Assembly (NCBI RefSeq): GCF_004117055.1
Contig: NZ_CP026363.1
Location: forward strand, 1,279,001-1,343,000
DNA length: 64,000 nucleotides
DNA from: Brevibacillus agri
Lineage (GTDB): Bacteria; Bacillota; Bacilli; Brevibacillales; Brevibacillaceae
Reading direction: 5' to 3'
Position 1 is the first letter of the stretch. Each line of letters begins with the position of its first letter. Shown piece after piece: positions 1 to 64,000 of the stretch. The notes under the pieces were generated by a model. That model worked only from the letters and a program-made list of their open reading frames with translations. It searched no databases and was not told the origin of the DNA. The position numbers were made by a program, and so were the translations under genes.

Positions 1-224
1 GAAAAAAGCAGGAGGCAGGAGCGTTTTTTGCAAATATGGGCGGTTTTGGGTCCCGTCATTGCCTCCGTCCTCACTTCTTTTTTTGCCCGATTTTTCATGT
101 AGCCGCAAAAGCTGGCACATAATTATATAAGAATGTGGAAAAGTTGTGTAATCCTCATTCCATTTTTCTACCGTATCTCCTGACTATACTTGGTGGGCAG
201 ATAACAGAAAGTGAGGATATCCAA

Positions 225-854
225 GTGAAGAAGTTCGACGTTTCTATACTTTCGGTTGCCGTTTTGCTGACCGGACTGGCTGTGCTCGGTGTCTACCAGG
301 CAGGAGAGGCAGAGAAAGACCCGGTTCTGGTCAAGGCTGGTGATACCTCGATTACGCAATATCAACTGTACGACGAAATGAAGACGATGTACGGCAAGCA
401 GATGATACACGAGCTGGTCGCCCAGTCGCTGATTTCACAGGAAGCCAAGGCGCAAAACGTTACGGTGACCAAGGAAGAAATGGACAAGGAAATTGCCTCG
501 ATGAAAGAACAGGTCGGCTCCGAGGAAGCGTTCAAAAACTACCTCCAGAGCATGGGGATGACCGAGCAAAAGCTGCGTGAGAAGCTGACGGTGCTGATGA
601 CCCGCGACAAGCTGCTCGACAAGGCGTTTCCGGTTACGGATGAACAGATCAAGAAATACTACGACGAGAACAAACAGCAGATGGGCTCGCCTGCGCCGGA
701 ATTTGAAAAGGTGCGCGATCAGATCAAATCTGTTTTGACCGATAAAAACCGCAGCGAAAACTACAACAATTGGCTGAACGAGATTCAGCAAACGCACAAG
801 GTAGAATGGTACGACCCTTCCTTTGACGATCCAGCCCAGCCTGTAACGGGCTAA
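225..854 (+). CDS. SurA-N-like exported protein without a PPIase domain
   Basis: The 209-residue product has an N-terminal hydrophobic segment (SILSVAVLLTGLAVLGVY) that should act as an uncleaved signal anchor. It is followed by a helical domain like the N-terminal chaperone part of SurA/PrsA proteins (VLVKAGDTSITQYQLYDEM..., then ELVAQSLISQEAKAQNV). The C-terminal helix (EFEKVRDQIKSVLTDK) resembles the end of such proteins. No parvulin catalytic domain lies between them, so I infer a chaperone-like exported factor without isomerase activity. The GTG at 225 is preferred over an ATG at 135 because a GTGAGGAT-type ribosome binding site precedes it and it puts the hydrophobic segment at the N-terminus. 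The gene is followed by its own terminator. Confidence 0.75.
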   Translation: MKKFDVSILSVAVLLTGLAVLGVYQAGEAEKDPVLVKAGDTSITQYQLYDEMKTMYGKQMIHELVAQSLISQEAKAQNVTVTKEEMDKEIASMKEQVGSEEAFKNYLQSMGMTEQKLREKLTVLMTRDKLLDKAFPVTDEQIKKYYDENKQQMGSPAPEFEKVRDQIKSVLTDKNRSENYNNWLNEIQQTHKVEWYDPSFDDPAQPVTG

Positions 855-868
855 GCTTCTCGATCAAC

Positions 869-915
869 AAGACTTTCCCTCTCGCAAGCGACGAGCAGGG
901 GAAGTCTTTTTCTTT
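869..915 (+). terminator. Intrinsic terminator after the SurA-N-like gene
   Basis: A 12-base-pair stem (AAGACTTTCCCT at 869-880 with AGGGGAAGTCTT at 897-908, one G-T pair) is followed by a T-rich tract. Confidence 0.85.
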
Positions 916-1008
916 GCGGCCAGGGGCAAGTTTTCCATTCCGTTCGTTTAGTAACGGGCACGGGTGGAAAAACTGGATAAATAATTGCCAATGTAAGGGA
1001 GCAATGAG

Positions 1009-2403
1009 ATGGCTCAAATTGGCCCCAGCCTGGATGAGAATGTTCGGTATGTAAAAGAGGCGCTAGGATACAGCAATGACATAGTGATCCGCGAACTGGT
1101 TCTGGACAGCCGCGAGCCTGTACGCGCTGCTGTTGTGTACACGGATGGCATGGTAGATACCCACATGGTGCAGGGGGTTTTAATCAACAGCCTGCTTTAC
1201 AAGACGCGCTTTAAAGAACTGGAGCTGGAACGCGAGGAAGAACTCGTCCCCTTTTTAAAAGATGCGGTTTTGACCGTTGGCGATATCGGTGACGTGGACA
1301 ATTTTCCCGAGATGTTTACGGCCATGCTCTCCGGGTGCGCCATCCTATTCTTGGACGGATATGAACAGGCGATGGCGATCGGCTTGCAGGAATGGAAGGA
1401 CAGAGGGGTGACCGAGCCGACGGCGCAAACGGTCATTCGCGGTCCGCGTGAAGGTTTCACGGAGAACCTGCGGACGAACGTTACGCTGTTGCGCAGGCGA
1501 ATCGTCAGTGAAAAGATGTGGGTCGAGACGCGCAGAATCGGGGAAGTGACAAAGACGGAAATCGCGGTCGTGTACATCAAAGGTCTGGTCGAGGAAGGCG
1601 TTGTGGAGGAAGTCCGCAGCAGGCTGGACCGGATTGATATGGACGGCATCATGGAGAGCGGGATGATCGAGGAGCTGATCCAGGATGCAGCGTACACGCC
1701 GTTTCCGACGATCTCCAACTCCGAGCGCCCCGATGTGGTTGCCTCCAATTTGCTGGAGGGCAGGGTCGCGATCCTGGTGGACGGAACTCCGTTTGTGCTG
1801 ACCGCGCCTTCTCTCTATATCGCGATTACCACTTTTCATCAGGAGATGCTGCCGACCCAACTGCTCATCAGTCTGGCGGCGCAACGGGAGGGCGTGCCTT
1901 TTCCGGCTTTCGTGGAGGCGGTATTGATGGAGATCGCCTTCGAGATTTTGCGGGAGGCGGGGATTCGCATGCCGCGCGCTGTCGGGCAGGCAATCTCCAT
2001 TGTCGGGACGCTGGTAATCGGCCAGGCCGCAGTAGAGGCGGGTATCGTGTCTGCGGCGATGGTTATCGTCGTTTCGATTACGGCGATCTCCAGCTTTATT
2101 TTTCCGGCGATCAACATGTCGATTCCCGTGCGCATCCTGCGCTTTCCGCTGATGGTGCTGGCGGCCTCCTTCGGCATCTACGGCATCATTGTCGGGGTGC
2201 TCGCTCTGGTGCTGCACTTGTGCAGCCTGCGTTCGTTTGGCGTTCCGTACATGAGCACGTTTGCTCCGTTTTCATTCAAGGAGCAGCGGGATACGATCCT
2301 GCGCCTTCCCCGTTGGGCCTTGGACAAGCGGCCTGAGTCGATCAGCAAGCGCAACCTGCGCCGCCAGTCAACGAAAATGAAGCCACCCCCGCCCGGCAAG
2401 TAG
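1009..2403 (+). CDS. Spore germination receptor A subunit (GerA family)
   Basis: This 464-residue protein is a GerAA/GerBA/GerKA-type A subunit of a germinant receptor in the spore inner membrane. The N-terminal half is the soluble GerA domain (DENVRYVKEALGYSNDIVIR at the start, TEIAVVYIKGLV and SRLDRIDMDGI in the middle). The C-terminal half has about five hydrophobic segments, including PTQLLISLAAQREGVPFPAF and AVGQAISIVGTLVIGQAAVE, which are typical of the family. An AAGGGAG site precedes the ATG. The gene is followed after 28 bases by the C subunit. The usual B subunit (GerAB permease) is absent between or after them. The ligand cannot be told from sequence. Confidence 0.92.
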   Translation: MAQIGPSLDENVRYVKEALGYSNDIVIRELVLDSREPVRAAVVYTDGMVDTHMVQGVLINSLLYKTRFKELELEREEELVPFLKDAVLTVGDIGDVDNFPEMFTAMLSGCAILFLDGYEQAMAIGLQEWKDRGVTEPTAQTVIRGPREGFTENLRTNVTLLRRRIVSEKMWVETRRIGEVTKTEIAVVYIKGLVEEGVVEEVRSRLDRIDMDGIMESGMIEELIQDAAYTPFPTISNSERPDVVASNLLEGRVAILVDGTPFVLTAPSLYIAITTFHQEMLPTQLLISLAAQREGVPFPAFVEAVLMEIAFEILREAGIRMPRAVGQAISIVGTLVIGQAAVEAGIVSAAMVIVVSITAISSFIFPAINMSIPVRILRFPLMVLAASFGIYGIIVGVLALVLHLCSLRSFGVPYMSTFAPFSFKEQRDTILRLPRWALDKRPESISKRNLRRQSTKMKPPPPGK

Positions 2404-2431
2404 CACACGAAAAGCAAAGGAGTGGACTTCC

Positions 2432-3613
2432 ATGAAAGGCATAAAAGTGCTTCTCTGCATCGCGCTGGTCATGCTCCTGGCCGGTTGCTGGAACCGCAAA
2501 GAACTGAACGATCTGGCTATCTGCGTAGGTATCGGAATCGACAAGGCGGAGCACGGCTATACCGTGTCTGTCCAGGTGGTGGACCCGGGGGAAGTAGCAG
2601 CCAACAAAGGGAAGCCAGGTAGGGCTCCTGTCACGCTTTTTTCCATGAATGCCCCTACTGTTTTTGAGGCGCTGCGAAAAATGACGACGGTCTCTCCGCG
2701 CAAAATCTATATGTCGCATACAAGGATGCTGATACTGGGCGAGGCGATGGCGCGGGAAGGAATTGCTCCCGTGCTTGATTTTGTGTCGCGCGACCATGAA
2801 TTTCGCACGGATTTTTACATTGCTGTGGCGCGCGGAACGACGGCGAGCAGTATTTTGAAAGTGATTACGCCGCTTGAGCAAATCCCGTCCAACGAGCTGT
2901 TCGCCTCGCTGGAAACGTCCTCTAAAGCATGGGCTCCGACTGTTGCGGTGACGCTGGATCAGTTGATTGCGGATTTGACGAACAACGGTAAGCAGGCAGT
3001 GCTGACGGGCATTCGCTTGACTGGTCCGGCGGTGGAGGGGGATCGGCGGAGCAATGTGGAGCAGATTGATTCCAACGTGCTGCTGGAATACTCCACGTTG
3101 GCGGCGTTTCGCGGAGACAAGCTGATCGGCTGGCTCAACGAAGCGGACAGCAAAGCGTACAACTACATTGCCGGAAACGTGAAAAGTACGGCGGGCAGCC
3201 TTCCGTGCAAAGGCGGAGGAAGAATGACGATGGAAGTCATGAATGCCGATTCCAAGATCAAGGCCAGCCTGAAAAACGGCAAGCCGGAAATCACGGTTCT
3301 GATCCAGTTGGAAAATGACGTCGGCGAGGTGCAGTGCAATATTGATCTGACGAAGATGGAGACGATCGAGCAAGTGGAAAAAGACGCAGAAAAAGGGATG
3401 GTCGAGAGTGGAATGCGCGCTGTCGCCTACGCCAAAAAAAGAGGCGTAGACATTTTCGGCTTCGGCGATGCGATTCACCGCAAATACCCGAAAGTGTGGA
3501 AGCAACTGGAGAAAAACTGGGACAAGGAATTTGCCAAGCTGCCGGTGCATATCCAGGCGGAGGTCAAAATCAGGCGGTTGGGGACGATCAGCAACGCCTT
3601 CAAAGAAAAGTGA
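2432..3613 (+). CDS. Spore germination lipoprotein, GerAC family
   Basis: The 393-residue product starts with a lipoprotein signal peptide (lipobox LLAGC, Cys at about residue 19) followed by WNRKELNDLAICVGIGIDKA, the hallmark N-terminus of GerAC-type C subunits (Ger(x)C family). The C subunit sits on the outer face of the spore inner membrane with the A and B subunits. An AAAGGAG site lies just upstream of the ATG. It is translated from the same operon as the A subunit. The C-terminal region (IEQVEKDAEKGMVESGMRAV and GFGDAIHRKYPKVWKQLEKN) matches the end of the family fold. Confidence in family is high and in germinant is nil. Confidence 0.92.
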   Translation: MKGIKVLLCIALVMLLAGCWNRKELNDLAICVGIGIDKAEHGYTVSVQVVDPGEVAANKGKPGRAPVTLFSMNAPTVFEALRKMTTVSPRKIYMSHTRMLILGEAMAREGIAPVLDFVSRDHEFRTDFYIAVARGTTASSILKVITPLEQIPSNELFASLETSSKAWAPTVAVTLDQLIADLTNNGKQAVLTGIRLTGPAVEGDRRSNVEQIDSNVLLEYSTLAAFRGDKLIGWLNEADSKAYNYIAGNVKSTAGSLPCKGGGRMTMEVMNADSKIKASLKNGKPEITVLIQLENDVGEVQCNIDLTKMETIEQVEKDAEKGMVESGMRAVAYAKKRGVDIFGFGDAIHRKYPKVWKQLEKNWDKEFAKLPVHIQAEVKIRRLGTISNAFKEK

Positions 3614-3633
3614 CCGAGCGAGGAGGAGGATAA

Positions 3634-3861
3634 ATGTCTACGCTGACAGTTGTGCTTGTCTCGATTATCGTCTGCCTGTATGAGCTGCCCAGACTGATCC
3701 GCCAGAGGCAGAAAAAAGAAATGACCGTCTTCGTCGCGATGCTTGTCATCAGTGTCGGGCTGTACGCCGCCACGCAATACGGGCGGCTTGCCAACCCTGT
3801 GTATGTGATGGAATGGATTTTCAAGCCGATGAGCGATGTCATTAGCAGTTGGCTGCGTTGA
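3634..3861 (+). CDS. Small two-segment membrane protein in ger operon
   Basis: This 75-residue protein has an N-terminal transmembrane segment (STLTVVLVSIIVCLYELP), a basic RQRQKKE loop, a second segment (TVFVAMLVISVGLYAATQYG) and a short tail ending KPMSDVISSWLR. A GAGGAGGAT ribosome binding site precedes the ATG, 20 bases after the gerAC-type stop, so it is in the operon. I do not recognise a named family. Small membrane proteins are known to accompany some germinant receptor operons, so a receptor-modulating role is possible but is inferred only from position. Confidence 0.75.
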   Translation: MSTLTVVLVSIIVCLYELPRLIRQRQKKEMTVFVAMLVISVGLYAATQYGRLANPVYVMEWIFKPMSDVISSWLR

Positions 3862-3940
3862 CAAGGGGGAGGATGGCGGGGATTGTCGGCCAAAAGCGGG
3901 GCATACTGAGAAGACCCCAGCATAAGGAGTGGGAACAAAC

Positions 3941-4291
3941 GTGGACGGTCTTTGGATGAAGTTGCTTGTAAGCCCGATCTTTGTTGTTTTGGCCGATGCG
4001 CTCTTTCCCGAGGTGAATTTTGCGAACTTGTACCAGTCGGTCGGAGTGGGGTTCGTGCTCGCTCTCGCCGGTTTTTTTCTGGACAGGGCCATTCTCGCGC
4101 CCGGCAGTCTTTGGCTTACGACCGCTATTGATTTCATCATCGGCTTTCTCATCGTCTACGGCAGCGTCGTCTTTTTGCCAGAGGCCCAGGTTTCGCCGAT
4201 AGGAGCGGGATTTGTCGCGATCTTTTACGGGGTGGCCGAATATTTGCAGCATACGTGGTTGCTTAGAGCCATCCGTTCGGGAAATGAATAG
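3941..4291 (+). CDS. DUF2512 (YndM-like) integral membrane protein
   Basis: The 116-residue product has four hydrophobic segments and resembles the DUF2512/YndM family of spore-formers (KLLVSPIFVVLADALFPEVN, AIDFIIGFLIVYGSVVFLPE). In Bacillus subtilis, yndM lies close to the yndDEF germination-receptor genes, which agrees with the context here. GTG at 3941 is chosen because AAGGAG sits 11 bases upstream; a start at 3929 would lie inside that ribosome binding site. An ATG at 3956 is an alternative. Function is unknown. Confidence 0.75.
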   Translation: MDGLWMKLLVSPIFVVLADALFPEVNFANLYQSVGVGFVLALAGFFLDRAILAPGSLWLTTAIDFIIGFLIVYGSVVFLPEAQVSPIGAGFVAIFYGVAEYLQHTWLLRAIRSGNE

Positions 4292-4306
4292 AGCCGCGCA
4301 TGATGA

Positions 4307-4350
4307 AGGACAGCTCCGACGTCTAAAGAAGACGGGAGGCTGTCCTTTTT
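4307..4350 (+). terminator. Terminator of the ger operon
   Basis: GGACAGC...GACGTCT pairs with AGACGGGAGGCTGTCC through a bulge, with a short AAAG loop, and is followed by TTTTT. Confidence 0.8.
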
Positions 4351-4385
4351 GCTGTTGCTTGGGTCTACGAGAAAAGCGGTGGCGT

Positions 4386-5252
4386 TCAGTCTGCGCGGTG
4401 GGAGGAAGGCGACAGCTTTTTGACAACCAGCCGCTCGATCCAGCGCCAGGGAAGCAGCGTTTTTGCCGCGAGCATCAGCACCGTGCTTCGCCCGACCGGA
4501 TAGCGAAAGCGGGGAGCGGGGCTGGTCGCGGCGCGGACGATTGCGGAGATGACGGCGTCCGGCTCCGGGGCAGACCGCATGATTGATTCCACATGCTGGC
4601 GCAGCAGCTTCATTTGCCCGGCATAGGCGGAGTCGGAGTCTGGGACAGGCTGCTGGGTTTGCAACGCCTTTTCCCAGATCGGAGTGCGATACGAGCCTGG
4701 CTCGATGACGCTCACATAAACGTGATAGGGCAGCATCTCCAGGCGCAACGACTCGCTGAAGCCTTCGACTGCGTGCTTGGAAGCGGCGTAGGGCGAGAGG
4801 CCGGGGAAGCCGAAGCGGCCGCTGATGCTGCTCAGATTGATGATCCTTCCTGCTTGTTGTCGCCGCATGTGCGGCAGCACGGCGCGAGTGACGTCGATCA
4901 GGCCGAACACGTTGACTGCAAACTGGCTGCGCCAGTGCTCGGGAGGGATTTCCTCGGCAAAGCCGCCGTAGGCGCAGCCTGCATTGTTGAGCAACAGGTC
5001 GATGCGGCCGTGCCGTTCGATGATGCTGGTGATCGCCTGCTCAATTTCGGCGGGGCGAGTGACGTCCAAGGAAATCACTTCCATATGTTCGCTTGCTATA
5101 TGCAAGTTTGCAATTTTGTCAAGAGGGCCCCTTTTTTCCAGGTCGCGCATGGAAGCGATTACGTAAAATCCGGCCTTGACTAATGCCACAGAAGCGTTCA
5201 TTCCAAAGCCGCTAGAGGTTCCAGTGATTAGTGCTATTGGTCTTTTTTGCAT
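4386..5252 (-). CDS. Short-chain dehydrogenase/reductase
   Basis: A 288-residue classical SDR. The nucleotide-binding motif TGTSSGFG is at residues 10-17, NNAG is near residue 90, the catalytic Ser is in INLSSISG, and the YAASK active-site motif is near residue 156. The substrate is not known. Family members of this length with a short C-terminal extension (PWRWIERLVVKKL) act on various alcohols, ketones or lipids. It is transcribed away from the cta genes and shares a 336-base divergent region with ctaC. Nothing links it functionally to its neighbours. Confidence 0.9.
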   Translation of the reverse strand: MQKRPIALITGTSSGFGMNASVALVKAGFYVIASMRDLEKRGPLDKIANLHIASEHMEVISLDVTRPAEIEQAITSIIERHGRIDLLLNNAGCAYGGFAEEIPPEHWRSQFAVNVFGLIDVTRAVLPHMRRQQAGRIINLSSISGRFGFPGLSPYAASKHAVEGFSESLRLEMLPYHVYVSVIEPGSYRTPIWEKALQTQQPVPDSDSAYAGQMKLLRQHVESIMRSAPEPDAVISAIVRAATSPAPRFRYPVGRSTVLMLAAKTLLPWRWIERLVVKKLSPSSHRAD

Positions 5253-5299
5253 GCGAATCTCCTTTAACTTCCCTGAACTGGTTACATTTCTCTTGAAAG

Positions 5300-5323
5300 T
5301 TCACAAATTTGTTCATAAATTTG
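5300..5323 (-). promoter_or_regulatory. Tandem ResD-like boxes upstream of ctaC
   Basis: TTCACAAATTTG (5300-5311) is directly repeated as TTCATAAATTTG (5312-5323), and a degraded third copy follows. On the reverse strand the first reads AAATTTGTGAA, which contains the TTTGTGAA core described for ResD sites in Bacillus. ResD is known to control cta genes in B. subtilis. Assigning the repeat to ResD is inference. Confidence 0.45.
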
Positions 5324-5536
5324 TTAACAAAATCATAACAAATAGCCTTTAGATTAAGGAAAATTTATGTATACTTAAATGGTTACCACGCACTGGTAGA
5401 AGTCTGCTTTCTTGGCCTTTACTCTTTTTGTTTGTTTTAGAAATGACTGCTAATCCTTTTCCTGATTGGGTATGATAGTTGGGGAAAGTATAGCTAGCTA
5501 TTTCTTACGCAAATGAAAGAGTACGTAAGCTTCTAG

Positions 5537-5551
5537 TTGTAAGCGTGGCTA
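5537..5551 (+). promoter_or_regulatory. Candidate cre (CcpA) site before ctaC
   Basis: TTGTAAGCGTGGCTA matches 13 of 15 positions of the degenerate cre consensus WTGNAANCGNWNNCW. CcpA control of the cta cluster is known in B. subtilis. The second half-site here is poor. Confidence 0.35.
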
Positions 5552-5588
5552 GAACGTTACCAACACGAAGAAAGAGGGGTTCATTGGT

Positions 5589-6608
5589 ATGAAGGGTTGG
5601 CAACAGTTTTGGCGTCAGCTTTCTCTTTTTGGTCTGCTGGCGCTGGTGTTAACCGGGTGTGGCAAAGATGAGCTCTCAGCGCTCAAGCCTTCCGGCCCGG
5701 TGGCTGCGATGCAGTATGACCTGATGAAGCTGTCCTCCGCTATCATGATCGGCGTCTTCATTGTCGTTATGCTGATCTTTACGTACGTCCTTATTCGATA
5801 TCGTAAGCGCCCGGGACAGCAAGGCGTTCCAAAACAGGTCGAAGGCAATCATGCACTTGAGATTCTTTGGACGGTTATTCCTTTCCTGCTCCTGATTGTC
5901 ATGGCGATTCCAACCGTTACGACCGGTTTCGCTCTGCACAAGGAATATCCAAAAGAGGAAGCGCTTCAAGTGAAGGTAATCGCTCACCAGTTCTGGTGGG
6001 AGTTCGAGTACCCTGATCTGGGAGTAGCAACCGCACAAGACCTCGTTCTGCCAGTTGGCAAAAAGGTTCAGTTCCACGTGACCTCTGCTGACGTAATGCA
6101 CGCATTCTGGATTCCGGCATTGGGCGGCAAGATCGACACCAACCCAGGCCAGGAAAACAAGATTTGGCTGCAAGCAGACAAGACAGGCATTTTCTACGGT
6201 AAATGCGCGGAGCTCTGTGGAGCGTCCCATGCCTTGATGGACTTCAAGGTGGAAGTAATGGACCAGGCTGCATTTGACAACTGGGCAAACGGCATGAAGG
6301 GCGTTCAGTCCAAAGAGCCGGTAGCTGCAACATCCCCAGGTGCTGCACAAGGTCAAGAAATCTTCAACAAAAGCTGTCTCGGCTGTCATGCCATTGCCGG
6401 CAAAGGCGGCAAACTGGGTCCAAACCTGACCAACTTCGCGGATCGCGAGCGCGTAGCAGGTATTCTCGCCCATACGCCTGAGAATGTGGCAGAGTGGCTG
6501 AAAGATCCGCAAAAGGTGAAACCGGGCAACAACATGCCTAACCTCAACCTCGACGATGCACAAGTGAAAGCGCTTGTAGAGTACATGTCTACACTCAGCG
6601 TGAAGTAA
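5589..6608 (+). CDS. ctaC: Cytochrome c oxidase subunit II with fused cytochrome c (caa3)
   Basis: This 339-residue protein is subunit II of caa3 oxidase. It has a lipoprotein signal (LVLTGC, Cys24), two transmembrane segments (SAIMIGVFIVVMLIFTYVLI and ALEILWTVIPFLLLIVMAIP), and a CuA domain with CAELCGASH near residues 206-214. The C-terminal cytochrome c domain has the heme site CLGCH near residue 262 and a distal Met in NNMPNL. It accepts electrons from the quinol-cytochrome branch and passes them to subunit I on the outer membrane face. AAAGAGGGG precedes the ATG. It is the first gene of ctaCDEF. Confidence 0.97.
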   Translation: MKGWQQFWRQLSLFGLLALVLTGCGKDELSALKPSGPVAAMQYDLMKLSSAIMIGVFIVVMLIFTYVLIRYRKRPGQQGVPKQVEGNHALEILWTVIPFLLLIVMAIPTVTTGFALHKEYPKEEALQVKVIAHQFWWEFEYPDLGVATAQDLVLPVGKKVQFHVTSADVMHAFWIPALGGKIDTNPGQENKIWLQADKTGIFYGKCAELCGASHALMDFKVEVMDQAAFDNWANGMKGVQSKEPVAATSPGAAQGQEIFNKSCLGCHAIAGKGGKLGPNLTNFADRERVAGILAHTPENVAEWLKDPQKVKPGNNMPNLNLDDAQVKALVEYMSTLSVK

Positions 6609-6666
6609 TTACCGTAATGAAATGACATTCGTCATAGGCAGTTACGCTTAAAAAGGAGGTAAACCT

Positions 6667-8514
6667 GTGTCTGCACATGCTTCTCACGCACCCGCGCCAA
6701 AACGTTCAGGGCTGTGGGATTGGCTCACGACAGTGGATCACAAGAAGATCGCGATCCTGTACTTGATTGCCGGCGGAATTTTCTTTCTGGCTGGCGGTTT
6801 CGAAGCCCTGCTGATCCGTTTGCAGTTGATGTATCCAGAAGCTCAAGTGGTTGGTGCCAAGACATTTAACGAACTGATTACCATGCACGGCACCACGATG
6901 ATTTTCTTGGCAGTCATGCCGGTCATCTTCGCGCTGATGAACGCGGTCGTTCCGCTGCAAATTGGCGCACGCGACGTAGCATTCCCATTTGTTAACTCTC
7001 TCGGTTTCTGGCTCTTCTTCTTCGGGGGAGTGCTCTTGAACACCAGTTGGTTCCTTGGTGGAGCGCCAGATGCCGGATGGACATCTTATACAACTTTGGC
7101 TTTGAACCAATTTAGCGGCCGCGGGGTAGACTTCTACGTTCTCGGTCTGCAAATTGCCGGTCTTGGTACGCTGATCGGTGGTATCAACTTCCTGGTTACC
7201 ATCATCAACATGCGTGCTCCAGGTATGACATTCATGCGTATGCCAATGTTCACCTGGGCGTCTTTTGTAACATCCGGCCTGATTCTGTTCGCGTTCCCTG
7301 CGATTACAGTCGGCCTGGTTCTGTTGATGTTCGACCGTCTGTTCGGCGGTAACTTTTTCAATCCGGACGCTGGTGGTAATGTTGTCATTTGGCAGCACTT
7401 GTTCTGGATTTTCGGTCACCCCGAAGTATACATCCTGATTCTCCCGGCATTCGGTGTGATTTCTGAAGTCATTTCCACCTTCTCCAGAAAGCGCCTGTTC
7501 GGTTACAGCTCCATGGTATTCGCAACCGCGCTGATCGGCTTCCTTGGCTTCATGGTGTGGGCTCACCACATGTTTACAACCGGTTTGGGCGCTATCGCCA
7601 ATACGCTGTTCGGTCTGGCAACGATGTTGATTGCGGTGCCTACGGGTATCAAAATCTTCAACTGGCTTTTGACCATGTGGGGCGGACAAATCCGCTTCCC
7701 TACCGCAAACCTGTTTGCAGTAGGCTTCATCCCGACGTTTACAATCGGTGGTATGACAGGGGTTATGCTCGCGGTTCCGCCGGCTGACTACCAATACCAT
7801 GACAGTTACTTCGTAGTAGCGCACTTCCACTACGTTATCGTAGGGGGTCTTGTGTTCGGTCTGTTCGCAGGTCTGTACTACTGGTGGCCGAAGATGTTCG
7901 GGAAAATGCTCAATGAAACACTTGGTAAATGGAACTTCTGGACGTTCTTCATCGGCTTCCATCTTACCTTCTTCCCGCAGCACTTCCTTGGCTTGATGGG
8001 GATGCCGCGCCGCGTCTACACGTTCCTGAAAGGTCAGGATCTCGATGTCGGGAACTTCATCAGTACGATCGGGGTATTCGGTATGACGATCGGTACCATC
8101 CTGTTCCTGGTTAACGTCGTTGTTTCCGCAAAAGGCAAACGCGCTCCTGCAGACCCGTGGGATGGACGTTCGCTTGAGTGGTCGATTCCGTCGCCACCGC
8201 CTGAGTACAACTTTGCGCAAACACCGCTGGTTCGCGGTCTGGATGCATTCTGGATTGAGAAAATGGCTGGCAACAAAGGCATGACACCTGCTGAACCGCT
8301 TGGTGACATCCACATGCCGTCGCCATCGTTCCTGCCTTTCCTGATGTCTGTAGGCTTGTTTGTTGCGGGTTACGGCTTCATGTACCACAACTACTTTGTC
8401 GTGGTTATCGGCTTGCTCGTGACATTCGCCAGCATGTTCGCCCGTTCTGTAAAAGACGATCCTGGTTATCATATTCATGAGGACGAAATCGAAGAGAAAG
8501 GGGTTAAGGCTTAA
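6667..8514 (+). CDS. ctaD: Cytochrome c oxidase subunit I
   Basis: The 615-residue subunit I carries heme a, heme a3 and CuB and pumps protons. Visible motifs are TTVDHKKIAILYL at the N-terminus, ITMHGTTMIFLA (heme ligand region), WIFGHPEVYILILP (CuB His and cross-linked Tyr), and VVAHFHYVIVGG (CuB/heme a3 ligands). The length fits the long Bacillus-type subunit I with extra C-terminal helices. It starts at GTG behind an excellent AAAAGGAGGT site, 58 bases after ctaC. Confidence 0.97.
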   Translation: MSAHASHAPAPKRSGLWDWLTTVDHKKIAILYLIAGGIFFLAGGFEALLIRLQLMYPEAQVVGAKTFNELITMHGTTMIFLAVMPVIFALMNAVVPLQIGARDVAFPFVNSLGFWLFFFGGVLLNTSWFLGGAPDAGWTSYTTLALNQFSGRGVDFYVLGLQIAGLGTLIGGINFLVTIINMRAPGMTFMRMPMFTWASFVTSGLILFAFPAITVGLVLLMFDRLFGGNFFNPDAGGNVVIWQHLFWIFGHPEVYILILPAFGVISEVISTFSRKRLFGYSSMVFATALIGFLGFMVWAHHMFTTGLGAIANTLFGLATMLIAVPTGIKIFNWLLTMWGGQIRFPTANLFAVGFIPTFTIGGMTGVMLAVPPADYQYHDSYFVVAHFHYVIVGGLVFGLFAGLYYWWPKMFGKMLNETLGKWNFWTFFIGFHLTFFPQHFLGLMGMPRRVYTFLKGQDLDVGNFISTIGVFGMTIGTILFLVNVVVSAKGKRAPADPWDGRSLEWSIPSPPPEYNFAQTPLVRGLDAFWIEKMAGNKGMTPAEPLGDIHMPSPSFLPFLMSVGLFVAGYGFMYHNYFVVVIGLLVTFASMFARSVKDDPGYHIHEDEIEEKGVKA

Positions 8515-9140
8515 TGGCTACACATCATGCAAACGCAGTATTACCTGATGAACCGGAAAAAGCCACCCTTGAAGGCAAGAACAAGATTCTTGGCTTCTGG
8601 CTCTTCCTTGGCGGGGAGACAGTTCTTTTCGGTTCCTTGTTCGCAACATTCATCGCGCTCCGCGATCAAGTAAACGGCGGTCCTACATCGCAGCAACTGT
8701 TCGATATGCCGCTGGTTGCAGCCGCAACGCTGATCCTGCTTACCAGCTCGATGACAAGTGTTATGGCTACGCTCGCCCTGCACAAGAAAAACCTGAAGAT
8801 GATTCAGGTATGGCTGACCATCACTGTACTGCTCGGCCTCGGGTTCCTTGCGCTGGAGATTTACGAGTTCGTGCATTACGTGCATGAAGGCCACAAAATC
8901 TCGACGAGTGCATTCGGTTCCGCGTTCTATACGCTGGTTGGCTTCCACGGGGGCCACGTAGCGTTCGGGATTTTGTGGATCATCCTGTTGCAGTTGTCGG
9001 CAGTGAAAAAAGGTCTGACGGTAGTAACGGCTCCGAAGTTCTACCTGGCCTGCTTGTATTGGCACTTTATCGACGTAGTGTGGGTGTTCATCTTTACCGT
9101 TGTATATCTTATGGGTATGATCGGTGGAAAGGTGGGGTAA
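8514..9140 (+). CDS. ctaE: Cytochrome c oxidase subunit III
   Basis: The 208-residue product has five transmembrane segments and the short form of subunit III found in Bacillus (LGFWLFLGGETVLFGSLFAT, FHGGHVAFGILWII, YWHFIDVVWVFIFTVVY). The ATG overlaps the ctaD TAA by one base, indicating translational coupling. Confidence 0.96.
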   Translation: MATHHANAVLPDEPEKATLEGKNKILGFWLFLGGETVLFGSLFATFIALRDQVNGGPTSQQLFDMPLVAAATLILLTSSMTSVMATLALHKKNLKMIQVWLTITVLLGLGFLALEIYEFVHYVHEGHKISTSAFGSAFYTLVGFHGGHVAFGILWIILLQLSAVKKGLTVVTAPKFYLACLYWHFIDVVWVFIFTVVYLMGMIGGKVG

Positions 9141-9143
9141 TCT

Positions 9144-9461
9144 ATGGGAGCACATGCTCAAAATGAAGAGGTACGCAAGCCGAAAGTAAAACACGACAGT
9201 CCTAAACGACACGTAGTGGCTTTCATCGGATCTCTCGTATTGACCGCACTGGCATTTATTGCAGTAGCGTATGAAGTGGTTCCGGCAGGTTTCACCGTAC
9301 CGTTCATCGTCGTACTGGCCTTCGTTCAGGCGCTCTTCCAACTGTTTGTTTGGATGCACATGGACCAAAAAGGCCATGAGTTTGCACGAGTCAGCATTTT
9401 CGCCGGGTTGTTCTTTATTCTGGTTGCGATAATCGTCTTCGTTTACTGGGTGTGGATTTAG
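9144..9461 (+). CDS. ctaF: Cytochrome c oxidase subunit IV
   Basis: This 105-residue small subunit has three transmembrane segments (VAFIGSLVLTALAFIAVAYE, FIVVLAFVQALFQLFVWMHM, SIFAGLFFILVAIIVFVYWV), typical of CtaF/subunit IVB. It begins four bases after ctaE with GGAAAGGTGGGG as ribosome binding site. In B. subtilis ctaG normally follows. Here the operon ends at a terminator and 21 kb of catabolic genes intervene. Confidence 0.94.
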   Translation: MGAHAQNEEVRKPKVKHDSPKRHVVAFIGSLVLTALAFIAVAYEVVPAGFTVPFIVVLAFVQALFQLFVWMHMDQKGHEFARVSIFAGLFFILVAIIVFVYWVWI

Positions 9462-9477
9462 AACGCCAGGCGCGACA

Positions 9478-9511
9478 AAGAGGGCAGACGCCATGTCTGT
9501 CCTCTTTTTTT
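9478..9511 (+). terminator. Terminator of ctaCDEF
   Basis: AAGAGGGCAGAC (9478-9489) pairs with GTCTGTCCTCTT (9495-9506) with one G-T pair, followed by seven T. The T-run is also the start of the 36-base repeat. Confidence 0.9.
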
Positions 9512-9540
9512 ACAGATAAGAATGGATAAGGTTCTTATCC
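9505..9540 (+). repeat. 36-base direct repeat, left copy (ctaF side)
   Basis: It starts with seven T and ACA, followed by the inverted arms GATAAGAA and TTCTTATC around a nine-base loop. It matches 30441-30476 at 33 of 36 positions, and the preceding CTC is also shared. All three differences lie in the loop (GG for TT, G for A). It lies at the exact left edge of the phenylacetate block. Confidence 0.85.
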
Positions 9541-9728
9541 CGTATAGGGGCAACTAAGGCTGCGCCCATGGCTTGGCGCAGCCAAGTTTTCTGATCGGCT
9601 GTCGGAAGTCATTTCTGGCAGCCATTTTTTTGTACTATCGAAGCAAAACAAAGATAAGCATGATGATAGTAGCAGGTTTTGCACCAGAAGATTCCGGCGA
9701 CAGAGTTTTCTTGCTTTTTGAAAAATAC
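9541..9728. other. Noncoding stretch with two exclusive hairpins
   Basis: No convincing gene is seen. GGCTGCGCC (9558-9566) can pair with GGCGCAGCC (9575-9583). Alternatively CTTGGC (9572-9577) pairs with GCCAAG (9581-9586), which leads into TTTTCT. The two foldings share bases, so only one can form at a time. The short frame through 9573-9767 has no ribosome binding site. Confidence 0.4.
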
Positions 9729-9757
9729 TTGCACCTGTCGGAAAGGCTTTATATAAT
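9729..9757 (+). promoter_or_regulatory. Promoter of the EthD/PaaI/PaaK unit
   Basis: TTGCAC (9729-9734) and TATAAT (9752-9757) are separated by 17 bases. The operator-like motif at 9771-9805 begins just downstream of the expected start point. Confidence 0.8.
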
Positions 9758-9770
9758 AAAAATATAAACA

Positions 9771-9805
9771 TGCGTTAAAATAACGTTATATCATTATCTC
9801 GTCAC
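9771..9805 (+). promoter_or_regulatory. Shared CGTTA/TAACG operator, site A
   Basis: CGTTA-AAA-TAACG (9773-9785) with an overlapping second CGTTA and a downstream ATATCATT block. It is nearly identical to site B before paaX over about 35 bases and shares TAACGTTATA with site C before paaA. Its position just after a consensus promoter suggests a repressor site, most likely for the local PaaX. Confidence 0.65.
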
Positions 9806-9843
9806 ATGTTTTGTGAAATAAACTGATGAAAGCAGGGATCGTA

Positions 9844-10143
9844 ATGGTGAAATTGGTGGCAATTTATCGCAAGCCTGAAGATATCGAGGCTTTTGACAAG
9901 CACTATTTCGAAGTGCACGCTGCACTCGCAGAAAAAATGCCTGGCCTGGTCAAGATGGAAGTGAGCAAGGTTTACGGCACGCCAATGGGCGAGTCCGATC
10001 TGCACCTGATCGCAGAAATGTACTTTGAAACAAAAGAGGCTCTGTTGGAAGCGTTGTCATCTCCAGAGGGACGTGCAGCAGGAAAAGACTTGCGTGGATT
10101 TGCCGGCCAAGTGGTGTCCATGCATTTTGCTGAAGTGGTCTAA
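9844..10143 (+). CDS. EthD-family small protein
   Basis: A 99-residue ferredoxin-like-fold EthD/REDY-type protein: MVKLVAIYRKPEDIEAFDKH, then EVHAALAEKMPGL and a C-terminal LRGFAGQVVSMHFAEVV. Proteins of this family recur in phenylacetate and other aromatic degradation clusters, but their activity is unsettled. ATG 9844 is preferred over 9826 because it gives the usual MVKLxAxYRKP start and has AGCAGGG upstream. It is the first gene of the long paa unit and is three bases from the PaaI gene. Confidence 0.8.
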   Translation: MVKLVAIYRKPEDIEAFDKHYFEVHAALAEKMPGLVKMEVSKVYGTPMGESDLHLIAEMYFETKEALLEALSSPEGRAAGKDLRGFAGQVVSMHFAEVV

Positions 10144-10146
10144 TCG

Positions 10147-10608
10147 ATGAGCGGGAAAACATTTGTCGACGAGCGAGAGCTTCATCGCAAGCACTACGAT
10201 GAAATTTGCGAAAAGCTGAAGCAAGACCAATTTGCCCAATTTTTAGGCGTCAAGCTGATCGAGCTTGGGGAAGGGACGGCGACAGCGGAAGTGACCGTGG
10301 CCGAACACATGCTGAACGCACACGGCACAGCGCATGGCGCGATCATTTTCTCCCTGGCTGATTTTGTTTTCGCAGCAGCCTGTAATTCCTACGGCAAAAC
10401 ATCCGTGGCGTTGTCTATGAACATCGGATTTTTGGCCGCAGCCATGAAAGGAAACCGACTGGTGGCAACTGCCACGGAGGAGAAGAAGAACAACCGGACA
10501 GCCTGGTACCGCATCCGTGTAGAAACCGAGCATGGCCTGGTAGCGACATTGGACGCCCTGGCGTATCGGAAAAACGAATACTTCGTCGCGATTGACGAAC
10601 CGAAATAA
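10147..10608 (+). CDS. paaI: Hydroxyphenylacetyl-CoA thioesterase PaaI
   Basis: This 153-residue hotdog thioesterase carries the PaaI signature NAHGTAHGAIIFSLAD, with the conserved Asp of the active site. PaaI hydrolyses hydroxylated phenylacetyl-CoA esters and so rescues CoA when the pathway stalls. Its length agrees with PaaI (about 140-150). It sits directly behind the EthD gene in the paa unit. A second, shorter hotdog protein follows. Confidence 0.88.
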   Translation: MSGKTFVDERELHRKHYDEICEKLKQDQFAQFLGVKLIELGEGTATAEVTVAEHMLNAHGTAHGAIIFSLADFVFAAACNSYGKTSVALSMNIGFLAAAMKGNRLVATATEEKKNNRTAWYRIRVETEHGLVATLDALAYRKNEYFVAIDEPK

Positions 10609-10704
10609 ACCAAATGCGAAAATCAGACAGGGAAAGGAAGCCGAATGCGAGGAGCACAGGCTCCTTTCACTGTTTCACGAGGATACTAACACGGGGGCGA
10701 GAGG

Positions 10705-11094
10705 ATGACAGTGGAAATCCGCAATCGTTTTAACCACTACCTGGGCATAGAAGTCGTACATCGAGATGAACAGGGCTGCAAGGTAGCGCTGAAAATTCGC
10801 CCTGAGCTGTTCAATAGCATCGATGGCGTCGTGCATGGAGGCGTAACGGCGACACTGGCTGATGTAGCGATGGGACATGGAGCCGCTCCCCATGTAGACG
10901 GTGTGCAACAATGCGTCACGGTAGAGAGCAAGATTCAATATTTGTACCCTGCTCGCGGAGAGCGGCTGGAAGCCGAATCGCGCGTTTTGAAGCAGGGAAA
11001 AAGCCTGATTATTATGGAAGCGCGCGTGACCTGCGACGGGAAGCTGGTTGCTTTTGCGACAGGGACGTATGCGCGGGTCAACCCGAACCGCTAA
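10705..11094 (+). CDS. Second PaaI-like hotdog thioesterase
   Basis: A 129-residue hotdog-fold protein with FNSIDGVVHGGVTATLADVAMG, the PaaI/YdiI-type core. It is only distantly similar to its neighbour PaaI, so it is a family member rather than a recent duplicate. GGGGGCGAGAGG lies before the ATG. It probably hydrolyses an acyl-CoA intermediate of the pathway; the substrate is unknown. Confidence 0.85.
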   Translation: MTVEIRNRFNHYLGIEVVHRDEQGCKVALKIRPELFNSIDGVVHGGVTATLADVAMGHGAAPHVDGVQQCVTVESKIQYLYPARGERLEAESRVLKQGKSLIIMEARVTCDGKLVAFATGTYARVNPNR

Positions 11095-11134
11095 CCGCAC
11101 TGGAGGAAATGGCTGCACAAGGAGGACGCAGAGC

Positions 11135-11917
11135 ATGGAGGAAACCGTTCGCTTTGAACGAGACGGCCACGTGGCGATCATCACGCTGAACCGTCCGGAT
11201 GAGCTGAATGCACTGAACTACGATACGCTGGAACGTCTGGGTGACCTGATCGAGCAGGTGCGGCTGGAGTCAAAAGACATCCGCGTCCTGCTGATAAAAG
11301 GCGAAGGCCGGGCGTTTTGCGCAGGGGCCGATTTGAAAGAACGCCGCACGTTAAACGAGCAGCAAGTACGGCGCAACGTCCGCAAAATTCGCGATGTGTT
11401 CACCGCGTTGGAGCGGCTGCCACAGCCGACGATTGCGCTGATTAACGGCTTTGCCTTTGGCGGAGGCTTCGAGCTGGCGCTTGCCTGCGACTTCCGCTAC
11501 GCACTGGAAGACGCCAAGATGGGGCTGACTGAAGTGAGCCTGGGCATCATTCCAGGGGCAGGGGGGACGCAGCGTTTGTCCCGGCTGATCGGTCCGGCCA
11601 AAGCGAAAGAGCTGATTTTGACGGCACGCCGCATTCAGGCGACGGAAGCCAACCGCTTAGGAATCGTGAATGGGACAGCCCGCGATCAGGAAGAATTGCA
11701 TGCGCTGGCAATGGGACTGGCCCATGAAATTCTCGGCAACGCGCCGCTCGCCGTCTATCAGGCAAAAGCCGCCATCGACCGCGGCAGCAGCGTCGATTTG
11801 CAAACAGGGCTGGATGTAGAAACGATGTGCTACGAGGTCATTATTCCAACCAAAGACCGTCTGGAGGCGCTGGAAGCGTTCCGCGAAAAGCGCAAACCTG
11901 TATTCAAGGGCGAATAA
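11135..11917 (+). CDS. Enoyl-CoA hydratase/isomerase family protein
   Basis: The 260-residue crotonase has HVAIITLNRPDELNAL, the oxyanion-hole segments GRAFCAGADLKERR and GFAFGGGFELALACD, and GIIPGAGGTQRLSRLIG with the catalytic Glu region. ATG 11135 follows AAGGAGGA at a good distance; the upstream extension to 11048 overlaps the previous gene and is rejected. It is one of three crotonases in this unit. It may act on 2,3-dehydroadipyl-CoA or provide the ring-opening hydratase step that a PaaZ fusion supplies elsewhere. That assignment is a guess. Confidence 0.85.
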   Translation: MEETVRFERDGHVAIITLNRPDELNALNYDTLERLGDLIEQVRLESKDIRVLLIKGEGRAFCAGADLKERRTLNEQQVRRNVRKIRDVFTALERLPQPTIALINGFAFGGGFELALACDFRYALEDAKMGLTEVSLGIIPGAGGTQRLSRLIGPAKAKELILTARRIQATEANRLGIVNGTARDQEELHALAMGLAHEILGNAPLAVYQAKAAIDRGSSVDLQTGLDVETMCYEVIIPTKDRLEALEAFREKRKPVFKGE

Positions 11918-11963
11918 GCAGCAAGCATGCAAAGACATAACGTAATGGAATGAGGGAAACGGC

Positions 11964-13292
11964 ATGATCTTTAATACGGAAATGGAAACGCTGTCAAGAG
12001 AAAAAATGACTCAACTCCAACTGGAGCGCTTGAAGGAAACGGCCGCACGCGTCTACGAACGAGTGCCGTTTCATAAAAAAGCGTTCGACGAAGCAGGGGT
12101 AAAACCGGAAGACATCCAGTCCATCGAAGACATCCGCAAGCTGCCGTTCATGAAAAAGACAGACCTGCGGGAAAACTACCCATTCAAGCTGTTTGCGGTA
12201 GACATGAACGAAGTCGCCCGCATCCACGGCTCGTCGGGGACAAAAGGCAAACCGACCGTTGTCGGCTACACGAAAAAAGACCTGGAAAACTGGGCGGAAA
12301 TCGTGGCCCGCGCGATCTGCTGTGCCGGCGGCCAGCCAGGGGACATTTTCCACAATGCGTACGGCTACGGCCTGTTCACAGGAGGGCTTGGCCTGCATAA
12401 TGGCATCGAGTATCTCGGCGCAGTAGCGGTTCCTGTATCCGGCGGCAACACTTCCCGCCAGATCACGCTGATCGAGGACTTCCAGCCGCGCGGAATCGCA
12501 GCGACGCCTTCCTACGTGCTCAACATCGTCGAGGAAATGAAAAAACAAGGCATCAACCCGCGGGAAACCAGCGTCAAATACGGAATTTTCGGGGCGGAAC
12601 CGTGGTCCGAGGAAATGCGCGTACAGCTTGAAGAAGCGCTCGATATTAAAGCGGTGGACATTTACGGCTTGAGCGAAGTCATGGGGCCAGGCGTATCCAT
12701 CGAGTGCCACGAAGCGCAGGATGGACTGCACATCGCAGAAGACCATTTCTACGCCGAAATTATTGATCCGAATACAGGCGAAGTGCTGCCTTACGGACAG
12801 GAAGGCGAACTTGTTTTCACCTCTTTGACCAAAGAAGCGTTCCCGGTGATCCGCTATCGCACAGGAGACATCGCTTCGCTCAATCCGGAGCCCTGTAAGT
12901 GTGGCCGCACGACCATGCGCATGTCGCGGATCAAAGGGCGCGTAGACGATATGTTGATTATTCGCGGCGTCAACGTATTCCCGACAGAGATCGAGTCTGT
13001 TTTGCTGACTTTCAACCAACTGGCACCGCACTATCAAGTTGTGATCGAACGCGACGGAGCGCTTGATCGGTTTGAAGTCCACTGCGAGCTGACACAGGAG
13101 TACGCCAGCGAGATCAGCGGAAATGAAAGCGCTGCTTTGTCGCATCTTGTAAAAGAGATTGGGCACATGATTAAAAATACGTTGGGCGTATCCGTCGTGC
13201 TGCGCATTCAACCGCCGAATTCCTTGACGCGCAGCGAAGGAAAAGCAATCCGCATCGTAGACAATCGGGGCAAGGCTCAGGCTGCGATTTAG
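11964..13292 (+). CDS. paaK: Phenylacetate-CoA ligase
   Basis: The 442-residue AMP-forming ligase activates phenylacetate to phenylacetyl-CoA, the first committed step. Visible motifs are the nucleotide-binding SSGTKGKPTVVGYTKKD near residue 93, YGLSEVMGPGVSIEC, YRTGDIASLNPEPCKCGR and the C-terminal MLIIRGVNVFPTEIE. The length matches PaaK. TGAGGGAAACGGC precedes the ATG. It lies between two crotonase genes in the paa unit. Confidence 0.95.
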   Translation: MIFNTEMETLSREKMTQLQLERLKETAARVYERVPFHKKAFDEAGVKPEDIQSIEDIRKLPFMKKTDLRENYPFKLFAVDMNEVARIHGSSGTKGKPTVVGYTKKDLENWAEIVARAICCAGGQPGDIFHNAYGYGLFTGGLGLHNGIEYLGAVAVPVSGGNTSRQITLIEDFQPRGIAATPSYVLNIVEEMKKQGINPRETSVKYGIFGAEPWSEEMRVQLEEALDIKAVDIYGLSEVMGPGVSIECHEAQDGLHIAEDHFYAEIIDPNTGEVLPYGQEGELVFTSLTKEAFPVIRYRTGDIASLNPEPCKCGRTTMRMSRIKGRVDDMLIIRGVNVFPTEIESVLLTFNQLAPHYQVVIERDGALDRFEVHCELTQEYASEISGNESAALSHLVKEIGHMIKNTLGVSVVLRIQPPNSLTRSEGKAIRIVDNRGKAQAAI

Positions 13293-13340
13293 CTTGCGAT
13301 TGTCGGATCGACTACCTGCGAAAAAGGGTGTGAAAAGCGC

Positions 13341-14114
13341 ATGGCTTACGAATATATCCTAACAGCCAGCGAGGATGGAATCGGGATTATTACGTTGAAT
13401 CGACCGAAGATTCTCAACGCACTGAATTTGCAATTAGTGGATGAGCTGGTTGCCGAGCTGGAGCGGATGGACCGGGACCCGGACATTCGCGCGATCATTT
13501 TGACGGGCAATGACAAGGCATTTGCAGCCGGAGCCGACATCAACGAGATGGCCGAGGCGTCCGCGATCGAGATCATGAAGCGGGACCAATTCGCCGTCTG
13601 GGATCGGATGTCGCTCATTTCCAAGCCGATTATCGGCGCAGTCAGCGGCTTCGTGCTCGGCGGCGGCTGCGAGCTGATGATGAACTGCGATATCGTCATC
13701 GCTTCGGAAACAGCCGTGATCGGGCAGCCGGAGATCAAGCTGGGCGTCATGCCGGGGGCAGGCGGCACGCAGCGGCTGACCCGCGCGGTCGGCTTGCGCA
13801 AGGCGATGGAAATGCTGCTCACGGGCGAGCCGATCTCGGCGAAGGAGGCGCTGCGTTACGGGCTGGTCAATCGGGTCGTGCCGGTAGAGGCGTACTTTCA
13901 GGAGGCCCGCAAGCTGGCGAAGCAAATCGCCGCACAGCCGCCGCTCGCCGTGCAGATGATTAAAAAAGCGGTCCACAAAGCAGACGATTTGCCGCTGGGA
14001 GAAGGCATGGATTACGAGCGAAACGGCTTCTATCTGCTGCTCGCCAGCGAGGATCGCAAGGAAGGCATGCAAGCTTTCCTGGAAAAGCGCAAACCCCGGT
14101 TTACGGGTAAATAG
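13341..14114 (+). CDS. paaF: 2,3-dehydroadipyl-CoA hydratase (PaaF-type)
   Basis: This 257-residue crotonase matches PaaF in pattern: GFVLGGGCELMMNCDIVIA, GQPEIKLGVMPGAGGTQRLT with the catalytic Glu, and GLVNRVVP. PaaF hydrates 2,3-dehydroadipyl-CoA to 3-hydroxyadipyl-CoA in lower phenylacetate beta-oxidation. It is nine bases before paaG. The split of roles between this gene and the crotonase at 11135 is inferred from motif similarity. Confidence 0.85.
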   Translation: MAYEYILTASEDGIGIITLNRPKILNALNLQLVDELVAELERMDRDPDIRAIILTGNDKAFAAGADINEMAEASAIEIMKRDQFAVWDRMSLISKPIIGAVSGFVLGGGCELMMNCDIVIASETAVIGQPEIKLGVMPGAGGTQRLTRAVGLRKAMEMLLTGEPISAKEALRYGLVNRVVPVEAYFQEARKLAKQIAAQPPLAVQMIKKAVHKADDLPLGEGMDYERNGFYLLLASEDRKEGMQAFLEKRKPRFTGK

Positions 14115-14123
14115 GAGGCGGCC

Positions 14124-14900
14124 ATGTACGAAACCATTCTTTATGAAGTAGCGGAAGGCGTAGCAGTCGTGACCTTGAACCGGCCGGACAAATTCAACGC
14201 TTTTACCGAGGTCATGCACAAGGAAATCGTTGCGGCGCTCAAAGAGGCGCAAAAGGATGACGCTGTGCGCTGCATTCTCCTGACGGGAGCGGGGCGGGCG
14301 TTCAATGCCGGACAGGACCTTGGCGAAGTATCGGGCGAAGACATCGACTTTGGCGGATTTTTGCGCAAGCGCTACAATCCGATGATCCTCCAGTTGCAAA
14401 AGACGGAAAAGCCGATTGTCGCGGCCGTAAACGGCGTGGCGGCAGGAGCAGGCATGAGCCTGGCGCTCGCCTGCGACATTCGCCTGGCATCGGAAAAGGC
14501 GTCTTTTGTCAACGCATTTGTCAGCATCGGGCTTGTGCCCGATTCGGGGGGCTGCTACTTCCTGCCGCGCATCGTCGGCATCGGCAAGGCGCTGGAGTTG
14601 GCGATGACTGGAGAAAAAGTATCGGCAGAGGAAGCGCTGCGCATCGGACTCGTGAACAAGGTGTATCCGGCGGAGAGCTTCATGGAAGAAGCGGTAGCCT
14701 ATGCGGAAAAACTCGCTGCCCTCCCGACGCGAGGCATTGGCCTCATCAAGCGCACGATGTACAAAGGGCTTGAAATGGGACTGGAAGAGACGTTGGACTA
14801 CGAGGCGTATGCACAGGAGGTCGCAGGCAGCACAGCGGACCACAAGGAAGGGGTCGCGGCCTTCATGGAAAAGCGCGCTCCCCGTTTTACCGGCCGTTAG
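14124..14900 (+). CDS. paaG: Ring-1,2-epoxyphenylacetyl-CoA isomerase
   Basis: The 258-residue crotonase-fold PaaG converts ring-1,2-epoxyphenylacetyl-CoA to oxepin-CoA. It has GRAFNAGQDLGEV and SIGLVPDSGGCYFLPRIVG, where the PaaG-typical DSGG replaces the GAGG of hydratases; the Asp is the PaaG catalytic residue. The start is ATG 14124 behind ATAGGAGGCGGCC. Confidence 0.93.
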   Translation: MYETILYEVAEGVAVVTLNRPDKFNAFTEVMHKEIVAALKEAQKDDAVRCILLTGAGRAFNAGQDLGEVSGEDIDFGGFLRKRYNPMILQLQKTEKPIVAAVNGVAAGAGMSLALACDIRLASEKASFVNAFVSIGLVPDSGGCYFLPRIVGIGKALELAMTGEKVSAEEALRIGLVNKVYPAESFMEEAVAYAEKLAALPTRGIGLIKRTMYKGLEMGLEETLDYEAYAQEVAGSTADHKEGVAAFMEKRAPRFTGR

Positions 14901-14923
14901 GAGCGAAGGGAGGCACAAGTCTA

Positions 14924-15781
14924 GTGAATACAAAAACAGTGGGCGTCATCGGTGCGGGAACGATGGGAGCGGGCATCGCTCTCGTCTGTATCCGCAAAGG
15001 GCATCAGGTAGTGCTGTTGGACGCCAATCAGGCGGTTTTGGACAAAGCACTCGCCTATTTGCAATCCATTTTGGGCAAGGACGTGGAAAAAGGCAAAATC
15101 AGCGAGCAGGAGCGGGCAGACACACTGGCCCGGGCAAAGCTTGTATCGGATATGGAGCAGTTGGCGCAGTGCGACATCGTCATCGAAGCAGTGCCGGAGC
15201 GCCTCGACCTGAAAAAAAGCATTTTCAGCGAGCTGAGCCGGATTTGCCGGGCAGATGCGCTGTTGCTCACCAATACTTCCTCCATTTCCATCACGCAAAT
15301 TGCCGGAGGGCTTCCCCATCCCGAGCGCATTCTCGGGTTTCATTTTTTCAACCCGGCGCCCGTCATGCCGCTGGTGGAAGTCATTCGCGGCAAAAAATCG
15401 AGCGAGGAAAACGTGCAGGCAGCGTATCGCTTCGCAACGGAGCTGGGCAAAGTGCCCGTGCTGGTGACGGATACGCCCGGCTTCATCGTCAATCGCATCG
15501 CGCGTCCGTACTACAACGAGGCGCTGCGCATCTTGGGCGACCATGTCGCAGAGGTAGAGCAGGTCGACCGGATCATGAAGCGCGCAGGCGGGTTCAAAAT
15601 GGGACCGTTTGAGCTGCAAGACATGATCGGCATCGACATCAATTTTGCCACGACCGAATCGGTCTATACCGACTTCTTCCATGAAGGACGATTTAAGCCC
15701 AGCCGGATTCAGCAGCGGATGGTGCAGGCCGGCAGCCTGGGCAGAAAGACGGGGGAAGGCTTCTATGACTATGACAAATAA
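14924..15781 (+). CDS. paaH: 3-hydroxyacyl-CoA dehydrogenase (PaaH-type)
   Basis: The 285-residue NAD-dependent enzyme has the Rossmann motif GAGTMGAG near residues 8-15, the catalytic His in FHFFNPAPVMPLVEV, the DTPGFIVNRIARPYYNEALR hinge and a C-terminal 3HCDH domain. In the pathway it oxidises 3-hydroxyadipyl-CoA to 3-oxoadipyl-CoA. The GTG start follows GAAGGGAGG. Its end overlaps the next gene by 17 bases. Confidence 0.92.
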   Translation: MNTKTVGVIGAGTMGAGIALVCIRKGHQVVLLDANQAVLDKALAYLQSILGKDVEKGKISEQERADTLARAKLVSDMEQLAQCDIVIEAVPERLDLKKSIFSELSRICRADALLLTNTSSISITQIAGGLPHPERILGFHFFNPAPVMPLVEVIRGKKSSEENVQAAYRFATELGKVPVLVTDTPGFIVNRIARPYYNEALRILGDHVAEVEQVDRIMKRAGGFKMGPFELQDMIGIDINFATTESVYTDFFHEGRFKPSRIQQRMVQAGSLGRKTGEGFYDYDK

Positions 15782-16520
15782 GGCGGTCGTGCTCGCGGGT
15801 ACAAGTCCGCTTTTTGCAGAGCTTCAACAGCTTTTTACAGAAAAAGGATACCAGGTGCTCTCTGTGGCGGAAGCGGCGGCAGAACCTGCGGCGGTTTCGC
15901 TCGCGGTAGAGGTGAGCAACCTCGACTTGCAGCAAAAGGGAGAGCTGATTCGCGCGCTGGACAGCCTGCTTGCCCCGGCAGTGCCGATCCTCACGACCTC
16001 GCTTGCGATCACGGCGACAGAAGTAGCTTCCTGGGCGCAGCATCCAAAGCGGGTGTGCGGGTTCGGGACGCTCGTGCCGCTCGCGGAGCGGGAGCTGATC
16101 GAGATCGCGCCTGCCCTGCAAACAGCGCCAGCGACGATTCAAGCGGCCGAAGTCTTTTTCCAGTCGCTCGGCAAAGAGACGGAAATCGTCGCGGACGAGG
16201 TGGGACTGGTTTTCCCGCGCATTCTCTCCCTGATTATTAACGAGGCGGCGTTCACGCTGATGGAGAAGGCGGCGACGGCCAGCGATATCGACATCGCGAT
16301 GAAAAAAGGCACCAACTATCCGTACGGACCGCTGGAATGGGCGGACCGCATCGGGCTGGACGAGATTTTTGCCATTGTCAGAGGCTTGCAGCGCGATCTG
16401 GCGGAGGAGCGTTACCGCCCGGCACCACTGCTCAGAAAGCTCGTGCTGGCAGGACGCGTCGGCGTGCGCAGCGGACAGGGCTTTTATACCTATGAGAGCA
16501 AAGTGGGTGTGAAGGCATGA
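15765..16520 (+). CDS. Degenerate 3-hydroxyacyl-CoA dehydrogenase paralog
   Basis: This 251-residue protein has the 3HCDH C-terminal domain (LSLIINEAAFTLMEKAATAS, then KKGTNYPYGPLEWADRIGLD) and ends GVRSGQGFYTYES, like PaaH-type enzymes. Its N-terminal half has lost the key residues: the GxGxxG loop is AGTSPLF, and the segment where PaaH has catalytic HFFNPA reads GFGTLVPLAE. It may therefore be a non-catalytic partner or may bind another ligand. Two ATGs (15765, 15771) follow GGGGGAAGG inside the end of paaH. Its stop overlaps the next ATG by four bases, so all three are translationally coupled. Confidence 0.85.
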   Translation: MTMTNKAVVLAGTSPLFAELQQLFTEKGYQVLSVAEAAAEPAAVSLAVEVSNLDLQQKGELIRALDSLLAPAVPILTTSLAITATEVASWAQHPKRVCGFGTLVPLAERELIEIAPALQTAPATIQAAEVFFQSLGKETEIVADEVGLVFPRILSLIINEAAFTLMEKAATASDIDIAMKKGTNYPYGPLEWADRIGLDEIFAIVRGLQRDLAEERYRPAPLLRKLVLAGRVGVRSGQGFYTYESKVGVKA

Positions 16521-17716
16521 CGATGAAAAAAAGCGACGTCTACGTAACGGCTGCCGTGCGCACGCCGATTGGCAAGCTGGGAGGCAGTCTGAAGCATACG
16601 CCGATTGATGACCTGACAGCCATCGTGCTGAACGGAGCATTGGCGCAAGCGGGACAAACCGGGGATGCTGTCGATGGCGTCATCATGGGCAATGTCATTT
16701 CGGCGGGGCCGTTTATCAATATTGCTCGCGTAGGTCTGCTCAAAGCAGGGCTGCCCGAGACGATTCCAGGGCTGACGGTGAACCGGGTGTGCGCGTCCGG
16801 GCTGGAAGCGGTCAATCTCGCTGCCCAGTCCATCCAGGCAGGACACAGCCAGGTCATGCTCGCAGGCGGAGTAGAAAATTTGACCCGTTCCCCGTACATC
16901 ATGGAAAAATTCGAGCAGCCGTACCAGCGCGGCGCCCAGGCGCTGATCGAATCGTTTGGCGGGCCGCGCTCGGCGCCTGTGTCGCTTTACGGCGATTTGA
17001 CCATGGGCGATACCGCGGAAAACGTGGCGGAGCAGTTTGGCATCAGCCGCGAGGATCAGGATTTGTTTGCCGCCGAGAGCCAGCGCCGCGCGATCGCCGC
17101 GATTGACGCAGGCTTGTTCAAGGACGAGATCATTCCCGTCCTGTTGCGCGGGAAAAAAGGGGAAGAAACGCTGTTTGACACAGATGAGTTTCCGCGCCGC
17201 GACTCCACGGTCGAGTCGCTTGCGAAGCTGCGCCCTGCCTTTCGCAAAAACGGCAGCGTGACGGCCGGCAACTCCTCAGGGATTAACGATGGCGCGGCGG
17301 CTCTTTTGCTCATGAACGAAGAAATGGTGAAGCGTACAGGAGTCGCTCCGCTTGGGCGAATCGTGCATTTTGCCTGCGCCGGAGTCGATCCGCGCATCAT
17401 GGGCATAGGACCAGTCGCAGCCATCCGCAAGCTGCTTGCCGAAGTCAGCATGACGGTAGAGGACATCGACCTGTTCGAGCTGAACGAAGCGTTTGCCTCC
17501 CAGTCGCTCGCCTGCATGCGCGAGCTGGGGCTTGATCCGGAGAAGACAAATGTAAACGGCGGAGCGATCGCCTTGGGCCATCCGCTCGGCATGAGCGGCG
17601 CCCGGCTGGCAGGCACGATCCTGTACGAGCTGCGCCGCCGCCAGAAAAAATACGGAATCGTCTCGCTGTGCATCGGCGGCGGCCAAGGGCTGGCGACGCT
17701 GGTAGAAGCGCTGTAG
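16517..17716 (+). CDS. Thiolase (acetyl-CoA acyltransferase)
   Basis: The 399-residue thiolase has the nucleophile Cys in [13 protein letters not shown] near residue 90, a second active-site region [16 protein letters not shown] and the terminal CIGGGQGLA. It may cleave 3-oxo-5,6-dehydrosuberyl-CoA or act as a general acetyl-CoA acetyltransferase. It differs from the next gene, which fits 3-oxoadipyl-CoA thiolase better. The start ATG overlaps the previous stop. Confidence 0.92.
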
Positions 17717-17752
17717 CAGAAGAGAAGTCCTACTGCATTGGAGGAGTGGAAG

Positions 17753-18952
17753 ATGAAAACAGCGGTCATTATCGATGCTGTGCGGACGCCAATCGGACGG
17801 ATTGGCGGCGCCTTGAAAGAAGTGCGCCCGGATGATCTGGGGGCATTGGTCATTCAAAAGCTGCTGGAACGAAATGACATTGATCCGAAGACGATTGATG
17901 ACGTCATTATGGGCTGCGCCAACCAGGCAGGCGAAGACAACCGCAACGTGGCGCGGATGTCTTTGCTGCTGGCCGGAGTGCCTGTCGAAGTGCCGGGCGT
18001 GACGGTCAACCGCTTGTGCGGCTCCGGCCTGGAAGCTGTCAATCAGAGCGCGAATGCGATCAAGGCAGGCGCAGGTCAGGTGTACATCGCAGGCGGGCTG
18101 GAGAGCATGACGCGCGCTCCGCTGGTGATGATGAAGCCGGGGACTGCTTTTCAGCGCGGCAATCAGCAACTGGTCGACACGACGCTCGGCTGGCGGCTGG
18201 TCAACGATAAAATGAACGAGCTGTACCCGCCGATCAGCCTTGGAGAGACGGCGGAGAAGGTCGCGGAACAGTACGGCATCAGCCGCGAAGCGCAGGACGA
18301 GTTCGCGCTGCGCAGCCAGCAAAACTACGCCACCGCGCTCGCAGAAGGAAAATGGGCGCAGGAGATCGTTCCGGTCGAGCTGAAAGGACGCAAAGGCGAT
18401 GTGACCTTGTTTGACCGCGACGAGCACGCGCGTCCGGAGACGACGATCGAGCAACTGCAAAAGCTGAAACCTGCTTTTCAGGCGAACGGCACGGTCACAG
18501 CGGGCAATTCCAGCGGCTTGAATGACGGGGCGAGCGCCCTGCTCGTCATGGAGCAGGAGGCGGCTTTGGCGGCCGGGCTGAAGCCGCGTGCGCGCATCGT
18601 CGCGTCCGCAGTGGCAGGGGTCGATCCGTCCGTGATGGGCATTGGGCCGGTTCCGGCAACGCGCAAGGCGTTGAAGCAGGCGGGCCTGTCGATTGAGCAA
18701 ATCGAACTGTTCGAATTTAACGAAGCGTTTGCCGCACAAGCAGTAGCCTGCGTGCGCGAGTTGGGGGTCAACCCAGAGCTGGTCAACGTCAACGGCGGAG
18801 CGATTGCGCTGGGCCATCCGCTCGGGGCAAGCGGCGCGCGCATCCTCACGACCTTGCTGTATGAGATGGAGCGCCGTGAAGCCCGCTATGGCCTGGCTGC
18901 GATGTGCATCGGTGTGGGCCAGGGGATTGCGACCATCATTGAGCGCGTATAG
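17753..18952 (+). CDS. paaJ: 3-oxoadipyl-CoA thiolase (PaaJ/PcaF type)
   Basis: This 399-residue thiolase contains [20 protein letters not shown], which is characteristic of 3-oxoadipyl-CoA thiolases, the nucleophile Cys in [28 protein letters not shown] and CIGVGQGIA. PaaJ releases acetyl-CoA twice in the pathway and ends in succinyl-CoA. ATG 17753 is used because GGAGGAG lies at 17740-17746, inside what would be an N-terminal extension from TTG 17738. Confidence 0.93.
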
Positions 18953-18982
18953 GCGCTTGCGGGAGACTGGAGGCGAAGGCGT

Positions 18983-19396
18983 GTGAAGGAAGGGCTGCAA
19001 CCGGGGACGACGGCCGAGTTTACGGTGACCGTCACCGAAGACATGCTGCCTAAGTTTGAAGGCGAGGTCGTGCATCCGGTCATGTCGACCGTCAGCATGA
19101 TCTACTACATGGAATGGGCAGGACGCCAGGTGATTTTGCCGTTTTTGGAAGAGGATGAGGAAGGCTCCGGCTTCGCTGTGGACATCCGCCATGTCGGCCC
19201 CGCAGTAGTCGGCCAGACAGTGACGTTCAAGGCGGTTTGCCAGGAAGTGACGAAAAAACGGGTGGTGTGCGAGGTGACAGCGGACACCGCCCGCAATCGC
19301 GTCGGGGTCGGAACGTTTACCCAGGCGATCTTCAACAAGCACGAAATCAGGCAGCGTTTTGAGGCATTGCAAGCCGAAATCAGCGCTGAAAAATAA
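18983..19396 (+). CDS. FlK-like thioesterase of hotdog fold
   Basis: The 137-residue protein resembles the fluoroacetyl-CoA-specific thioesterase (FlK-like) group: GTTAEFTVTVTEDMLPKF, HPVMSTVSMIYYMEWAGRQV and VGVGTFTQAIF. It is the third hotdog thioesterase of this transcription unit and the last gene before paaX. The family removes acyl groups from small or unusual acyl-CoAs, so a detoxifying role is plausible. GTG start behind TGGAGGCGAAGG. Confidence 0.8.
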   Translation: MKEGLQPGTTAEFTVTVTEDMLPKFEGEVVHPVMSTVSMIYYMEWAGRQVILPFLEEDEEGSGFAVDIRHVGPAVVGQTVTFKAVCQEVTKKRVVCEVTADTARNRVGVGTFTQAIFNKHEIRQRFEALQAEISAEK

Positions 19397-19411
19397 ATCA
19401 TCCAGAATAAA

Positions 19412-19440
19412 TTGACTCTTTTAAAATGTTTTAATATAAT
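19412..19440 (+). promoter_or_regulatory. Promoter of paaX
   Basis: TTGACT (19412-19417) and TATAAT (19435-19440) have a 17-base spacer. The operator-like site B starts at the next base. Confidence 0.82.
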
Positions 19441-19475
19441 TGCGTTAAAATAACGTAATATCATTTTGTCGTCAT
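19441..19475 (+). promoter_or_regulatory. Shared CGTTA/TAACG operator, site B
   Basis: CGTTA-AAA-TAACG lies at 19443-19455 and is followed by TAATATCATT. It covers the predicted transcription start of paaX, which suggests autorepression. It is almost identical to site A at 9771. Confidence 0.65.
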
Positions 19476-19561
19476 ACTCTCAATCGATTCACGCACTCAC
19501 TAGAGAATATGGTACAATTTCACAGCGAATAGGTATGAATCGATCTGGGGGTTGAAGAAAC

Positions 19562-20389
19562 GTGAAGCCACAATCCATGCTTTTTACGATTTACGGGGAA
19601 TACGTCCGTCATTACGGGAGCGAAATCTGGATCGGCAGCCTGACGCGGCTCATGGGAGAGTTCGGCCTGTCCGAGCCTGCTGTTCGCGCAGCGATCTCCC
19701 GGATGCTCCGCCAGGGCTGGCTGGAGTCGAGAAAAGTAGGCAACAAGAGCTATTATTCGGTATCCGAGCGTGGGAAAAAACGGCTGGAGGAAGCGGCGGC
19801 CCGCATTTATAAAGTCGAGACAGACGTGTGGGATGGCAAGTGGTGCATTGCCAGCTACAACATACCGGAGGAGCGCCGCGCTCTGCGCGACCAACTGCGC
19901 AAGGAACTGGGCTGGATGGGCTTCGGGATGCTGACGACGAGCACGTGGATCAGCCCGAACGACCTCGCCGACCGGGTAAAAGAACTGACCGAGTCGCACG
20001 AGATCACGGAGCACGTCGAAATTTTCAGCGCAGGGCACCTGGGCTGGAGCGATCCCAAGCAGTTGGTGCAGAAGTGCTGGAACATCGACGAGATCAACGC
20101 GAAGTACAAAGAATTTATTGATACGTATCGCGAGCAGTTCGAGCAGCTATCCGCGAAGATCAGCAGCGGCGAGGAAGTAGCCGACAGCCATTGCTTCGTG
20201 GAAAAGACCAAGCTCGTCCATGAATATCGCAAATTTTTGTTTATCGACCCGGACTTGCCGCAGGAACTGCTGCCGGATCTGTGGCTGGGCAAAGAAGCGG
20301 ATCAATTGTTCCAAAACTATTATCAACTTTTGAATCCAGGGGCAGTTCGATTCTTCGAGACGGTGTATGAAGCTGCACCCGTACATTAG
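19562..20389 (+). CDS. paaX: PaaX-type phenylacetate repressor
   Basis: The 275-residue regulator has the PaaX layout. An N-terminal winged helix (LFTIYGEYVRHYGSEIWIGS, EPAVRAAISRMLRQGWLES) is followed by a middle domain (YNIPEERRALRDQLRKELGW) and a C-terminal PaaX_C domain (YRKFLFIDPDLPQELLP). PaaX represses paa promoters and is released by phenylacetyl-CoA. The GTG start follows GGGGTTGAAG. It is monocistronic between its own promoter/operator and a strong terminator. Confidence 0.93.
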   Translation: MKPQSMLFTIYGEYVRHYGSEIWIGSLTRLMGEFGLSEPAVRAAISRMLRQGWLESRKVGNKSYYSVSERGKKRLEEAAARIYKVETDVWDGKWCIASYNIPEERRALRDQLRKELGWMGFGMLTTSTWISPNDLADRVKELTESHEITEHVEIFSAGHLGWSDPKQLVQKCWNIDEINAKYKEFIDTYREQFEQLSAKISSGEEVADSHCFVEKTKLVHEYRKFLFIDPDLPQELLPDLWLGKEADQLFQNYYQLLNPGAVRFFETVYEAAPVH

Positions 20390-20400
20390 GCGGTTGCTAC

Positions 20401-20440
20401 GAAGAAAGCGCCCTAGTCAATATGCTAGGGCATTTCTTCT
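20401..20440 (+). terminator. Terminator after paaX
   Basis: GAAGAAA and GCCCTAG (20401-20416) pair with CTAGGGC and TTTCTTC (20425-20439); only a two-base/one-base internal loop interrupts the stem. It should work in both directions. Confidence 0.8.
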
Positions 20441-20464
20441 GCAATAATATTTCCAATAAATAAA

Positions 20465-20479
20465 ATGTAAGCGTTTTAG
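20465..20479 (+). promoter_or_regulatory. Candidate cre (CcpA) site before liv operon
   Basis: ATGTAAGCGTTTTAG matches 13 of 15 positions of WTGNAANCGNWNNCW. It lies 48 bases upstream of the livH ATG. No clear sigma-A promoter is seen around it, so the assignment is tentative. Confidence 0.35.
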
Positions 20480-20526
20480 ATGGTAGTTTTGTTCGGACGC
20501 GATACAAAAGGGGGTACAGCACGAAT

Positions 20527-21405
20527 ATGACGGAACTGTTGCAGTATGTCGCAAACGGCCTCGTCAGCGGCGGTATTTATGCGATCGTCGCGGTAGGGTT
20601 CATCACGATTTACAACGTGAGCAAAGTCATTAATCTCGCACAGGGAGAATTTTTGATGCTGGGCGGAATGGTGACGGTTGCCTTGATCGGGATGAATCTG
20701 CCGTACGGATTAGCAGCGCTGCTCGCCATCATAGCAGTGACGGCAATCGGCATCATCATGCAGAAGTATGTCATCGCTTATGTGAAAAAGGCCAGTCCTA
20801 TTAGTTTGATAATTTTGACAATAGGCATTTCCACTTTGATTCGAGGCATCGCCAGCTTTATATGGGGCAAGGATGCATTTGCGCTGGAGCCGATCACGAG
20901 CAACGAGCCGATCTCGTTCGGGGGCGTGACGATTGCTACGCAAAGCGTGTGGATTTTGGCCGCTGTCCTTATTATTCTGTTTCTTCTCTGGTACTTGATG
21001 GATAAGACGATTTTGGGGAAAAAGATCAACGCCTGTTCGGTCAATCCGATGGCTGCCCGCCTGATGGGGATTTCACCCACGAAGATGAGCATGCTCGCCT
21101 TCGCAATCAGCGGAGCCACCGGAGCGATTGCCGGAATCGTGATTGCCCCGCTTAGCGTGACCTCCTACGACATCGGGGTGCTGCTCGGAATCAAAGGATT
21201 CTCCGCAGCCATTCTGGGCGGTCTGGGCAATCCGCTCGGTGCAGCGGTTGCCGCCTTTTTGCTCGGCATCGTCGAGTCGCTCGGAGCAGGCTACGTCAGC
21301 TCCGGGATGAAGGACGCGATCGCGTTTCTCGTTCTGATCGGCATGCTGCTGGTGAAGCCATCCGGCCTCTTTGGAGAACGCAGCGTAGGAAAAGGAGGGC
21401 TGTAG
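20527..21405 (+). CDS. LIV-type ABC transporter permease, LivH family
   Basis: The 292-residue membrane protein has the LivH pattern: LVSGGIYAIVAVGFITIYNV, INLAQGEFLMLGG and GATGAIAGIVIAPL, ending GLFGERSVGKGGL. With LivM it forms the channel of a branched-chain amino acid-type importer. AAAGGGGGT lies upstream. Its location inside the phenylacetate block suggests that the cargo is phenylacetate or a related aromatic acid, as for other HAAT transporters in aromatic gene clusters. That is inference. Confidence 0.93.
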   Translation: MTELLQYVANGLVSGGIYAIVAVGFITIYNVSKVINLAQGEFLMLGGMVTVALIGMNLPYGLAALLAIIAVTAIGIIMQKYVIAYVKKASPISLIILTIGISTLIRGIASFIWGKDAFALEPITSNEPISFGGVTIATQSVWILAAVLIILFLLWYLMDKTILGKKINACSVNPMAARLMGISPTKMSMLAFAISGATGAIAGIVIAPLSVTSYDIGVLLGIKGFSAAILGGLGNPLGAAVAAFLLGIVESLGAGYVSSGMKDAIAFLVLIGMLLVKPSGLFGERSVGKGGL

Positions 21406-22434
21406 ATGAAGCGGTTGTTGACGAAATGGGGAAAAGGCTTCGGCATTTATCTCGCCTTGATGGTGGTGTTCCCGTTCGTGATGCCGGATGAGTATTACCG
21501 CTCCGTCGGGATTATTATCGGGCTGCATGCTATCGTGACGATCGGGCTTTGTCTGGTGATGGGGCTTGCCGGACAGATTTCGCTCGGACAAGCAGCCTTC
21601 TGGGGAATCGGTGCATACACGTCCGCCGTTTTGACCACGAAGTACGGCCTGTCGCCGCTCGTCGGCCTCGTCGCCTCCGCAATCATTCCCGGCCTGTTCG
21701 CCTTTATTCTCGGCAGGGCGATCGCCGGGCTGCAAGGCTACTACCTCGCCATGGCGACCTTGGCCTTTGGCTACATCGTCCAGATCGGCATTACCGAGTG
21801 GGAGCCGGTCACTGGCGGGGCGAGCGGGATGATTAGCATTCCGCAGGTGCCGCTGTTCGGCGGCAGCGAGCTGTCCATGTACTACCTGATCTGGGCGATC
21901 GTCACCTGTGTGCTGTTATTCTCGCTCAACCTTATGCATTCGCGGGTCGGCAGAGCTTTTCGCGCGATTCACAAAAGCGAGATTGCCGCAACCTCGATGG
22001 GCGTTGACGTGCGCAAGTTCAAGCTGAACGCCTTCGTGGTCAGCGGGATGTTCGCCGGAATTTCCGGCGGCTTGTACGCCCACTACATGGGGATTCTCGA
22101 TCCGCAGCCGTTCGGACTGCACGAATCGATCAAATTTCTCACCATGGTCGTCATCGGGGGGATGACGAGTATATGGGGGGCGCTGATCGGCACCGTACTG
22201 ATCGGCTTTATCAGCGAAGGATTGATTCTGCTCAGCGAAGTCATTCCAGGCTTGCAGGGCGACGTCGATACGATCGTCTTCGGCGGCATCCTCGTCTTGA
22301 TCGTCATGTTCATGCCAGAGGGACTTGTGCCGCGGATTCGTTCCGCCTATGAAAAAGCGCAAGCGAAAAAGGCAAAAGAACTGGCCGCGAAGACGCAGTC
22401 TGGCGAGCGGGTAGAAAGGAAGGCGGCAACATGA
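21406..22434 (+). CDS. LIV-type ABC transporter permease, LivM family
   Basis: A 342-residue permease with VMGLAGQISLGQAAFWGIGA, EPVTGGASGMISIP and VIGGMTSIWGALIGT, all typical of LivM. The C-terminus is long and lysine-rich (YEKAQAKKAKELAAK). Its ATG follows the livH-type stop without a gap, with AAAAGGAGGG just upstream. The stop overlaps the next ATG. Confidence 0.93.
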   Translation: MKRLLTKWGKGFGIYLALMVVFPFVMPDEYYRSVGIIIGLHAIVTIGLCLVMGLAGQISLGQAAFWGIGAYTSAVLTTKYGLSPLVGLVASAIIPGLFAFILGRAIAGLQGYYLAMATLAFGYIVQIGITEWEPVTGGASGMISIPQVPLFGGSELSMYYLIWAIVTCVLLFSLNLMHSRVGRAFRAIHKSEIAATSMGVDVRKFKLNAFVVSGMFAGISGGLYAHYMGILDPQPFGLHESIKFLTMVVIGGMTSIWGALIGTVLIGFISEGLILLSEVIPGLQGDVDTIVFGGILVLIVMFMPEGLVPRIRSAYEKAQAKKAKELAAKTQSGERVERKAAT

Positions 22435-23198
22435 CAACTCTGTTGGAAGTGCAGGAGCTGTCCCGCGATTTTGGCGGGGTACGAGCTGTCAACCAGGTGA
22501 ACTTTCAAGTGCGGGAAGGCGAGATTTTGGCGCTGATCGGCCCGAACGGCGCGGGGAAAAGCACCGTGCTGAACATGGTGTCGGGCGTCATTCCTCCCTC
22601 CGAAGGCGAGATTCGCTTCCAGAGCAAGCCGATGACGCGAGTCCCCGGCTACGAATACGCCGGATTGGGGATCACCCGCACGTTTCAAAACCTCCAGACG
22701 TTTGACGATATGACCGTACTCGAAAACGTCATGGTCGGGATGCATACGAAGACGCGCTCCAGCCTGTTTGCCTGCGGCATGAACCTCGGCAGCGCGAAAA
22801 GAGAAGAGAAAATGATGGAACAAAAGGCGCACGCCTGGCTCGGGCGTGTCGGACTGGCGCCGGAATCCCAGCAGCTTGCGGGAAGCTTGCCGTACGGAAA
22901 GCTGAGGCTGATGGAGATTGCCCGGGCGATGGTCGCCGGACCGAAGCTGCTCTTGCTCGACGAGCCGGCGGCAGGCCTGAACCATACCGAGACGGCGGAG
23001 ATGAGCCGGATGTTTTGCGAGATTCGCGACAGCGGCACGGCGATTTTGCTGGTAGAGCATGACATGGACATGATTATGACGATCGCAGACCGCATCGTCG
23101 TTCTCGATCAGGGCACGAAAATTGCGGAAGGAACCCCGCGCGAAATCCAGGAGAACCCGCGCGTCATCGCGGCCTATTTGGGAACGGAAGAAGAGTAG
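22431..23198 (+). CDS. LIV-type ABC transporter ATPase, LivG family
   Basis: The 255-residue ATPase has Walker A GPNGAGKST, the LivG-type TRTFQNLQTF (Q-loop), the signature region GSLPYGKLRLMEIAR, Walker B LLLLDEPAAGLN and the H-loop EHDMDMI. It couples ATP hydrolysis to import together with the LivF-type subunit encoded next. Confidence 0.93.
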   Translation: MTTLLEVQELSRDFGGVRAVNQVNFQVREGEILALIGPNGAGKSTVLNMVSGVIPPSEGEIRFQSKPMTRVPGYEYAGLGITRTFQNLQTFDDMTVLENVMVGMHTKTRSSLFACGMNLGSAKREEKMMEQKAHAWLGRVGLAPESQQLAGSLPYGKLRLMEIARAMVAGPKLLLLDEPAAGLNHTETAEMSRMFCEIRDSGTAILLVEHDMDMIMTIADRIVVLDQGTKIAEGTPREIQENPRVIAAYLGTEEE

Positions 23199-23209
23199 GG
23201 GGAAAACAG

Positions 23210-23953
23210 ATGGAGAAAGCGATTTTAAAAGTGGACAACATCACGGCTCGCTACGGTCCCGTAGAAGTGTTGCACGGCATTACGATGCAAGTCAACGAAG
23301 GGGAGATCGTCTCGCTGCTCGGCGCAAACGGCGCAGGCAAAACGACGTTGTTGAACTGCATCTGCGGGCTGCACAGCGCGAAGGAAGGGAAAATCTGGTT
23401 CCGCGATACAGACATTACGGGGATTCCGGCCGAGCTTGTGGTGCCGCGCGGGATGGCGCACGTGCCGGAGCGCAGGCAAATTTTTTCCACGCTGACCGTA
23501 GAGGACAACTTGTGGCTCGGCGCTTCTCATCGCATGCCGAAGACGAGCAAAAAAGAAATCGCCAAAGAAATGCAGACAGTTTACGAGCGCTTTCCGATCC
23601 TGGCGGAGCGGAAGTGGCAACTAGGGGGAACGCTTTCAGGGGGGCAGCAGCAAATGCTTGCGATTGGCCGGGCGCTTTTATCCAGACCGCAGCTTTTGCT
23701 GCTGGACGAGCCGTCGCTTGGCCTCGCTCCGCTGATTGCCAAGGAAATTTTGACGATCGTGCAGGAGATTCGCTCCCAGTGGGGCACGACGGTGTTGCTG
23801 GTCGAGCAAAACGCTCGCGCTGCGCTGGCCATCTCCGACAGAGCCTACGTCCTGAGTACGGGAGAGGTCATGCTCGAAGGCAGCGCTGAAGAGATCAGTA
23901 ACGATCCGCGAGTGCAATCTGCTTATTTGGGTCACTCCCATCAGGCAGTTTGA
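23210..23953 (+). CDS. LIV-type ABC transporter ATPase, LivF family
   Basis: The 247-residue ATPase has Walker A GANGAGKTT, HVPERRQIFSTLTVEDNL (LivF pattern), signature LSGGQQQMLAIGRAL, Walker B LLLLDEPSLGLAP and VLLVEQNARAAL. It forms a heterodimer with the preceding ATPase. Eleven bases separate the two genes. Confidence 0.93.
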   Translation: MEKAILKVDNITARYGPVEVLHGITMQVNEGEIVSLLGANGAGKTTLLNCICGLHSAKEGKIWFRDTDITGIPAELVVPRGMAHVPERRQIFSTLTVEDNLWLGASHRMPKTSKKEIAKEMQTVYERFPILAERKWQLGGTLSGGQQQMLAIGRALLSRPQLLLLDEPSLGLAPLIAKEILTIVQEIRSQWGTTVLLVEQNARAALAISDRAYVLSTGEVMLEGSAEEISNDPRVQSAYLGHSHQAV

Positions 23954-23989
23954 CATTATAGAAGATAGATAATCGAAGGGGGTTTTACG

Positions 23990-25189
23990 ATGAAAAAACG
24001 AACGTTTGGCAAGTGGCTGTACCCGGTTGCGATTGCTTCTCTCGTCATGCTCAGCGCCTGTGGCGGCGGCGGGCAGCAAGCACAACAATCCGGCGGCGGG
24101 CAGACTGCAGCGACAGAGAGCAAAGAACCGATCAAGGTAGGGGCGATTTTCTCCCTGACTGGTCCGAACAGCCCGCTCGGCGTACCGGAAAAGCAGGCAG
24201 TTGAGCTGTTGGTCAAGGAAATCAACGGAGCAGGCGGTGTGGATGGCCGTCCGGTAGAGGTTGTGTTCGAAGACGACAAGTCGGATAACACCGAAGCGGT
24301 CAAAGCGATCAAGAAGCTCGTTTCCAAAGAAAAAGTAGTCGCTGTGCTCGGCTCGTCCGGCAGCGGCCCTTCCCTGGGGATGGCGGAGTTTGCCGCAGCC
24401 GAGAAGCTGCCGCTGATCTCGATGGCAGCCGCGGACCAGATTACCAACCCTGTGCGCGCAGGCATTTTCAAAACACCGCATACCGATGTGCACGGCACGA
24501 AGCGCATTTTTAAATATTTGAAAGAAAAAGGCATTACGAAAATCGCAACGCTCAACGACAGCAATCCGTACGGTAGCGGCTGGACGACCCAACTGCAAAA
24601 ATACGCGCCGGAGTACGGCATTACGATTGTGGCAGAAGAGAAGTACGGGACGAAGGACCCGTCCATGAGCTCCCAGTTGACCAAAATCAAAGGCACGGAT
24701 GCACAGGCGCTGATCGTGGCAGGTACCAACCCTGGCCCGGCGACGATTGTGAAGGAAGCGAAGCAGTTGAACCTCGGCATTCCGATCATCAGCAGCCACG
24801 GGTCGGCGAACAGCAAGTTTCTTGAGCTGGTTGGCGACGCGGGCGAAGGCGTCCTGATGGTAGCGGGCAAGCTGCTCGTGCCCGATCAGGTCGATGCGAA
24901 CGACCCGCAAGCGGCTATCATCAAAAAATTCACAGAAGGCTACCAGACGGCGTACAACACGCAGCCGGACGGCTTTGCCGGATACGGCTACGACGGCTTG
25001 AACCTGCTCGTGGAAGGCTTGAAGCAGGCAGGCGGCGATGCTTCCAAGCTGGGTGAAGTTCTGGAAAAAGTGAAGTACGTAGGCGTTACCGGGGAATTTA
25101 CGTTCTCGGCAGAAGATCACAACGGCCTGACGGAAGATAGCATGATTATGGTCGAAGTGAAGGATGGCAAATTCCAGATTGTAAAGTAG
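23990..25189 (+). CDS. LIV-type substrate-binding lipoprotein
   Basis: This 399-residue lipoprotein (lipobox LSAC, Cys at about residue 24) is followed by a low-complexity Gly/Gln linker and a type-1 periplasmic-binding fold: IKVGAIFSLTGPNSPLGVPE, INGAGGVDGRPVEVVFEDDK and VVAVLGSSGSGPSLGMAEFA. The binding residue pattern (Ser/Ser after VLGSS) is as in HAAT receptors. It should capture the solute outside the membrane for the four preceding proteins. GAAGGGGGT precedes the ATG. Confidence 0.92.
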   Translation: MKKRTFGKWLYPVAIASLVMLSACGGGGQQAQQSGGGQTAATESKEPIKVGAIFSLTGPNSPLGVPEKQAVELLVKEINGAGGVDGRPVEVVFEDDKSDNTEAVKAIKKLVSKEKVVAVLGSSGSGPSLGMAEFAAAEKLPLISMAAADQITNPVRAGIFKTPHTDVHGTKRIFKYLKEKGITKIATLNDSNPYGSGWTTQLQKYAPEYGITIVAEEKYGTKDPSMSSQLTKIKGTDAQALIVAGTNPGPATIVKEAKQLNLGIPIISSHGSANSKFLELVGDAGEGVLMVAGKLLVPDQVDANDPQAAIIKKFTEGYQTAYNTQPDGFAGYGYDGLNLLVEGLKQAGGDASKLGEVLEKVKYVGVTGEFTFSAEDHNGLTEDSMIMVEVKDGKFQIVK

Positions 25190-25291
25190 CAAAATCGATG
25201 AGGCAGTAGGAGACGATGGCTGTTCTTTCCGCAGACTTGACGATGGCGGGGAGAATAGCCGTTTTCGTCCCCGCGCCAGGAGGGAAGAAAC

Positions 25292-26119
25292 ATGTCGCAG
25301 CTTTTAAACAGCTTGCTTACGGTCGCGCCCATTTTGCAAAAAGCGTTTTTGTTCGATTGCATGGTCGGGGTCACCGACCGGGAAAAATTTCTCGCCTACT
25401 ATCCGGCCCAAGGGCTGAATCTCGGGATCAAAACAGGGGACCCGCTGCGTCCGGGCAGCATCAATGCGATGGCGATTGCAGAAAACAAGCGGGTCGTGAA
25501 GAAGATCTCCAAGGAAATTTACGGCATTCCGTACATAGCAGTCGGCTATCCCATCGTCGAAAAGGGACAAGTGGTGGGCTGCCTGGCAACTGGCGTAACG
25601 ACTGACCAGGAAGACCGTTTGCGCAACCTGGCGGAAAATTTGACGAGCGCGCTGGAAAACATCGCCCTGCATACCGAGAGCCTGGCGAAAGACGCGGAAA
25701 ATCTGGCGCAGGCCAGCCACACGCTGAGCGACGCAGCGAGCCAGATGGAAGTGAAGATCGCGGAGACGACGCAAATCAACGAGCTGATTCGCAACATTTC
25801 CACCCGTTCGAACGTGCTTGGCTTGAATGCCGTGCTGGAAGCAGCGCGTGCCGGAGCGGCCGGGCGGGGCTTTTCCGTCGTCGCAGAGGAGATTCGCCAG
25901 CTCTCGCAAACGACTTCGACGTCGGCGAAGGATATTTTTCGCATTTTGGCTGAGATGAACGAACTCGTCGCCACAGTGTCCGGGGAGATGGAAAAGACGC
26001 TGAACCACAGCCTGCAGCAGTCTACGCGCATACAGGAGCTGGATGCGGTCATGCAGGAGCTGCGGCATATGGCAGAGCAGTTGAAGAAGGCGGCTGCCCT
26101 GTCCGGACGGCTGGAATGA
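25292..26119 (+). CDS. Soluble methyl-accepting chemotaxis-like sensor
   Basis: A 275-residue protein with no transmembrane segment. The first ~115 residues form a small sensor domain ([50 protein letters not shown]). The rest is a short coiled-coil signalling module with the MCP hairpin region [20 protein letters not shown] and [18 protein letters not shown]. It resembles soluble YfmS-like receptors of Bacillus. It lies between the LIV transporter and paaA and has CAGGAGGG upstream, so it may report intracellular phenylacetate or phenylacetyl-CoA to the chemotaxis system. The ligand is a guess. Confidence 0.85.
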
Positions 26120-26141
26120 GCTGGTTCACGACGGAAGCGTA

Positions 26142-26200
26142 TTGCAAAAAAGTATGACGTTATGTTATTATAACGTTATAAAAACGTATTATAAAATTAT
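26142..26200 (+). promoter_or_regulatory. paaA promoter region with operator site C
   Basis: TTGCAA at 26142-26147 is a plausible -35; TTATTA (26165-26170) 17 bases on, or TATTAT (26187-26192) with another -35, could be the -10. CGTTA (26158-26162), TAACG (26171-26175) and an overlapping CGTTA lie here, including the perfect palindrome TTATAACGTTATAA. It shares TAACGTTATA with site A. The exact -10 is uncertain. Confidence 0.55.
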
Positions 26201-26234
26201 CATAATGGACAACGGGTAAAAGGAGGTTTTCTCC

Positions 26235-27203
26235 ATGCAAACACAGATGGAACGTTCTGATTTGACGGAAAACGAAAAAATGGAAGCGTTTTTAGCGAGA
26301 ATCGATCGTGGAGAAAAGATCGAAGCGGATGACTGGATGCCAGACGATTATCGGAACCAGTTGATTAAGCTGATTTCGATGCACGGCATTAGCGAGATCA
26401 TGGGCGCTTTGCCGGAAAAGGAATGGGTTCCCAAGGCACCGACACTGCGCCGCAAGCTGGCGATCATGGCGAAGGTACAGGATGAGATGGGACACGGACA
26501 GCTTTTGCTGCGCGTAGCGGAAGATTTGCTGGCGCCGCTCGGCAAGACGCGCGAAGACTTGATGCAAGATTTGTTCGCGAAAAGACTGAAATTTCACAAT
26601 GTGTTCCACATGGAAGCGCCGACCTGGGCAGATGCCGGGGTGATCGGCTGGCTGGTTGACGGAGCCGCGATCATCACTCAGTCCATGTCGCTCGATACAT
26701 CGTATGCGCCGTATGCGCGGGCTTTGCACCGCATCTGTGCGGAGGAAAAATTCCATGCGCAGCATGGCGAGAGCATCGTGCTGGAGCTGGCAGAAGGCAC
26801 GGAGGAACAGCGCCAGATGCTGCAAGAGGCGATTACCCGCTGGTGGCCGTCGCTGTTGATGTTCTTCGGACCGCCTGAGAACGGCACGATCACGAGCAAC
26901 CAATCGACCAACATGCGCTACAAGATTCGCACGCAGACCAACGAAGAGCTGCGTCAGGTCTTTTTGAAAAAGTATTTGCCGCGCATTTTCCACCTGGGCT
27001 TCACGGTTCCGGACGATACGATCCACTTCGACGAAGAAAAAGATGAGTGGGTGTATCAGCAGCCTGACTGGGAAGCGTTCAAGCAGATCGTCAAAGGCAA
27101 CGGCCCTCGCTCTGCTCATCGTCTGAACCTTCGGGAAACATCGTATGAAGAAACAAAATGGGTGCGCGATGCGATTATGTCGTACGGCCGCCACGTAGGG
27201 TAG
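26235..27203 (+). CDS. paaA: Phenylacetyl-CoA epoxidase catalytic subunit
   Basis: The 322-residue PaaA carries the carboxylate-bridged diiron centre. Ligand motifs are visible as VQDEMGHGQLLLRVAEDL and ICAEEKFHAQHGESIVLEL (two ExxH-type pairs). PaaA with PaaC forms the oxygenase that epoxidises the ring of phenylacetyl-CoA. AAAGGAGGT precedes the ATG. It begins the paaABCD-aldehyde dehydrogenase unit. Confidence 0.96.
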   Translation: MQTQMERSDLTENEKMEAFLARIDRGEKIEADDWMPDDYRNQLIKLISMHGISEIMGALPEKEWVPKAPTLRRKLAIMAKVQDEMGHGQLLLRVAEDLLAPLGKTREDLMQDLFAKRLKFHNVFHMEAPTWADAGVIGWLVDGAAIITQSMSLDTSYAPYARALHRICAEEKFHAQHGESIVLELAEGTEEQRQMLQEAITRWWPSLLMFFGPPENGTITSNQSTNMRYKIRTQTNEELRQVFLKKYLPRIFHLGFTVPDDTIHFDEEKDEWVYQQPDWEAFKQIVKGNGPRSAHRLNLRETSYEETKWVRDAIMSYGRHVG

Positions 27204-27207
27204 GTGA

Positions 27208-27561
27208 ATGAATATGAACAACGAAACAGAAGCCAAAAACAACTTTTTCATATACGAGGTATTCAGCCAAAAAAGCGTAAACTCTTCGTTTGTCCATCAG
27301 TTCAGCCTTCTGGCTCCGAACAAGGAAGTGGCTTTGGCGATGGCGCGCGAGAACTTCTTGCGCCGCGAGACTTGTTTTAATCTCTGGGTCGTCAAGCGCG
27401 ACGATATTTACGGCTTGTCGCCGGAGGAGCGCCCGTTTTTGGAGCGGATCGACAACAAGAGCTACCGGGAGACGAGAGGCTACGGGGACTTGCAGGCGAG
27501 ATGGCGCCATCACCGGGAGAAGTACGAAGAAAAACAGAAGCATGCGGAAAGCGGCAGCTAA
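27208..27561 (+). CDS. paaB: Phenylacetyl-CoA epoxidase subunit PaaB
   Basis: The 117-residue PaaB has the family pattern YEVFSQKSVNSSFVHQFSLL, APNKEVALAMARENFLRR and CFNLWVVKRDDIYGLSPEER. It bridges PaaAC dimers in the complex. The first ATG is four bases after paaA; a second ATG at 27214 is possible. Confidence 0.94.
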   Translation: MNMNNETEAKNNFFIYEVFSQKSVNSSFVHQFSLLAPNKEVALAMARENFLRRETCFNLWVVKRDDIYGLSPEERPFLERIDNKSYRETRGYGDLQARWRHHREKYEEKQKHAESGS

Positions 27562-27578
27562 GCAGGAGGGAAACAATC

Positions 27579-28412
27579 ATGGGCGACTTTTCACGAGTAG
27601 AGACAGTAGAAGCGGCAAAGCAGAATCCAGAATACGCGCAAGCCTTGACTGATCTGTTGTTCCAACTGGCTGACGACGATTTTATTCTCGCGTACCGGGG
27701 CTCGGAATGGCTCGGGCTTGCCCCGCATATCGAAGAGGACGTCGCGTTTTCTTCCATGTCGCAGGACATGATGGGCCATGCCGTGATGTTTTATGAAATG
27801 CTGGAGCAGCTTGGCGTGGGCAAGGCAGACGATCTCGCGCAGCTTCGCGAAGCGGATGCGTTCCGCAACGCGATTCTGGTCGAACGCAAAAACGGGGAAG
27901 GCGACTACAACAGCGATCCACACTACGACTGGGCGTATGCGATTGTCCGCAGCTACGTGTACGGCTTGCACAAGCAAGTGCGCCTCGAGGCGTTGCTGCA
28001 ATCGTCCTATGTGCCGCTCACGCTGGTCAGCCGCAAAATGCTGACCGAGCATCGCTACCATCTGATGCACTGGCAAGTGTGGCTGAAGCAGCTTGCGAAC
28101 AGCACGCCGGAAGCGCGGCAACGGCTGGAAGCGGCGATTGCAAAAGTATGGCAGGATGCTGGAGAGCTTAGCCAGCTCGGTCCGAACGCGGACAGCATCG
28201 TCCGCTGTGGCCTGATTGCCGCTGAGAGCGAGCTGAAGCAGAAGTGGCTGACGCTTACGCAAGATATTTTCGAAAAAGCGGGACTTGTCTGGCCGGGAGA
28301 GCCGGGAGTGCCGGCGGAGCGCGGCCGTCATGGACAGCATACGGCTGAGCTGGCGCAAGCTTTGGCTACCTTGTCGGAAGTGTATCGCATCGATCCGGCC
28401 GCGAGCTGGTAA
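27579..28412 (+). CDS. paaC: Phenylacetyl-CoA epoxidase structural subunit PaaC
   Basis: This 277-residue ferritin-like protein pairs with PaaA (ALTDLLFQLADDDFILAYRG, SQDMMGHAVMFYEML, MLTEHRYHLMHWQVWLKQL). ATG 27579 follows AGCAGGAGGG. The upstream extension overlapping paaB is rejected. Confidence 0.94.
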   Translation: MGDFSRVETVEAAKQNPEYAQALTDLLFQLADDDFILAYRGSEWLGLAPHIEEDVAFSSMSQDMMGHAVMFYEMLEQLGVGKADDLAQLREADAFRNAILVERKNGEGDYNSDPHYDWAYAIVRSYVYGLHKQVRLEALLQSSYVPLTLVSRKMLTEHRYHLMHWQVWLKQLANSTPEARQRLEAAIAKVWQDAGELSQLGPNADSIVRCGLIAAESELKQKWLTLTQDIFEKAGLVWPGEPGVPAERGRHGQHTAELAQALATLSEVYRIDPAASW

Positions 28413-28427
28413 AAAGGGGTGATCTGC

Positions 28428-28931
28428 ATGGCGCAGGAAGGAATGCACGTACACGATGGACTGGAAGCGACATGCTGGGAACTGCTGCAGCAAGTGACTG
28501 ATCCGGAGATTCCGGTCATAAGCATGGTAGAGATGGGGATGATCCACCAGGTGCGGGTAGAGGACGATGTCGCGCATGTCGACGTGCTCCCTACCTTCGT
28601 CGGCTGTCCCGCGCTTGAGATCATGAAAAAGAACATCGCAGAAAAACTGGTGGAGGCGGAAGGCATCAGCAAAGTAGAAGTTCAGTTTGTCTACGACCCT
28701 GCCTGGACGTCCGATCGCATCGCGCCAGAGGCGAGAGGCAAGCTGAAAAGCTTTGGCATCGCACCGCCGCCAATCGATTTCAAACCGGGAGATGTCTGGG
28801 AGGTAACCTGTCCTTACTGCGACTCCCCATATACACAGATTGACAACCTGTTTGGCCCTGCCGCATGCCGCAGCATTTTGTACTGCCGGCATTGCAAAAA
28901 TCCGTTTGAGGCCCTAAAGCCAATCTATTGA
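28428..28931 (+). CDS. paaD: Phenylacetate pathway protein PaaD (MIP18/DUF59 type)
   Basis: The 167-residue protein has an N-terminal DUF59 domain (LLQQVTDPEIPVISMVEMGM, VLPTFVGCPALEIMKKNIAE). Its C-terminal Cys motif is CPYC...CRHCKNPFEALKPIY, with a further Cys at AACRS. PaaD is needed for a working epoxidase and is thought to help iron-sulfur maturation, which classically serves PaaE. PaaE is not encoded here, which makes its retention notable. ATG 28428 follows AAAAAGGGG. Confidence 0.93.
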   Translation: MAQEGMHVHDGLEATCWELLQQVTDPEIPVISMVEMGMIHQVRVEDDVAHVDVLPTFVGCPALEIMKKNIAEKLVEAEGISKVEVQFVYDPAWTSDRIAPEARGKLKSFGIAPPPIDFKPGDVWEVTCPYCDSPYTQIDNLFGPAACRSILYCRHCKNPFEALKPIY

Positions 28932-28956
28932 AGAGAGATTGAGAGGAGCGATAGTC

Positions 28957-30399
28957 ATGGGAGAGTACAAGCAAATGTATATCAATGGGGAATGGGTTTC
29001 CGCCGAGGGCGGCGAATCGATTCAGATCGTCAATCCGGCTACTGGCGAAGTCGTGGGAAGCGCCGCTTTTGGGGATGATCGCGATGCCAAAAAAGCGATT
29101 GATGCCGCACATGAGGCGTTTGGAAGCTGGTCTCGCCTGACTGCTCGCGAGCGCTCCAAATATTTGTACACCTTGTCCGAACTGGTCAAAAAAAGCCGCG
29201 ATGAGCTGGCTGGCATCATCTCAGCCGAAATGGGCAAGCCGCTCGGCGAGGCAAAAGGCGAAGTGCTGGGCGCGGCCGACAACTTCGTCTGGTACGCGGA
29301 AGAAGCGAAGCGCGTCTACGGCGAGACGATTCCTTCGTCTGTGCCGAACAAGCGGATCATGGTGCTCCGCCAGCCTGTAGGCGTGGTCGGGGCGATCACC
29401 CCATGGAACTTCCCGGTGAACATGGTCGCTCGCAAAATCGCTCCTGCTCTGGCGGCAGGCTGCACAGTGGTGTTGAAGCCTGCGGAGTCTACTCCTCTGT
29501 CTGCGATTCGCCTGTTTGAGCTGATCGAGCAGGCTGGCTTCCCGAAAGGCGTCGTCAACCTCGTCATCGGCAAGCCGGAATCGATCGGCCAGGAGTTTAT
29601 CGAAAATCCGAAACTGAGCAAAATCGGCTTTACAGGCTCTACTCGCGTCGGCAAGCTGCTGATGGAGGGCGCAGCGAAGCAGGTGAAGCGCGTCAGCATG
29701 GAGCTGGGCGGACATGCGCCGTTCATCGTATTCCCGGACGCGGATCTGGACGCGGCGGTCAAAGGGCTGTTTGAGAGCAAGTTCCGCAACTCCGGGCAAA
29801 TGTGCATTTGTACAAACCGCCTGTACGTCCACGAAGATGTGGCAGACGCGTTTACCGAAAAGCTGGTCGAGCGCCTGAAACGGGCAAAAGTAGGGGACGG
29901 ACGCCTGAAGGAGACAGAAATCGGTCCGCTGGTGAACGAGCGCGCGCTGAACAAAGTGCTGGAGCACATTGAGGACGCCAAGGAAAAAGGCGGTCAGGTC
30001 GTGTACGGCGGCAGCCGACTGACCGAAGGCGAATACGCGAACGGCTTCTATTGCGAGCCGACGGTCATCACGGGTGTGACAGAAGCGATGAAGATCGTCA
30101 GCGAAGAAACGTTTGGCCCTGTCGTTCCGCTCGTTCGCTTCACAGACGAAGCAGACGTGGTGCGACAAGCAAACGACACGCGCTACGGCCTTGCTGCCTA
30201 CGTGTACACGCGCGACAACCAGCGCTGCTTCCGCATGGCCGAGCAGTTGGAGTACGGCATTGTCGGCATCAATGACGGCTCGCCGACCCAGACGCAAGCT
30301 CCGTTCGGCGGATTCAAGGAAAGCGGTATCGGACGCGAAGGCGGACGCTACGGCATGGATGAGTATTTGGAGACGAAATTCGTTTCCTTCGGAGTGTAA
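28957..30399 (+). CDS. NAD(P)-dependent aldehyde dehydrogenase
   Basis: The 480-residue enzyme is closest in pattern to succinate-semialdehyde dehydrogenase (GabD-like). It has GAITPWNFPVNMVARKIAPA, GFTGSTRVGKLLMEGA, the general-base Glu in MELGGHAPF and the catalytic Cys in NSGQMC. In this operon it probably oxidises the semialdehyde from ring opening, a job done by the PaaZ dehydrogenase half in E. coli. That role is inferred from position. ATG 28957 follows GAGAGGAGCG; it ends at the block's right terminator. Confidence 0.9.
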   Translation: MGEYKQMYINGEWVSAEGGESIQIVNPATGEVVGSAAFGDDRDAKKAIDAAHEAFGSWSRLTARERSKYLYTLSELVKKSRDELAGIISAEMGKPLGEAKGEVLGAADNFVWYAEEAKRVYGETIPSSVPNKRIMVLRQPVGVVGAITPWNFPVNMVARKIAPALAAGCTVVLKPAESTPLSAIRLFELIEQAGFPKGVVNLVIGKPESIGQEFIENPKLSKIGFTGSTRVGKLLMEGAAKQVKRVSMELGGHAPFIVFPDADLDAAVKGLFESKFRNSGQMCICTNRLYVHEDVADAFTEKLVERLKRAKVGDGRLKETEIGPLVNERALNKVLEHIEDAKEKGGQVVYGGSRLTEGEYANGFYCEPTVITGVTEAMKIVSEETFGPVVPLVRFTDEADVVRQANDTRYGLAAYVYTRDNQRCFRMAEQLEYGIVGINDGSPTQTQAPFGGFKESGIGREGGRYGMDEYLETKFVSFGV

Positions 30400-30418
30400 G
30401 CCAAGCGAGTTTTTTTAC

Positions 30419-30447
30419 GAGACCAGAGGAATCTGGTCTCTTTTTTT
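30419..30447 (+). terminator. Terminator of the paaABCD unit
   Basis: GAGACCAGA (30419-30427) and TCTGGTCTC (30432-30440) form a perfect stem with a GGAA loop, followed by seven T. Confidence 0.92.
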
Positions 30448-30476
30448 ACAGATAAGAATTTATAAGATTCTTATCC
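30441..30476 (+). repeat. 36-base direct repeat, right copy (ctaG side)
   Basis: It matches 9505-9540 at 33 of 36 positions in the same orientation, again starting in the T-run of a terminator. The arms GATAAGAA and TTCTTATC are conserved and only the loop differs. Confidence 0.85.
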
Positions 30477-30734
30477 GGCATAAGTGTATTTGTCAACACT
30501 TTGTTCATTTTTCTTATCAAAGAAGAAGAGAATCAGCGGTATAATGGAGATTGTATAGAGGGCACCCTTATTAGGTAGATTAGAATTTAAAAAATTCCAA
30601 TCGACATAGCGCGCAGCTCGGCCAGATTGTAAAACGAAGCGGGCAGCAAGACTTGCGCCCGGTTGGGAGCGCTGGCCCTGCAACGACTGACGTGGCGAAG
30701 CCCCAGGCTTTACTATTAGGAAGGGAGGATTTGA
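30477..30734 (+). promoter_or_regulatory. ctaG leader: candidate promoter and folded 5' region
   Basis: No gene is seen. TATAAT lies at 30540-30545 without a convincing -35. Downstream, a GC-rich block can fold: GGCCAG (30620-30625) pairs with CTGGCC (30672-30677) and encloses a hairpin of GGGC-A-GCAA (30641-30649) with TTGCGCCC (30653-30660). A small GGC-GAA-GCC loop follows. It does not match a riboswitch class that I know. AGGAAGGGAGG serves ctaG. Confidence 0.45.
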
Positions 30735-31625
30735 ATGGGTCAGCATCAACACGAGCTGTCAGCGATGAACGCGACGGCATCCTTTTCAGATTTGTGGAGT
30801 CCCGATGTGATGCTTTTCACTCTGCTAATCGCTACGGTATATTTCCTGGTGACAGGTCCCATGCATAAACGTTTTGAAAATGCCACGATGGCAACCACGA
30901 GGCAAAAGCTGCTGTTTGTTTTTGCCCTGTTGCTGTTTTACGCAGCACAAGGGAGCCCGATCAGCTATTACGGCCATCATTACTTGTTCAGCTTGCACAT
31001 GCTGCAGCAATCGATCTTATACTTTGCCCTGCCTCCCATCGTGCTTTTGGCGATGCCTGAGTGGCTTCTGGAAAAAATCTTTCAGCCACGGCCGCTCAAC
31101 GCGATGCTGCGAGCTTTTACACATCCGTTAGTGGCTGCGCTTTTGTTCAATACGCTGTTTTCGTTTTACCACATCCCGTTTATTTTTGACGCGGCGGCGC
31201 TTCATCATCAATGGATGACGGTCTATCACGTTATTTTGATCCTGGCTGCCTTTGCGATGTGGTGGCCGATTGTCAGCCCGTTGTCCGACAGCAAGAGACA
31301 ACTGGCCGGATTGAAAAAGCTGGCGTACATCTTCGTCAACGGCGTGCTGATTACGCCCGCCTGTGCGCTGATTATTTTCGCGTCCGATCCGCTGTATGCG
31401 ACGTACATCTCGGCTCCGCAACTGTTCCCGAGCCTCAGCACTTTCAGCGACCAGCGGCTTGGCGGAATCATCATGAAGCTGGTGCAGGAGCTTGTGTACG
31501 GCTCTGTACTCGCCTATGTCTTCTACCACTGGTATAAGCAGGAGAAGCAGGACGACCTGCCCATGGATGAACAGCCAGGCGCCCTGCTGATGAAAACGCC
31601 GGCTACGGATGAAGGCAGGGTATAG
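30735..31625 (+). CDS. ctaG: Cytochrome c oxidase assembly factor CtaG (caa3 type)
   Basis: The 296-residue protein has seven hydrophobic segments and the caa3_CtaG pattern: FSDLWSPDVMLFTLLIATVY, YYGHHYLFSLHMLQQSILYF, PIVLLAMPEWL and LYATYISAPQLFPSLSTFSDQ. It is needed to build the caa3 CuB centre. It is separated from ctaCDEF by the phenylacetate block but remains next to ctaM, ctaB and ctaA. Confidence 0.94.
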   Translation: MGQHQHELSAMNATASFSDLWSPDVMLFTLLIATVYFLVTGPMHKRFENATMATTRQKLLFVFALLLFYAAQGSPISYYGHHYLFSLHMLQQSILYFALPPIVLLAMPEWLLEKIFQPRPLNAMLRAFTHPLVAALLFNTLFSFYHIPFIFDAAALHHQWMTVYHVILILAAFAMWWPIVSPLSDSKRQLAGLKKLAYIFVNGVLITPACALIIFASDPLYATYISAPQLFPSLSTFSDQRLGGIIMKLVQELVYGSVLAYVFYHWYKQEKQDDLPMDEQPGALLMKTPATDEGRV

Positions 31626-31659
31626 AATTATAGATAGATTATTCGAATGAGGTGTAGAA

Positions 31660-32118
31660 ATGTCCATCTTGCTGCCTACGATAAGCACATCGTTTATCGT
31701 CATCAGCGGTATTCTTGTCGCTTGTGGCTGGTATGCGGTCGCGAAGAAACAAATTGACAAACACATGAAGATCATGAAATGGGCTGCCATCTGTGCAACG
31801 ATCTTCTTTATCACGTATGTATCCAGAACGGCTTTTGTCGGAAACACGCATTTCGGTGGGCCTGACAGCTTGAAGCCAATCTACCAGACGTTCCTGATCT
31901 TTCATATCGTACTGGCTACGGTAGGGGGAGTAATGGGGCTGGTGACGCTCAGACACGCCTACAAAAACAACATTGCCGCCCACAGAAAAATCGGGCCGTG
32001 GACGTCGATCGTCTGGTTTGTCACCGCCATTACCGGAGCTACGGTGTACACCTTGCTCTACATCATTTATCCGGGCGGCGAGACAGCCGGCGTTCTGGAT
32101 GTTATTTTTGGCAAGTAG
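31660..32118 (+). CDS. ctaM: DUF420 oxidase assembly protein CtaM (YozB)
   Basis: A 152-residue four-helix membrane protein of DUF420 (SFIVISGILVACGWYAVAKK, HMKIMKWAAICATIFFITYV, FLIFHIVLATVGGVMGLVTL). CtaM is needed for heme-copper oxidase maturation in Staphylococcus, and B. subtilis YozB is its homolog. It lies 34 bases after ctaG behind TGAGGTG. Confidence 0.88.
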   Translation: MSILLPTISTSFIVISGILVACGWYAVAKKQIDKHMKIMKWAAICATIFFITYVSRTAFVGNTHFGGPDSLKPIYQTFLIFHIVLATVGGVMGLVTLRHAYKNNIAAHRKIGPWTSIVWFVTAITGATVYTLLYIIYPGGETAGVLDVIFGK

Positions 32119-32135
32119 GGCGTGCGCTTTTCAAG

Positions 32136-32165
32136 TTGACTAGCTTCTTTGGCATTCGATACAAT
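32136..32165 (+). promoter_or_regulatory. Candidate promoter of ctaB
   Basis: TTGACT (32136-32141) and TACAAT (32160-32165) are 18 bases apart. The ctaB GTG follows 64 bases later. Confidence 0.65.
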
Positions 32166-32229
32166 GAAAGTTAGTTTTTCCAATTGGATATTCGCATGTT
32201 CAGATAGATTCAGACAGGAGGTACAAAAC

Positions 32230-33165
32230 GTGGACCAGCAAGTGACAATGCAGGAATCGCTTGATACTGAGACGCCCCTGCACGCACAACCGGGAGAGCC
32301 GGCAACTTTTCGGGACTACGTAGAACTGACAAAGCCTGGAATTACGATGTCCAACCTGATGACCACTTTCGCTGCTTTATGGCTGGCATCTTACGGTTTT
32401 CCAGACTGGAAATTGGCGATTTTCACCATGCTCGGTACAGCTTTGGTGATTATGTCGGGTGCGACGTTAAACAACTACTATGACCGCGATCTGGACAAAA
32501 AAATGAAGCGGACCAAAGGGCGCGCGCTCGCAGCAGGGCGGATTTCTCCGCGCACCGCGATTCTGCTCGGAATCGGCTTGCTGCTCGCAGGTTTGGCCGT
32601 GCTGGCGGTATTCGCGAATCCGCTGGCTGCTGTCTGGGGACTGATCGGCCATATTTTCTACGTGCTGATTTACACACCGCTCAAGCGTGTGACTACCTTG
32701 AATACCGTCATTGGCGGGATTTCCGGTGCGGCTCCGCCAGTCATCGGCTGGGTAGCCGTCACAAACAGCATGGACCCGGCAGCGTGGCTGCTGTTCCTGA
32801 TTTTGTTCCTGTGGCAGCCGCCGCACTTCCTCGCGCTGGCGATGCTGAAAACAGAAGAATACCGCGCAGGCAATCTGCCGATGCTGCCAGTCGTCAAAGG
32901 CTTCGCCGAAACAAAGCGGCAAATGGTGCTGTGGGGCTCTGTCCTGTTCCCGGCTTCGCTCCTGCTCTTCATCCACGGCAGCGTAGGCTACGTCTACCTG
33001 GCTGTGATGGGCTTGATGGGCATCGTGTACATGGTGCTGCTGTTCCAAGGCTTCAAGGCCAAGGATGATCTCGCCTGGGCACGCAAGCTGTTCGGCTATT
33101 CGATCCTGTATTTGACGATCTTTTGTGCCGTCATTGTCATCAGCACAATGGTGTACCATTATTGA
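32230..33165 (+). CDS. ctaB: Protoheme IX farnesyltransferase (heme O synthase)
   Basis: The 311-residue UbiA-type membrane enzyme adds farnesyl to heme B to make heme O. It has YVELTKPGITMSNLMTTFAA, NNYYDRDLDKKMKRTKGR (Asp-rich substrate site), GHIFYVLIYTPLKR and WQPPHFLALAMLK. GTG 32230 follows ACAGGAGGT exactly; the possible extension to 32149 lacks a ribosome binding site. Confidence 0.94.
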   Translation: MDQQVTMQESLDTETPLHAQPGEPATFRDYVELTKPGITMSNLMTTFAALWLASYGFPDWKLAIFTMLGTALVIMSGATLNNYYDRDLDKKMKRTKGRALAAGRISPRTAILLGIGLLLAGLAVLAVFANPLAAVWGLIGHIFYVLIYTPLKRVTTLNTVIGGISGAAPPVIGWVAVTNSMDPAAWLLFLILFLWQPPHFLALAMLKTEEYRAGNLPMLPVVKGFAETKRQMVLWGSVLFPASLLLFIHGSVGYVYLAVMGLMGIVYMVLLFQGFKAKDDLAWARKLFGYSILYLTIFCAVIVISTMVYHY

Positions 33166-33192
33166 CACGAAACACTCACGAAATGTTCACGG

Positions 33193-33223
33193 AACATCCC
33201 TTGCTTAGCAGGGGATGTTTCAT
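33193..33223 (+). terminator. Terminator after ctaB
   Basis: AACATCCCTTGC pairs with GCAGGGGATGTT around a TTA loop (one T-G pair) and is followed by TTCATT. The T-tract is short, so read-through into ctaA is possible. Confidence 0.6.
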
Positions 33224-33301
33224 TAATGTAAGAGAGGGCAACAGTTAAGAGGCTGCTTCACCGTGAGTCTCAAACATCACAGGAAACAGGGTGTATTCAC
33301 T

Positions 33302-34216
33302 ATGGAAAAATGGCTGAAACCTCTAGCCGTTCTTGCTACTCTCGTCATGTTTATCGTCATGATCGCCGGGTCGCTTGTGACCAAAACGGATTCCGGTCTG
33401 GGCTGTGGAAACGACTGGCCGCTCTGTAATGGCAAGTGGGTCCCGGAATATACATTGGCATCAATTATTGAATACATGCACCGGTTGATTACAGGTGTGG
33501 CTGGCATCGTTGTGGTTGTTTTTTCCGTGCTGTGCTGGCGCCACTATCGGGGCAACCAGGAAGTGCGCAATCTCGCCCTGTTCGGTCTGTTTTTTATCGT
33601 TCTGGAGTCCATTCTCGGCGCTTCTGCGGTCATTTGGCCGCAATCGTCATCCGTGCTGGCTCTGCACTTCGGGTTTTCCCTGCTGGCTTTTACCGGCGTG
33701 TTCCTCTTGACCGGGTTCGTGCTGCAGCGGGACAAGATGGAGAGCATGGTGCAAGATACGGCATCGACGGGTTTTCGCAACTGGATGTGGGCCGTGGCGG
33801 CCTATACGTACGGTGTGGTCTATCTCGGAGCGTACGTCCGGCATACCGGATCGAGCATGGCTTGTAGCGATTGGCCGCTGTGCCAGGGGCAACTGATTCC
33901 TCAGCTCTCCGGCCAGACAGGCATTCATTTTGCCCACCGACTGGGCGCGTTGCTTCTCGTGTTTTTGCTGCTCGGAACGATGATTTATGCCATGCGCCAC
34001 TTCAAGGAAAAGCGCCGCGATCTGTACGGCGCAAGCATTCTCGCCTTCGTGCTGGTCATCCTCCAGGTGTTCAGCGGCGGATTCGTGGTTCTGTTCCAGC
34101 TTCACCTCTATGCTACGCTGCTCCACTCGATGATTATTACGATTCTTTTCGGGGTCATCAGTTACATGTGCTTGCAGTCGCACAAGTCGCCGCAAGCAGG
34201 CAAGCTGAGAAGATAG
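33302..34216 (+). CDS. ctaA: Heme A synthase
   Basis: The 304-residue membrane protein has eight hydrophobic segments. It shows the Gram-positive CtaA loop cysteine pair in GLGCGNDWPLCNGKW, heme-ligand histidines in EYMHRLITG and HFAHRLGALLLV, and a second loop CSDWPLCQGQ. It oxidises heme O to heme A. ATG 33302 is chosen because AGGGTG is eight bases upstream and it gives the usual short N-terminus; GTG 33263 is an alternative. Confidence 0.93.
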   Translation: MEKWLKPLAVLATLVMFIVMIAGSLVTKTDSGLGCGNDWPLCNGKWVPEYTLASIIEYMHRLITGVAGIVVVVFSVLCWRHYRGNQEVRNLALFGLFFIVLESILGASAVIWPQSSSVLALHFGFSLLAFTGVFLLTGFVLQRDKMESMVQDTASTGFRNWMWAVAAYTYGVVYLGAYVRHTGSSMACSDWPLCQGQLIPQLSGQTGIHFAHRLGALLLVFLLLGTMIYAMRHFKEKRRDLYGASILAFVLVILQVFSGGFVVLFQLHLYATLLHSMIITILFGVISYMCLQSHKSPQAGKLRR

Positions 34217-34235
34217 AGACAGTGATTCGCGCTTG

Positions 34236-34280
34236 AAAAAAGCCGCACTCCCGCTTTTGTGCAGGGGGTGCGGCTTTGTG
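34236..34280 (+). terminator. Bidirectional terminator between ctaA and the reverse gene
   Basis: AAAGCCGCACTCCC (34239-34252) pairs with GGGGGTGCGGCTTT (34264-34277). A-run on the left and T-run on the right let it end both ctaA and the converging gene. Confidence 0.85.
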
Positions 34281-34303
34281 CATTTTACGTTTGCGAACTG
34301 GCT

Positions 34304-35029
34304 TTACGGAACAGGGGTGAAGACGCCCTGGTCAAATTGGTAGACCACAAGCTTGGTTGCGGTCTTGCCGGGGAGGGGGATTCCACTGTCCGGGTCAAGC
34401 TCTTGCTCTGTCGTCCAGTAGTATAGCTGCGGGATCTCTCCGCTTATAATCTGGTAGCTGCCGAGCGTCTGGAAAAGCTGACCGCCGGGAACGGAGGAGG
34501 TTTGCTTCAACAGTCCGCTCCAGGCTTCCACCAGCTTGCCTTTTTCCAAGTACCAGAGGTGAGCTTCGTAGACGCTCAGTCCGGTTCCTCCCGTATGGTC
34601 AACCGTTTCAAGCAGACGCGTTCCTGTCAGCTCGATGCGGCTGTCCAAATAATACGGGTCGAGCTCGGGATGGTTTACCTCCTGTGCATAATCCCAGCGT
34701 TCCGGTTGCAGCTGCGGGACGTTCCACCGCTTTTCTGCGATGAGCGAATACGTGCGGTCTGGCTTTTGATCGAGGACGTAAAACGTGCCGATATGTACGC
34801 TTGCATTTTGCTTGGCAATAATCTCCAAATCAGCGTCTTCATCCAGATTGACCAGTTCAAAATCAACGTGAGGCAGGTCAACAGGATCATGGGCACTTGC
34901 ATTGATCCAGTTGATGACCTGCTCAGGTGTGGGGGAGACGGAAGCGGGCGACAAGGGAGCGGCAGCGTGGACCAGGCAGGGAAGAGCCAGTCCGGTGAAA
35001 GTGAAAAACAGCAGGCGGCGAACCAACAA
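34304..35029 (-). CDS. Secreted protein of unknown function
   Basis: I do not recognise this family. From TTG at 35029 the product has 241 residues and a signal peptide (LVRRLLFFTFTGLALPCLVHA, cleavage near HAAAP). The mature part is acidic and aromatic-rich (VDFELVNLDEDADLEIIAKQ, FYVLDQKPDRTYSLIAE, LYYWTTEQELDPDSG). AAAGGAG lies ten bases upstream of this TTG, which is why it is preferred to the in-frame start at 35101. The residue pattern around NLDEDADLE resembles secreted proteins that read out a stored quantity, but no function should be assigned. Confidence 0.65.
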   Translation of the reverse strand: MLVRRLLFFTFTGLALPCLVHAAAPLSPASVSPTPEQVINWINASAHDPVDLPHVDFELVNLDEDADLEIIAKQNASVHIGTFYVLDQKPDRTYSLIAEKRWNVPQLQPERWDYAQEVNHPELDPYYLDSRIELTGTRLLETVDHTGGTGLSVYEAHLWYLEKGKLVEAWSGLLKQTSSVPGGQLFQTLGSYQIISGEIPQLYYWTTEQELDPDSGIPLPGKTATKLVVYQFDQGVFTPVP

Positions 35030-35198
35030 GGGTAACAAGCTCCTTTCGGCGGATGGTTGGAAAGAACAGGGATCTAGTAGAAAGACGCAGGCAGAGCGCA
35101 AAAGTTACCGGCAAGTACCGTAAATTTCAACCACGCACCGCTCTGTCTTTTGTTACAATAAAAAGCAAACACATGATCGTGGAGAAAGGATGGGAGTC

Positions 35199-36440
35199 AT
35201 GCGCATTTTACATACGGCCGACTGGCATTTCGGGCGGCAGCTCGAAGGCCGCGACCGCCGGGCGGAGCAGACGGCATTTGTGGACGAGCTCTGCCGGATC
35301 GCGGAAGAGCGGGAAGTCGATTTGGTGCTGGTGGCAGGAGATGTGTACGATTCGGTAAACCCGCCAGCGTGGGCGGAGGAGCTTTTTTACGAGGCGCTGG
35401 AGCGCTTGTCTGCGGAAGGCCGCCGGGGGGTTATCGTGATCGCGGGCAACCACGACCAGCCTGAGCGGGTCAGGGCAGCATCGCCGCTTGCCGCGAAGCA
35501 CGGAATCGTTTTGCTCGGCTTGCCGAAGGAAGCGCCTTTGATCGCACAGTCACCGTCCCCGGACCGGGTACAGGTCGTCCAGGGAGGCCCTTCCTGGCTG
35601 GAGCTGAAGGTGCCGGGCTGTGAGCATCATGCGGTGGTGCTCGCGTTGCCGTACCCTTCCGAGTCGCGGCTGAAGGAGCTGCTCAGCGAGAGCTTTACGC
35701 AGGAGCAGATGCAGCTCGCCTTTTCAGAGCGGATCGCTCGGTTGTTTGCCGATTTGTCCGTCCATTTTCGCGAGGACACTGTGAATCTGGTCACGAGCCA
35801 CTTGTTTGTGATGGGGGGCATGGAGACGGATTCGGAGCGGCCGATTCAAATTGGCGGCGCTTTGACGGTGTCTCCGCAAGCTTTTCCGAAAAACGCCGAC
35901 TACGTGGCGCTCGGCCACCTGCATCGCCTGCAAAAGCTCAGCGACAAGCCGCTCGTGCGCTACAGCGGCTCGCCGCTCTCGTACAGCTTTTCCGAGGCGG
36001 GGCAGAGCAAGGCGGTGGTGTTGGTCGAGGTGGAGCCTGGGCAGGACGTGCGGGAGGAAATCATTTATTTGACGAGCGGCCGTCCGTTGGCGCGCTGGAA
36101 GGCGACAGAAGGAATCGCCCAGGTCGAGCGCTGGCTTGCCGAAGGACGGGACGCAGGCTCCTGGATCGACCTGGAACTGCACGTGACAGACGTGATCGAC
36201 CCGGCGGAGTTTCAGCGTGTACGGAAGCTCTCGGACGACTTTTTGAAAATCCAGCGCGTCGTCATTCGCGAAGAGCGCGACGAGGAAGAGGCGCAGCGGG
36301 TGGAATTGACGGAGCTGACATCGGATCAGTTGTTTCGGCGTTTTTATGAGCGCAAAAAGGGAGCGGCGCCGGATGAGCGGCTCGTTGCCTTGTTCCAGCG
36401 GCTGCTGGCGGAAACCGGGGGAGAGGGGGAAGAAGCGTGA
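35199..36440 (+). CDS. sbcD: Nuclease SbcD
   Basis: The 413-residue Mre11-type nuclease has the phosphoesterase motifs HTADWHFGR (residue 5 on), VAGDVYD, GNHDQPERV and ALGHLH. With SbcC it trims double-strand ends and cuts hairpins in an ATP- and Mn-dependent way. ATG 35199 is favoured over 35190 because of the spacing to GGAGAAAGG. TGTTACAAT (35151-35159) is an extended -10 candidate upstream. The end overlaps sbcC by four bases. Confidence 0.95.
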   Translation: MRILHTADWHFGRQLEGRDRRAEQTAFVDELCRIAEEREVDLVLVAGDVYDSVNPPAWAEELFYEALERLSAEGRRGVIVIAGNHDQPERVRAASPLAAKHGIVLLGLPKEAPLIAQSPSPDRVQVVQGGPSWLELKVPGCEHHAVVLALPYPSESRLKELLSESFTQEQMQLAFSERIARLFADLSVHFREDTVNLVTSHLFVMGGMETDSERPIQIGGALTVSPQAFPKNADYVALGHLHRLQKLSDKPLVRYSGSPLSYSFSEAGQSKAVVLVEVEPGQDVREEIIYLTSGRPLARWKATEGIAQVERWLAEGRDAGSWIDLELHVTDVIDPAEFQRVRKLSDDFLKIQRVVIREERDEEEAQRVELTELTSDQLFRRFYERKKGAAPDERLVALFQRLLAETGGEGEEA

Positions 36441-39400
36441 GGCCGATTCGATTGAAGCTGGCAGGGATGCACAGCTATCGGGAAATGCAAGAGGTTGACT
36501 TCGAAATTTTGTGCCAGGCGGGACTGTTTGGCATTTTCGGACCGACGGGCAGCGGCAAATCGACGATACTGGATGCGATCACGCTGGCGCTGTACGGACA
36601 GGTCGTCCGGCTCGGCGGCGGGAACCATCCCAAGGAAGTGCTGAATCAACTGGAGCGGCGCGTCTTCGTCTCCTTTACGTTTGAGCTGGGCACAGGTAAT
36701 GAGCGCAAGCGATATACGATTGAACGGGAATTTGGTCTGGATAAAAAAGGGAACAAACGCCAACCCGAGGTGCGACTGATTCAGTCCGGCGCGTTGAGCG
36801 GAGAGCCGGATGTCGTGCTGGAATCGAAGGCGACGGCAGCTACTGCGGCGGTCGAGGAACTGATTGGCCTGACTTTGCAAGATTTTACCCGCGCGGTTGT
36901 TTTGCCGCAGGGGCAGTTTTCCCGCTTTTTGACGCTCAAAGGCAGCGAGCGCAACGAGATGCTGCAGCGGATGTTCCGGCTGCACATCTACGGGGAAAAG
37001 CTGAGCGAGCGCGTGCGGCACGCTCTCGACCAGGCAAAGGAGCAGATGCACCGTCTGCAGCTCGAGACGGCGGCGTTGGGAGAAGCGGGGCCGGAAGCGC
37101 TGGAGCAGGCGCGACAGACTTTTGAGGAAGCAGCGCAAATGGAGCGGTCGTTCACGGAGCAAAAGCAGGAGCTGGCCGGAAAGCTCAAGGAACTGGAGCA
37201 GCTCGCCCAGTGGCAAGGGGAGCTTGCCCAAGTCCAGCAGCAGTTGCAGCAGCAGGCAGCGAAGGAGGCGGAAATCGCTCTGCTCACGGCAAACATCCGC
37301 GAGTGGGAGGCGAGCATTCGCCTGTGGCCGCTGGTGCAGCAGTACGAGCGGCTCGATCAGGAATGGAGCGTGACCGGGCAGGCGCTGGAGCAAAGCCGGG
37401 AACAGCAGGGGACAGCACGGCTTGCCCTGGAAGCGGCAGAAGCCGAGTACGCGCGGGCGCAGGCGGAGCTGGCCGCGCAGGAGCCGCAACTGATCCAGCA
37501 AAAAGGCAGGCTGGTTCAGGCCCAGGAATGGGAAGCAGAGCTGAAAGCGATTCGCGAAGAGCAGTCTGTGCTGGAGCGCGAATGGCAGGAAGTATCGCTT
37601 GGCCTGGCGCAGACAAAGGCGCAGCTTGAGCGGGACGAAGCCGCTCTGCAAAAGTGGGAGCAGGAGTGGAACAAGCTTGCGGAAGAAAGCAGGCAGGCGA
37701 TGGTGGCTCCGGAGTGGCGAGAGCGCGTCGCGCGGGCGCGGGAAGCGAAGCAGCAGTGGGAGCGGGAAGAAAAGAAGCTGCGCGAGCTGGAAGCGGAGCA
37801 GGCAACGGCCGTGTCTCGCCTGCAGGCGGCGACGGATAGAGCCAGTGTGGACACACGCGATTGGGAACAGTCCGCAAACCGGCTGGCCGAGCTCAAAGAA
37901 CGGCTGGCAAAAGCGGTGGACAAACCGCTCATGAGCGACGAGGAATGGGAGCGGTCGCGCAATGTGCTGGCGGAAATGAAGCAGGTAGGCCGCCAATGGC
38001 GCGAAGGCTTGACGGCGATCGCGAGCTGGCAGGAAAAGTGGCAGCAGATCGAGCAGGAGCGGCAGCAAGCGGCGAAGCGTTACCAGGAGCTGGCTGAGAC
38101 GGTTCAGGCGTGCGAAGCCGAGGCTCTTGCGCGGCTTGCCGAACGTGAAGGGCTGCGCCAGGAGTGGGAGCGCTGGCAGCAGGAAAACATGGCCCGCTAC
38201 TTGCGCGAGCGGCTGGAAGAAGGCAAGGAATGCCCGGTGTGCGGCTCGCTGCATCATCCGCTGGACGGCCAGGGTCATCCGGCAGACGGCGAAGCAAAAG
38301 CGGCGGGTGACGACCTGCGCGCCCGGATCAAAGCGTCCGAAGAAGCCGTGAAGGCAGCCGAGCAAAAGACAGCGCAGGCGAAAGAAGCGTGGGTGACGGC
38401 CAGGGGGACACTGGCTGCTGCCGAAGAGAGAGCAGCCGCGGCGCAGGCCGAGTACAAAGAGCTGGAAGCGCGGCTGGCCGCCGTCAAGGCGGAGTGTCAC
38501 GGACATGGGCAGCCTTGGCTGGTAGAGACGTTTGAAGAGCTGATTGCCGTCTACCAGCGCGAGGAAAAGGAGCTGGCGGCCAAGCACGCCGAGCGGGAGC
38601 AGGCCAGGGAAGAACGGGAGCGCCTGCAAAAGCAGTTGGAAGTGCTGCGCGAGGAAGAAGCCGAGAAGAAGCGGTTGATGGAAAAAAGCGGCCTGCTGCT
38701 CGAACATGCGCAAAAGGCACTGGATGAGAGCATTGCCCGCGTTGCCGTTGCTGTGGCAGCGGCGAAGCAGTCTGGCGAAGAGCTGGATGCGGTGCGCCAA
38801 GAGATGTTGATCGAGGAAATTGAACAGCGCTACGAGGAAATCGGCCGCCTGGACCGGAAGCTGGCAGAGCTAGAGCGCATGCGCGCCGAGCAGGAAGCTT
38901 TGCGCAGCCAGCTTATGACACAAGTAGAGGCTGCCAAATCGCGAAAAGCCGATTGGAAATCGCGTGAATCCGCTCTCGGGGAAAAGCTGGCCGACCGAAA
39001 ACGGATGTGGGAGCAAAAGCATGCCCAGTGGCTGGAGCGGACCGGCGGCATTCCTGCGCAGGAGGGGCTGGCTCAGATAGAACAGACGCTAGACTCGCTG
39101 CGCCAGTCGCTGACAAAGGCCGAGGCGAAGCGCAAGGCAGCCGCAGAGGCGAGACAGGCAGTCCAAAACGATTTGGTCAAGCATTCGGAGACGCTGGCCG
39201 TTTTGACCAGACAGCGCACAGAGGCGCATGAGGCTTTGTATCAGGGGCTGCAGGAGACGGGCTTTGCCGCCTTGGAGCAAGTGCGTGAAAAGTACGCAGA
39301 GCGCGGCAAGCTGCCTCAGGCGAAGGAGCAGGTCGAGGCGTATGCGCACGTTTTGGGACAGCTTCGCTACGAGGAAGACAGGCTGCTGCAAGCCATCGCA

Positions 39401-40087
39401 GGCCGCACGATCTCGCACGAGGAGCTTGTGAGCGCCAAAGAAGCGTGGGAGACGTGGGAGCAGTCTTTTGCGGAGGCGCAGAAGCAAGTCGCCGTCGCCA
39501 AAGAGCACGTCGAGCGCATGGAGAAAAACCATAGCAGGTGGCAGGAGCTGCATCAGCAAATCGTCGAGTTGCAAGACGAGCAGAGCCGCCTGGAAGAATT
39601 GAAAAAGCTGTTCGAAGCGAAGGCGTTCGTCCAGTTTATTGCAGAAGAAAAGCTCGTGTCCATCGCACGGGATGCATCCTATCACCTGAAGCGGATGACC
39701 GCAAATCGCTACGGTCTGGAAATCGGCGACGAGGGCGAATTCGTACTGCGCGATGAAGGCGCGGGCGGGATGCGCCGTCCGGTCAGCACCTTGTCCGGCG
39801 GCGAAACGTTTTTGACCTCGCTTGCGCTTGCGCTCGCCCTGTCGATGGAGATACAGATGCGCGGCGGCCGACTGGAGTTTTTCTTTTTGGACGAAGGCTT
39901 TGGAACGCTCGATCCGGAGCTTCTGGAGGTCGTCATGGACGCGCTGGAGCGGCTGCGGATGGACGATTTTACGATCGGCGTCATCAGTCACGTCCCGGAA
40001 ATCCGCGTGCGCATGCCGCGCCGCCTGGTCGTGACGCCGGCAGAGCCGATGGGCAAAGGCAGCACGCTGCAACTGGAGATGGAGTAG
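36437..40087 (+). CDS. sbcC: ATPase/hook subunit SbcC
   Basis: The 1216-residue Rad50-type SMC protein has Walker A GPTGSGKSTILDA near residue 35 and long coiled coils rich in Glu/Gln/Arg. The zinc hook is CPVCG near residue 598. The ABC signature STLSGGETFLTSLALAL and Walker B FFFLDEGFGTLD lie in the C-terminal ATPase half. The length is within the usual range. GTG start coupled to sbcD. The strong codon bias in the coiled coils gives very long reverse-strand shadow frames. Confidence 0.95.
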   Translation: MRPIRLKLAGMHSYREMQEVDFEILCQAGLFGIFGPTGSGKSTILDAITLALYGQVVRLGGGNHPKEVLNQLERRVFVSFTFELGTGNERKRYTIEREFGLDKKGNKRQPEVRLIQSGALSGEPDVVLESKATAATAAVEELIGLTLQDFTRAVVLPQGQFSRFLTLKGSERNEMLQRMFRLHIYGEKLSERVRHALDQAKEQMHRLQLETAALGEAGPEALEQARQTFEEAAQMERSFTEQKQELAGKLKELEQLAQWQGELAQVQQQLQQQAAKEAEIALLTANIREWEASIRLWPLVQQYERLDQEWSVTGQALEQSREQQGTARLALEAAEAEYARAQAELAAQEPQLIQQKGRLVQAQEWEAELKAIREEQSVLEREWQEVSLGLAQTKAQLERDEAALQKWEQEWNKLAEESRQAMVAPEWRERVARAREAKQQWEREEKKLRELEAEQATAVSRLQAATDRASVDTRDWEQSANRLAELKERLAKAVDKPLMSDEEWERSRNVLAEMKQVGRQWREGLTAIASWQEKWQQIEQERQQAAKRYQELAETVQACEAEALARLAEREGLRQEWERWQQENMARYLRERLEEGKECPVCGSLHHPLDGQGHPADGEAKAAGDDLRARIKASEEAVKAAEQKTAQAKEAWVTARGTLAAAEERAAAAQAEYKELEARLAAVKAECHGHGQPWLVETFEELIAVYQREEKELAAKHAEREQAREERERLQKQLEVLREEEAEKKRLMEKSGLLLEHAQKALDESIARVAVAVAAAKQSGEELDAVRQEMLIEEIEQRYEEIGRLDRKLAELERMRAEQEALRSQLMTQVEAAKSRKADWKSRESALGEKLADRKRMWEQKHAQWLERTGGIPAQEGLAQIEQTLDSLRQSLTKAEAKRKAAAEARQAVQNDLVKHSETLAVLTRQRTEAHEALYQGLQETGFAALEQVREKYAERGKLPQAKEQVEAYAHVLGQLRYEEDRLLQAIAGRTISHEELVSAKEAWETWEQSFAEAQKQVAVAKEHVERMEKNHSRWQELHQQIVELQDEQSRLEELKKLFEAKAFVQFIAEEKLVSIARDASYHLKRMTANRYGLEIGDEGEFVLRDEGAGGMRRPVSTLSGGETFLTSLALALALSMEIQMRGGRLEFFFLDEGFGTLDPELLEVVMDALERLRMDDFTIGVISHVPEIRVRMPRRLVVTPAEPMGKGSTLQLEME

Positions 40088-40102
40088 GGAAGGGGAAAAA
40101 AC

Positions 40103-43100
40103 ATGGCAGTCCAATTCATACTGGGACGGGCAGGCACGGGAAAAACGGAGGCGATTCATCAGCAGATTCAAAAGCGGCTGCGCGATACGCCGCTCGGCTC
40201 CCCGATGATTTTGCTCGTGCCGGAGCAGGCCAGCTTTCAGGAGGAATACGCCCTCGCCAACCTGCCCGGGCTGGGCGGCGTGATAGGGACCCAAGTGCTC
40301 AGCTTCGGCCGGCTGGCTCATCGGTTGCTGCAGGAGCTGGGCGATTTGACGACGGTGGCGGTCGACGATCTCGGGAAGCACATGGTACTGCGCATGCTTC
40401 TGGAGCGGCACAAGGAAGAGCTGCAAGTGTTTGGCCGTTCGGCCATGCAGCCGGGCTTCGCCTCTCAGCTTGGACGTTTGATAAGCGAGTGCAAGTCGTA
40501 CGGCGTCTCTTTTGCCGATTCGGAAAACGTGGACTGGGGCGGAGCCAATCTCAATCAAAAAATCAGCGACCTGCGCCTGATTATGAACGCCTACGAAGGG
40601 TACATGGCAGAAGGGTACTGCGATGCTGACGATATTTTGAACCGGGTCGCTGTCATGGTGCGCGACTCGGCCTACATCAGACAGGCGGAAATTTTCATCG
40701 ACGGCTTTACGGGCTTCACCAACCAGGAGTTGCGGCTGATCGAACAGTTGATGCTGCACGCCAAACAGGTGACGATTGCGCTCACCCTGGACCCGGACGA
40801 GCGCGACGCGTCTGTCGACGAGCTTGGGTTGTTCCACCCGACTTTGCGCACGTACCAGGCGCTGTCGCTGATGGCGCGGGAATCGGGCGTTTCCGTTGCC
40901 AAGCCGCTGCTGTTGACCGAGACGCGCCGTTTTGCCGACAGCCCGTGGCTGCGTCAGCTCGAACAGGTTTATTTTCAATGGGGGGCGCCGCCCGCAGTCG
41001 GCGAGCCTCGTCGCAATGATGAGGTTGCCTTGCTCTCTGCCGTGAACAGGCGGGCTGAGGTAGAGGCCGTCGCGCTGAAAATTCTCGCCCTTGCCCGAGA
41101 GGAAGGCTACCGCTGGCGGGACATGGCAATTTTGCTGCGGGAAATTGGCACCTATGCCGATGAGATTTCCGCCGTTTTTACCGATTACGGCATTCCGCAC
41201 TTCCTGGACCAGAAGCGGACCGTGATGAACCATCCGTTGGTGGAGCTGGTGCGCTCGGCGTTGGAGGTCATCGTCACCAGATGGCGGTATGACGCAGTAT
41301 TTCGCTGTTTGAAGACAGATCTGCTTACGCCAGACCTCGCCCATGAGCGCACGTCCCGCCAGGAGATCGACCGCTTGGAAAACTACGTGCTGGCTCACGG
41401 CGTCTTCGGCTACCAGTGGGCGGAGGAATCGGCCTGGCGTTTTCGCGGGCCGTCCGGTGCCGCCGAGGATGCGGAAGCAGACGAGCTGAGGCGCAAATAC
41501 GCGGCTCCCTTGCTCGCTTTTGAAAAAGAGATGAAGCAGGCGGCAGGCAAAAACGTGCGGGAAATGACGGTGGCGCTGTACAATCTGCTGATCGCCCTGG
41601 ACGTGCCGGGCAAGCTGGAATATTGGCAACGCAAGGCAGAGCAGGAGGGCGACCTCGATGCGGCACAGGTGCACGGCCAGGTGTGGACGGGTCTGGTCGA
41701 GCTGATGGACCAGGTCGTGGAGGTCATGGGCGACGAGAGCATGGAGCTGGCTACGTTTGCCCGCGTGCTCGACAGCGGTCTGGAAACGATTGAGCTTGGG
41801 CTTGTCCCTCCGGCCTTGGATCAGGTGCTGGTCGGGGCGATGGAGCGCTCCCGTCAGCCTGATGTCAAAGCTTTGTTTATTCTCGGGGTGAACGAGGGCA
41901 TCATCCCTCTGCGCCCGAAGGAAGAAGGCATTTTGGACGAGGCGGAGCGCGAGCGGCTGGCGGAGATGGGCCAGGTGCTCGCGCCAAGCGCCAAGCAGAA
42001 GCTGATGGCGGAGCCGTACCTTTTGTACCAGGCGCTGACGCGGCCGTCCGAGCGGCTGATGCTGAGCTGTGCCCTGGCCGATGAGGAAGGCAAGGCGCTG
42101 CTTCCTTCCTCGGTGTTTTCGCGCATCAAGGAGGTGCTGCCAGACATCTCGCACCAGATGTTTTACAACGAGCCGACGGGCGAGGCGGACACAGATGCCT
42201 TTTTGCTCGGACAGCCGAGAAGGGTGTTCCGCCACTTGCTGACCTTGTTGCGCGCGATGAAAAAGACAGGCGAGCTGCCGGTGTTCTGGTGGGAGGTGTA
42301 CGACTGGTTCGTCCGTTCCTCCCCAGAAGCATTGCGGGAAAAATGGCTGCTGTCCGGCTTGCGCTACCGGAATCTCCCGGACGGGCTGGACAGGCAGACG
42401 AGCACGACCTTGTACGGCAAGCAACTGAAAATGAGCGTGTCGCGCCTGGAGCGCTTTCAGGCGTGCCCGTTCTCGCATTTTTCCTCGCACGGGCTGAGGC
42501 TGTCGGAGAGAACGATGTACAAGCTGGAGCGGTTCGATGTGGGCGAGCTGTTCCACGCCTCGCTCAAGCGCGCGGTCGAAAAAATGAACGAGGAACATCT
42601 GGAGTGGAGCAAGCTGACGGAAGACCACAGCATGCAACTGGCGAGCGAGGTAGTGTCCGAGCTGGTGCCGCAGACCAGAAGCAGCATTCTCACGCGAACA
42701 GCGCGCTATCGCTTTTTGGCGGGCAAGCTGATGCGGGCGGTTGGCCGGGCGATCTACGTGCTGGGCGAGCACGCCAAGCGCAGCCGCTTCGCTCCGGTTG
42801 GATTGGAAGTTTCTTTCGGACCAAACTCCGACTTGCCGGGCCTCGTGCTCACCCTCGACAACGGCGTGGAGCTGCAACTGATCGGCCGCATCGACCGGGT
42901 GGACCAGTCGCTGGACAGCGAGGTTCCGTATTTGCGCGTGATCGACTACAAGTCAAGCCCCAAGCAACTGTCGCTGTCAGACGTGTGGAACGGCTTGAAT
43001 TTGCAACTGCTCGTCTACCTGGACGTCGTCGTGGCAAACGCGGAGGAATGGCTGGGCAAAAAAGCCGAGATGGGCGGCGTCTTTTACTATCAGGTGGCCG

Positions 43101-43600
43101 ATCCGTTTGTGACGGCGAAGCGGCTGCTGACGTCCGACGAGGCAGCCAAGGAGCGGGCGAAGCGCCTGCGGATGAAAGGCTTGATGCTCGCCGATCCCGA
43201 GTTGGCGAAAATGATGGACGGGTATGTAGAGCAGGGGCCGTCCGAGCTGGTTCCGTTTGAACTGAAAAAGGACGGGACGCTTTCTTCGCGTTCCTCTGTC
43301 GCTACAGCCGAGCAGTTCCAGACGCTGACGACGTATGTGCGCGACACGGTGAAGCAAATCAGCACGCGCATGACCGAAGGGGAAATCCAGATCAAGCCGT
43401 ATTCCAACGGGACGATGACTGCCTGCGATTACTGTTCGTACAAGCCTGTGTGCCAGTTCGACGGGGAGACAGGCGGCAACGAGCACAGACAGCTTTCCAA
43501 ATGGAACAACAAACAAATCTGGAGCATGCTGGCCGAGCAGCAACTGGCAGGAGAGGGAGGTGCTACCGATGGCGGAGCAACAAGTGCAGGCCAAGCCTGA
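40103..43600 (+). CDS. addB: ATP-dependent helicase/nuclease subunit B
   Basis: This 1165-residue AddB has an N-terminal Walker A (GRAGTGKT), inactive helicase-like domains, and a C-terminal RecB-family nuclease (RVIDYKSS). The iron-sulfur cluster cysteines are ACPFSHF near residue 790 and CDYCSYKPVC near residue 1115. AddAB resects double-strand breaks up to a Chi-type site. In B. subtilis the order is addBA-sbcDC; here sbcDC comes first. The end overlaps addA by 32 bases. Confidence 0.95.
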   Translation: MAVQFILGRAGTGKTEAIHQQIQKRLRDTPLGSPMILLVPEQASFQEEYALANLPGLGGVIGTQVLSFGRLAHRLLQELGDLTTVAVDDLGKHMVLRMLLERHKEELQVFGRSAMQPGFASQLGRLISECKSYGVSFADSENVDWGGANLNQKISDLRLIMNAYEGYMAEGYCDADDILNRVAVMVRDSAYIRQAEIFIDGFTGFTNQELRLIEQLMLHAKQVTIALTLDPDERDASVDELGLFHPTLRTYQALSLMARESGVSVAKPLLLTETRRFADSPWLRQLEQVYFQWGAPPAVGEPRRNDEVALLSAVNRRAEVEAVALKILALAREEGYRWRDMAILLREIGTYADEISAVFTDYGIPHFLDQKRTVMNHPLVELVRSALEVIVTRWRYDAVFRCLKTDLLTPDLAHERTSRQEIDRLENYVLAHGVFGYQWAEESAWRFRGPSGAAEDAEADELRRKYAAPLLAFEKEMKQAAGKNVREMTVALYNLLIALDVPGKLEYWQRKAEQEGDLDAAQVHGQVWTGLVELMDQVVEVMGDESMELATFARVLDSGLETIELGLVPPALDQVLVGAMERSRQPDVKALFILGVNEGIIPLRPKEEGILDEAERERLAEMGQVLAPSAKQKLMAEPYLLYQALTRPSERLMLSCALADEEGKALLPSSVFSRIKEVLPDISHQMFYNEPTGEADTDAFLLGQPRRVFRHLLTLLRAMKKTGELPVFWWEVYDWFVRSSPEALREKWLLSGLRYRNLPDGLDRQTSTTLYGKQLKMSVSRLERFQACPFSHFSSHGLRLSERTMYKLERFDVGELFHASLKRAVEKMNEEHLEWSKLTEDHSMQLASEVVSELVPQTRSSILTRTARYRFLAGKLMRAVGRAIYVLGEHAKRSRFAPVGLEVSFGPNSDLPGLVLTLDNGVELQLIGRIDRVDQSLDSEVPYLRVIDYKSSPKQLSLSDVWNGLNLQLLVYLDVVVANAEEWLGKKAEMGGVFYYQVADPFVTAKRLLTSDEAAKERAKRLRMKGLMLADPELAKMMDGYVEQGPSELVPFELKKDGTLSSRSSVATAEQFQTLTTYVRDTVKQISTRMTEGEIQIKPYSNGTMTACDYCSYKPVCQFDGETGGNEHRQLSKWNNKQIWSMLAEQQLAGEGGATDGGATSAGQA

Positions 43601-46600
43601 ACAATGGACGGATGAACAATGGCAAGCGATTATTCAGCGCGGGGGCAACTTGCTGGTAGCGGCTGCGGCAGGCTCCGGGAAAACGTCGGTGCTCGTCGAG
43701 CGGATCATCCGGCGCATCATGGACGAGAGCGAGCCTGTCGGCGTCGACCAGCTTCTGGTCGTGACCTTTACGAATGCGGCGGCAGCGGAAATGCGGCACA
43801 GAATTGGCGACGCGCTGCGCAAGGCGCTGAAAGAAGACCCGCATTCCGCCCACTTGCGGCGGCAGCTTGCGCTTCTCCAGCGAGCGACGATTACGACGCT
43901 CCACTCGTTCTGTCTGGGCATCTTGCGCCAGTACTACTACCTGATTGAGCTTGACCCGGAGTTTCGCATCGCCGACCAGATGGAGGGCGAGCTGCTGCGG
44001 CAGGACGTACTGGAGGAGCAACTGGAGGGCTGGTACGAAAGCGACCCGGACTTCCAGGCGTTGGCCGACATCATGCTGGACGGACAGGACGATCAGGCGC
44101 TGGCGACTTTGCTGTTGCGGCTGTACGAGTTTTCCCGCAGTCATCCGTCGCCTGAGCGCTGGCTTGCGGAAGCAGCCGACATGTTTGACATTCGCGCTGG
44201 GGCCGGTCTGGACGGGCTCGTCTGGGCGAAAAGCGTGCTGCGGTCTGTGGAGCTTTTGCTCGTCGGCATGGCTGGCAAGCTGCAGAGGGCGGCAGAGCTG
44301 GCAGCCTCCCCGGAAGGTCCGGCGGCTTATTTGCCGATGTTGGAAGCGGAAGCAGCGGCTTTGAGGCAGGCGGCTGCGGCTTGCAAGGAAGGTTGGGAGG
44401 CAGCGAGCCAGGCTATCCGTGGCGTTGCTTTTGCCAAGCTGCCGCCAGTCAAAGGAACCGATCCCGAGATCAAGGAGCAGGTTCAGGCGCTCAGAAACGG
44501 CGTGAAAAAGGAGCTGGCGGAGCAGATCGAGCAGTATTTTTCGATGACGGCCGAGCAATATGCCGCTGATTTGCAGCGACTGGCCCCGCACATGAAGACG
44601 CTGGCCCGGCTCGTTACCGAGTTTTCCGACGCGTTTCAGTTGGAAAAGCGGGCGCGCGGAATCGTCGACTTTGGCGATCTGGAGCATCTGGCCTTGCGCA
44701 TTTTGACGGCAGCGGACGAAGCGGGCGAGGCGGTTCCTTCGCCGATATCGGAGCAGCTTCGCGAACAGTTCGCAGAAGTGCTGGTCGACGAGTATCAGGA
44801 TATCAATCTGGTGCAGGAGACGATTTTGCGCATGGTTTCCCGCGACGGAACGAACGGTGCTTGCGCCAACCGCTTTATGGTCGGTGACGTGAAGCAGAGT
44901 ATTTACCGTTTCCGTCTGGCGGAGCCGAAGCTGTTTCTGGAAAAGTACTTGACCTATCAAAAAGGCGCGGCAGGCGAGCAGGATGCGGACGATGACGCTC
45001 CGGGACGGCGGATCGACCTTGCCGCCAACTTCCGCAGCAGACGCGAGGTTGTGGATGCGGTCAACTTTTTGTTCAGGCAAATCATGTCGCCGGGCGTGGG
45101 CGAGATCGACTACGATCCGTCGGCCGAGCTGATTAACCGCGCCTCTTATCCCGAGGCAGAGCCGGGCAGGCTGCAGGCAGAGGTGCACCTGATTAACCGC
45201 AACGTCGAGCAAGAAGCGGGGCAGGAGGCGTCTGCAGAGGCAACGGAAGAGGCCGAGCTGGCGGGAATCCCCGAGGCGACAGGCGAATCGGGCGAGGAAG
45301 CGAGCGTCGCGCAACTGGAAGCGCGACTGATTGCCAGCCGGATTCGCCGCTGGATGGAGCCGGGCGAGGGCGAGTCGCCGCTGCTCGTGTTCGATAAAAA
45401 GGCAGGGGGAATGCGCCCGCTCGCTTACCGGGATATCGTCATTTTGCTGCGGGCTACGTCCGGCTGGGGGCAGACGATGCAGGAGGAACTGCATGCGGCG
45501 GGAATCCCCGTGTACGCCGAGCAGACGGCAGGCTATTTTGCGGCGACAGAAGTAGAGACGATGCTCTCGCTGTTGCGGGTGATCGACAATCCGTTGCAGG
45601 ACATTCCGCTCGCTGCGGTGCTGCGCTCGCCTATCGTCGGCTTGCGCGAGGAACAGCTTGCCCAAATTCGCATCCAGTATCCGACGGGCCCTTTTCATCT
45701 CGCTGTCATCCAGTACGTGAAGGAGCGCCCGCCGCAGGAGTCGTGGGAAAAACGGCTGCGCCAGTTTTTCGCGAAGCTGGAAGGGTGGCGGACGCATGCG
45801 CGCAGGGGAGCGCTGTCTGAGCTGCTTTCCGTGCTGTACCGCGAGACGGGCTATCTCGACTACGTCGCTGCCCTGGAAAACGGACAGCAGCGGCAGGCCA
45901 ACTTGCGTGCCTTGTACGACCGGGCAAGACAGTATGAGGCAGGCTCTTATCGCGGGCTGTTCCGCTTCCTGCGCTTCGTCGACAGGCTGCAGGAGGCGGG
46001 CAATGACATGGGCGAAGCGCGCACGATCGGGGAAAACGAGGATGTCGTGCGGATCATGACGATCCACAAGAGCAAAGGCTTGGAGTTTCCCGTCGTTTTC
46101 GTCGCGGGCATGGGCAAGCAGTTCAACACGATGGATTTGAAAAGCCAGTTTTTGCTGCACAAGGACCTGGGCTTCGGGCCGATGGCCGTGGAGCCGTCCA
46201 TTCAGTTGCGCTACCCGAGCATCGCGGCGCTGGGCATTCGGCAGCAGTTGCGCCGGGATATGCTGGCAGAGGAAATGCGCGTGCTGTACGTCGCCTTGAC
46301 CCGTGCGCGCGAGAAGCTGATTCTCGTCGGTTCAGCCAAAGACTTGGCGAAAAGCGTCATGGACTGGGGCAGACAAGGTGATGGCGAGCGGCTCAGCGAC
46401 GAGGATCTGATCCAGGCCAAAGGCTATTTTGACTGGGTAGGCCGCGCCTTGCTGCGACATCCGGCAGCAGGCGAACTGCGCGCGTATCCTGCGAAGCAAG
46501 GCGCAGGCGAAGAAGTGCGAGTCAGAACCGTTCCCGATGACTCCGTCTGGTCGTTTCATTTTCATCAGGCGGACGAGCTGAAGGCGCAGCAGGAGGCCAT

Positions 46601-47399
46601 GAGCGATGACATGGCACTGTGGGAGCGCGCGACCAGGCGGGAGGAGATTGCAGAACGGCCAGGCGACGAAGCGCTGCGCAAGCTGGTAGAAGCGAGACTG
46701 GGCTGGACCGACCCGCACCCGGTTGCCTCGCGCGTGGCGGCCAAATGGAGCGTCAGCGAGCTGAAGCGGCATGCCAAGGTCAGCAAAAGCGGGCAGGCGC
46801 TCACACTGCCTTCGATTACGGAAAAGCCGAAGTTTTTGGCGGAACAAAAATCGCACCGCCTGACAGCAGCCGAGAAAGGCACGATCACGCACCTGGTCTT
46901 CCAGCATCTCGATTTGCAGCGTCCGCTGGATGAGGCCGACATACGCGAGCAGGTGGCAGAGCTTGCGGCGCGCCGCTTTTTGACAGAGGAGCAGGTGCAG
47001 GCGGTGGATGCCGGACAAATTGCCACGTTTTTTGCCGACCCTCTGGGGCAGCGGATGAAAAGGGCCAAGGCGGTTCACCGCGAGCTGCCGTTTACGCTGG
47101 TGCTGCCCGCGCATGAAGTGGAGCCGGAGCTGGGCGAAGCAACTTCGGAGCGGATTATCGTCCAGGGTGTGATTGACTGTTTGCTGGAGGAAGACGACAA
47201 TCGGCTGGTCTTGATTGATTTCAAGACTGACTGGATGGCCAAGGAAGCCTCATCCGAAGCAATCGAAGAGATGGAGCGCAGGTACAGCGGCCAGATCAGC
47301 TTGTACGTTCGGGCGATCAGGCAGATCATCAAGCCGTCTCAGGAAGTGGAGAGCTATCTGTATTTGCTTTCCGGCGGCTTCTCCATCCGGTTTACGTAA
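43569..47399 (+). CDS. addA: ATP-dependent helicase/nuclease subunit A
   Basis: The 1276-residue AddA has the UvrD-type helicase motifs AAAGSGKTSVLVERI, LVDEYQDINLVQ, FMVGDVKQSIYRFR and RIMTIHKSKGLEFPVVFVAG, and a C-terminal RecB-like nuclease with LIDFKTDW. A Glu/Ala-rich insertion (GQEASAEATEEAELA) lies in the middle. ATG 43569 follows GGAGAGGGAGGT inside the end of addB. Confidence 0.96.
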   Translation: MAEQQVQAKPEQWTDEQWQAIIQRGGNLLVAAAAGSGKTSVLVERIIRRIMDESEPVGVDQLLVVTFTNAAAAEMRHRIGDALRKALKEDPHSAHLRRQLALLQRATITTLHSFCLGILRQYYYLIELDPEFRIADQMEGELLRQDVLEEQLEGWYESDPDFQALADIMLDGQDDQALATLLLRLYEFSRSHPSPERWLAEAADMFDIRAGAGLDGLVWAKSVLRSVELLLVGMAGKLQRAAELAASPEGPAAYLPMLEAEAAALRQAAAACKEGWEAASQAIRGVAFAKLPPVKGTDPEIKEQVQALRNGVKKELAEQIEQYFSMTAEQYAADLQRLAPHMKTLARLVTEFSDAFQLEKRARGIVDFGDLEHLALRILTAADEAGEAVPSPISEQLREQFAEVLVDEYQDINLVQETILRMVSRDGTNGACANRFMVGDVKQSIYRFRLAEPKLFLEKYLTYQKGAAGEQDADDDAPGRRIDLAANFRSRREVVDAVNFLFRQIMSPGVGEIDYDPSAELINRASYPEAEPGRLQAEVHLINRNVEQEAGQEASAEATEEAELAGIPEATGESGEEASVAQLEARLIASRIRRWMEPGEGESPLLVFDKKAGGMRPLAYRDIVILLRATSGWGQTMQEELHAAGIPVYAEQTAGYFAATEVETMLSLLRVIDNPLQDIPLAAVLRSPIVGLREEQLAQIRIQYPTGPFHLAVIQYVKERPPQESWEKRLRQFFAKLEGWRTHARRGALSELLSVLYRETGYLDYVAALENGQQRQANLRALYDRARQYEAGSYRGLFRFLRFVDRLQEAGNDMGEARTIGENEDVVRIMTIHKSKGLEFPVVFVAGMGKQFNTMDLKSQFLLHKDLGFGPMAVEPSIQLRYPSIAALGIRQQLRRDMLAEEMRVLYVALTRAREKLILVGSAKDLAKSVMDWGRQGDGERLSDEDLIQAKGYFDWVGRALLRHPAAGELRAYPAKQGAGEEVRVRTVPDDSVWSFHFHQADELKAQQEAMSDDMALWERATRREEIAERPGDEALRKLVEARLGWTDPHPVASRVAAKWSVSELKRHAKVSKSGQALTLPSITEKPKFLAEQKSHRLTAAEKGTITHLVFQHLDLQRPLDEADIREQVAELAARRFLTEEQVQAVDAGQIATFFADPLGQRMKRAKAVHRELPFTLVLPAHEVEPELGEATSERIIVQGVIDCLLEEDDNRLVLIDFKTDWMAKEASSEAIEEMERRYSGQISLYVRAIRQIIKPSQEVESYLYLLSGGFSIRFT

Positions 47400-47422
47400 A
47401 GGCAGACAAGACTGCCGAGCAT

Positions 47423-47463
47423 AAGAGCGCCGTTTTTGAAGCGAATCGAAAACGGCGCTCTTT
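47423..47463 (+). terminator. Terminator of the sbcDC-addBA operon
   Basis: AAGAGCGCCGTTTT (47423-47436) pairs perfectly with AAAACGGCGCTCTT (47449-47462), then T. Confidence 0.92.
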
Positions 47464-47643
47464 GTCATGTGCGAAAACACGCTAACGCTCCCTCTGCAAA
47501 GTCGGGGGAACGGATGAAGTTGTGGGAGAGCGGGTGAAGTTCAGGACAACAGATAACAAAAGCGGCAAGCAGGCTGGATAATGGCGAACGTACGTGTTAA
47601 TGTATAGAAAATATTGACATTTCAGTCTATGGGAGGATTCAGG

Positions 47644-48105
47644 GTGAAAAAGCTGTTGGCGTACAACTGGATGGTGCGGGATGAATGGTTTGCCTGGTGT
47701 GCAAAGCTGCCGGAAGAAGAACTGCTGAAAACGAGAGTGGGAGGCGCCGGGACGATTTTGTACACGCTGTTTCATATTGCAGATGTGGAGTACAGTTGGC
47801 TGCGGGCCGTACAGGGGAAGCCGGATGTGCAAGTGCCTTACGAGGAACACCAGTCGCTTGTGCAGGTAAAGGCGCTGGCGGCTCAATGGCGGGAAGAGCT
47901 GCGCGATTTTATCGAGGCTTGGACAGACGACTGGGAGCGGGAGCCTGTGCGCGTGGCATGGAGCGACAAGGAGTACGCCAAAGGGGAGATCATGCGGCAT
48001 GTGATCGCGCACGAGATTCACCATATGGGGCAACTGTCGATCTGGGCCAGGGAGCTTAGCTATACGCCAGTCTCCGCCAATTTTATTGGCAGGAACTTGG
48101 TGTAA
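47644..48105 (+). CDS. DinB-family four-helix protein
   Basis: The 153-residue product belongs to the DinB/YfiT-like superfamily. The metal-site histidines are seen in YTLFHIADVEYSWLR and HVIAHEIHHMGQLSIWAR. Some relatives act as thiol-dependent transferases with bacillithiol; no substrate can be assigned. GTG 47644 follows GGGAGGATTCAGG. It is monocistronic as far as can be seen. Confidence 0.85.
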   Translation: MKKLLAYNWMVRDEWFAWCAKLPEEELLKTRVGGAGTILYTLFHIADVEYSWLRAVQGKPDVQVPYEEHQSLVQVKALAAQWREELRDFIEAWTDDWEREPVRVAWSDKEYAKGEIMRHVIAHEIHHMGQLSIWARELSYTPVSANFIGRNLV

Positions 48106-48352
48106 GGCAGCGAGTTTTGCGCGGACAGGGCGCATCACCCAGGACTGCTTCGTTGTAATTTTGCACCGGAATGCAGGCACGGCAAAAAGGAACCGCCACG
48201 CCAGAGTCAGTTTGTAACAAGGCAACGCGATTCGCGTCTTCGCTGGTGTGCACCAAAGCAACACATGCCCCTGCCAGTGCCAGTCCGCAACAAAGGCCAC
48301 GCCGTCCACACCTTCGCGCGACTGCAACCATCCAACTTGATCCCCCATGCAT
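48083..48352 (-). CDS. Uncertain small Cys-rich reverse ORF
   Basis: This region is otherwise 331 bases without a clear gene. On the reverse strand an ATG at 48352 follows AGAGGA and opens an 89-residue frame. It has a basic N-terminus, a hydrophobic stretch (GLCCGLALAGACVALV) and several later cysteines (VPFCRACIP). A second frame starting 8 bases on (MGDQVGWLQSREGV) also has good spacing to the same site but runs into the dinB-like gene. Neither is recognised, and the call is weak. Confidence 0.25.
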   Translation of the reverse strand: MHGGSSWMVAVARRCGRRGLCCGLALAGACVALVHTSEDANRVALLQTDSGVAVPFCRACIPVQNYNEAVLGDAPCPRKTRCLTPSSCQ

Positions 48353-48436
48353 AATTTTCCTCTTGCCTGCCCATACTCCAACTGTTTCGATTGAAGCTGC
48401 TGGAGTTGGAATGTCCGGGCGGGAGGCACGCACAAT

Positions 48437-49853
48437 ATGTCGTTAAAAGAACAGTTGTTGAGAAAAAAATCGGTTGCCAGCTTGATGGCACAGGTTGAGA
48501 GCAGGCAGCTCAAAAAAACGTTGGGCGCTTTTGATTTGACCATGCTTGGCATCGGCGCGATTGTCGGGACGGGCATCTTCGTTCTCACTGGAGTCGCTGC
48601 GGCCGAGCATGCGGGGCCTGCGCTGGTGCTGTCGTTTGTCCTGTCGGGGCTCGCTTGCGTATTTGCGGCGCTGTGCTATGCAGAGTTTGCTTCCACCGTC
48701 CCCGTTCCCCGTGTCCGGAAGTGCGTACACATACAGCTACACCGCGTTTGGCGAACTGGTGGCGTGGATGATCGGCTGGGACCTGATCCTGGAGTACGAG
48801 GTGGCTTCCGCAGCGGTGGCGAGCGGCTGGTCGGGCTATGCGCAAGGCTTGCTTGCAGGCTTCGGCATTCATCTGCCTGTCGCTTTGACGAATGCGTTCG
48901 ACGCTTCTAAAGGAACGATCATTGACTTGCCTGCTGTTGTCATCATTTTTGTTATTACGCTTCTGCTCATGAAAGGGACAAGGGAGTCGGCCCGCTTCAA
49001 CACGCTGATGGTCATTATCAAGGTCGCGGTGATCCTTTTGTTTCTCATCGTCGGGATCGGTTATGTGAAGCCGGAAAACTGGAGTCCCTTCATGCCGTTT
49101 GGCTTTGCCGGGGTCGCGACGGGCGCTGCGACAGTCTTTTTTGCTTTTATCGGATTTGACGCGGTTTCCACGGCCGCAGAAGAAGTGCGCAATCCGCAGC
49201 GCGACATGCCGATTGGCATCATCACATCGCTGCTGGTGTGCACGCTGCTCTACATCGACGTCTCCTTGACGCTGACCGGGATCGTTCCGTACGACATGCT
49301 CAATGTCAAAAATCCGGTTGCCTTTGCGCTCAACTACGTGAAACAAGATTGGGTAGCGGGATTCATTTCCCTCGGGGCCATCGTGGGCATCACCACTGTA
49401 TTGCTCGTGATGATGTACGGACAGACGCGGCTGTTTTTCGCGATGAGCCGCGATGGTCTGTTGCCCGCCGTTTTTTCGCAGGTGCATCCGACCACGCAGG
49501 TGCCGCGAAAAAGTACGCTCATCGTCGGCATTTTGGTTGCGATCTTCAGCGGATTGCTGCCGTTGAACAAGCTGGCTGAGCTGACGAATATCGGGACGCT
49601 GTTTGCGTTTATTCTCGTCTCCATTGGCGTCGTCGTACTGCGCCGGACGAATCCGGAATTGCGCCGTGCGTTTCGCACGCCGTTCGTTCCACTCGTCCCG
49701 ATTCTCGCCGTGCTTTTCTGCGGATACCTGGTCTACAGCTTGCCTGCTGTCACGAAGATCGGGTTTCTCGGCTGGCTGGCTGCAGGCGCTGTCGTCTACT
49801 TCCTGTACGGACGCAGGCACAGCCATTTGCGGGATGGCGAATACGGCAAATAG
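48437..49853 (+). pseudogene. APC-family amino acid permease, frameshifted
   Basis: The two halves together would make a ~470-residue YfnA/CAT-like permease. The first frame gives LGAFDLTMLGIGAIVGTGIF and CYAEFASTVPV; the second gives VSGSAYTYSYTAFGELVAWM, FFAFIGFDAVSTAAEEVRNP and RKSTLIVGILVAIFSG. The break is a tandem seven-base duplication, CCCCGTT (48700-48706) then CCCCGTG (48707-48713). Removing one copy restores the family sequence ASTVPVSGSAYTYSY. It may be a true null allele, a reversible slippage site or a sequencing error. The start ATG 48437 follows GGGCGGGAGG. Confidence 0.9.
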
Positions 49854-49861
49854 CAAAAAAA

Positions 49862-49893
49862 CGAGGCATGTTCTCCTGGGGACATGTCTTTGT
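49862..49893 (+). terminator. Terminator after the permease
   Basis: AGGCATGTTCTCC pairs with GGGGACATGTCT using several G-T pairs, and is followed by TTGTTTG. Confidence 0.55.
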
Positions 49894-49961
49894 TTGCATC
49901 TGACAAAACCATCCAATTCGTGGTAGAGTAAAAGGAACCAAACTGACGAGGAGAACAGGCC

Positions 49962-50480
49962 ATGAAGCGAAAACGAGCAGACCGACCTGGGTGGAGACGC
50001 GTCAAGCGAATGGGCTATCAGGAAAAGTGGGTAGAGGCTTTGTCTTTTTCCGGGTACGCTGTCCGTTTGACCCTGGACGAAGTAACCGAGCCCGCCTACA
50101 TGCCTGTTGGTGAAAAACTGTTGTGCGTAGGCGACAGAGGGTATGTGTACCTGCAATACTTTCCGGATCAGAAGCCTTATGCCGTCACGAAAATGATGGA
50201 CGAGCTTGGCAACACCGTGCAGTGGTACATTGATATTTGCAAGGCGCATGGCAAAGATGAGAACGGCCATATCTGGTATGACGATCTCTACCTCGACATT
50301 GTGGTGCTGCCGCAGGGCGAGGTTTATTTGCTCGACCAGGACGAACTGGACGAAGCGCTGCAAAAAGGAGTCATCGACAGCGACGAGCACAGCTTCGCGA
50401 CGGAGGTGGCCGATCAGCTCCTGCGGGATATTTTGGCAGGCAAGCGGGATACCTTTGACTTTCCAAATTTCTTTGCATAA
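49962..50480 (+). CDS. DUF402 protein (nucleoside di/triphosphatase-like)
   Basis: The 172-residue protein has the DUF402 core: GYVYLQYFPDQKPYAVTKMM, VQWYIDICKAHG, GHIWYDDLYLDIVVLPQGEV and LLDQDELDEAL. The Asp/Glu-rich metal site is as in Ntdp-type phosphatases of Gram-positive bacteria. The substrate here is not known. GACGAGGAG precedes the ATG. Confidence 0.85.
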   Translation: MKRKRADRPGWRRVKRMGYQEKWVEALSFSGYAVRLTLDEVTEPAYMPVGEKLLCVGDRGYVYLQYFPDQKPYAVTKMMDELGNTVQWYIDICKAHGKDENGHIWYDDLYLDIVVLPQGEVYLLDQDELDEALQKGVIDSDEHSFATEVADQLLRDILAGKRDTFDFPNFFA

Positions 50481-50545
50481 AGTGGGTGCTTTGCATAAAA
50501 TGAGGAAGAGTTTGGAATGAATCCACATGCAGGAGGGGAAGCGGG

Positions 50546-50692
50546 ATGCAAAAAAAGAGGATGCCAGCCGATTTCCCCTGTTTTTTCAAGAACGAAGGCA
50601 ACTGTTGCCCTCGTTCTTTTTTTGGTAGAGGGAACCAAAGATTTCGAAAACGTAAAAGACAACGATCGAGGAGGAGGCGCCATGAAGTATAA
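50546..50692 (+). CDS. Possible leader peptide overlapping a terminator and pyrH start
   Basis: A 48-residue frame begins at ATG 50546 behind a strong AGGAGGGG site. It is translated through the whole intrinsic terminator (50590-50623) and ends 11 bases inside the pyrH-like gene. The C-terminus is very basic (RFRKRKRQRSRRRRHEV), which partly reflects the purine-rich ribosome binding site of the next gene. If it is translated, ribosomes would disrupt the hairpin and couple to the kinase start. No homology is recognised. Confidence 0.4.
   Translation: MQKKRMPADFPCFFKNEGNCCPRSFFGRGNQRFRKRKRQRSRRRRHEV
50590..50623 (+). terminator. Terminator or attenuator before pyrH-like gene
   Basis: GAACGAAGGCAA (50590-50601) and TTGCCCTCGTTC (50605-50616) pair with one mismatch and a three-base loop, followed by seven T. 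It lies between the DUF402 gene and the kinase, inside the small leader frame. Confidence 0.85.
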
Positions 50693-51416
50693 GCGGGTGT
50701 TGGTCAAATTGAGCGGCGGGGCTGTCGCGCAGGAGAACGGGTTTGGATTTGACCCGGGACAACTGGAGCATATCGCGGGGGAGATTCTTTCCTTGCTCGA
50801 CATGGGCGTCGAGGTAGCGATTGTCATTGGCGGGGGAAACATTTTTCGCGGCAACATGGCGGACCAGTGGGGGATCGAGCGGGTTGAGGCAGACAACATC
50901 GGGACGCTGGCGACTGTCATCAACAGCCTGATGCTGCGAGGCGTGCTGAAGGCGCGCGTCAACCGGGAAGTCAGAGTGATGACAGCCGTGCCGATCAATG
51001 CCGTCGCGGAGCCGTACATTCGCCTGCGCGCCGTGCACCATCTGGAAAAGGGCTACGTCGTCATTTTCGCGGGCGGAAACGGGCAGCCGTATGTGACGAC
51101 AGACTATCCGGCTGTGCAACGGGCGCTGGAGGTGGAGGCCGACGCTCTTTTGGTCGCGAAACACGGGGTAGATGGCGTCTACACGGCCGATCCGCGCAAG
51201 GACGCGACGGCGAGACAGTACCTGGAGGTTTCCTTTGACGAGGTGGTCAGAAAAGACTTGCGCGTCATGGACCAGTCCGCGATGATTTTGGCGCGGGACC
51301 ACGGCTTGCCGCTGCATGTGTTCAACTTCGACCAGCCCGGAGCGATGGCGCAAATTTGCCGTGGGGAGCAGGCAGGGACTTTTATCAGCCGGGAGCTGGA
51401 ACCTGTCTTCAAATAA
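50682..51416 (+). CDS. pyrH: UMP kinase, PyrH type
   Basis: The 244-residue amino-acid-kinase-fold protein phosphorylates UMP. It has VLVKLSGGAVAQENGFGFDP, GVEVAIVIGGGNIFRG, IGTLATVINSLMLRGVL, FAGGNGQPYVTTD and GVDGVYTADPRKD. Standard PyrH has KLSGEAL; here the Glu is Gly. The gene stands alone and not in the usual tsf-pyrH-frr order, so it may be a second copy. ATG 50682 follows GAGGAGGAGG; an upstream extension to 50517 is a readthrough of the leader. Confidence 0.85.
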   Translation: MKYKRVLVKLSGGAVAQENGFGFDPGQLEHIAGEILSLLDMGVEVAIVIGGGNIFRGNMADQWGIERVEADNIGTLATVINSLMLRGVLKARVNREVRVMTAVPINAVAEPYIRLRAVHHLEKGYVVIFAGGNGQPYVTTDYPAVQRALEVEADALLVAKHGVDGVYTADPRKDATARQYLEVSFDEVVRKDLRVMDQSAMILARDHGLPLHVFNFDQPGAMAQICRGEQAGTFISRELEPVFK

Positions 51417-51454
51417 AAGCGGATGAGTTTGGCCCAACCGCTTACTGGGGCGCG

Positions 51455-51478
51455 GCGCAGAGCCGCTCTTCTTTTTGC
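51455..51478 (+). terminator. Possible terminator after pyrH-like gene
   Basis: GCGGC and GCCGC form a five-pair stem with a GCAGA loop, followed by TCTTCTTTTT. Confidence 0.45.
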
Positions 51479-51531
51479 CCGAAAGCGACAGCGGGTCACA
51501 GCCGCCGCCATTGCCAAATGCTGCAAAAGAT

Positions 51532-51560
51532 TTGGCGTAACCCGCGTTCTCATCTACAAT
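51532..51560 (+). promoter_or_regulatory. Promoter of topB
   Basis: TTGGCG (51532-51537) and TACAAT (51555-51560) with a 17-base spacer, 51 bases before the ATG. Confidence 0.6.
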
Positions 51561-51611
51561 GGATGAGAACACATAGCAGGAATGTGAAGCAGATGTAAGG
51601 TGGTGTCACTG

Positions 51612-53810
51612 ATGAGCAAAACGCTTGTGCTGGCGGAAAAGCCATCCGTCGGCCGCGATATCGCGAAAGTATTGCAGTGCCAGAAAAAAGGGAACGGCTT
51701 TCTGGAAGGAGATAAATACATTGTGACGTGGGCCTTGGGGCATCTCGTGACCTTGGCCGATCCGGAAGCTTACGGGCAGCAGTTCAGCTCGTGGCGAATC
51801 GAGGATTTGCCGATCATGCCGTCTCCGTTGAAGCTCGTCGTCATCCGCGAGAGCAACAAACAGTTTCAGACCGTGAAGCAGCAAATGCGGCGCAGCGACG
51901 TCAGCCAGATTGTGATTGCGACAGATGCCGGGCGCGAAGGCGAGCTGGTCGCCCGCTGGATTATCGAAATGGCGCATGTGCAAAAGCCGATCAAGCGGCT
52001 GTGGATTTCGTCAGTCACCGACAAGGCGATTCGCGACGGCTTCCGCAACCTGAAGGACGGCAAGCAGTACGAAAACTTGTACGCTTCTGCGGCCGCCCGC
52101 GCCGAGGCGGACTGGCTCGTCGGAATCAATGCTACTCGCGCCTTGACGTGCAAGCACAACGCCCAGCTCTCGTGCGGGCGCGTCCAGACGCCGACGCTGG
52201 CCATCGTCGCGGCGAGAGAAGAAGAGATTCGCCGCTTTACGCCCAAGCCGTTTTTCGGCCTGCGCGCCGTGGCAGAGCAGTCGGTTTCGCTGCAATGGCA
52301 GGACCAGAAGACGAAGGACGTCAAAACGTTTTCCAAAGAGCGGGCGGACCAGCTTCTCGCTGCCTTGAAGCAGGAAAAAAGCGCAGAGGTCGTGGATGTG
52401 ACCCGCACGCACAAAAAGACGTACGCCCCGCAACTTTACGATCTCACCGAGTTGCAGCGGGACGCGAACCGGATGTTTGGCTATTCGCCGAAAGAGACGC
52501 TGTCCATCATGCAAAGCCTCTACGAGCACCACAAGGCAGTGACGTATCCGCGGACCGATTCCCGCTACCTCTCGTCCGATATCGTCGAGACGTTGCCAGA
52601 CAGGATCAAGGCTGTGCAGATGAAGCCGTATGCGCCGCTCGCGGCGAGAATTTTGCGGTCGCCGATCAAGGCGGCGAAGTCGTTTGTGGACGACAGCAAA
52701 GTTTCCGACCACCACGCCATCATCCCGACGGAGCAAGCGGTGTTTCTCGGCGATTTGAGCGACAAGGAGCGCAAAATTTTCGACCTGATCGTGAAGCGCT
52801 TCCTTGCTGTGCTCTTGCCTCCTTTTGAATACGAACAGACGACGATCCAGGCGAAAATCGGCGGCGAGCTGTTCCTGGCCAGAGGCAAGACCGTGCTGGC
52901 CCAAGGCTGGCGGGAAGCCTACGACCACGATGTCGAAGACGAGGAAGGACAGGACGGACTGGCGGAGCAGTGGCTGCCGAAGATCGAAAAAGGCGATCGT
53001 CTCGCTATCCAGAGCATCGCGCAAACGAAAGGCGAGACGAAGCCGCCGGAGCCGTTTACAGAGGCCAGTCTGTTGTCCGCGATGGAAAATCCGGCGAAAT
53101 ACATGGCAAACGAAAGCAAGGAGCTAATCAAAACGATCGGCGAGACAGGCGGACTCGGTACTGTGGCGACGCGCGCCGACATCATGGAAAAGCTGTTTAA
53201 CAGCTTCCTTTTGGAGAAGCGCGGCAAGCATATTTTCGTCACGGCAAAAGGCAAGCAGCTTCTGGAGCTTGTTCCCGACGAAATGCAATCCCCGACGCTG
53301 ACCGCCCAGTGGGAGCAAAAGCTCGCCGCTATCGCCAAAGGAAGCCTGAACAAGCGCGCCTTTATCGAAGAGATGAAAGCGTACGCGCGAGAAGTCGTAC
53401 AGGAGATCAAAAACAGCGACAAGACGTTCCGCCACGATAACCTGACGAGAAGCAAATGTCCGGAGTGCAGCAAGCTTTTGCTGGAGGTAAACGGAAAGCG
53501 CGGCAAGATGCTCGTCTGCCAGGACCGCGAATGCGGCTACCGCAAAAGCATTGCCAAGCAGACGAACGCCCGCTGCCCGAAATGCCACAAGCGGCTGGAA
53601 TTGCGCGGCGAGGGCGAAGGGCAAATGTTGGTTTGCGCTTGCGGGCACAGGGAAAAGCTCTCGACGTTCAAGGAGCGCAGAGAGAAGGAAAAGGGCAGCA
53701 AAGTGTCCAAGAAGGAAGTCGCCAAGTATTTGAAATCGCAGGAGAAGGAGAGCGACGAAGGTATCAACTTCGCGCTGAAGGACGCGCTCTCCAAGTTCAA
53801 ATTCGAGTAG
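51612..53810 (+). CDS. topB: DNA topoisomerase III
   Basis: The 732-residue type IA topoisomerase has the Toprim domain (LVLAEKPSVGRDIAKVLQC, ATDAGREGELVARWI), the catalytic Tyr near residue 312 in YPRTDSRYLSSD, and two C-terminal zinc-ribbon-like modules (CPECSKLLLE...CQDRECGYRK and CPKCHKRLEL...CACGHREK). It decatenates single-stranded regions. ATG 51612 is chosen because AAGGTGGTG lies just upstream. Confidence 0.95.
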   Translation: MSKTLVLAEKPSVGRDIAKVLQCQKKGNGFLEGDKYIVTWALGHLVTLADPEAYGQQFSSWRIEDLPIMPSPLKLVVIRESNKQFQTVKQQMRRSDVSQIVIATDAGREGELVARWIIEMAHVQKPIKRLWISSVTDKAIRDGFRNLKDGKQYENLYASAAARAEADWLVGINATRALTCKHNAQLSCGRVQTPTLAIVAAREEEIRRFTPKPFFGLRAVAEQSVSLQWQDQKTKDVKTFSKERADQLLAALKQEKSAEVVDVTRTHKKTYAPQLYDLTELQRDANRMFGYSPKETLSIMQSLYEHHKAVTYPRTDSRYLSSDIVETLPDRIKAVQMKPYAPLAARILRSPIKAAKSFVDDSKVSDHHAIIPTEQAVFLGDLSDKERKIFDLIVKRFLAVLLPPFEYEQTTIQAKIGGELFLARGKTVLAQGWREAYDHDVEDEEGQDGLAEQWLPKIEKGDRLAIQSIAQTKGETKPPEPFTEASLLSAMENPAKYMANESKELIKTIGETGGLGTVATRADIMEKLFNSFLLEKRGKHIFVTAKGKQLLELVPDEMQSPTLTAQWEQKLAAIAKGSLNKRAFIEEMKAYAREVVQEIKNSDKTFRHDNLTRSKCPECSKLLLEVNGKRGKMLVCQDRECGYRKSIAKQTNARCPKCHKRLELRGEGEGQMLVCACGHREKLSTFKERREKEKGSKVSKKEVAKYLKSQEKESDEGINFALKDALSKFKFE

Positions 53811-53839
53811 GGAAGCACGTGCGCAGCAACTGACGAAAA

Positions 53840-53870
53840 CCCTGGCCAGCCGTTTTGGCCGGGGGCTTTT
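53840..53870 (+). terminator. Terminator of topB
   Basis: CCCTGGCCA (53840-53848) pairs with TGGCCGGGG (53856-53864), then GCTTTT. Confidence 0.65.
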
Positions 53871-53920
53871 CAGCTCCGAACCAGTCTGCGCCTAGGCTCG
53901 TGAAAGAAAAGAGGATGGAC

Positions 53921-54562
53921 ATGGGATTTTTCGGCAGCCGTAAAGAAGAAACAGACGCAAAAGCAACAGCAAGCGTCCTGTTGACTATCCATGACAACGA
54001 ACGAACCATCCGGCAGGAAACCGCCGCGATGGCTGCGTTTCTGAACACGCTCATCCAGCAAGCGAGCCGGGAACAAAGAGAGGTCGTCTTTTTGTGCATC
54101 GGGTCGGATCGCTCGATTGGCGATGCGCTGGGGCCATTGGTTGGAACGATGCTGCTGGAGGCGGGTGTCACCCACCGCGTTTACGGAACGCTGGAGGAGC
54201 CGGTTCATGCCTTCAATCTGGAGCCGACCTTGAAGGCGATCAAGCGACAGTTTCGGCAGCCGCTCATCATTGGCATTGACGCCGGGCTGGGGGAGAAGGA
54301 GCAGGTTGGCGCGGTCATTTTGAAGGAAGGTCCGCTGCTTCCGGGGCGGGCTTTGCAAAAAATGCTGCCGCCTGTAGGGGACTATCGCATGGCAAACGAG
54401 CCTATCATGCCCGCCCCTCCATGTAAAGCCGCCCACGTAACCATCCGCCTGTTAAAAACCCATTTACACAAAAAAATTTACATTCCCAGAAATGGACTGC
54501 GAACGCTTAGTCATTCAAGAATCCCACCCGTACACCGCAAGCTGGAAGGCTTGCGGCTTTAG
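53921..54562 (+). pseudogene. YyaC-like spore protein, 3' end replaced
   Basis: Up to about position 54382 the frame matches the YyaC family (VVFLCIGSDRSIGDALGPLV, VYGTLEEPVHAFNLEPTL, PLIIGIDAGLGEKEQVGAV, GPLLPGRALQKMLPPVGD), peptidase-like proteins found in spore-formers. The expected C-terminus (roughly INGIVNISGFMEYFVLQN in the family) is missing. From there the frame runs into unrelated, lysine-rich DNA of an IS200/IS605-type end and stops at 54562. ATG 53921 has AGAGG upstream. About 50 C-terminal residues of the family are lost, so the product is probably inactive. Confidence 0.75.
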
Positions 54563-54580
54563 CCGTGGGAGTCTCAAACC
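54515..54580 (+). mobile_element. IS200/IS605-type right-end remnant
   Basis: A long imperfect hairpin: TCCCAC (54522-54527) pairs with GTGGGA (54565-54570) and encloses CCGCAAGC (54535-54542) with GCTTGCGG (54549-54556). The motif GCGGCTTTAGCCGTGGGAG, with TCTCAA following and TCATTCAAGAATCCCA before it, is typical of the right end of IS200/IS605 elements. No tnpA or tnpB gene remains; the left boundary lies somewhere in 54383-54515. It sits exactly between a truncated yyaC-like gene and a truncated prpF-like gene. Confidence 0.65.
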
Positions 54581-54913
54581 GATCTGACTGGCACTTATCG
54601 CAAAGCGGCGGACATGGATCTCGCCATTCGCATGATGTCGATGCAAAAGCCGCACCAGGCGCTGGCGATCACGGGAGCGATCTGCACCACGGCGGCCGCT
54701 TTTCTGCCTGACACCGTCCTCTCCGAGCTGATCGACATCAAGCGGGAGGTGCTGCGGCTCGCGCATCCCGGCGGCATCATCGAAACGAAGGCGGAATTTG
54801 TCGCGGGCCACATCAGCGCAATCAAAGTCGTGCGCACGGCACGGATGATTTTGGAAGGGTATGTGTACACGAAAAGCCATTACGCGCTTGCTTCCCAGTC
54901 CCAGTTGGCGTAA
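54581..54913 (+). pseudogene. PrpF-family isomerase, C-terminal fragment
   Basis: Only about 110 residues remain: TYRKAADMDLAIRMMSMQKP, HQALAITGAICTTAAAFLP, RLAHPGGIIETKAEF and VVRTARMILEGYVYT. They match the C-terminal end of PrpF/4-oxalomesaconate tautomerase-type aconitate isomerases, which are normally near 380 residues. The 5' part was lost at the IS-type junction. ATG 54614 has no ribosome binding site. Confidence 0.7.
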
Positions 54914-55045
54914 TGGGGGGAGAGCAGCCCGCGGAACGCCGCCGAAAGCCAGCGAAAGCCGCTGACGGATGCGCTGGTCGAGTGGCATCCCAGGTCCCGG
55001 CACTGCAGCAACAAAGAACGCTCCACTACCAAAAAACCTCCGCCA

Positions 55046-55107
55046 GCCAAAAACGCTCCGGTCGGACTGGGGACGAATCCCTGGTTCTGGCGGGAGCGTT
55101 TTTGGCT
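55046..55107 (+). terminator. Long bidirectional terminator
   Basis: GCCAAAAACGCTCC (55046-55059) pairs perfectly with GGAGCGTTTTTGGC (55093-55106) across a 33-base loop. The loop is long for an intrinsic terminator. Confidence 0.65.
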
Positions 55108-55133
55108 GTTGACGCGTGTTCACAAAATAAAAA

Positions 55134-55162
55134 TTGCAAGTTAGGCGCAGGGGGCATATACT
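55134..55162 (+). promoter_or_regulatory. Promoter of the ABC export operon
   Basis: TTGCAA (55134-55139) and TATACT (55157-55162) with a 17-base spacer. Operator 1 covers the predicted start point. Confidence 0.75.
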
Positions 55163-55172
55163 CACAGTAAGA

Positions 55173-55186
55173 AGTGAGTAATCACT
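55173..55186 (+). promoter_or_regulatory. TetR-type operator 1
   Basis: AGTGAGTAATCACT, arms AGTGA and TCACT. It is the exact reverse complement of operator 2. Likely target of the TetR protein encoded at the end of the operon. Confidence 0.65.
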
Positions 55187-55236
55187 CGCTTTTCGTGAAG
55201 TTCATCCGGCGAAGTGCATCATGATCTGCACAAAGA

Positions 55237-55257
55237 GGGCAAACTGCCCGTTTTTTT
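55237..55257 (+). terminator. Terminator-like hairpin in the leader
   Basis: GGGCA (55237-55241) pairs with TGCCC (55245-55249), then G and seven T. It lies after the promoter and before the first gene, so it would act as an attenuator. Confidence 0.55.
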
Positions 55258-55271
55258 GGCCGTAAAAATAA

Positions 55272-55285
55272 AGTGATTACTCACT
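55272..55285 (-). promoter_or_regulatory. TetR-type operator 2
   Basis: AGTGATTACTCACT, the exact reverse complement of operator 1, 99 bases downstream and 24 bases before the first ATG. Confidence 0.65.
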
Positions 55286-55309
55286 CATTACAGATGGGAG
55301 AGGTTCTGC

Positions 55310-56500
55310 ATGAAACGTGTCTTGCGCGCTGTAAGTATCGGCAGCCTGATTCTCGCTCTGTCAGGCTGCGGCCTGCTCGGGGAAAAGCAGCAGCCACTGT
55401 CGGGGACAATCGAGGCGGATGAATGGCCGATCGTGGCCGAGGTAGGCGGGCTGGTGACGAAGGTGATCGCCGAGGAAGGTAGCGAGGTGAAAAAAGGCGA
55501 GGTGCTGGCGGAAATCGACCCGCGCAGCTACCAGATCAGCGTGGCGGAGGCCAAGGCCGCATGGGAGCAGGCGAGGGCCAGGCTGGAGGAAGCGAAGGCA
55601 GGCTCGCGCGACCAGACGATTCAGAAGGGAGTGGCCGCCGTTCAGCAGGCGAATGCCAGCATCCGTTTGGCGCAGGCGAGAAAAAGCCAGGCAGAGGCCG
55701 GAATTGCCCGGGCGCAGGAGCAACTGGCGCAGGCCGAATCGCAGCGCGCAGGAGCGGAGGAGACGCTGCGCTACCAGCAAAAGCGGCTGCAAGAGGCGAC
55801 GGCCTTGTATGAAAAAGGAGCGATCTCGCAAAAAGATTTGGATACGCAAAAAGAGGCGGTCAGCCAGGCGACTACCCAGTTGAACCAGTGGACGGCACAG
55901 GTGGCGCAGGCCAAGGCGGCGTACCGTTCCGCCCAGGAGGACGCAGCTGCGGCGGCTGCCCAGGTCGGCACAGCAAAAGCCCAGCAGCAAGGAGCGCAAG
56001 CAGAGCTTGATCTGGTGCGGGCAGGCAGTACGGACTACGCCATCCGGGCACTGCTGGCAGCGGAGGAGCAGGCGCAGGCGAGGCTCGACCAGGCGATGCT
56101 GCAGCTTGAAAAGACGCGGATTGTCGCCGCAGAAGACGGCGTTTTGCTGCGCTCCTCCATCGAGCAGGGAGAGGTCGCCAAACCGGGGGCTACGTTGTTT
56201 ACGATGATGAAGGCAGACCAGCTCAAGCTCGTGGTGTACATCCCGGAAGCGCAGTTGAATCGGGTGCAAAAAAGGCAGGAGGTCGGCATCAAGGTCGATG
56301 CGTACCCGGATGAGACGTTTACAGGCACGATCAGCCGCATCGCGGACAAAGCGGAGTTTACGCCGCGCAATGTGCAGACGCAAGACGAGCGGACCAAGCT
56401 TGTGTTTGCCGTCACGATTGACGTCGCTAAAGGCCAGGACAAACTCAAGCCGGGCATGCCTGCCGATGTGCTGCTGCCAGACGGGGAGGGAGGCCGATGA
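55310..56500 (+). CDS. HlyD-family export adaptor lipoprotein
   Basis: The 396-residue membrane-fusion-type protein has a lipoprotein signal (LILALSGC, Cys at about residue 20). A biotinyl-lipoyl half-motif (VAEVGGLVTKVIAEEGSEVK) is followed by long Ala/Gln-rich coiled coils, a second half-motif (EDGVLLRSSIEQGEVAKPGA) and a beta-barrel. It works with the ABC transporter encoded next. The layout (HlyD, ATPase, ABC-2 permease) resembles YbhGFS-type exporters. Its stop overlaps the next ATG. Confidence 0.92.
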   Translation: MKRVLRAVSIGSLILALSGCGLLGEKQQPLSGTIEADEWPIVAEVGGLVTKVIAEEGSEVKKGEVLAEIDPRSYQISVAEAKAAWEQARARLEEAKAGSRDQTIQKGVAAVQQANASIRLAQARKSQAEAGIARAQEQLAQAESQRAGAEETLRYQQKRLQEATALYEKGAISQKDLDTQKEAVSQATTQLNQWTAQVAQAKAAYRSAQEDAAAAAAQVGTAKAQQQGAQAELDLVRAGSTDYAIRALLAAEEQAQARLDQAMLQLEKTRIVAAEDGVLLRSSIEQGEVAKPGATLFTMMKADQLKLVVYIPEAQLNRVQKRQEVGIKVDAYPDETFTGTISRIADKAEFTPRNVQTQDERTKLVFAVTIDVAKGQDKLKPGMPADVLLPDGEGGR

Positions 56501-57258
56501 GCGCCGCCGCCATTACGTGCCAGCAACTGACCAAGCGCTTCGGAGAGCGGGTCGCCGTCAACAGCCTGACCTTGACGGTGCCAAAAGGCTCGATTTACGG
56601 CTTCCTCGGCCCGAACGGCTCGGGAAAATCGACGACGATTCGCATGCTGTGCGGGCTGATGACGCCGACGACGGGCAGCGGAACGGTGCTCGGCTATGAC
56701 GTCATGACACAGAGCGAAGAGATCAAGCAACGCATCGGCTACATGTCGCAAAAGTTCAGCCTGTATGAAGATTTGACAGTGGAAGAAAACCTCGATTTTT
56801 ACGCGGGCGTCTACCAGCTTGGCGCAGCAGAGCGGCGGAAAAGAAAGGCGGAGCTGATCGAAATGGCAGGGCTGACAGGCCGGGAGAAGCAACTCGCAGG
56901 CTCGCTGTCCGGCGGCTGGAAGCAGCGTCTCGCCTTGTCCTGCGCCCTTTTGCACAAGCCGGAGCTGCTGATTCTCGACGAACCGACGGCCGGAGTCGAC
57001 CCGGTGTCGCGGCGCATTTTCTGGGAAGTAATTCACGAGCTGGCTGAGCAAGGAATTACCGTGCTGGTGACGACGCACTACATGGATGAGGCCCAGACGT
57101 GCGACTGGATCGGGTTCATTTTTTTCGGCAACCTGCTTGCGGAAGGAACCCCGCAGGAATTGATCGAGCAGATGGGCGCGGACAATCTGGAGGACGTGTT
57201 CATCGAGCTGGTGCGGCGCGAAGAAGCGCGGCAGGTAGCGGAGGGGGGAGCGCGATGA
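56497..57258 (+). CDS. ABC exporter ATPase
   Basis: The 253-residue ATPase has Walker A GPNGSGKSTT, Q-loop MSQKFSLYEDLT, signature LSGGWKQRLALSCALL, Walker B LLILDEPTAGVDP and the H-loop TTHYMDEA, typical of drug and multidrug (CcmA-like) ABC-2 exporters. It overlaps both neighbours by four bases. Confidence 0.94.
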   Translation: MSAAAITCQQLTKRFGERVAVNSLTLTVPKGSIYGFLGPNGSGKSTTIRMLCGLMTPTTGSGTVLGYDVMTQSEEIKQRIGYMSQKFSLYEDLTVEENLDFYAGVYQLGAAERRKRKAELIEMAGLTGREKQLAGSLSGGWKQRLALSCALLHKPELLILDEPTAGVDPVSRRIFWEVIHELAEQGITVLVTTHYMDEAQTCDWIGFIFFGNLLAEGTPQELIEQMGADNLEDVFIELVRREEARQVAEGGAR

Positions 57259-58394
57259 GACGGTTTGTCTGGGGGCGCTACTGGTCCATCGTCAAAAAGG
57301 AAGTGATCCAGATCAAACGCGATCGGCCCAGCCTGGCGATTGCGCTGGTCATGCCGCTGATGCTTTTGTTTTTGTTCGGGTACGCAGTCAACACGGATGT
57401 GAACGACATCCGCATGGCGGTCTGGAACCAGAGTCCGTCAGCCGCAAGCCGGGAGCTGGTCGATCAGTTCGTGCACACGAAAATTTTTCAGGCGACAGTG
57501 AGCGTCGGCGGCTACCGGGAGCTGGAGGCGATGCTGGACGAGGGGACGGCAGATGTCGGGCTGGTGATCGGGCCGGACTACACGCGGCAAAAAGACCGCG
57601 GCGAGCCAGCGCACATTCAGCTTCTCGTCAACGGCTCCGATCCGAACATCGCGCGCACGGCTGTGTCCAACGCCCAACTGATCGTGCAGCACCAGGCGAT
57701 CAGCTTGCAGGAAAAGAAGCTGGAAAAGCAGGGAATGGGCGAGCTGACGCTGCCGCTTGCGCTGGAGACGCGCGTGCTGTTCAATCCGAATATGGAGAGC
57801 ATCGTCTTCAATATCCCTGGCCTGATCGGGCTAATTATGCAAAACGTCACGATGATTTTGACCGCCTTTTCGCTCGTCCGTGAAAAAGAACGGGGCACGA
57901 TGGAGCAACTCGTCGTGACGCCGATTCGCCCGCTGGAGCTGATGCTTGGCAAAATTACGCCGTATGTCGGCGTCGGGCTGTTTTCGTTTTGCCTCGTGCT
58001 CTTCGTTGGGACTGCCTGGTTCGGGGTTCCGGTCAAAGGAAGCATTGGCCTGTTGGTCGCCTTGTCCGTCCTGTTTCTCGTGACCACGCTGCTGCTGGGA
58101 ATTTTGATCTCGACCGTAGCGAAGACGCAGCTTCAGGCGATGCAGATGGCCTTCGCGCTCATCCTGCCCAGCGTGCTTTTGTCCGGGTTCATGTTCCCGC
58201 GCGATTCGATGCCGGTCGTGATACAATGGTTAGGCGGGCTTGTCCCGTTGACCTATTTTCTGGAAATTTTGCGGGGAATCTTTTTGAAAGGCGTAGGCGC
58301 CGAGGCACTCTGGAAAGAGATCGTCGGGATGGGCGCATTCAGCCTGGTCATTTTGGCCGTTGCCATCGGCAGATTCCGCAAAAAGATCGAATAG
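57255..58394 (+). CDS. ABC-2 type exporter permease
   Basis: A 379-residue permease with an N-terminal helix (AIALVMPLMLLFLFGYAVN), a large external domain (residues ~50-180) and five C-terminal helices. ABC-2 motifs are EKERGTMEQLVVTPIRPLEL and PSVLLSGFMFPRDSMPVVIQ. ATG 57255 follows GAGGGGGGAG; a 156-base upstream extension is a shadow. Cargo unknown. Confidence 0.93.
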   Translation: MRRFVWGRYWSIVKKEVIQIKRDRPSLAIALVMPLMLLFLFGYAVNTDVNDIRMAVWNQSPSAASRELVDQFVHTKIFQATVSVGGYRELEAMLDEGTADVGLVIGPDYTRQKDRGEPAHIQLLVNGSDPNIARTAVSNAQLIVQHQAISLQEKKLEKQGMGELTLPLALETRVLFNPNMESIVFNIPGLIGLIMQNVTMILTAFSLVREKERGTMEQLVVTPIRPLELMLGKITPYVGVGLFSFCLVLFVGTAWFGVPVKGSIGLLVALSVLFLVTTLLLGILISTVAKTQLQAMQMAFALILPSVLLSGFMFPRDSMPVVIQWLGGLVPLTYFLEILRGIFLKGVGAEALWKEIVGMGAFSLVILAVAIGRFRKKIE

Positions 58395-58411
58395 AGGAGC
58401 GTAAACGTCGT

Positions 58412-59083
58412 ATGAACAAGCCGCCGTCGTTTGAAGAGGGCCTGTTGCAATATGTGGAAGAGCTGAAAGACGAGAGCGAGATGACGGAAAAGCAGCGCAA
58501 TATTTTGCGGGCCTCCGTTAAGCTGTTCGCGGAAAAAGGCTTCCATGCCAGCTCTACCTCGGAAATCGCCAAAGAGGCGGGAGTGGCTGAAGGGACGATT
58601 TTCCGCCATTACAAATCGAAAAAAGACATTTTGCTTGCCGTCGTGGCACCCGTGCTGGTGAAATTCGCGGCGCCGTTCATCCTGAAGGACGTGCGCGAGA
58701 TCTTCAAGGAGCAGGCGCAAAAGCCGTTTGGCGAAATCGTCACGGAGCTGTACCGGAATCGCCTGAACCTGGTCGTCGCCAACGAAAAGCACATTCGCAT
58801 CTTGCTCCAGGAGGCGTTTTTCCACGACGAGATTCGGGAAGCGCTGATCGCGACTGTCTTTAAGGATGCCAAACTGATGGCGCAAAAGCTGATCGAAGCA
58901 AAAGTGGCTGAGGGCGAGCTGCGTCCGCTGCCGAGCCAGGCGGTCTTTCGCGTCGTGCTGTCTGCGATGATCGGCCTGGTGCTGTTTCGCCAGGTGCTGG
59001 ACGAGGACGATTATGCAGCCTACAGCGATGAAGAGCAAATTGCTATGACCGTCGATATTTTGCTGAACGGGGTTGGAAAATGA
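58412..59083 (+). CDS. TetR-family repressor of the export operon
   Basis: The 223-residue regulator has the TetR HTH (ILRASVKLFAEKGFHASSTS, EIAKEAGVAEGTIFRHYKSK, near residues 30-75) and a ligand-binding C-terminal part. It is the last gene of the operon, 17 bases after the permease, with GAGGAGCG upstream. Paired AGTGA/TCACT operators before the first gene suggest self-control of the whole operon. The inducer is unknown. Confidence 0.9.
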   Translation: MNKPPSFEEGLLQYVEELKDESEMTEKQRNILRASVKLFAEKGFHASSTSEIAKEAGVAEGTIFRHYKSKKDILLAVVAPVLVKFAAPFILKDVREIFKEQAQKPFGEIVTELYRNRLNLVVANEKHIRILLQEAFFHDEIREALIATVFKDAKLMAQKLIEAKVAEGELRPLPSQAVFRVVLSAMIGLVLFRQVLDEDDYAAYSDEEQIAMTVDILLNGVGK

Positions 59084-59142
59084 TTTTTTATCGATAAGCA
59101 AGCGTTTTCTCTCAAATTGCCTCTAGAAAATCCGCCGAGGAA

Positions 59143-59151
59143 TGGTATAAT
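59143..59151 (+). promoter_or_regulatory. Extended -10 of the purU promoter
   Basis: TGG-TATAAT (59143-59151); no clear -35 at the usual distance, which extended -10 promoters tolerate. Confidence 0.5.
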
Positions 59152-59193
59152 TGCAAACAACTTTTTGCTGTTTGCTTTTGGAGGAGAGAAACC

Positions 59194-60090
59194 ATGCATT
59201 TGTTATCAGAGAGAGAATGGCTCGCGTATCGGGAAAAAAACAAAGACCGAGCGCGCATGCTGATTTCCTGCCCGGACCGTGCGGGGATCGTGGCGGCGGT
59301 CTCGAATTTTTTGTTTCAGCAGGGCGCAAACATCGTCCAGTCTGACCAGTACACGACTGACCCGGAGACAGGCCGCTTTTTCATGCGGATTGAATTTGAT
59401 CTGGTCAACCTGCAAGAGCGCTTCGAGGCGATCAAGGCGGAGTTCGGTCAGGTAGCCGACAGCTTCGGCATGGACTGGTCCCTGGTCGAAGCGAACAAGC
59501 GCAAAAAGGTTGCCTTGTTTGTTTCCAAAGAAGACCACTGTCTGCTGGAACTGCTGTGGCGCTGGAAGTCCGGCGAACTGCACGCGGATATATCCGTTGT
59601 GGTCAGCAACCATCCGGACATGCAGGAGACGGTGGAGTCGTTTGGCATCCCGTACCGCTGCATTCCGGTGACGAAGGAAAACAAGCCGCAGGCGGAACAA
59701 GAACAACTGGAAGCGGCAGCGGGCGTCGACCTGATCGTCCTGGCGCGCTACATGCAGATTTTGTCCCCGCGCTTTCTTACGGACTACGCGATGCGGATCA
59801 TCAACATCCACCATTCGTTCCTCCCTGCCTTCGTGGGTGCCAAGCCTTACGAGCAGGCGTATCGCCGCGGCGTGAAGCTGATCGGGGCGACCGCGCACTA
59901 CGTCACCGAGGAGCTGGACGCAGGTCCGATCATCGAGCAGGACGTGCAGCGCGTCTCGCATCAGGAGGATGTCGAAGCGTTGAAGCAGCTCGGACGCCAG
60001 GTGGAGCGCACCGTGCTGGCGCGCGCCGTCCGCTGGCATCTGGAAGACCGTGTGCTGGTGTACGGCAACAAGACGATTGTGTTTCCGTAA
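59194..60090 (+). CDS. purU: Formyltetrahydrofolate deformylase
   Basis: The 298-residue enzyme has an N-terminal ACT domain ([40 protein letters not shown]) and a formyltransferase-fold domain ([40 protein letters not shown] with the catalytic His, [18 protein letters not shown]). It hydrolyses 10-formyl-THF to formate and THF. TTTGGAGGAGAG precedes the ATG. Confidence 0.95.
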
Positions 60091-60140
60091 ACACGATAGA
60101 GGGCAAAACGGCTTCTTGTATGTGGTTTGGCCAAGCAGGA

Positions 60141-60171
60141 AAAAGCTTCCCCGGGGAGGGAAGCTTTTTTT
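60141..60171 (+). terminator. Terminator of purU
   Basis: AAAAGCTTCCC (60141-60151) pairs with GGGAAGCTTTT (60158-60168), followed by more T. Confidence 0.9.
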
Positions 60172-60289
60172 GTGCGCCATGCATGGCGACTAACTAATGG
60201 AAAGTGCGTTTGAGTTACATTTGCTGGTCCCTTTGTAAATTCGGTTAAAAGAACGGTGTACGAGAGATTTTCGCTTTACTGGTAATTAG

Positions 60290-60298
60290 TGGTATAAT
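60290..60298 (+). promoter_or_regulatory. Extended -10 promoter before a broken small gene
   Basis: TGG-TATAAT at 60290-60298, 38 bases before a TTG start with AAGGGGTG. Confidence 0.45.
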
Positions 60299-60335
60299 AT
60301 ACACGCCCTTCAAAAAGAAAAAGGGGTGCCGATTT

Positions 60336-60573
60336 TTGGAAAAAACAATATCAATCTTCCTAGGCTTTTTGATTGGGTTTGTATTCAGTTTTTTTTAGAA
60401 ATTCCAGTCGTTATTCAAAATTTTATCGAGTTCATAATAATGGTGATATTTGGATACTTAACTATAGCCTTCAATCATCCAAAGGTTTTTTCGCGATAAA
60501 GGTGCAAAAGGTAAATGGGATAAGTCGTTATTCCTTTCTCTTCATTGATTGTAATCCATACATATCTGTCTAA
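60336..60573 (+). pseudogene. Small membrane protein with a T-tract frameshift
   Basis: TTG at 60336 (AAGGGGTG seven bases upstream) gives a hydrophobic start MEKTISIFLGFLIGFVFSFF and then a stop inside a run of eight T (60389-60396). With seven T the frame continues as RNSSRYSKFYRVHNNGDIWI to the stop at 60573, about 78 residues with one N-terminal transmembrane segment. No family is recognised. Confidence 0.45.
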
Positions 60574-60681
60574 AAGAAGCGTTTGGATAAGCTTTTCTAA
60601 CATGGGATGCGGGAGGTCCGACAGATCAAGAAAGTCGGGGGTATTCGGGTTGGTCTCTTCAAAAAGCAGGATCTGATTCAA
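60475..60681 (-). CDS. Doubtful reverse small ORF
   Basis: A 68-residue reverse frame with a natural-looking composition (QILLFEETNPNTPDFLDLSD, LPHPMLEKLIQTLLLDRYVW). The start is TTG without a ribosome binding site and the frame is open upstream to about 60740, so it could be a fragment of a longer lost gene. It overlaps the broken forward frame 60336-60573, and only one can be right. Confidence 0.25.
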   Translation of the reverse strand: MNQILLFEETNPNTPDFLDLSDLPHPMLEKLIQTLLLDRYVWITINEEKGITTYPIYLLHLYREKTFG

Positions 60682-60840
60682 GTGAACAAGGTCATCTTGC
60701 TGTTTTTTCGAGTTAAGTGAACTTGAAATAAATTAAAGATTTTTAGGACCATTCCATTAGTAAATAATTTGGAATTTGAAAGAAAAAGAGCCCTCTTGGT
60801 ACGGTGCGAGGTGTCCGCAAGTTGCGTAACTAACGGACAC
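60682..60840. other. AT-rich stretch with a nested hairpin
   Basis: No gene is seen. GGTGTCCG (60810-60817) pairs with CGGACACC (60834-60841) and encloses AGTT-GCGT-AACT. The hairpin ends next to the IS256-type remnant and might be derived from its end. Confidence 0.4.
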
Positions 60841-60844
60841 CTAT

Positions 60845-61037
60845 ACACTGAAAAAGCTGTTTGCGGAAACTCTGCAGTCGTTGCTAGAAACGGAACTCAA
60901 CACGGAATTCGACTATGAAAAGCATGATGCAGTCGCAACAGGAAGACCGAGAAGACAGTAACGAGCGAATACGGGAGGTGAATATCACGGTGCCACGGCG
61001 CATAATGGTGAATTTGAGTTCGTTATCGTTCCAGTCA
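60845..61037 (+). mobile_element. IS256-family transposase N-terminal remnant
   Basis: Three frames carry pieces of a mutator-type transposase N-terminus: KKLFAETLQSLLETELNTEF and YEKHDAVATG (60851-60961), then KTVTSEYG and EVNITVPR, then NGEFEFVIVP (61007-61036). An internal deletion and frameshifts separate them and the catalytic domain is gone. It is dead. Confidence 0.65.
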
Positions 61038-61267
61038 GAAATTGAGAAATGGTGAAAGAGCGAGAATGAATGAGAAAAACCTAATTTATATATGGGGAGG
61101 GATTCTCTTGGATTTAAATATTACTGTTCACTAGCGTTGCATTAATCTTTTCATACCATTCAAAATCATCATAACTTTCAGCGTTCAAGTGTTCTCAGGC
61201 ATAAAAAAATCCTTTACACTGGAAAGGTCAGGTAGTTCCTGTCCAAATCCAACGCAAAGGATAGACC
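61038..61267. other. Noncoding flank of the IS4-type element
   Basis: No gene is recognised. The left IS end should lie here; CACTG (61217-61221) and GGTAGTT (61231-61237) are mirrored on the right by AACTACC and CAGTG (62453-62471), but the match is too short to define inverted repeats. No target duplication was found. Confidence 0.35.
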
Positions 61268-62413
61268 ATGGACAAGAATACCCTATTTTCTTCATTTGGT
61301 AAATACATTTCACCCATTAATATTGTGAAATTTCAACAACGGATAGACGAAACGGATCAGGACAAGTACGTGAAAAAGTTAACGACCAAAGCATATCTAC
61401 TCCTGTTTTTGCATGCTCAACTTCAGCAACGAGAAGGACTCCGAGCCATTGCAGATGATGTTTTATCAAAGAAATTCCAGCGAGAGTTAGGACTGTCGTC
61501 GATTAGTCCCGCTCAGCTTAGTCGCAAAAACAATCGAGTAGATCCAGCTTTGCTTGAAGAAATATTTGTTGACCTTGTAGGGCAAATTCAGAGACACTCG
61601 GGCAACACGTATTCCCTTCGAAAAGACATGAAAATCATTGATTCTACAACGATTGGGCTGTGTTTGCAGAAGTACAAATGGGCAACTTTCCGTAAAACCA
61701 AGGCTGGCATCAAACTTCATCTTCGTCTCGTCTTTGCCGACCAGGGGGATGTGTATCCTGAAAAAATAACCATCACGGGTGCCAAGTCCAATGACCGCAC
61801 TCAAATGGAATCGTTGATTGATGAGATCGGTATGATGTACGTCTTTGATCGAGGGTATGTGGATTATGAAAAATTTGATGAATACACGGACAAAGGCATC
61901 TTTTTCGCTTCTCGTCTAAAAGATAACGCCGAAATCCGTCATCTTTATGAATTCAAAATCCCCTTGGAAAGCTCCGTTTTATCGGATTCCATGATCCTTC
62001 TTGGAACGCCTCAAAAGCGGGTAGATAACGTGCTGCGACTCATTGAAACGCTTGATTCGAAGGGAAATCTCATTCGAATCATTACGAATCGGTTCGACCT
62101 GGAAGCAGAAGAACTCAGCGACATCTATCGTTGGCGTTGGCAAATTGAGCTGTTTTTCAAGTGGATAAAGCAGCATGTAAAGATCAAGAACTTCTATGGA
62201 ACGAGTGAAAATGCGGTACGAAACCAAGTATTACTCGCACTCATTGCCTACTGCCTGTTGCTCCTTGTCAAACTGGAACAAAACAGTCAGCACAGCTTGT
62301 TGCAGATCAGGAGATGGCTAAAAGTGTTTCTTTGGCAAACGTTCGAACAATGGATAGGTAGAATGAATTACCAGTCCAAACGAACATCCAGAGGGCGACA
62401 GAAAAGGAATTAG
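61268..62413 (+). CDS. IS4-family transposase
   Basis: The 381-residue DDE transposase has LTTKAYLLLFLHAQLQQREG at the N-terminus, the first Asp in MKIIDSTTIGL, the second in MYVFDRGYVDYEKFDEY, and the YREK-type box YRWRWQIELFFKWIKQH with the catalytic Glu. It appears intact. GCAAAGGATAGACC precedes the ATG, a fair ribosome binding site. Base composition is more AT-rich than in the neighbouring genes, as expected for acquired DNA. Confidence 0.9.
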   Translation: MDKNTLFSSFGKYISPINIVKFQQRIDETDQDKYVKKLTTKAYLLLFLHAQLQQREGLRAIADDVLSKKFQRELGLSSISPAQLSRKNNRVDPALLEEIFVDLVGQIQRHSGNTYSLRKDMKIIDSTTIGLCLQKYKWATFRKTKAGIKLHLRLVFADQGDVYPEKITITGAKSNDRTQMESLIDEIGMMYVFDRGYVDYEKFDEYTDKGIFFASRLKDNAEIRHLYEFKIPLESSVLSDSMILLGTPQKRVDNVLRLIETLDSKGNLIRIITNRFDLEAEELSDIYRWRWQIELFFKWIKQHVKIKNFYGTSENAVRNQVLLALIAYCLLLLVKLEQNSQHSLLQIRRWLKVFLWQTFEQWIGRMNYQSKRTSRGRQKRN

Positions 62414-62444
62414 GTATTGGTTGCTGTTATCACGATTGTAATAA

Positions 62445-62690
62445 ATGTATAAAACTACCAAATGGACAGTGGCTACCTTTTGCTTGGTTGCTGCCGTTTT
62501 TGGTTGTGTAGCTGAAAATGTCATTCAGAATACTTTGACAAATTACGAACGCATTTTTTATGCAACGCTAGTGATTACTGTTGCATTTATTATTTTGTTC
62601 GTCATTTTGCTAAGTATTTTAAATACACTGAAAAAAATCAACTCATCAGTCGAAACATTAAAGAACAAATTAACAAATAAGAAAGATTAG
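62445..62690 (+). CDS. Small membrane protein abutting the IS
   Basis: An 81-residue frame with two hydrophobic segments (TVATFCLVAAVFGCVAENVI and IFYATLVITVAFIILFVILL) and a basic coiled tail (LKKINSSVETLKNKLTNKKD). The ATG has no clear ribosome binding site and lies 32 bases from the transposase stop, inside the likely IS right end, so the 5' end or promoter may have been lost. Unrecognised family. Confidence 0.5.
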   Translation: MYKTTKWTVATFCLVAAVFGCVAENVIQNTLTNYERIFYATLVITVAFIILFVILLSILNTLKKINSSVETLKNKLTNKKD

Positions 62691-62777
62691 CGTATCGAGT
62701 ATTCAGTGAATATTACCGATCTGTCCAGGAAGTTGATTTTGACTGGCTTTCTGGAGCAAAAGCTGGTCCATTAACTA

Positions 62778-63689
62778 CTATGGATCAGCTTTTTTATCTG
62801 GAGCGGCAGTCCCTAAAACCATCCCCAAAAACCGCTCCACCACCGGGCGATGGCTGACTTCCTCCTCGCGCGTGCAGATGTAGACAGGGCGCTTGATCTC
62901 CACGCCGGGGACGGTCACGCGCCCGATTTCGTTGCGATCGACCATTTCCTTGACGGCCAGCGCAGGGGCAAGCATCGTTCCGTACCCTGCGCGTACAGAT
63001 TGGATCGACTCGACCAGCCCGTGGTATTGCAGCCCGACGCGCGGGCGCTTGACGCCGTGCTCGCGGCAGAGGGAAAACAGCCATTCCCGCGTCGAGCTGC
63101 CTTGCTCCCGCAGCAAAAACGGCTCCTGCACAAGCTGATCCATGCTCACCTCTTTGCCTGCATACGGGTGATCGGCAGGCAGGATGAACCAGTAAAGCAC
63201 ATCGGTCATGTGTACGCGCCGGACGGGCAGCTCGTCCCACGATTCCTTGATGACGATGGCCAGATCGACCTGCCCGCCGAGCAAAAGCTCGATAGACTGG
63301 GCGGAGTTGCGGGTGCGGATTTCCACATCGACCTGTTCGTACTGCCGCTTGAATGCGGCGAGCCACTTGGGCACCAGATAGTGGGAGGGCAGGTAGGTGG
63401 AAGCGATGCGCAGTTTGCCCTTTTTGCCCTGTTTGATCTCTGCGAGCTGCCACTCGATCTCGCGCTCCCAGTCGTAAATGCGGCGGGCTTTTTCCAACAG
63501 GAAGCGGCCTTCGTCGGTCAAGGCAATTCCCCGGCCGCGAGGGGCGACGAGCGCAACGCCCAGCTCGTTTTCCAGCTTGCGGATTTGCGCGCTGACCGCC
63601 GGCTGGCTGATTGCGAGGGCAGCGGCGGCTTCGGTCACGCTTTGGCGCAAGGCTACCTCCACAAAAATTCGCAAGGCATGCAGGTTCAT
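62778..63689 (-). CDS. LysR-family transcriptional regulator
   Basis: The 303-residue LTTR has the N-terminal winged HTH (LRIFVEVALRQSVTEAAAAL, AISQPAVSAQIRKLENELG) and a substrate-binding domain (GKLRIASTYLPSHYLVPKWL, QVDLAIVIKESWDELPVR, ESIQSVRAGYGTMLAPALAV), as in CysL/YwfK-type regulators. ATG 63689 has GGAGGAG on the reverse strand; the longer frame upstream is the divergent region. It likely controls the MFS gene opposite. Confidence 0.93.
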   Translation of the reverse strand: MNLHALRIFVEVALRQSVTEAAAALAISQPAVSAQIRKLENELGVALVAPRGRGIALTDEGRFLLEKARRIYDWEREIEWQLAEIKQGKKGKLRIASTYLPSHYLVPKWLAAFKRQYEQVDVEIRTRNSAQSIELLLGGQVDLAIVIKESWDELPVRRVHMTDVLYWFILPADHPYAGKEVSMDQLVQEPFLLREQGSSTREWLFSLCREHGVKRPRVGLQYHGLVESIQSVRAGYGTMLAPALAVKEMVDRNEIGRVTVPGVEIKRPVYICTREEEVSHRPVVERFLGMVLGTAAPDKKADP

Positions 63690-63700
63690 TTTGCTCCTCC

Positions 63701-63723
63701 ATTCATAACTGTTGTTTATGAAT
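63701..63723. promoter_or_regulatory. Inverted repeat between lysR and MFS genes
   Basis: ATTCATAA (63701-63708) and TTATGAAT (63716-63723) are perfect arms separated by seven bases. It lies just upstream of the regulator's ribosome binding site, as expected for an autoregulatory LysR site. Confidence 0.6.
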
Positions 63724-63807
63724 TGCGCAACAATATGTATTAGATCCGATGAATGATTCCTTGTATGGTAATCCATAGGACGACGGGAAGTAAAGGAGCA
63801 AAAAGAG

Positions 63808-64000
63808 ATGAGAGAAATCAGCGGGAAAACGCAGGTCGTCGCGGTTGCATTGGTGACGGCGCTGTGCATGCTCGGAGATTCGATGTTGTATGTGGTGTTG
63901 CCGCTCTATTGGCAGGAGGCCGGGCTTGGTTCGCTGTGGGAAGTGGGCGTGCTGTTGTCGATCAATCGCTTCGTCCGGGTTCCGCTCGGGCCGCTCGTCG
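63808..64000 (+). CDS. MFS transporter, N-terminal part (cut by window end)
   Basis: The first 64 residues (MREISGKTQVVAVALVTALC, LGDSMLYVVLPLYWQEAGLG, LLSINRFVRVPLGPLV) fit the first two helices of a major facilitator transporter. TAAAGGAGC precedes the ATG by nine bases. The rest lies outside the window. Confidence 0.8.
   Translation, partial: MREISGKTQVVAVALVTALCMLGDSMLYVVLPLYWQEAGLGSLWEVGVLLSINRFVRVPLGPLV

Follow-up and report, generated by a model that had tools for sequence, protein, structure and literature searches.

The window analysed here is a stretch of 64,000 nucleotides from Brevibacillus agri (contig NZ_CP026363.1, positions 1,279,001 to 1,343,000 of the forward strand), contained in a 5.37-Mb genome of one contig. 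According to a Pfam scan of the region's 30 ORFs, a paa cluster occupies positions 9826-30399 and encodes an EthD-like protein, thioesterases, enoyl-CoA hydratases, PaaK, two 3-hydroxyacyl-CoA dehydrogenases and two thiolases, as well as PaaX, an ABC transporter, a chemotaxis protein, PaaABCD and an aldehyde dehydrogenase. The cluster is flanked by cytochrome oxidase subunit III/IV genes (8514-9461) on one side and by CtaG, DUF420, UbiA-type and CtaA-type genes (30735-34213) on the other, as if it had been inserted into a cytochrome oxidase cluster. Its features are as follows.

9729..9757, plus strand: promoter-like hexamers TTGCAC-N17-TATAAT of the ethD/paaK unit, read from the sequence, with similar hexamers in relatives.
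9772..9808, plus strand: candidate operator A with cores GCGT/ACGT/CGTCA, placed by alignment; E 8.3e-4 with a model built only on paaX promoters.
9826..19396, plus strand: ethD/paaK unit, comprising genes for the EthD-like protein, thioesterases, enoyl-CoA hydratases, PaaK, dehydrogenases, thiolases and an FlK-like thioesterase.
11964-13292, plus strand: PaaK, by equivalog TIGR02155.
19412..19440, plus strand: paaX promoter TTGACT-N17-TATAAT, read from the sequence.
19442..19478, plus strand: candidate operator B, placed by alignment; E 9.2e-7 with the paaX-only model, and found in relatives.
19562..20389, plus strand: paaX, encoding a predicted repressor of 275 aa, by the PaaX N, central and C domains (Pfam), TIGR02277 and PDB 8a39.
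20527..25189, plus strand: branched-chain-type ABC transporter genes and a substrate-binding protein, by Pfam.
26142..26171, plus strand: promoter-like TTGCAA-N18-TATTAT with a TG before the -10 box, upstream of paaA, read from the sequence, with similar stretches in relatives.
26151..26187, minus strand: candidate operator C, an inverted copy that brackets the -10 box, placed by alignment; matched by models R1 and R2 (see below) and found in relatives.
26235..30399, plus strand: paaABCD and aldehyde dehydrogenase unit, by Pfam.

The genes at 9826..19396 are probably co-transcribed. The transporter genes at 20527..25189 have no operator match of their own in the genome searches with R1 and R2 and could possibly be transcribed from the promoter of paaX; between them and paaX stands a terminator-like hairpin (20410-20431), so that co-transcription is only a possibility. 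The start of the ethD-like gene may be the ATG at 9844 rather than 9826, as matching MVKL residues open the Paenibacillus copies.

PaaX is the sole DNA-binding regulator that the Pfam scan recognises among the 30 ORFs, and its gene is placed between two paa units. The protein contains all three PaaX domains (Pfam PaaX/PaaX_M/PaaX_C), scores 290.9 bits against the TIGR02277 equivalog model, above the curated cut-off of 264.55, matches PDB 8a39 with E 8.2e-46 and is 97% identical to the PaaX of Brevibacillus gelatini.

An earlier note on this DNA had proposed one operator motif with shared CGTTA/TAACG half-sites at 9771, 19441 and 26158, including the promoter of paaX itself. All three sites exist, with starts that alignment moves to 9772, 19442 and 26151, and paaX does carry at its own promoter (B) the same element as the other paa promoters. 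Sites A and B are indeed near-identical (31/37 positions) and both stand behind promoter-like hexamers; B follows its -10 box directly, as had been said of both, and A starts 14 nt after its own. The stretch TAACGTTATA that C had been said to share is present at 26171-26180 and forms only part of a match of 37 bases on the minus strand, which has 24 identities with A and 25 with B, as compared with 22 at the best other place in the window when both strands are ranked by the lower of the two identities. Owing to the partly palindromic nature of the element, C can also be aligned on the plus strand, with 22-24 identities. The half-sites belong to a longer element with three ACGT-like cores, spaced at offsets of 0, 11 and about 27; the order is mirrored in C, whose cores (ACGT) are found at 26157, 26173 and 26184. 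The idea of a single motif holds, on firmer ground than had been stated and with two details changed: the element is longer and has three cores, and C is inverted and overlaps its promoter, bracketing the -10 box of paaA instead of following it.

Short forms of the motif carry little information of their own. The loose core RCGTTNNNNNAACGY with at most one mismatch occurs 10 times in the window, 9.1 being expected, and is therefore not rare, while the exact core RCGTTNNNNNAACGT occurs six times in the genome, at the three sites and at three places elsewhere, at least two of which are inside long reading frames. The RCGTTNNNNNAACGT core was rejected as the whole operator, its one-mismatch form being at chance level in the window and its reversed control commoner in the genome. 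By comparison, a search of the window for a 24-mer from A, allowing three mismatches, returns only A and B, a result equalled by 0/100 shuffles. A looser three-core pattern finds A, B, C and one further place, 50941, in the window, and has a mean of 0.37 and a largest count of 3 in 60 resampled windows.

Two profile models were used for genome-wide searches: R1, made from the paaX-upstream sites of 16 relatives with the window sequence excluded, and R2, made from 52 sites of relatives. The scans scored the best 21 or 150 first-look candidates per genome, and the E-values are rough owing to shortened calibrations. In the 5.37-Mb genome R1 gives four matches at E<=10 among the best 150 of 1122 first-look candidates, all of them at A, B and C, with E-values of 9.2e-7 for B, 8.3e-4 for A, and 0.0066 (plus strand) and 0.020 (minus strand) for C. 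Since R1 was trained on paaX promoters alone, its finding of A and C is an independent prediction. R2 gives five matches at E<=1 among the best-scoring first-look candidates, again all at A, B and C, with 33-42 bits at these sites and E 3.7e-10 for C on the minus strand.

The likeness of the three sites could also be ascribed to shared promoter elements, AT-rich composition or recent duplication, given that the sites touch -10 boxes, that the left flank of B overlaps TATAAT, that the loose core alone is at chance level and that the three-core pattern also matches at 50941, outside the paa cluster. This explanation is extremely improbable in view of the genome search: the full element stands at three paa promoters and, among the best 150 of 1122 candidates, nowhere else at E<=10, so that, as the search proposed in the earlier note had been meant to establish, it is not common in unrelated promoters. 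Moreover, C is inverted relative to its promoter, a polarity kept in relatives and in most of the site-bearing paaA regions of other families, and resampled promoter regions yield the three-core pattern in just 0.05-0.3% of trials, for a pattern that was written after seeing the sites.

Conservation was followed in 27 named loci, reduced to 25 by leaving out L057, a Chromatiales bin whose PaaX is 32% identical and in which the R2 search finds no match, and L058, in which paaX is cut by a contig end and whose genome has no R2 match at E<=0.1. The pattern is present upstream of paaX in 16/25 of these relatives and absent in nine (Aneurinibacillus, Tumebacillus and Paenibacillus loci and one Brevibacillus metagenome bin). 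With a matrix refined on the same sites, the element is found upstream of paaA in 20/20 loci containing paaA and at ethD in 16 of the 20 loci with ethD, and all three promoters retain it in the Brevibacillus relatives. The four loci without an ethD site are from Paenibacillus, and in them ethD and paaX follow paa genes in a single row; the same four genomes have a site (E 2.6e-7 to 0.034) whose coordinates fit a place some 20 kb upstream of paaX, with a second, weak match elsewhere in one of the genomes. In L306, from a Paenibacillus alvei genome, a PaaX-type site at 1500-1560, far upstream of paaX, overlaps a promoter-like stretch and precedes a gene that resembles, judged by eye, that of an ABC substrate-binding protein. 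In three loci (L210, L213 and L221) AAGCGCTTTCTT stands just before the paaA promoter, a sequence which we take to resemble a catabolite (cre) site.

The 52 trained sites also bear on how much of the element belongs to PaaX. Core 1 (RCGT) is conserved in 50/52 and core 2 (ACGY) in 51/52, while the letters of core 3 are more variable and it is off its usual place by one to three bases in 8/52. It is conceivable, though rather unlikely, that PaaX binds only the 15-bp inverted repeat RCGTT-N5-AACGT, which contains the two best conserved cores, and that the third, with its greater variation and its displacements, belongs to the promoter or to another factor. However, most sites have a GTYA-like third element at nearly fixed spacing, lying upstream at paaA and towards the gene at ethD and paaX, which is unlike a promoter element. 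The preferred reading is the full three-core element.

Between operator B and paaX, at 19479-19561, there is a second conserved block that contains TATGGTACAATTTCACAGC, possibly a second promoter. A similar sequence, GTGATACAATTTGAC, precedes paaX in four Paenibacillus loci that are devoid of operator B, and an inverted repeat, ATCGATTCA/TGAATCGAT, adjoins the ribosome-binding site of paaX. RNAalifold predicts no structure for the leader RNA from operator B to paaX; in a stem drawn by hand 91.8% of cells are paired and two pairs show changes on both sides, and shuffles lend it modest support. Rfam at gathering scores has no match in 9000-31000.

Across genomes the element follows PaaX, both its presence and its clade, and not the paa pathway. 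Within the own family, R2 at E<=1e-3 finds a site in 28/29 PaaX-positive and 1/10 PaaX-negative genomes, many of the 29 having given training sites. Among 299 Bacilli genomes at the same threshold the element is found in 45/78 with paaA and PaaX, 0/41 with paaA only, 0/6 with PaaX only and 2/174 with neither. At E<=0.05 the corresponding figures are 53/78, 1/41, 0/6 and 29/174, so that weak matches are no evidence. Outside the own family the site is found in 30/62 genomes with paaA and PaaX as against 0/41 with paaA only (27/59 against 0/41 without three training genomes). These counts are inflated, as the genomes are related by descent and hence not independent, and the repeated exchange of the regulator described below is the better argument.

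The surroundings of paaA were examined in 96 of 119 regions, with 16 of the own family and seven without a listed position left out. A site at E<=0.01 is present in 31 of the 60 regions from PaaX-positive genomes and in 1/36 from PaaX-negative ones; three of the 31 (L202, L210 and L213) gave training sites, and without them the count is 28/57. In a tree of PaaX proteins, in which clade I (the Brevibacillus type) is separate from clade II and from paralogue clades, the site is found in these 96 regions at E<=0.01 with 19/19 of clade I (16/16 untrained), 12/33 of those labelled clade II, 0/8 of those labelled paralogue-only and 1/36 without PaaX. The label of one genome, G201, as clade II came from a crude rule based on letters, and in the tree it falls among the paralogues; with this corrected, clade II has 32 regions instead of 33 and paralogue-only 9 instead of 8, and the conclusions stay the same. 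Thirteen of the 21 labelled clade II regions without a match at E<=0.01 come from one genus (g48), in which paaA appears to be internal to an operon, and the residues of the recognition helix, inspected by eye, do not separate the clade II proteins with a site from those without. Paralogous PaaX clades are represented in G031, G038, G061, G084, G102, G105, G119, G125, G128, G185, G201, G234 and G244.

Several individual genomes are instructive. In G072, G087 and G127 the site is at paaA, separated from the sole PaaX match by 0.36-2.6 Mb of the contig, and in G058 PaaX is on another contig altogether; a site at paaA with paaX so remote points to PaaX acting in trans, which fits these genomes best. 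G269 (L192) has a weak site at paaA (E 0.0059) and no detected PaaX, while three genomes of its genus have PaaX, and G038 has a paralogue-type PaaX and no site. G002 and G202 possess neither gene and yet match at E<=1e-3; the 3-kb locus around the G002 match (E 6.3e-4) contains no homologue of the window's paa genes. An additional R2 match in G021 (C1:1243643-1243680, E 0.0027) is far from the paa cluster.

The same regions allow a second regulator to be considered. The sites might be bound by a TetR-type PaaR or by another trans regulator instead of PaaX, as the letters of the ACGTT half-site resemble the Thermus PaaR consensus AACnAACGTTnGTT (PMC6651687) and TetR genes are common in the paa regions of Bacilli; from its place and fold family the gene in question is probably PaaR, no model matching it. 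The distribution of the two regulators makes this very improbable. The TetR gene is present in 32/36 regions without PaaX and in 9/60 with PaaX, and it occurs together with the site in 0/96. In the nine genomes with both, the extracted PaaX copies are of paralogue or distant clades (for G244 one of three matches was extracted), and the eight paralogue-clade genomes in which the paralogue is the only extracted copy and the region was examined have the TetR gene and no PaaX site there. The best match of the window genome to that TetR protein is 29% identical over nearly its full length, and a search of the window for a PaaR-like TetR protein returns a single ORF with 52 bits, which lies beyond the paa cluster at about 57.9 kb.

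Sites A, B and C are thus best explained as operators of the PaaX encoded at 19562-20389, a reading which, on the sequence evidence, we put at a probability of about 0.86. The occurrence of shared sites together with PaaX suggests that PaaX would repress the paa promoters, and the autoregulated PaaX regulon predicted in the earlier note, with an operator unlike that of E. coli, gains support from the R1 matches in the genome, from conservation in Brevibacillus, from the tracking with PaaX and from the lack of a model match in the E. coli paa region. Each operator would be one asymmetric element of about 37-39 bp, composed of two ACGT-type half-sites in inverted orientation, spaced by 11 bp, and a third, CGTYATA-like half-site about 16 bp further on. 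In the ethD/paaK and paaX promoters the element follows the -10 box in forward orientation, and in the paaA promoter it runs over the -10 box in the opposite orientation; PaaX bound to it would block RNA polymerase. From the positions of the sites, PaaX would exclude the polymerase from the promoter at B and C, and at A would prevent the open complex from forming or halt early elongation. Once PaaK, encoded in the unit behind A, has made phenylacetyl-CoA, PaaX would release the DNA, leading to joint expression of the enzyme units and paaX and perhaps also of the transporter genes downstream of it; both the inducer and the repression are carried over here by analogy with E. coli.

This provides a candidate operator for PaaX in Bacilli that can be tested. 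The DNA sites help to separate PaaX proper from its look-alike paralogues and from the TetR type, and the short natural promoters named here could serve as phenylacetyl-CoA sensors in Gram-positive hosts. A described PaaX operator for Bacilli was not found in the literature searched (subscription papers and RegPrecise being outside its scope), nor, with subscription papers again outside the scope, was a paper naming both Brevibacillus and PaaX. The distribution of PaaX and PaaR, Bacilli included, is described in PMC13186573, in the main text of which the terms 'operator' and 'binding site' are absent.

Control of an aromatic catabolic cluster by aryl-CoA is likewise exerted by MbdR and other aryl-CoA responsive repressors (PMC4424350), and MbdR differs in being another repressor of another pathway. 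The paa genes are also repressed by the TetR-family PaaR of Thermus thermophilus (TTHA0973) and Burkholderia cenocepacia (PMC6651687; PMC9493321). The Thermus PaaR site contains AACGTT (PMC6651687), but PaaR is unrelated to PaaX in protein family and, in the 96 Bacilli regions, the TetR gene never accompanies the site.

The closest counterpart is PaaX of E. coli, a homologous repressor, as the match to PDB 8a39 shows, with a similar set of targets (Pa, Pz and Px) that includes its own gene. It controls the paaA operon, another paa unit and paaX, with steric hindrance at Px and autorepression, through the site TGATTC(N27)GAATCA (PMC9493321), and its binding to DNA is inhibited by phenylacetyl-CoA and not by phenylacetate (PMC4498308); according to PMC9493321 the structure of a PaaX-operator complex is not known. 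The kind of system in Brevibacillus, an autorepressed PaaX, is therefore familiar, while the letters of its operator were found in no paper of the literature searched. As had been predicted, they differ from those of E. coli: sites A-C have ACGT cores and lack the E. coli-type TGATTC-N27-GAATCA. Conversely, the E. coli operator was rejected as a match to the model, R2 reaching at most 4.5 bits in the K-12 paa region with filters off, against 33-42 at A, B and C. In K-12, Pa has the site with one change at N27, while a spacing of N28 suits Pz better and one of N2 or N31 suits Px. The outer arms at paaA, TATRACG-N25-CGTWATA, span 39 bp, the same as TGATTC-N27-GAATCA, an equality that serves only as a hypothesis because it depends on one clear E. 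coli site (Pa). It may tentatively be suggested, at less than even odds, that the PaaX operator of Bacilli is an asymmetric array of three half-sites (offsets 0, 11 and about 27) that probably takes more than one PaaX dimer and has its polarity fixed by the type of promoter. On the same speculative footing, a 39-bp E. coli-like geometry may have been kept across phyla with changed letters, and regulator-operator modules, either a PaaX box or a TetR regulator, may have been swapped on the same pathway.
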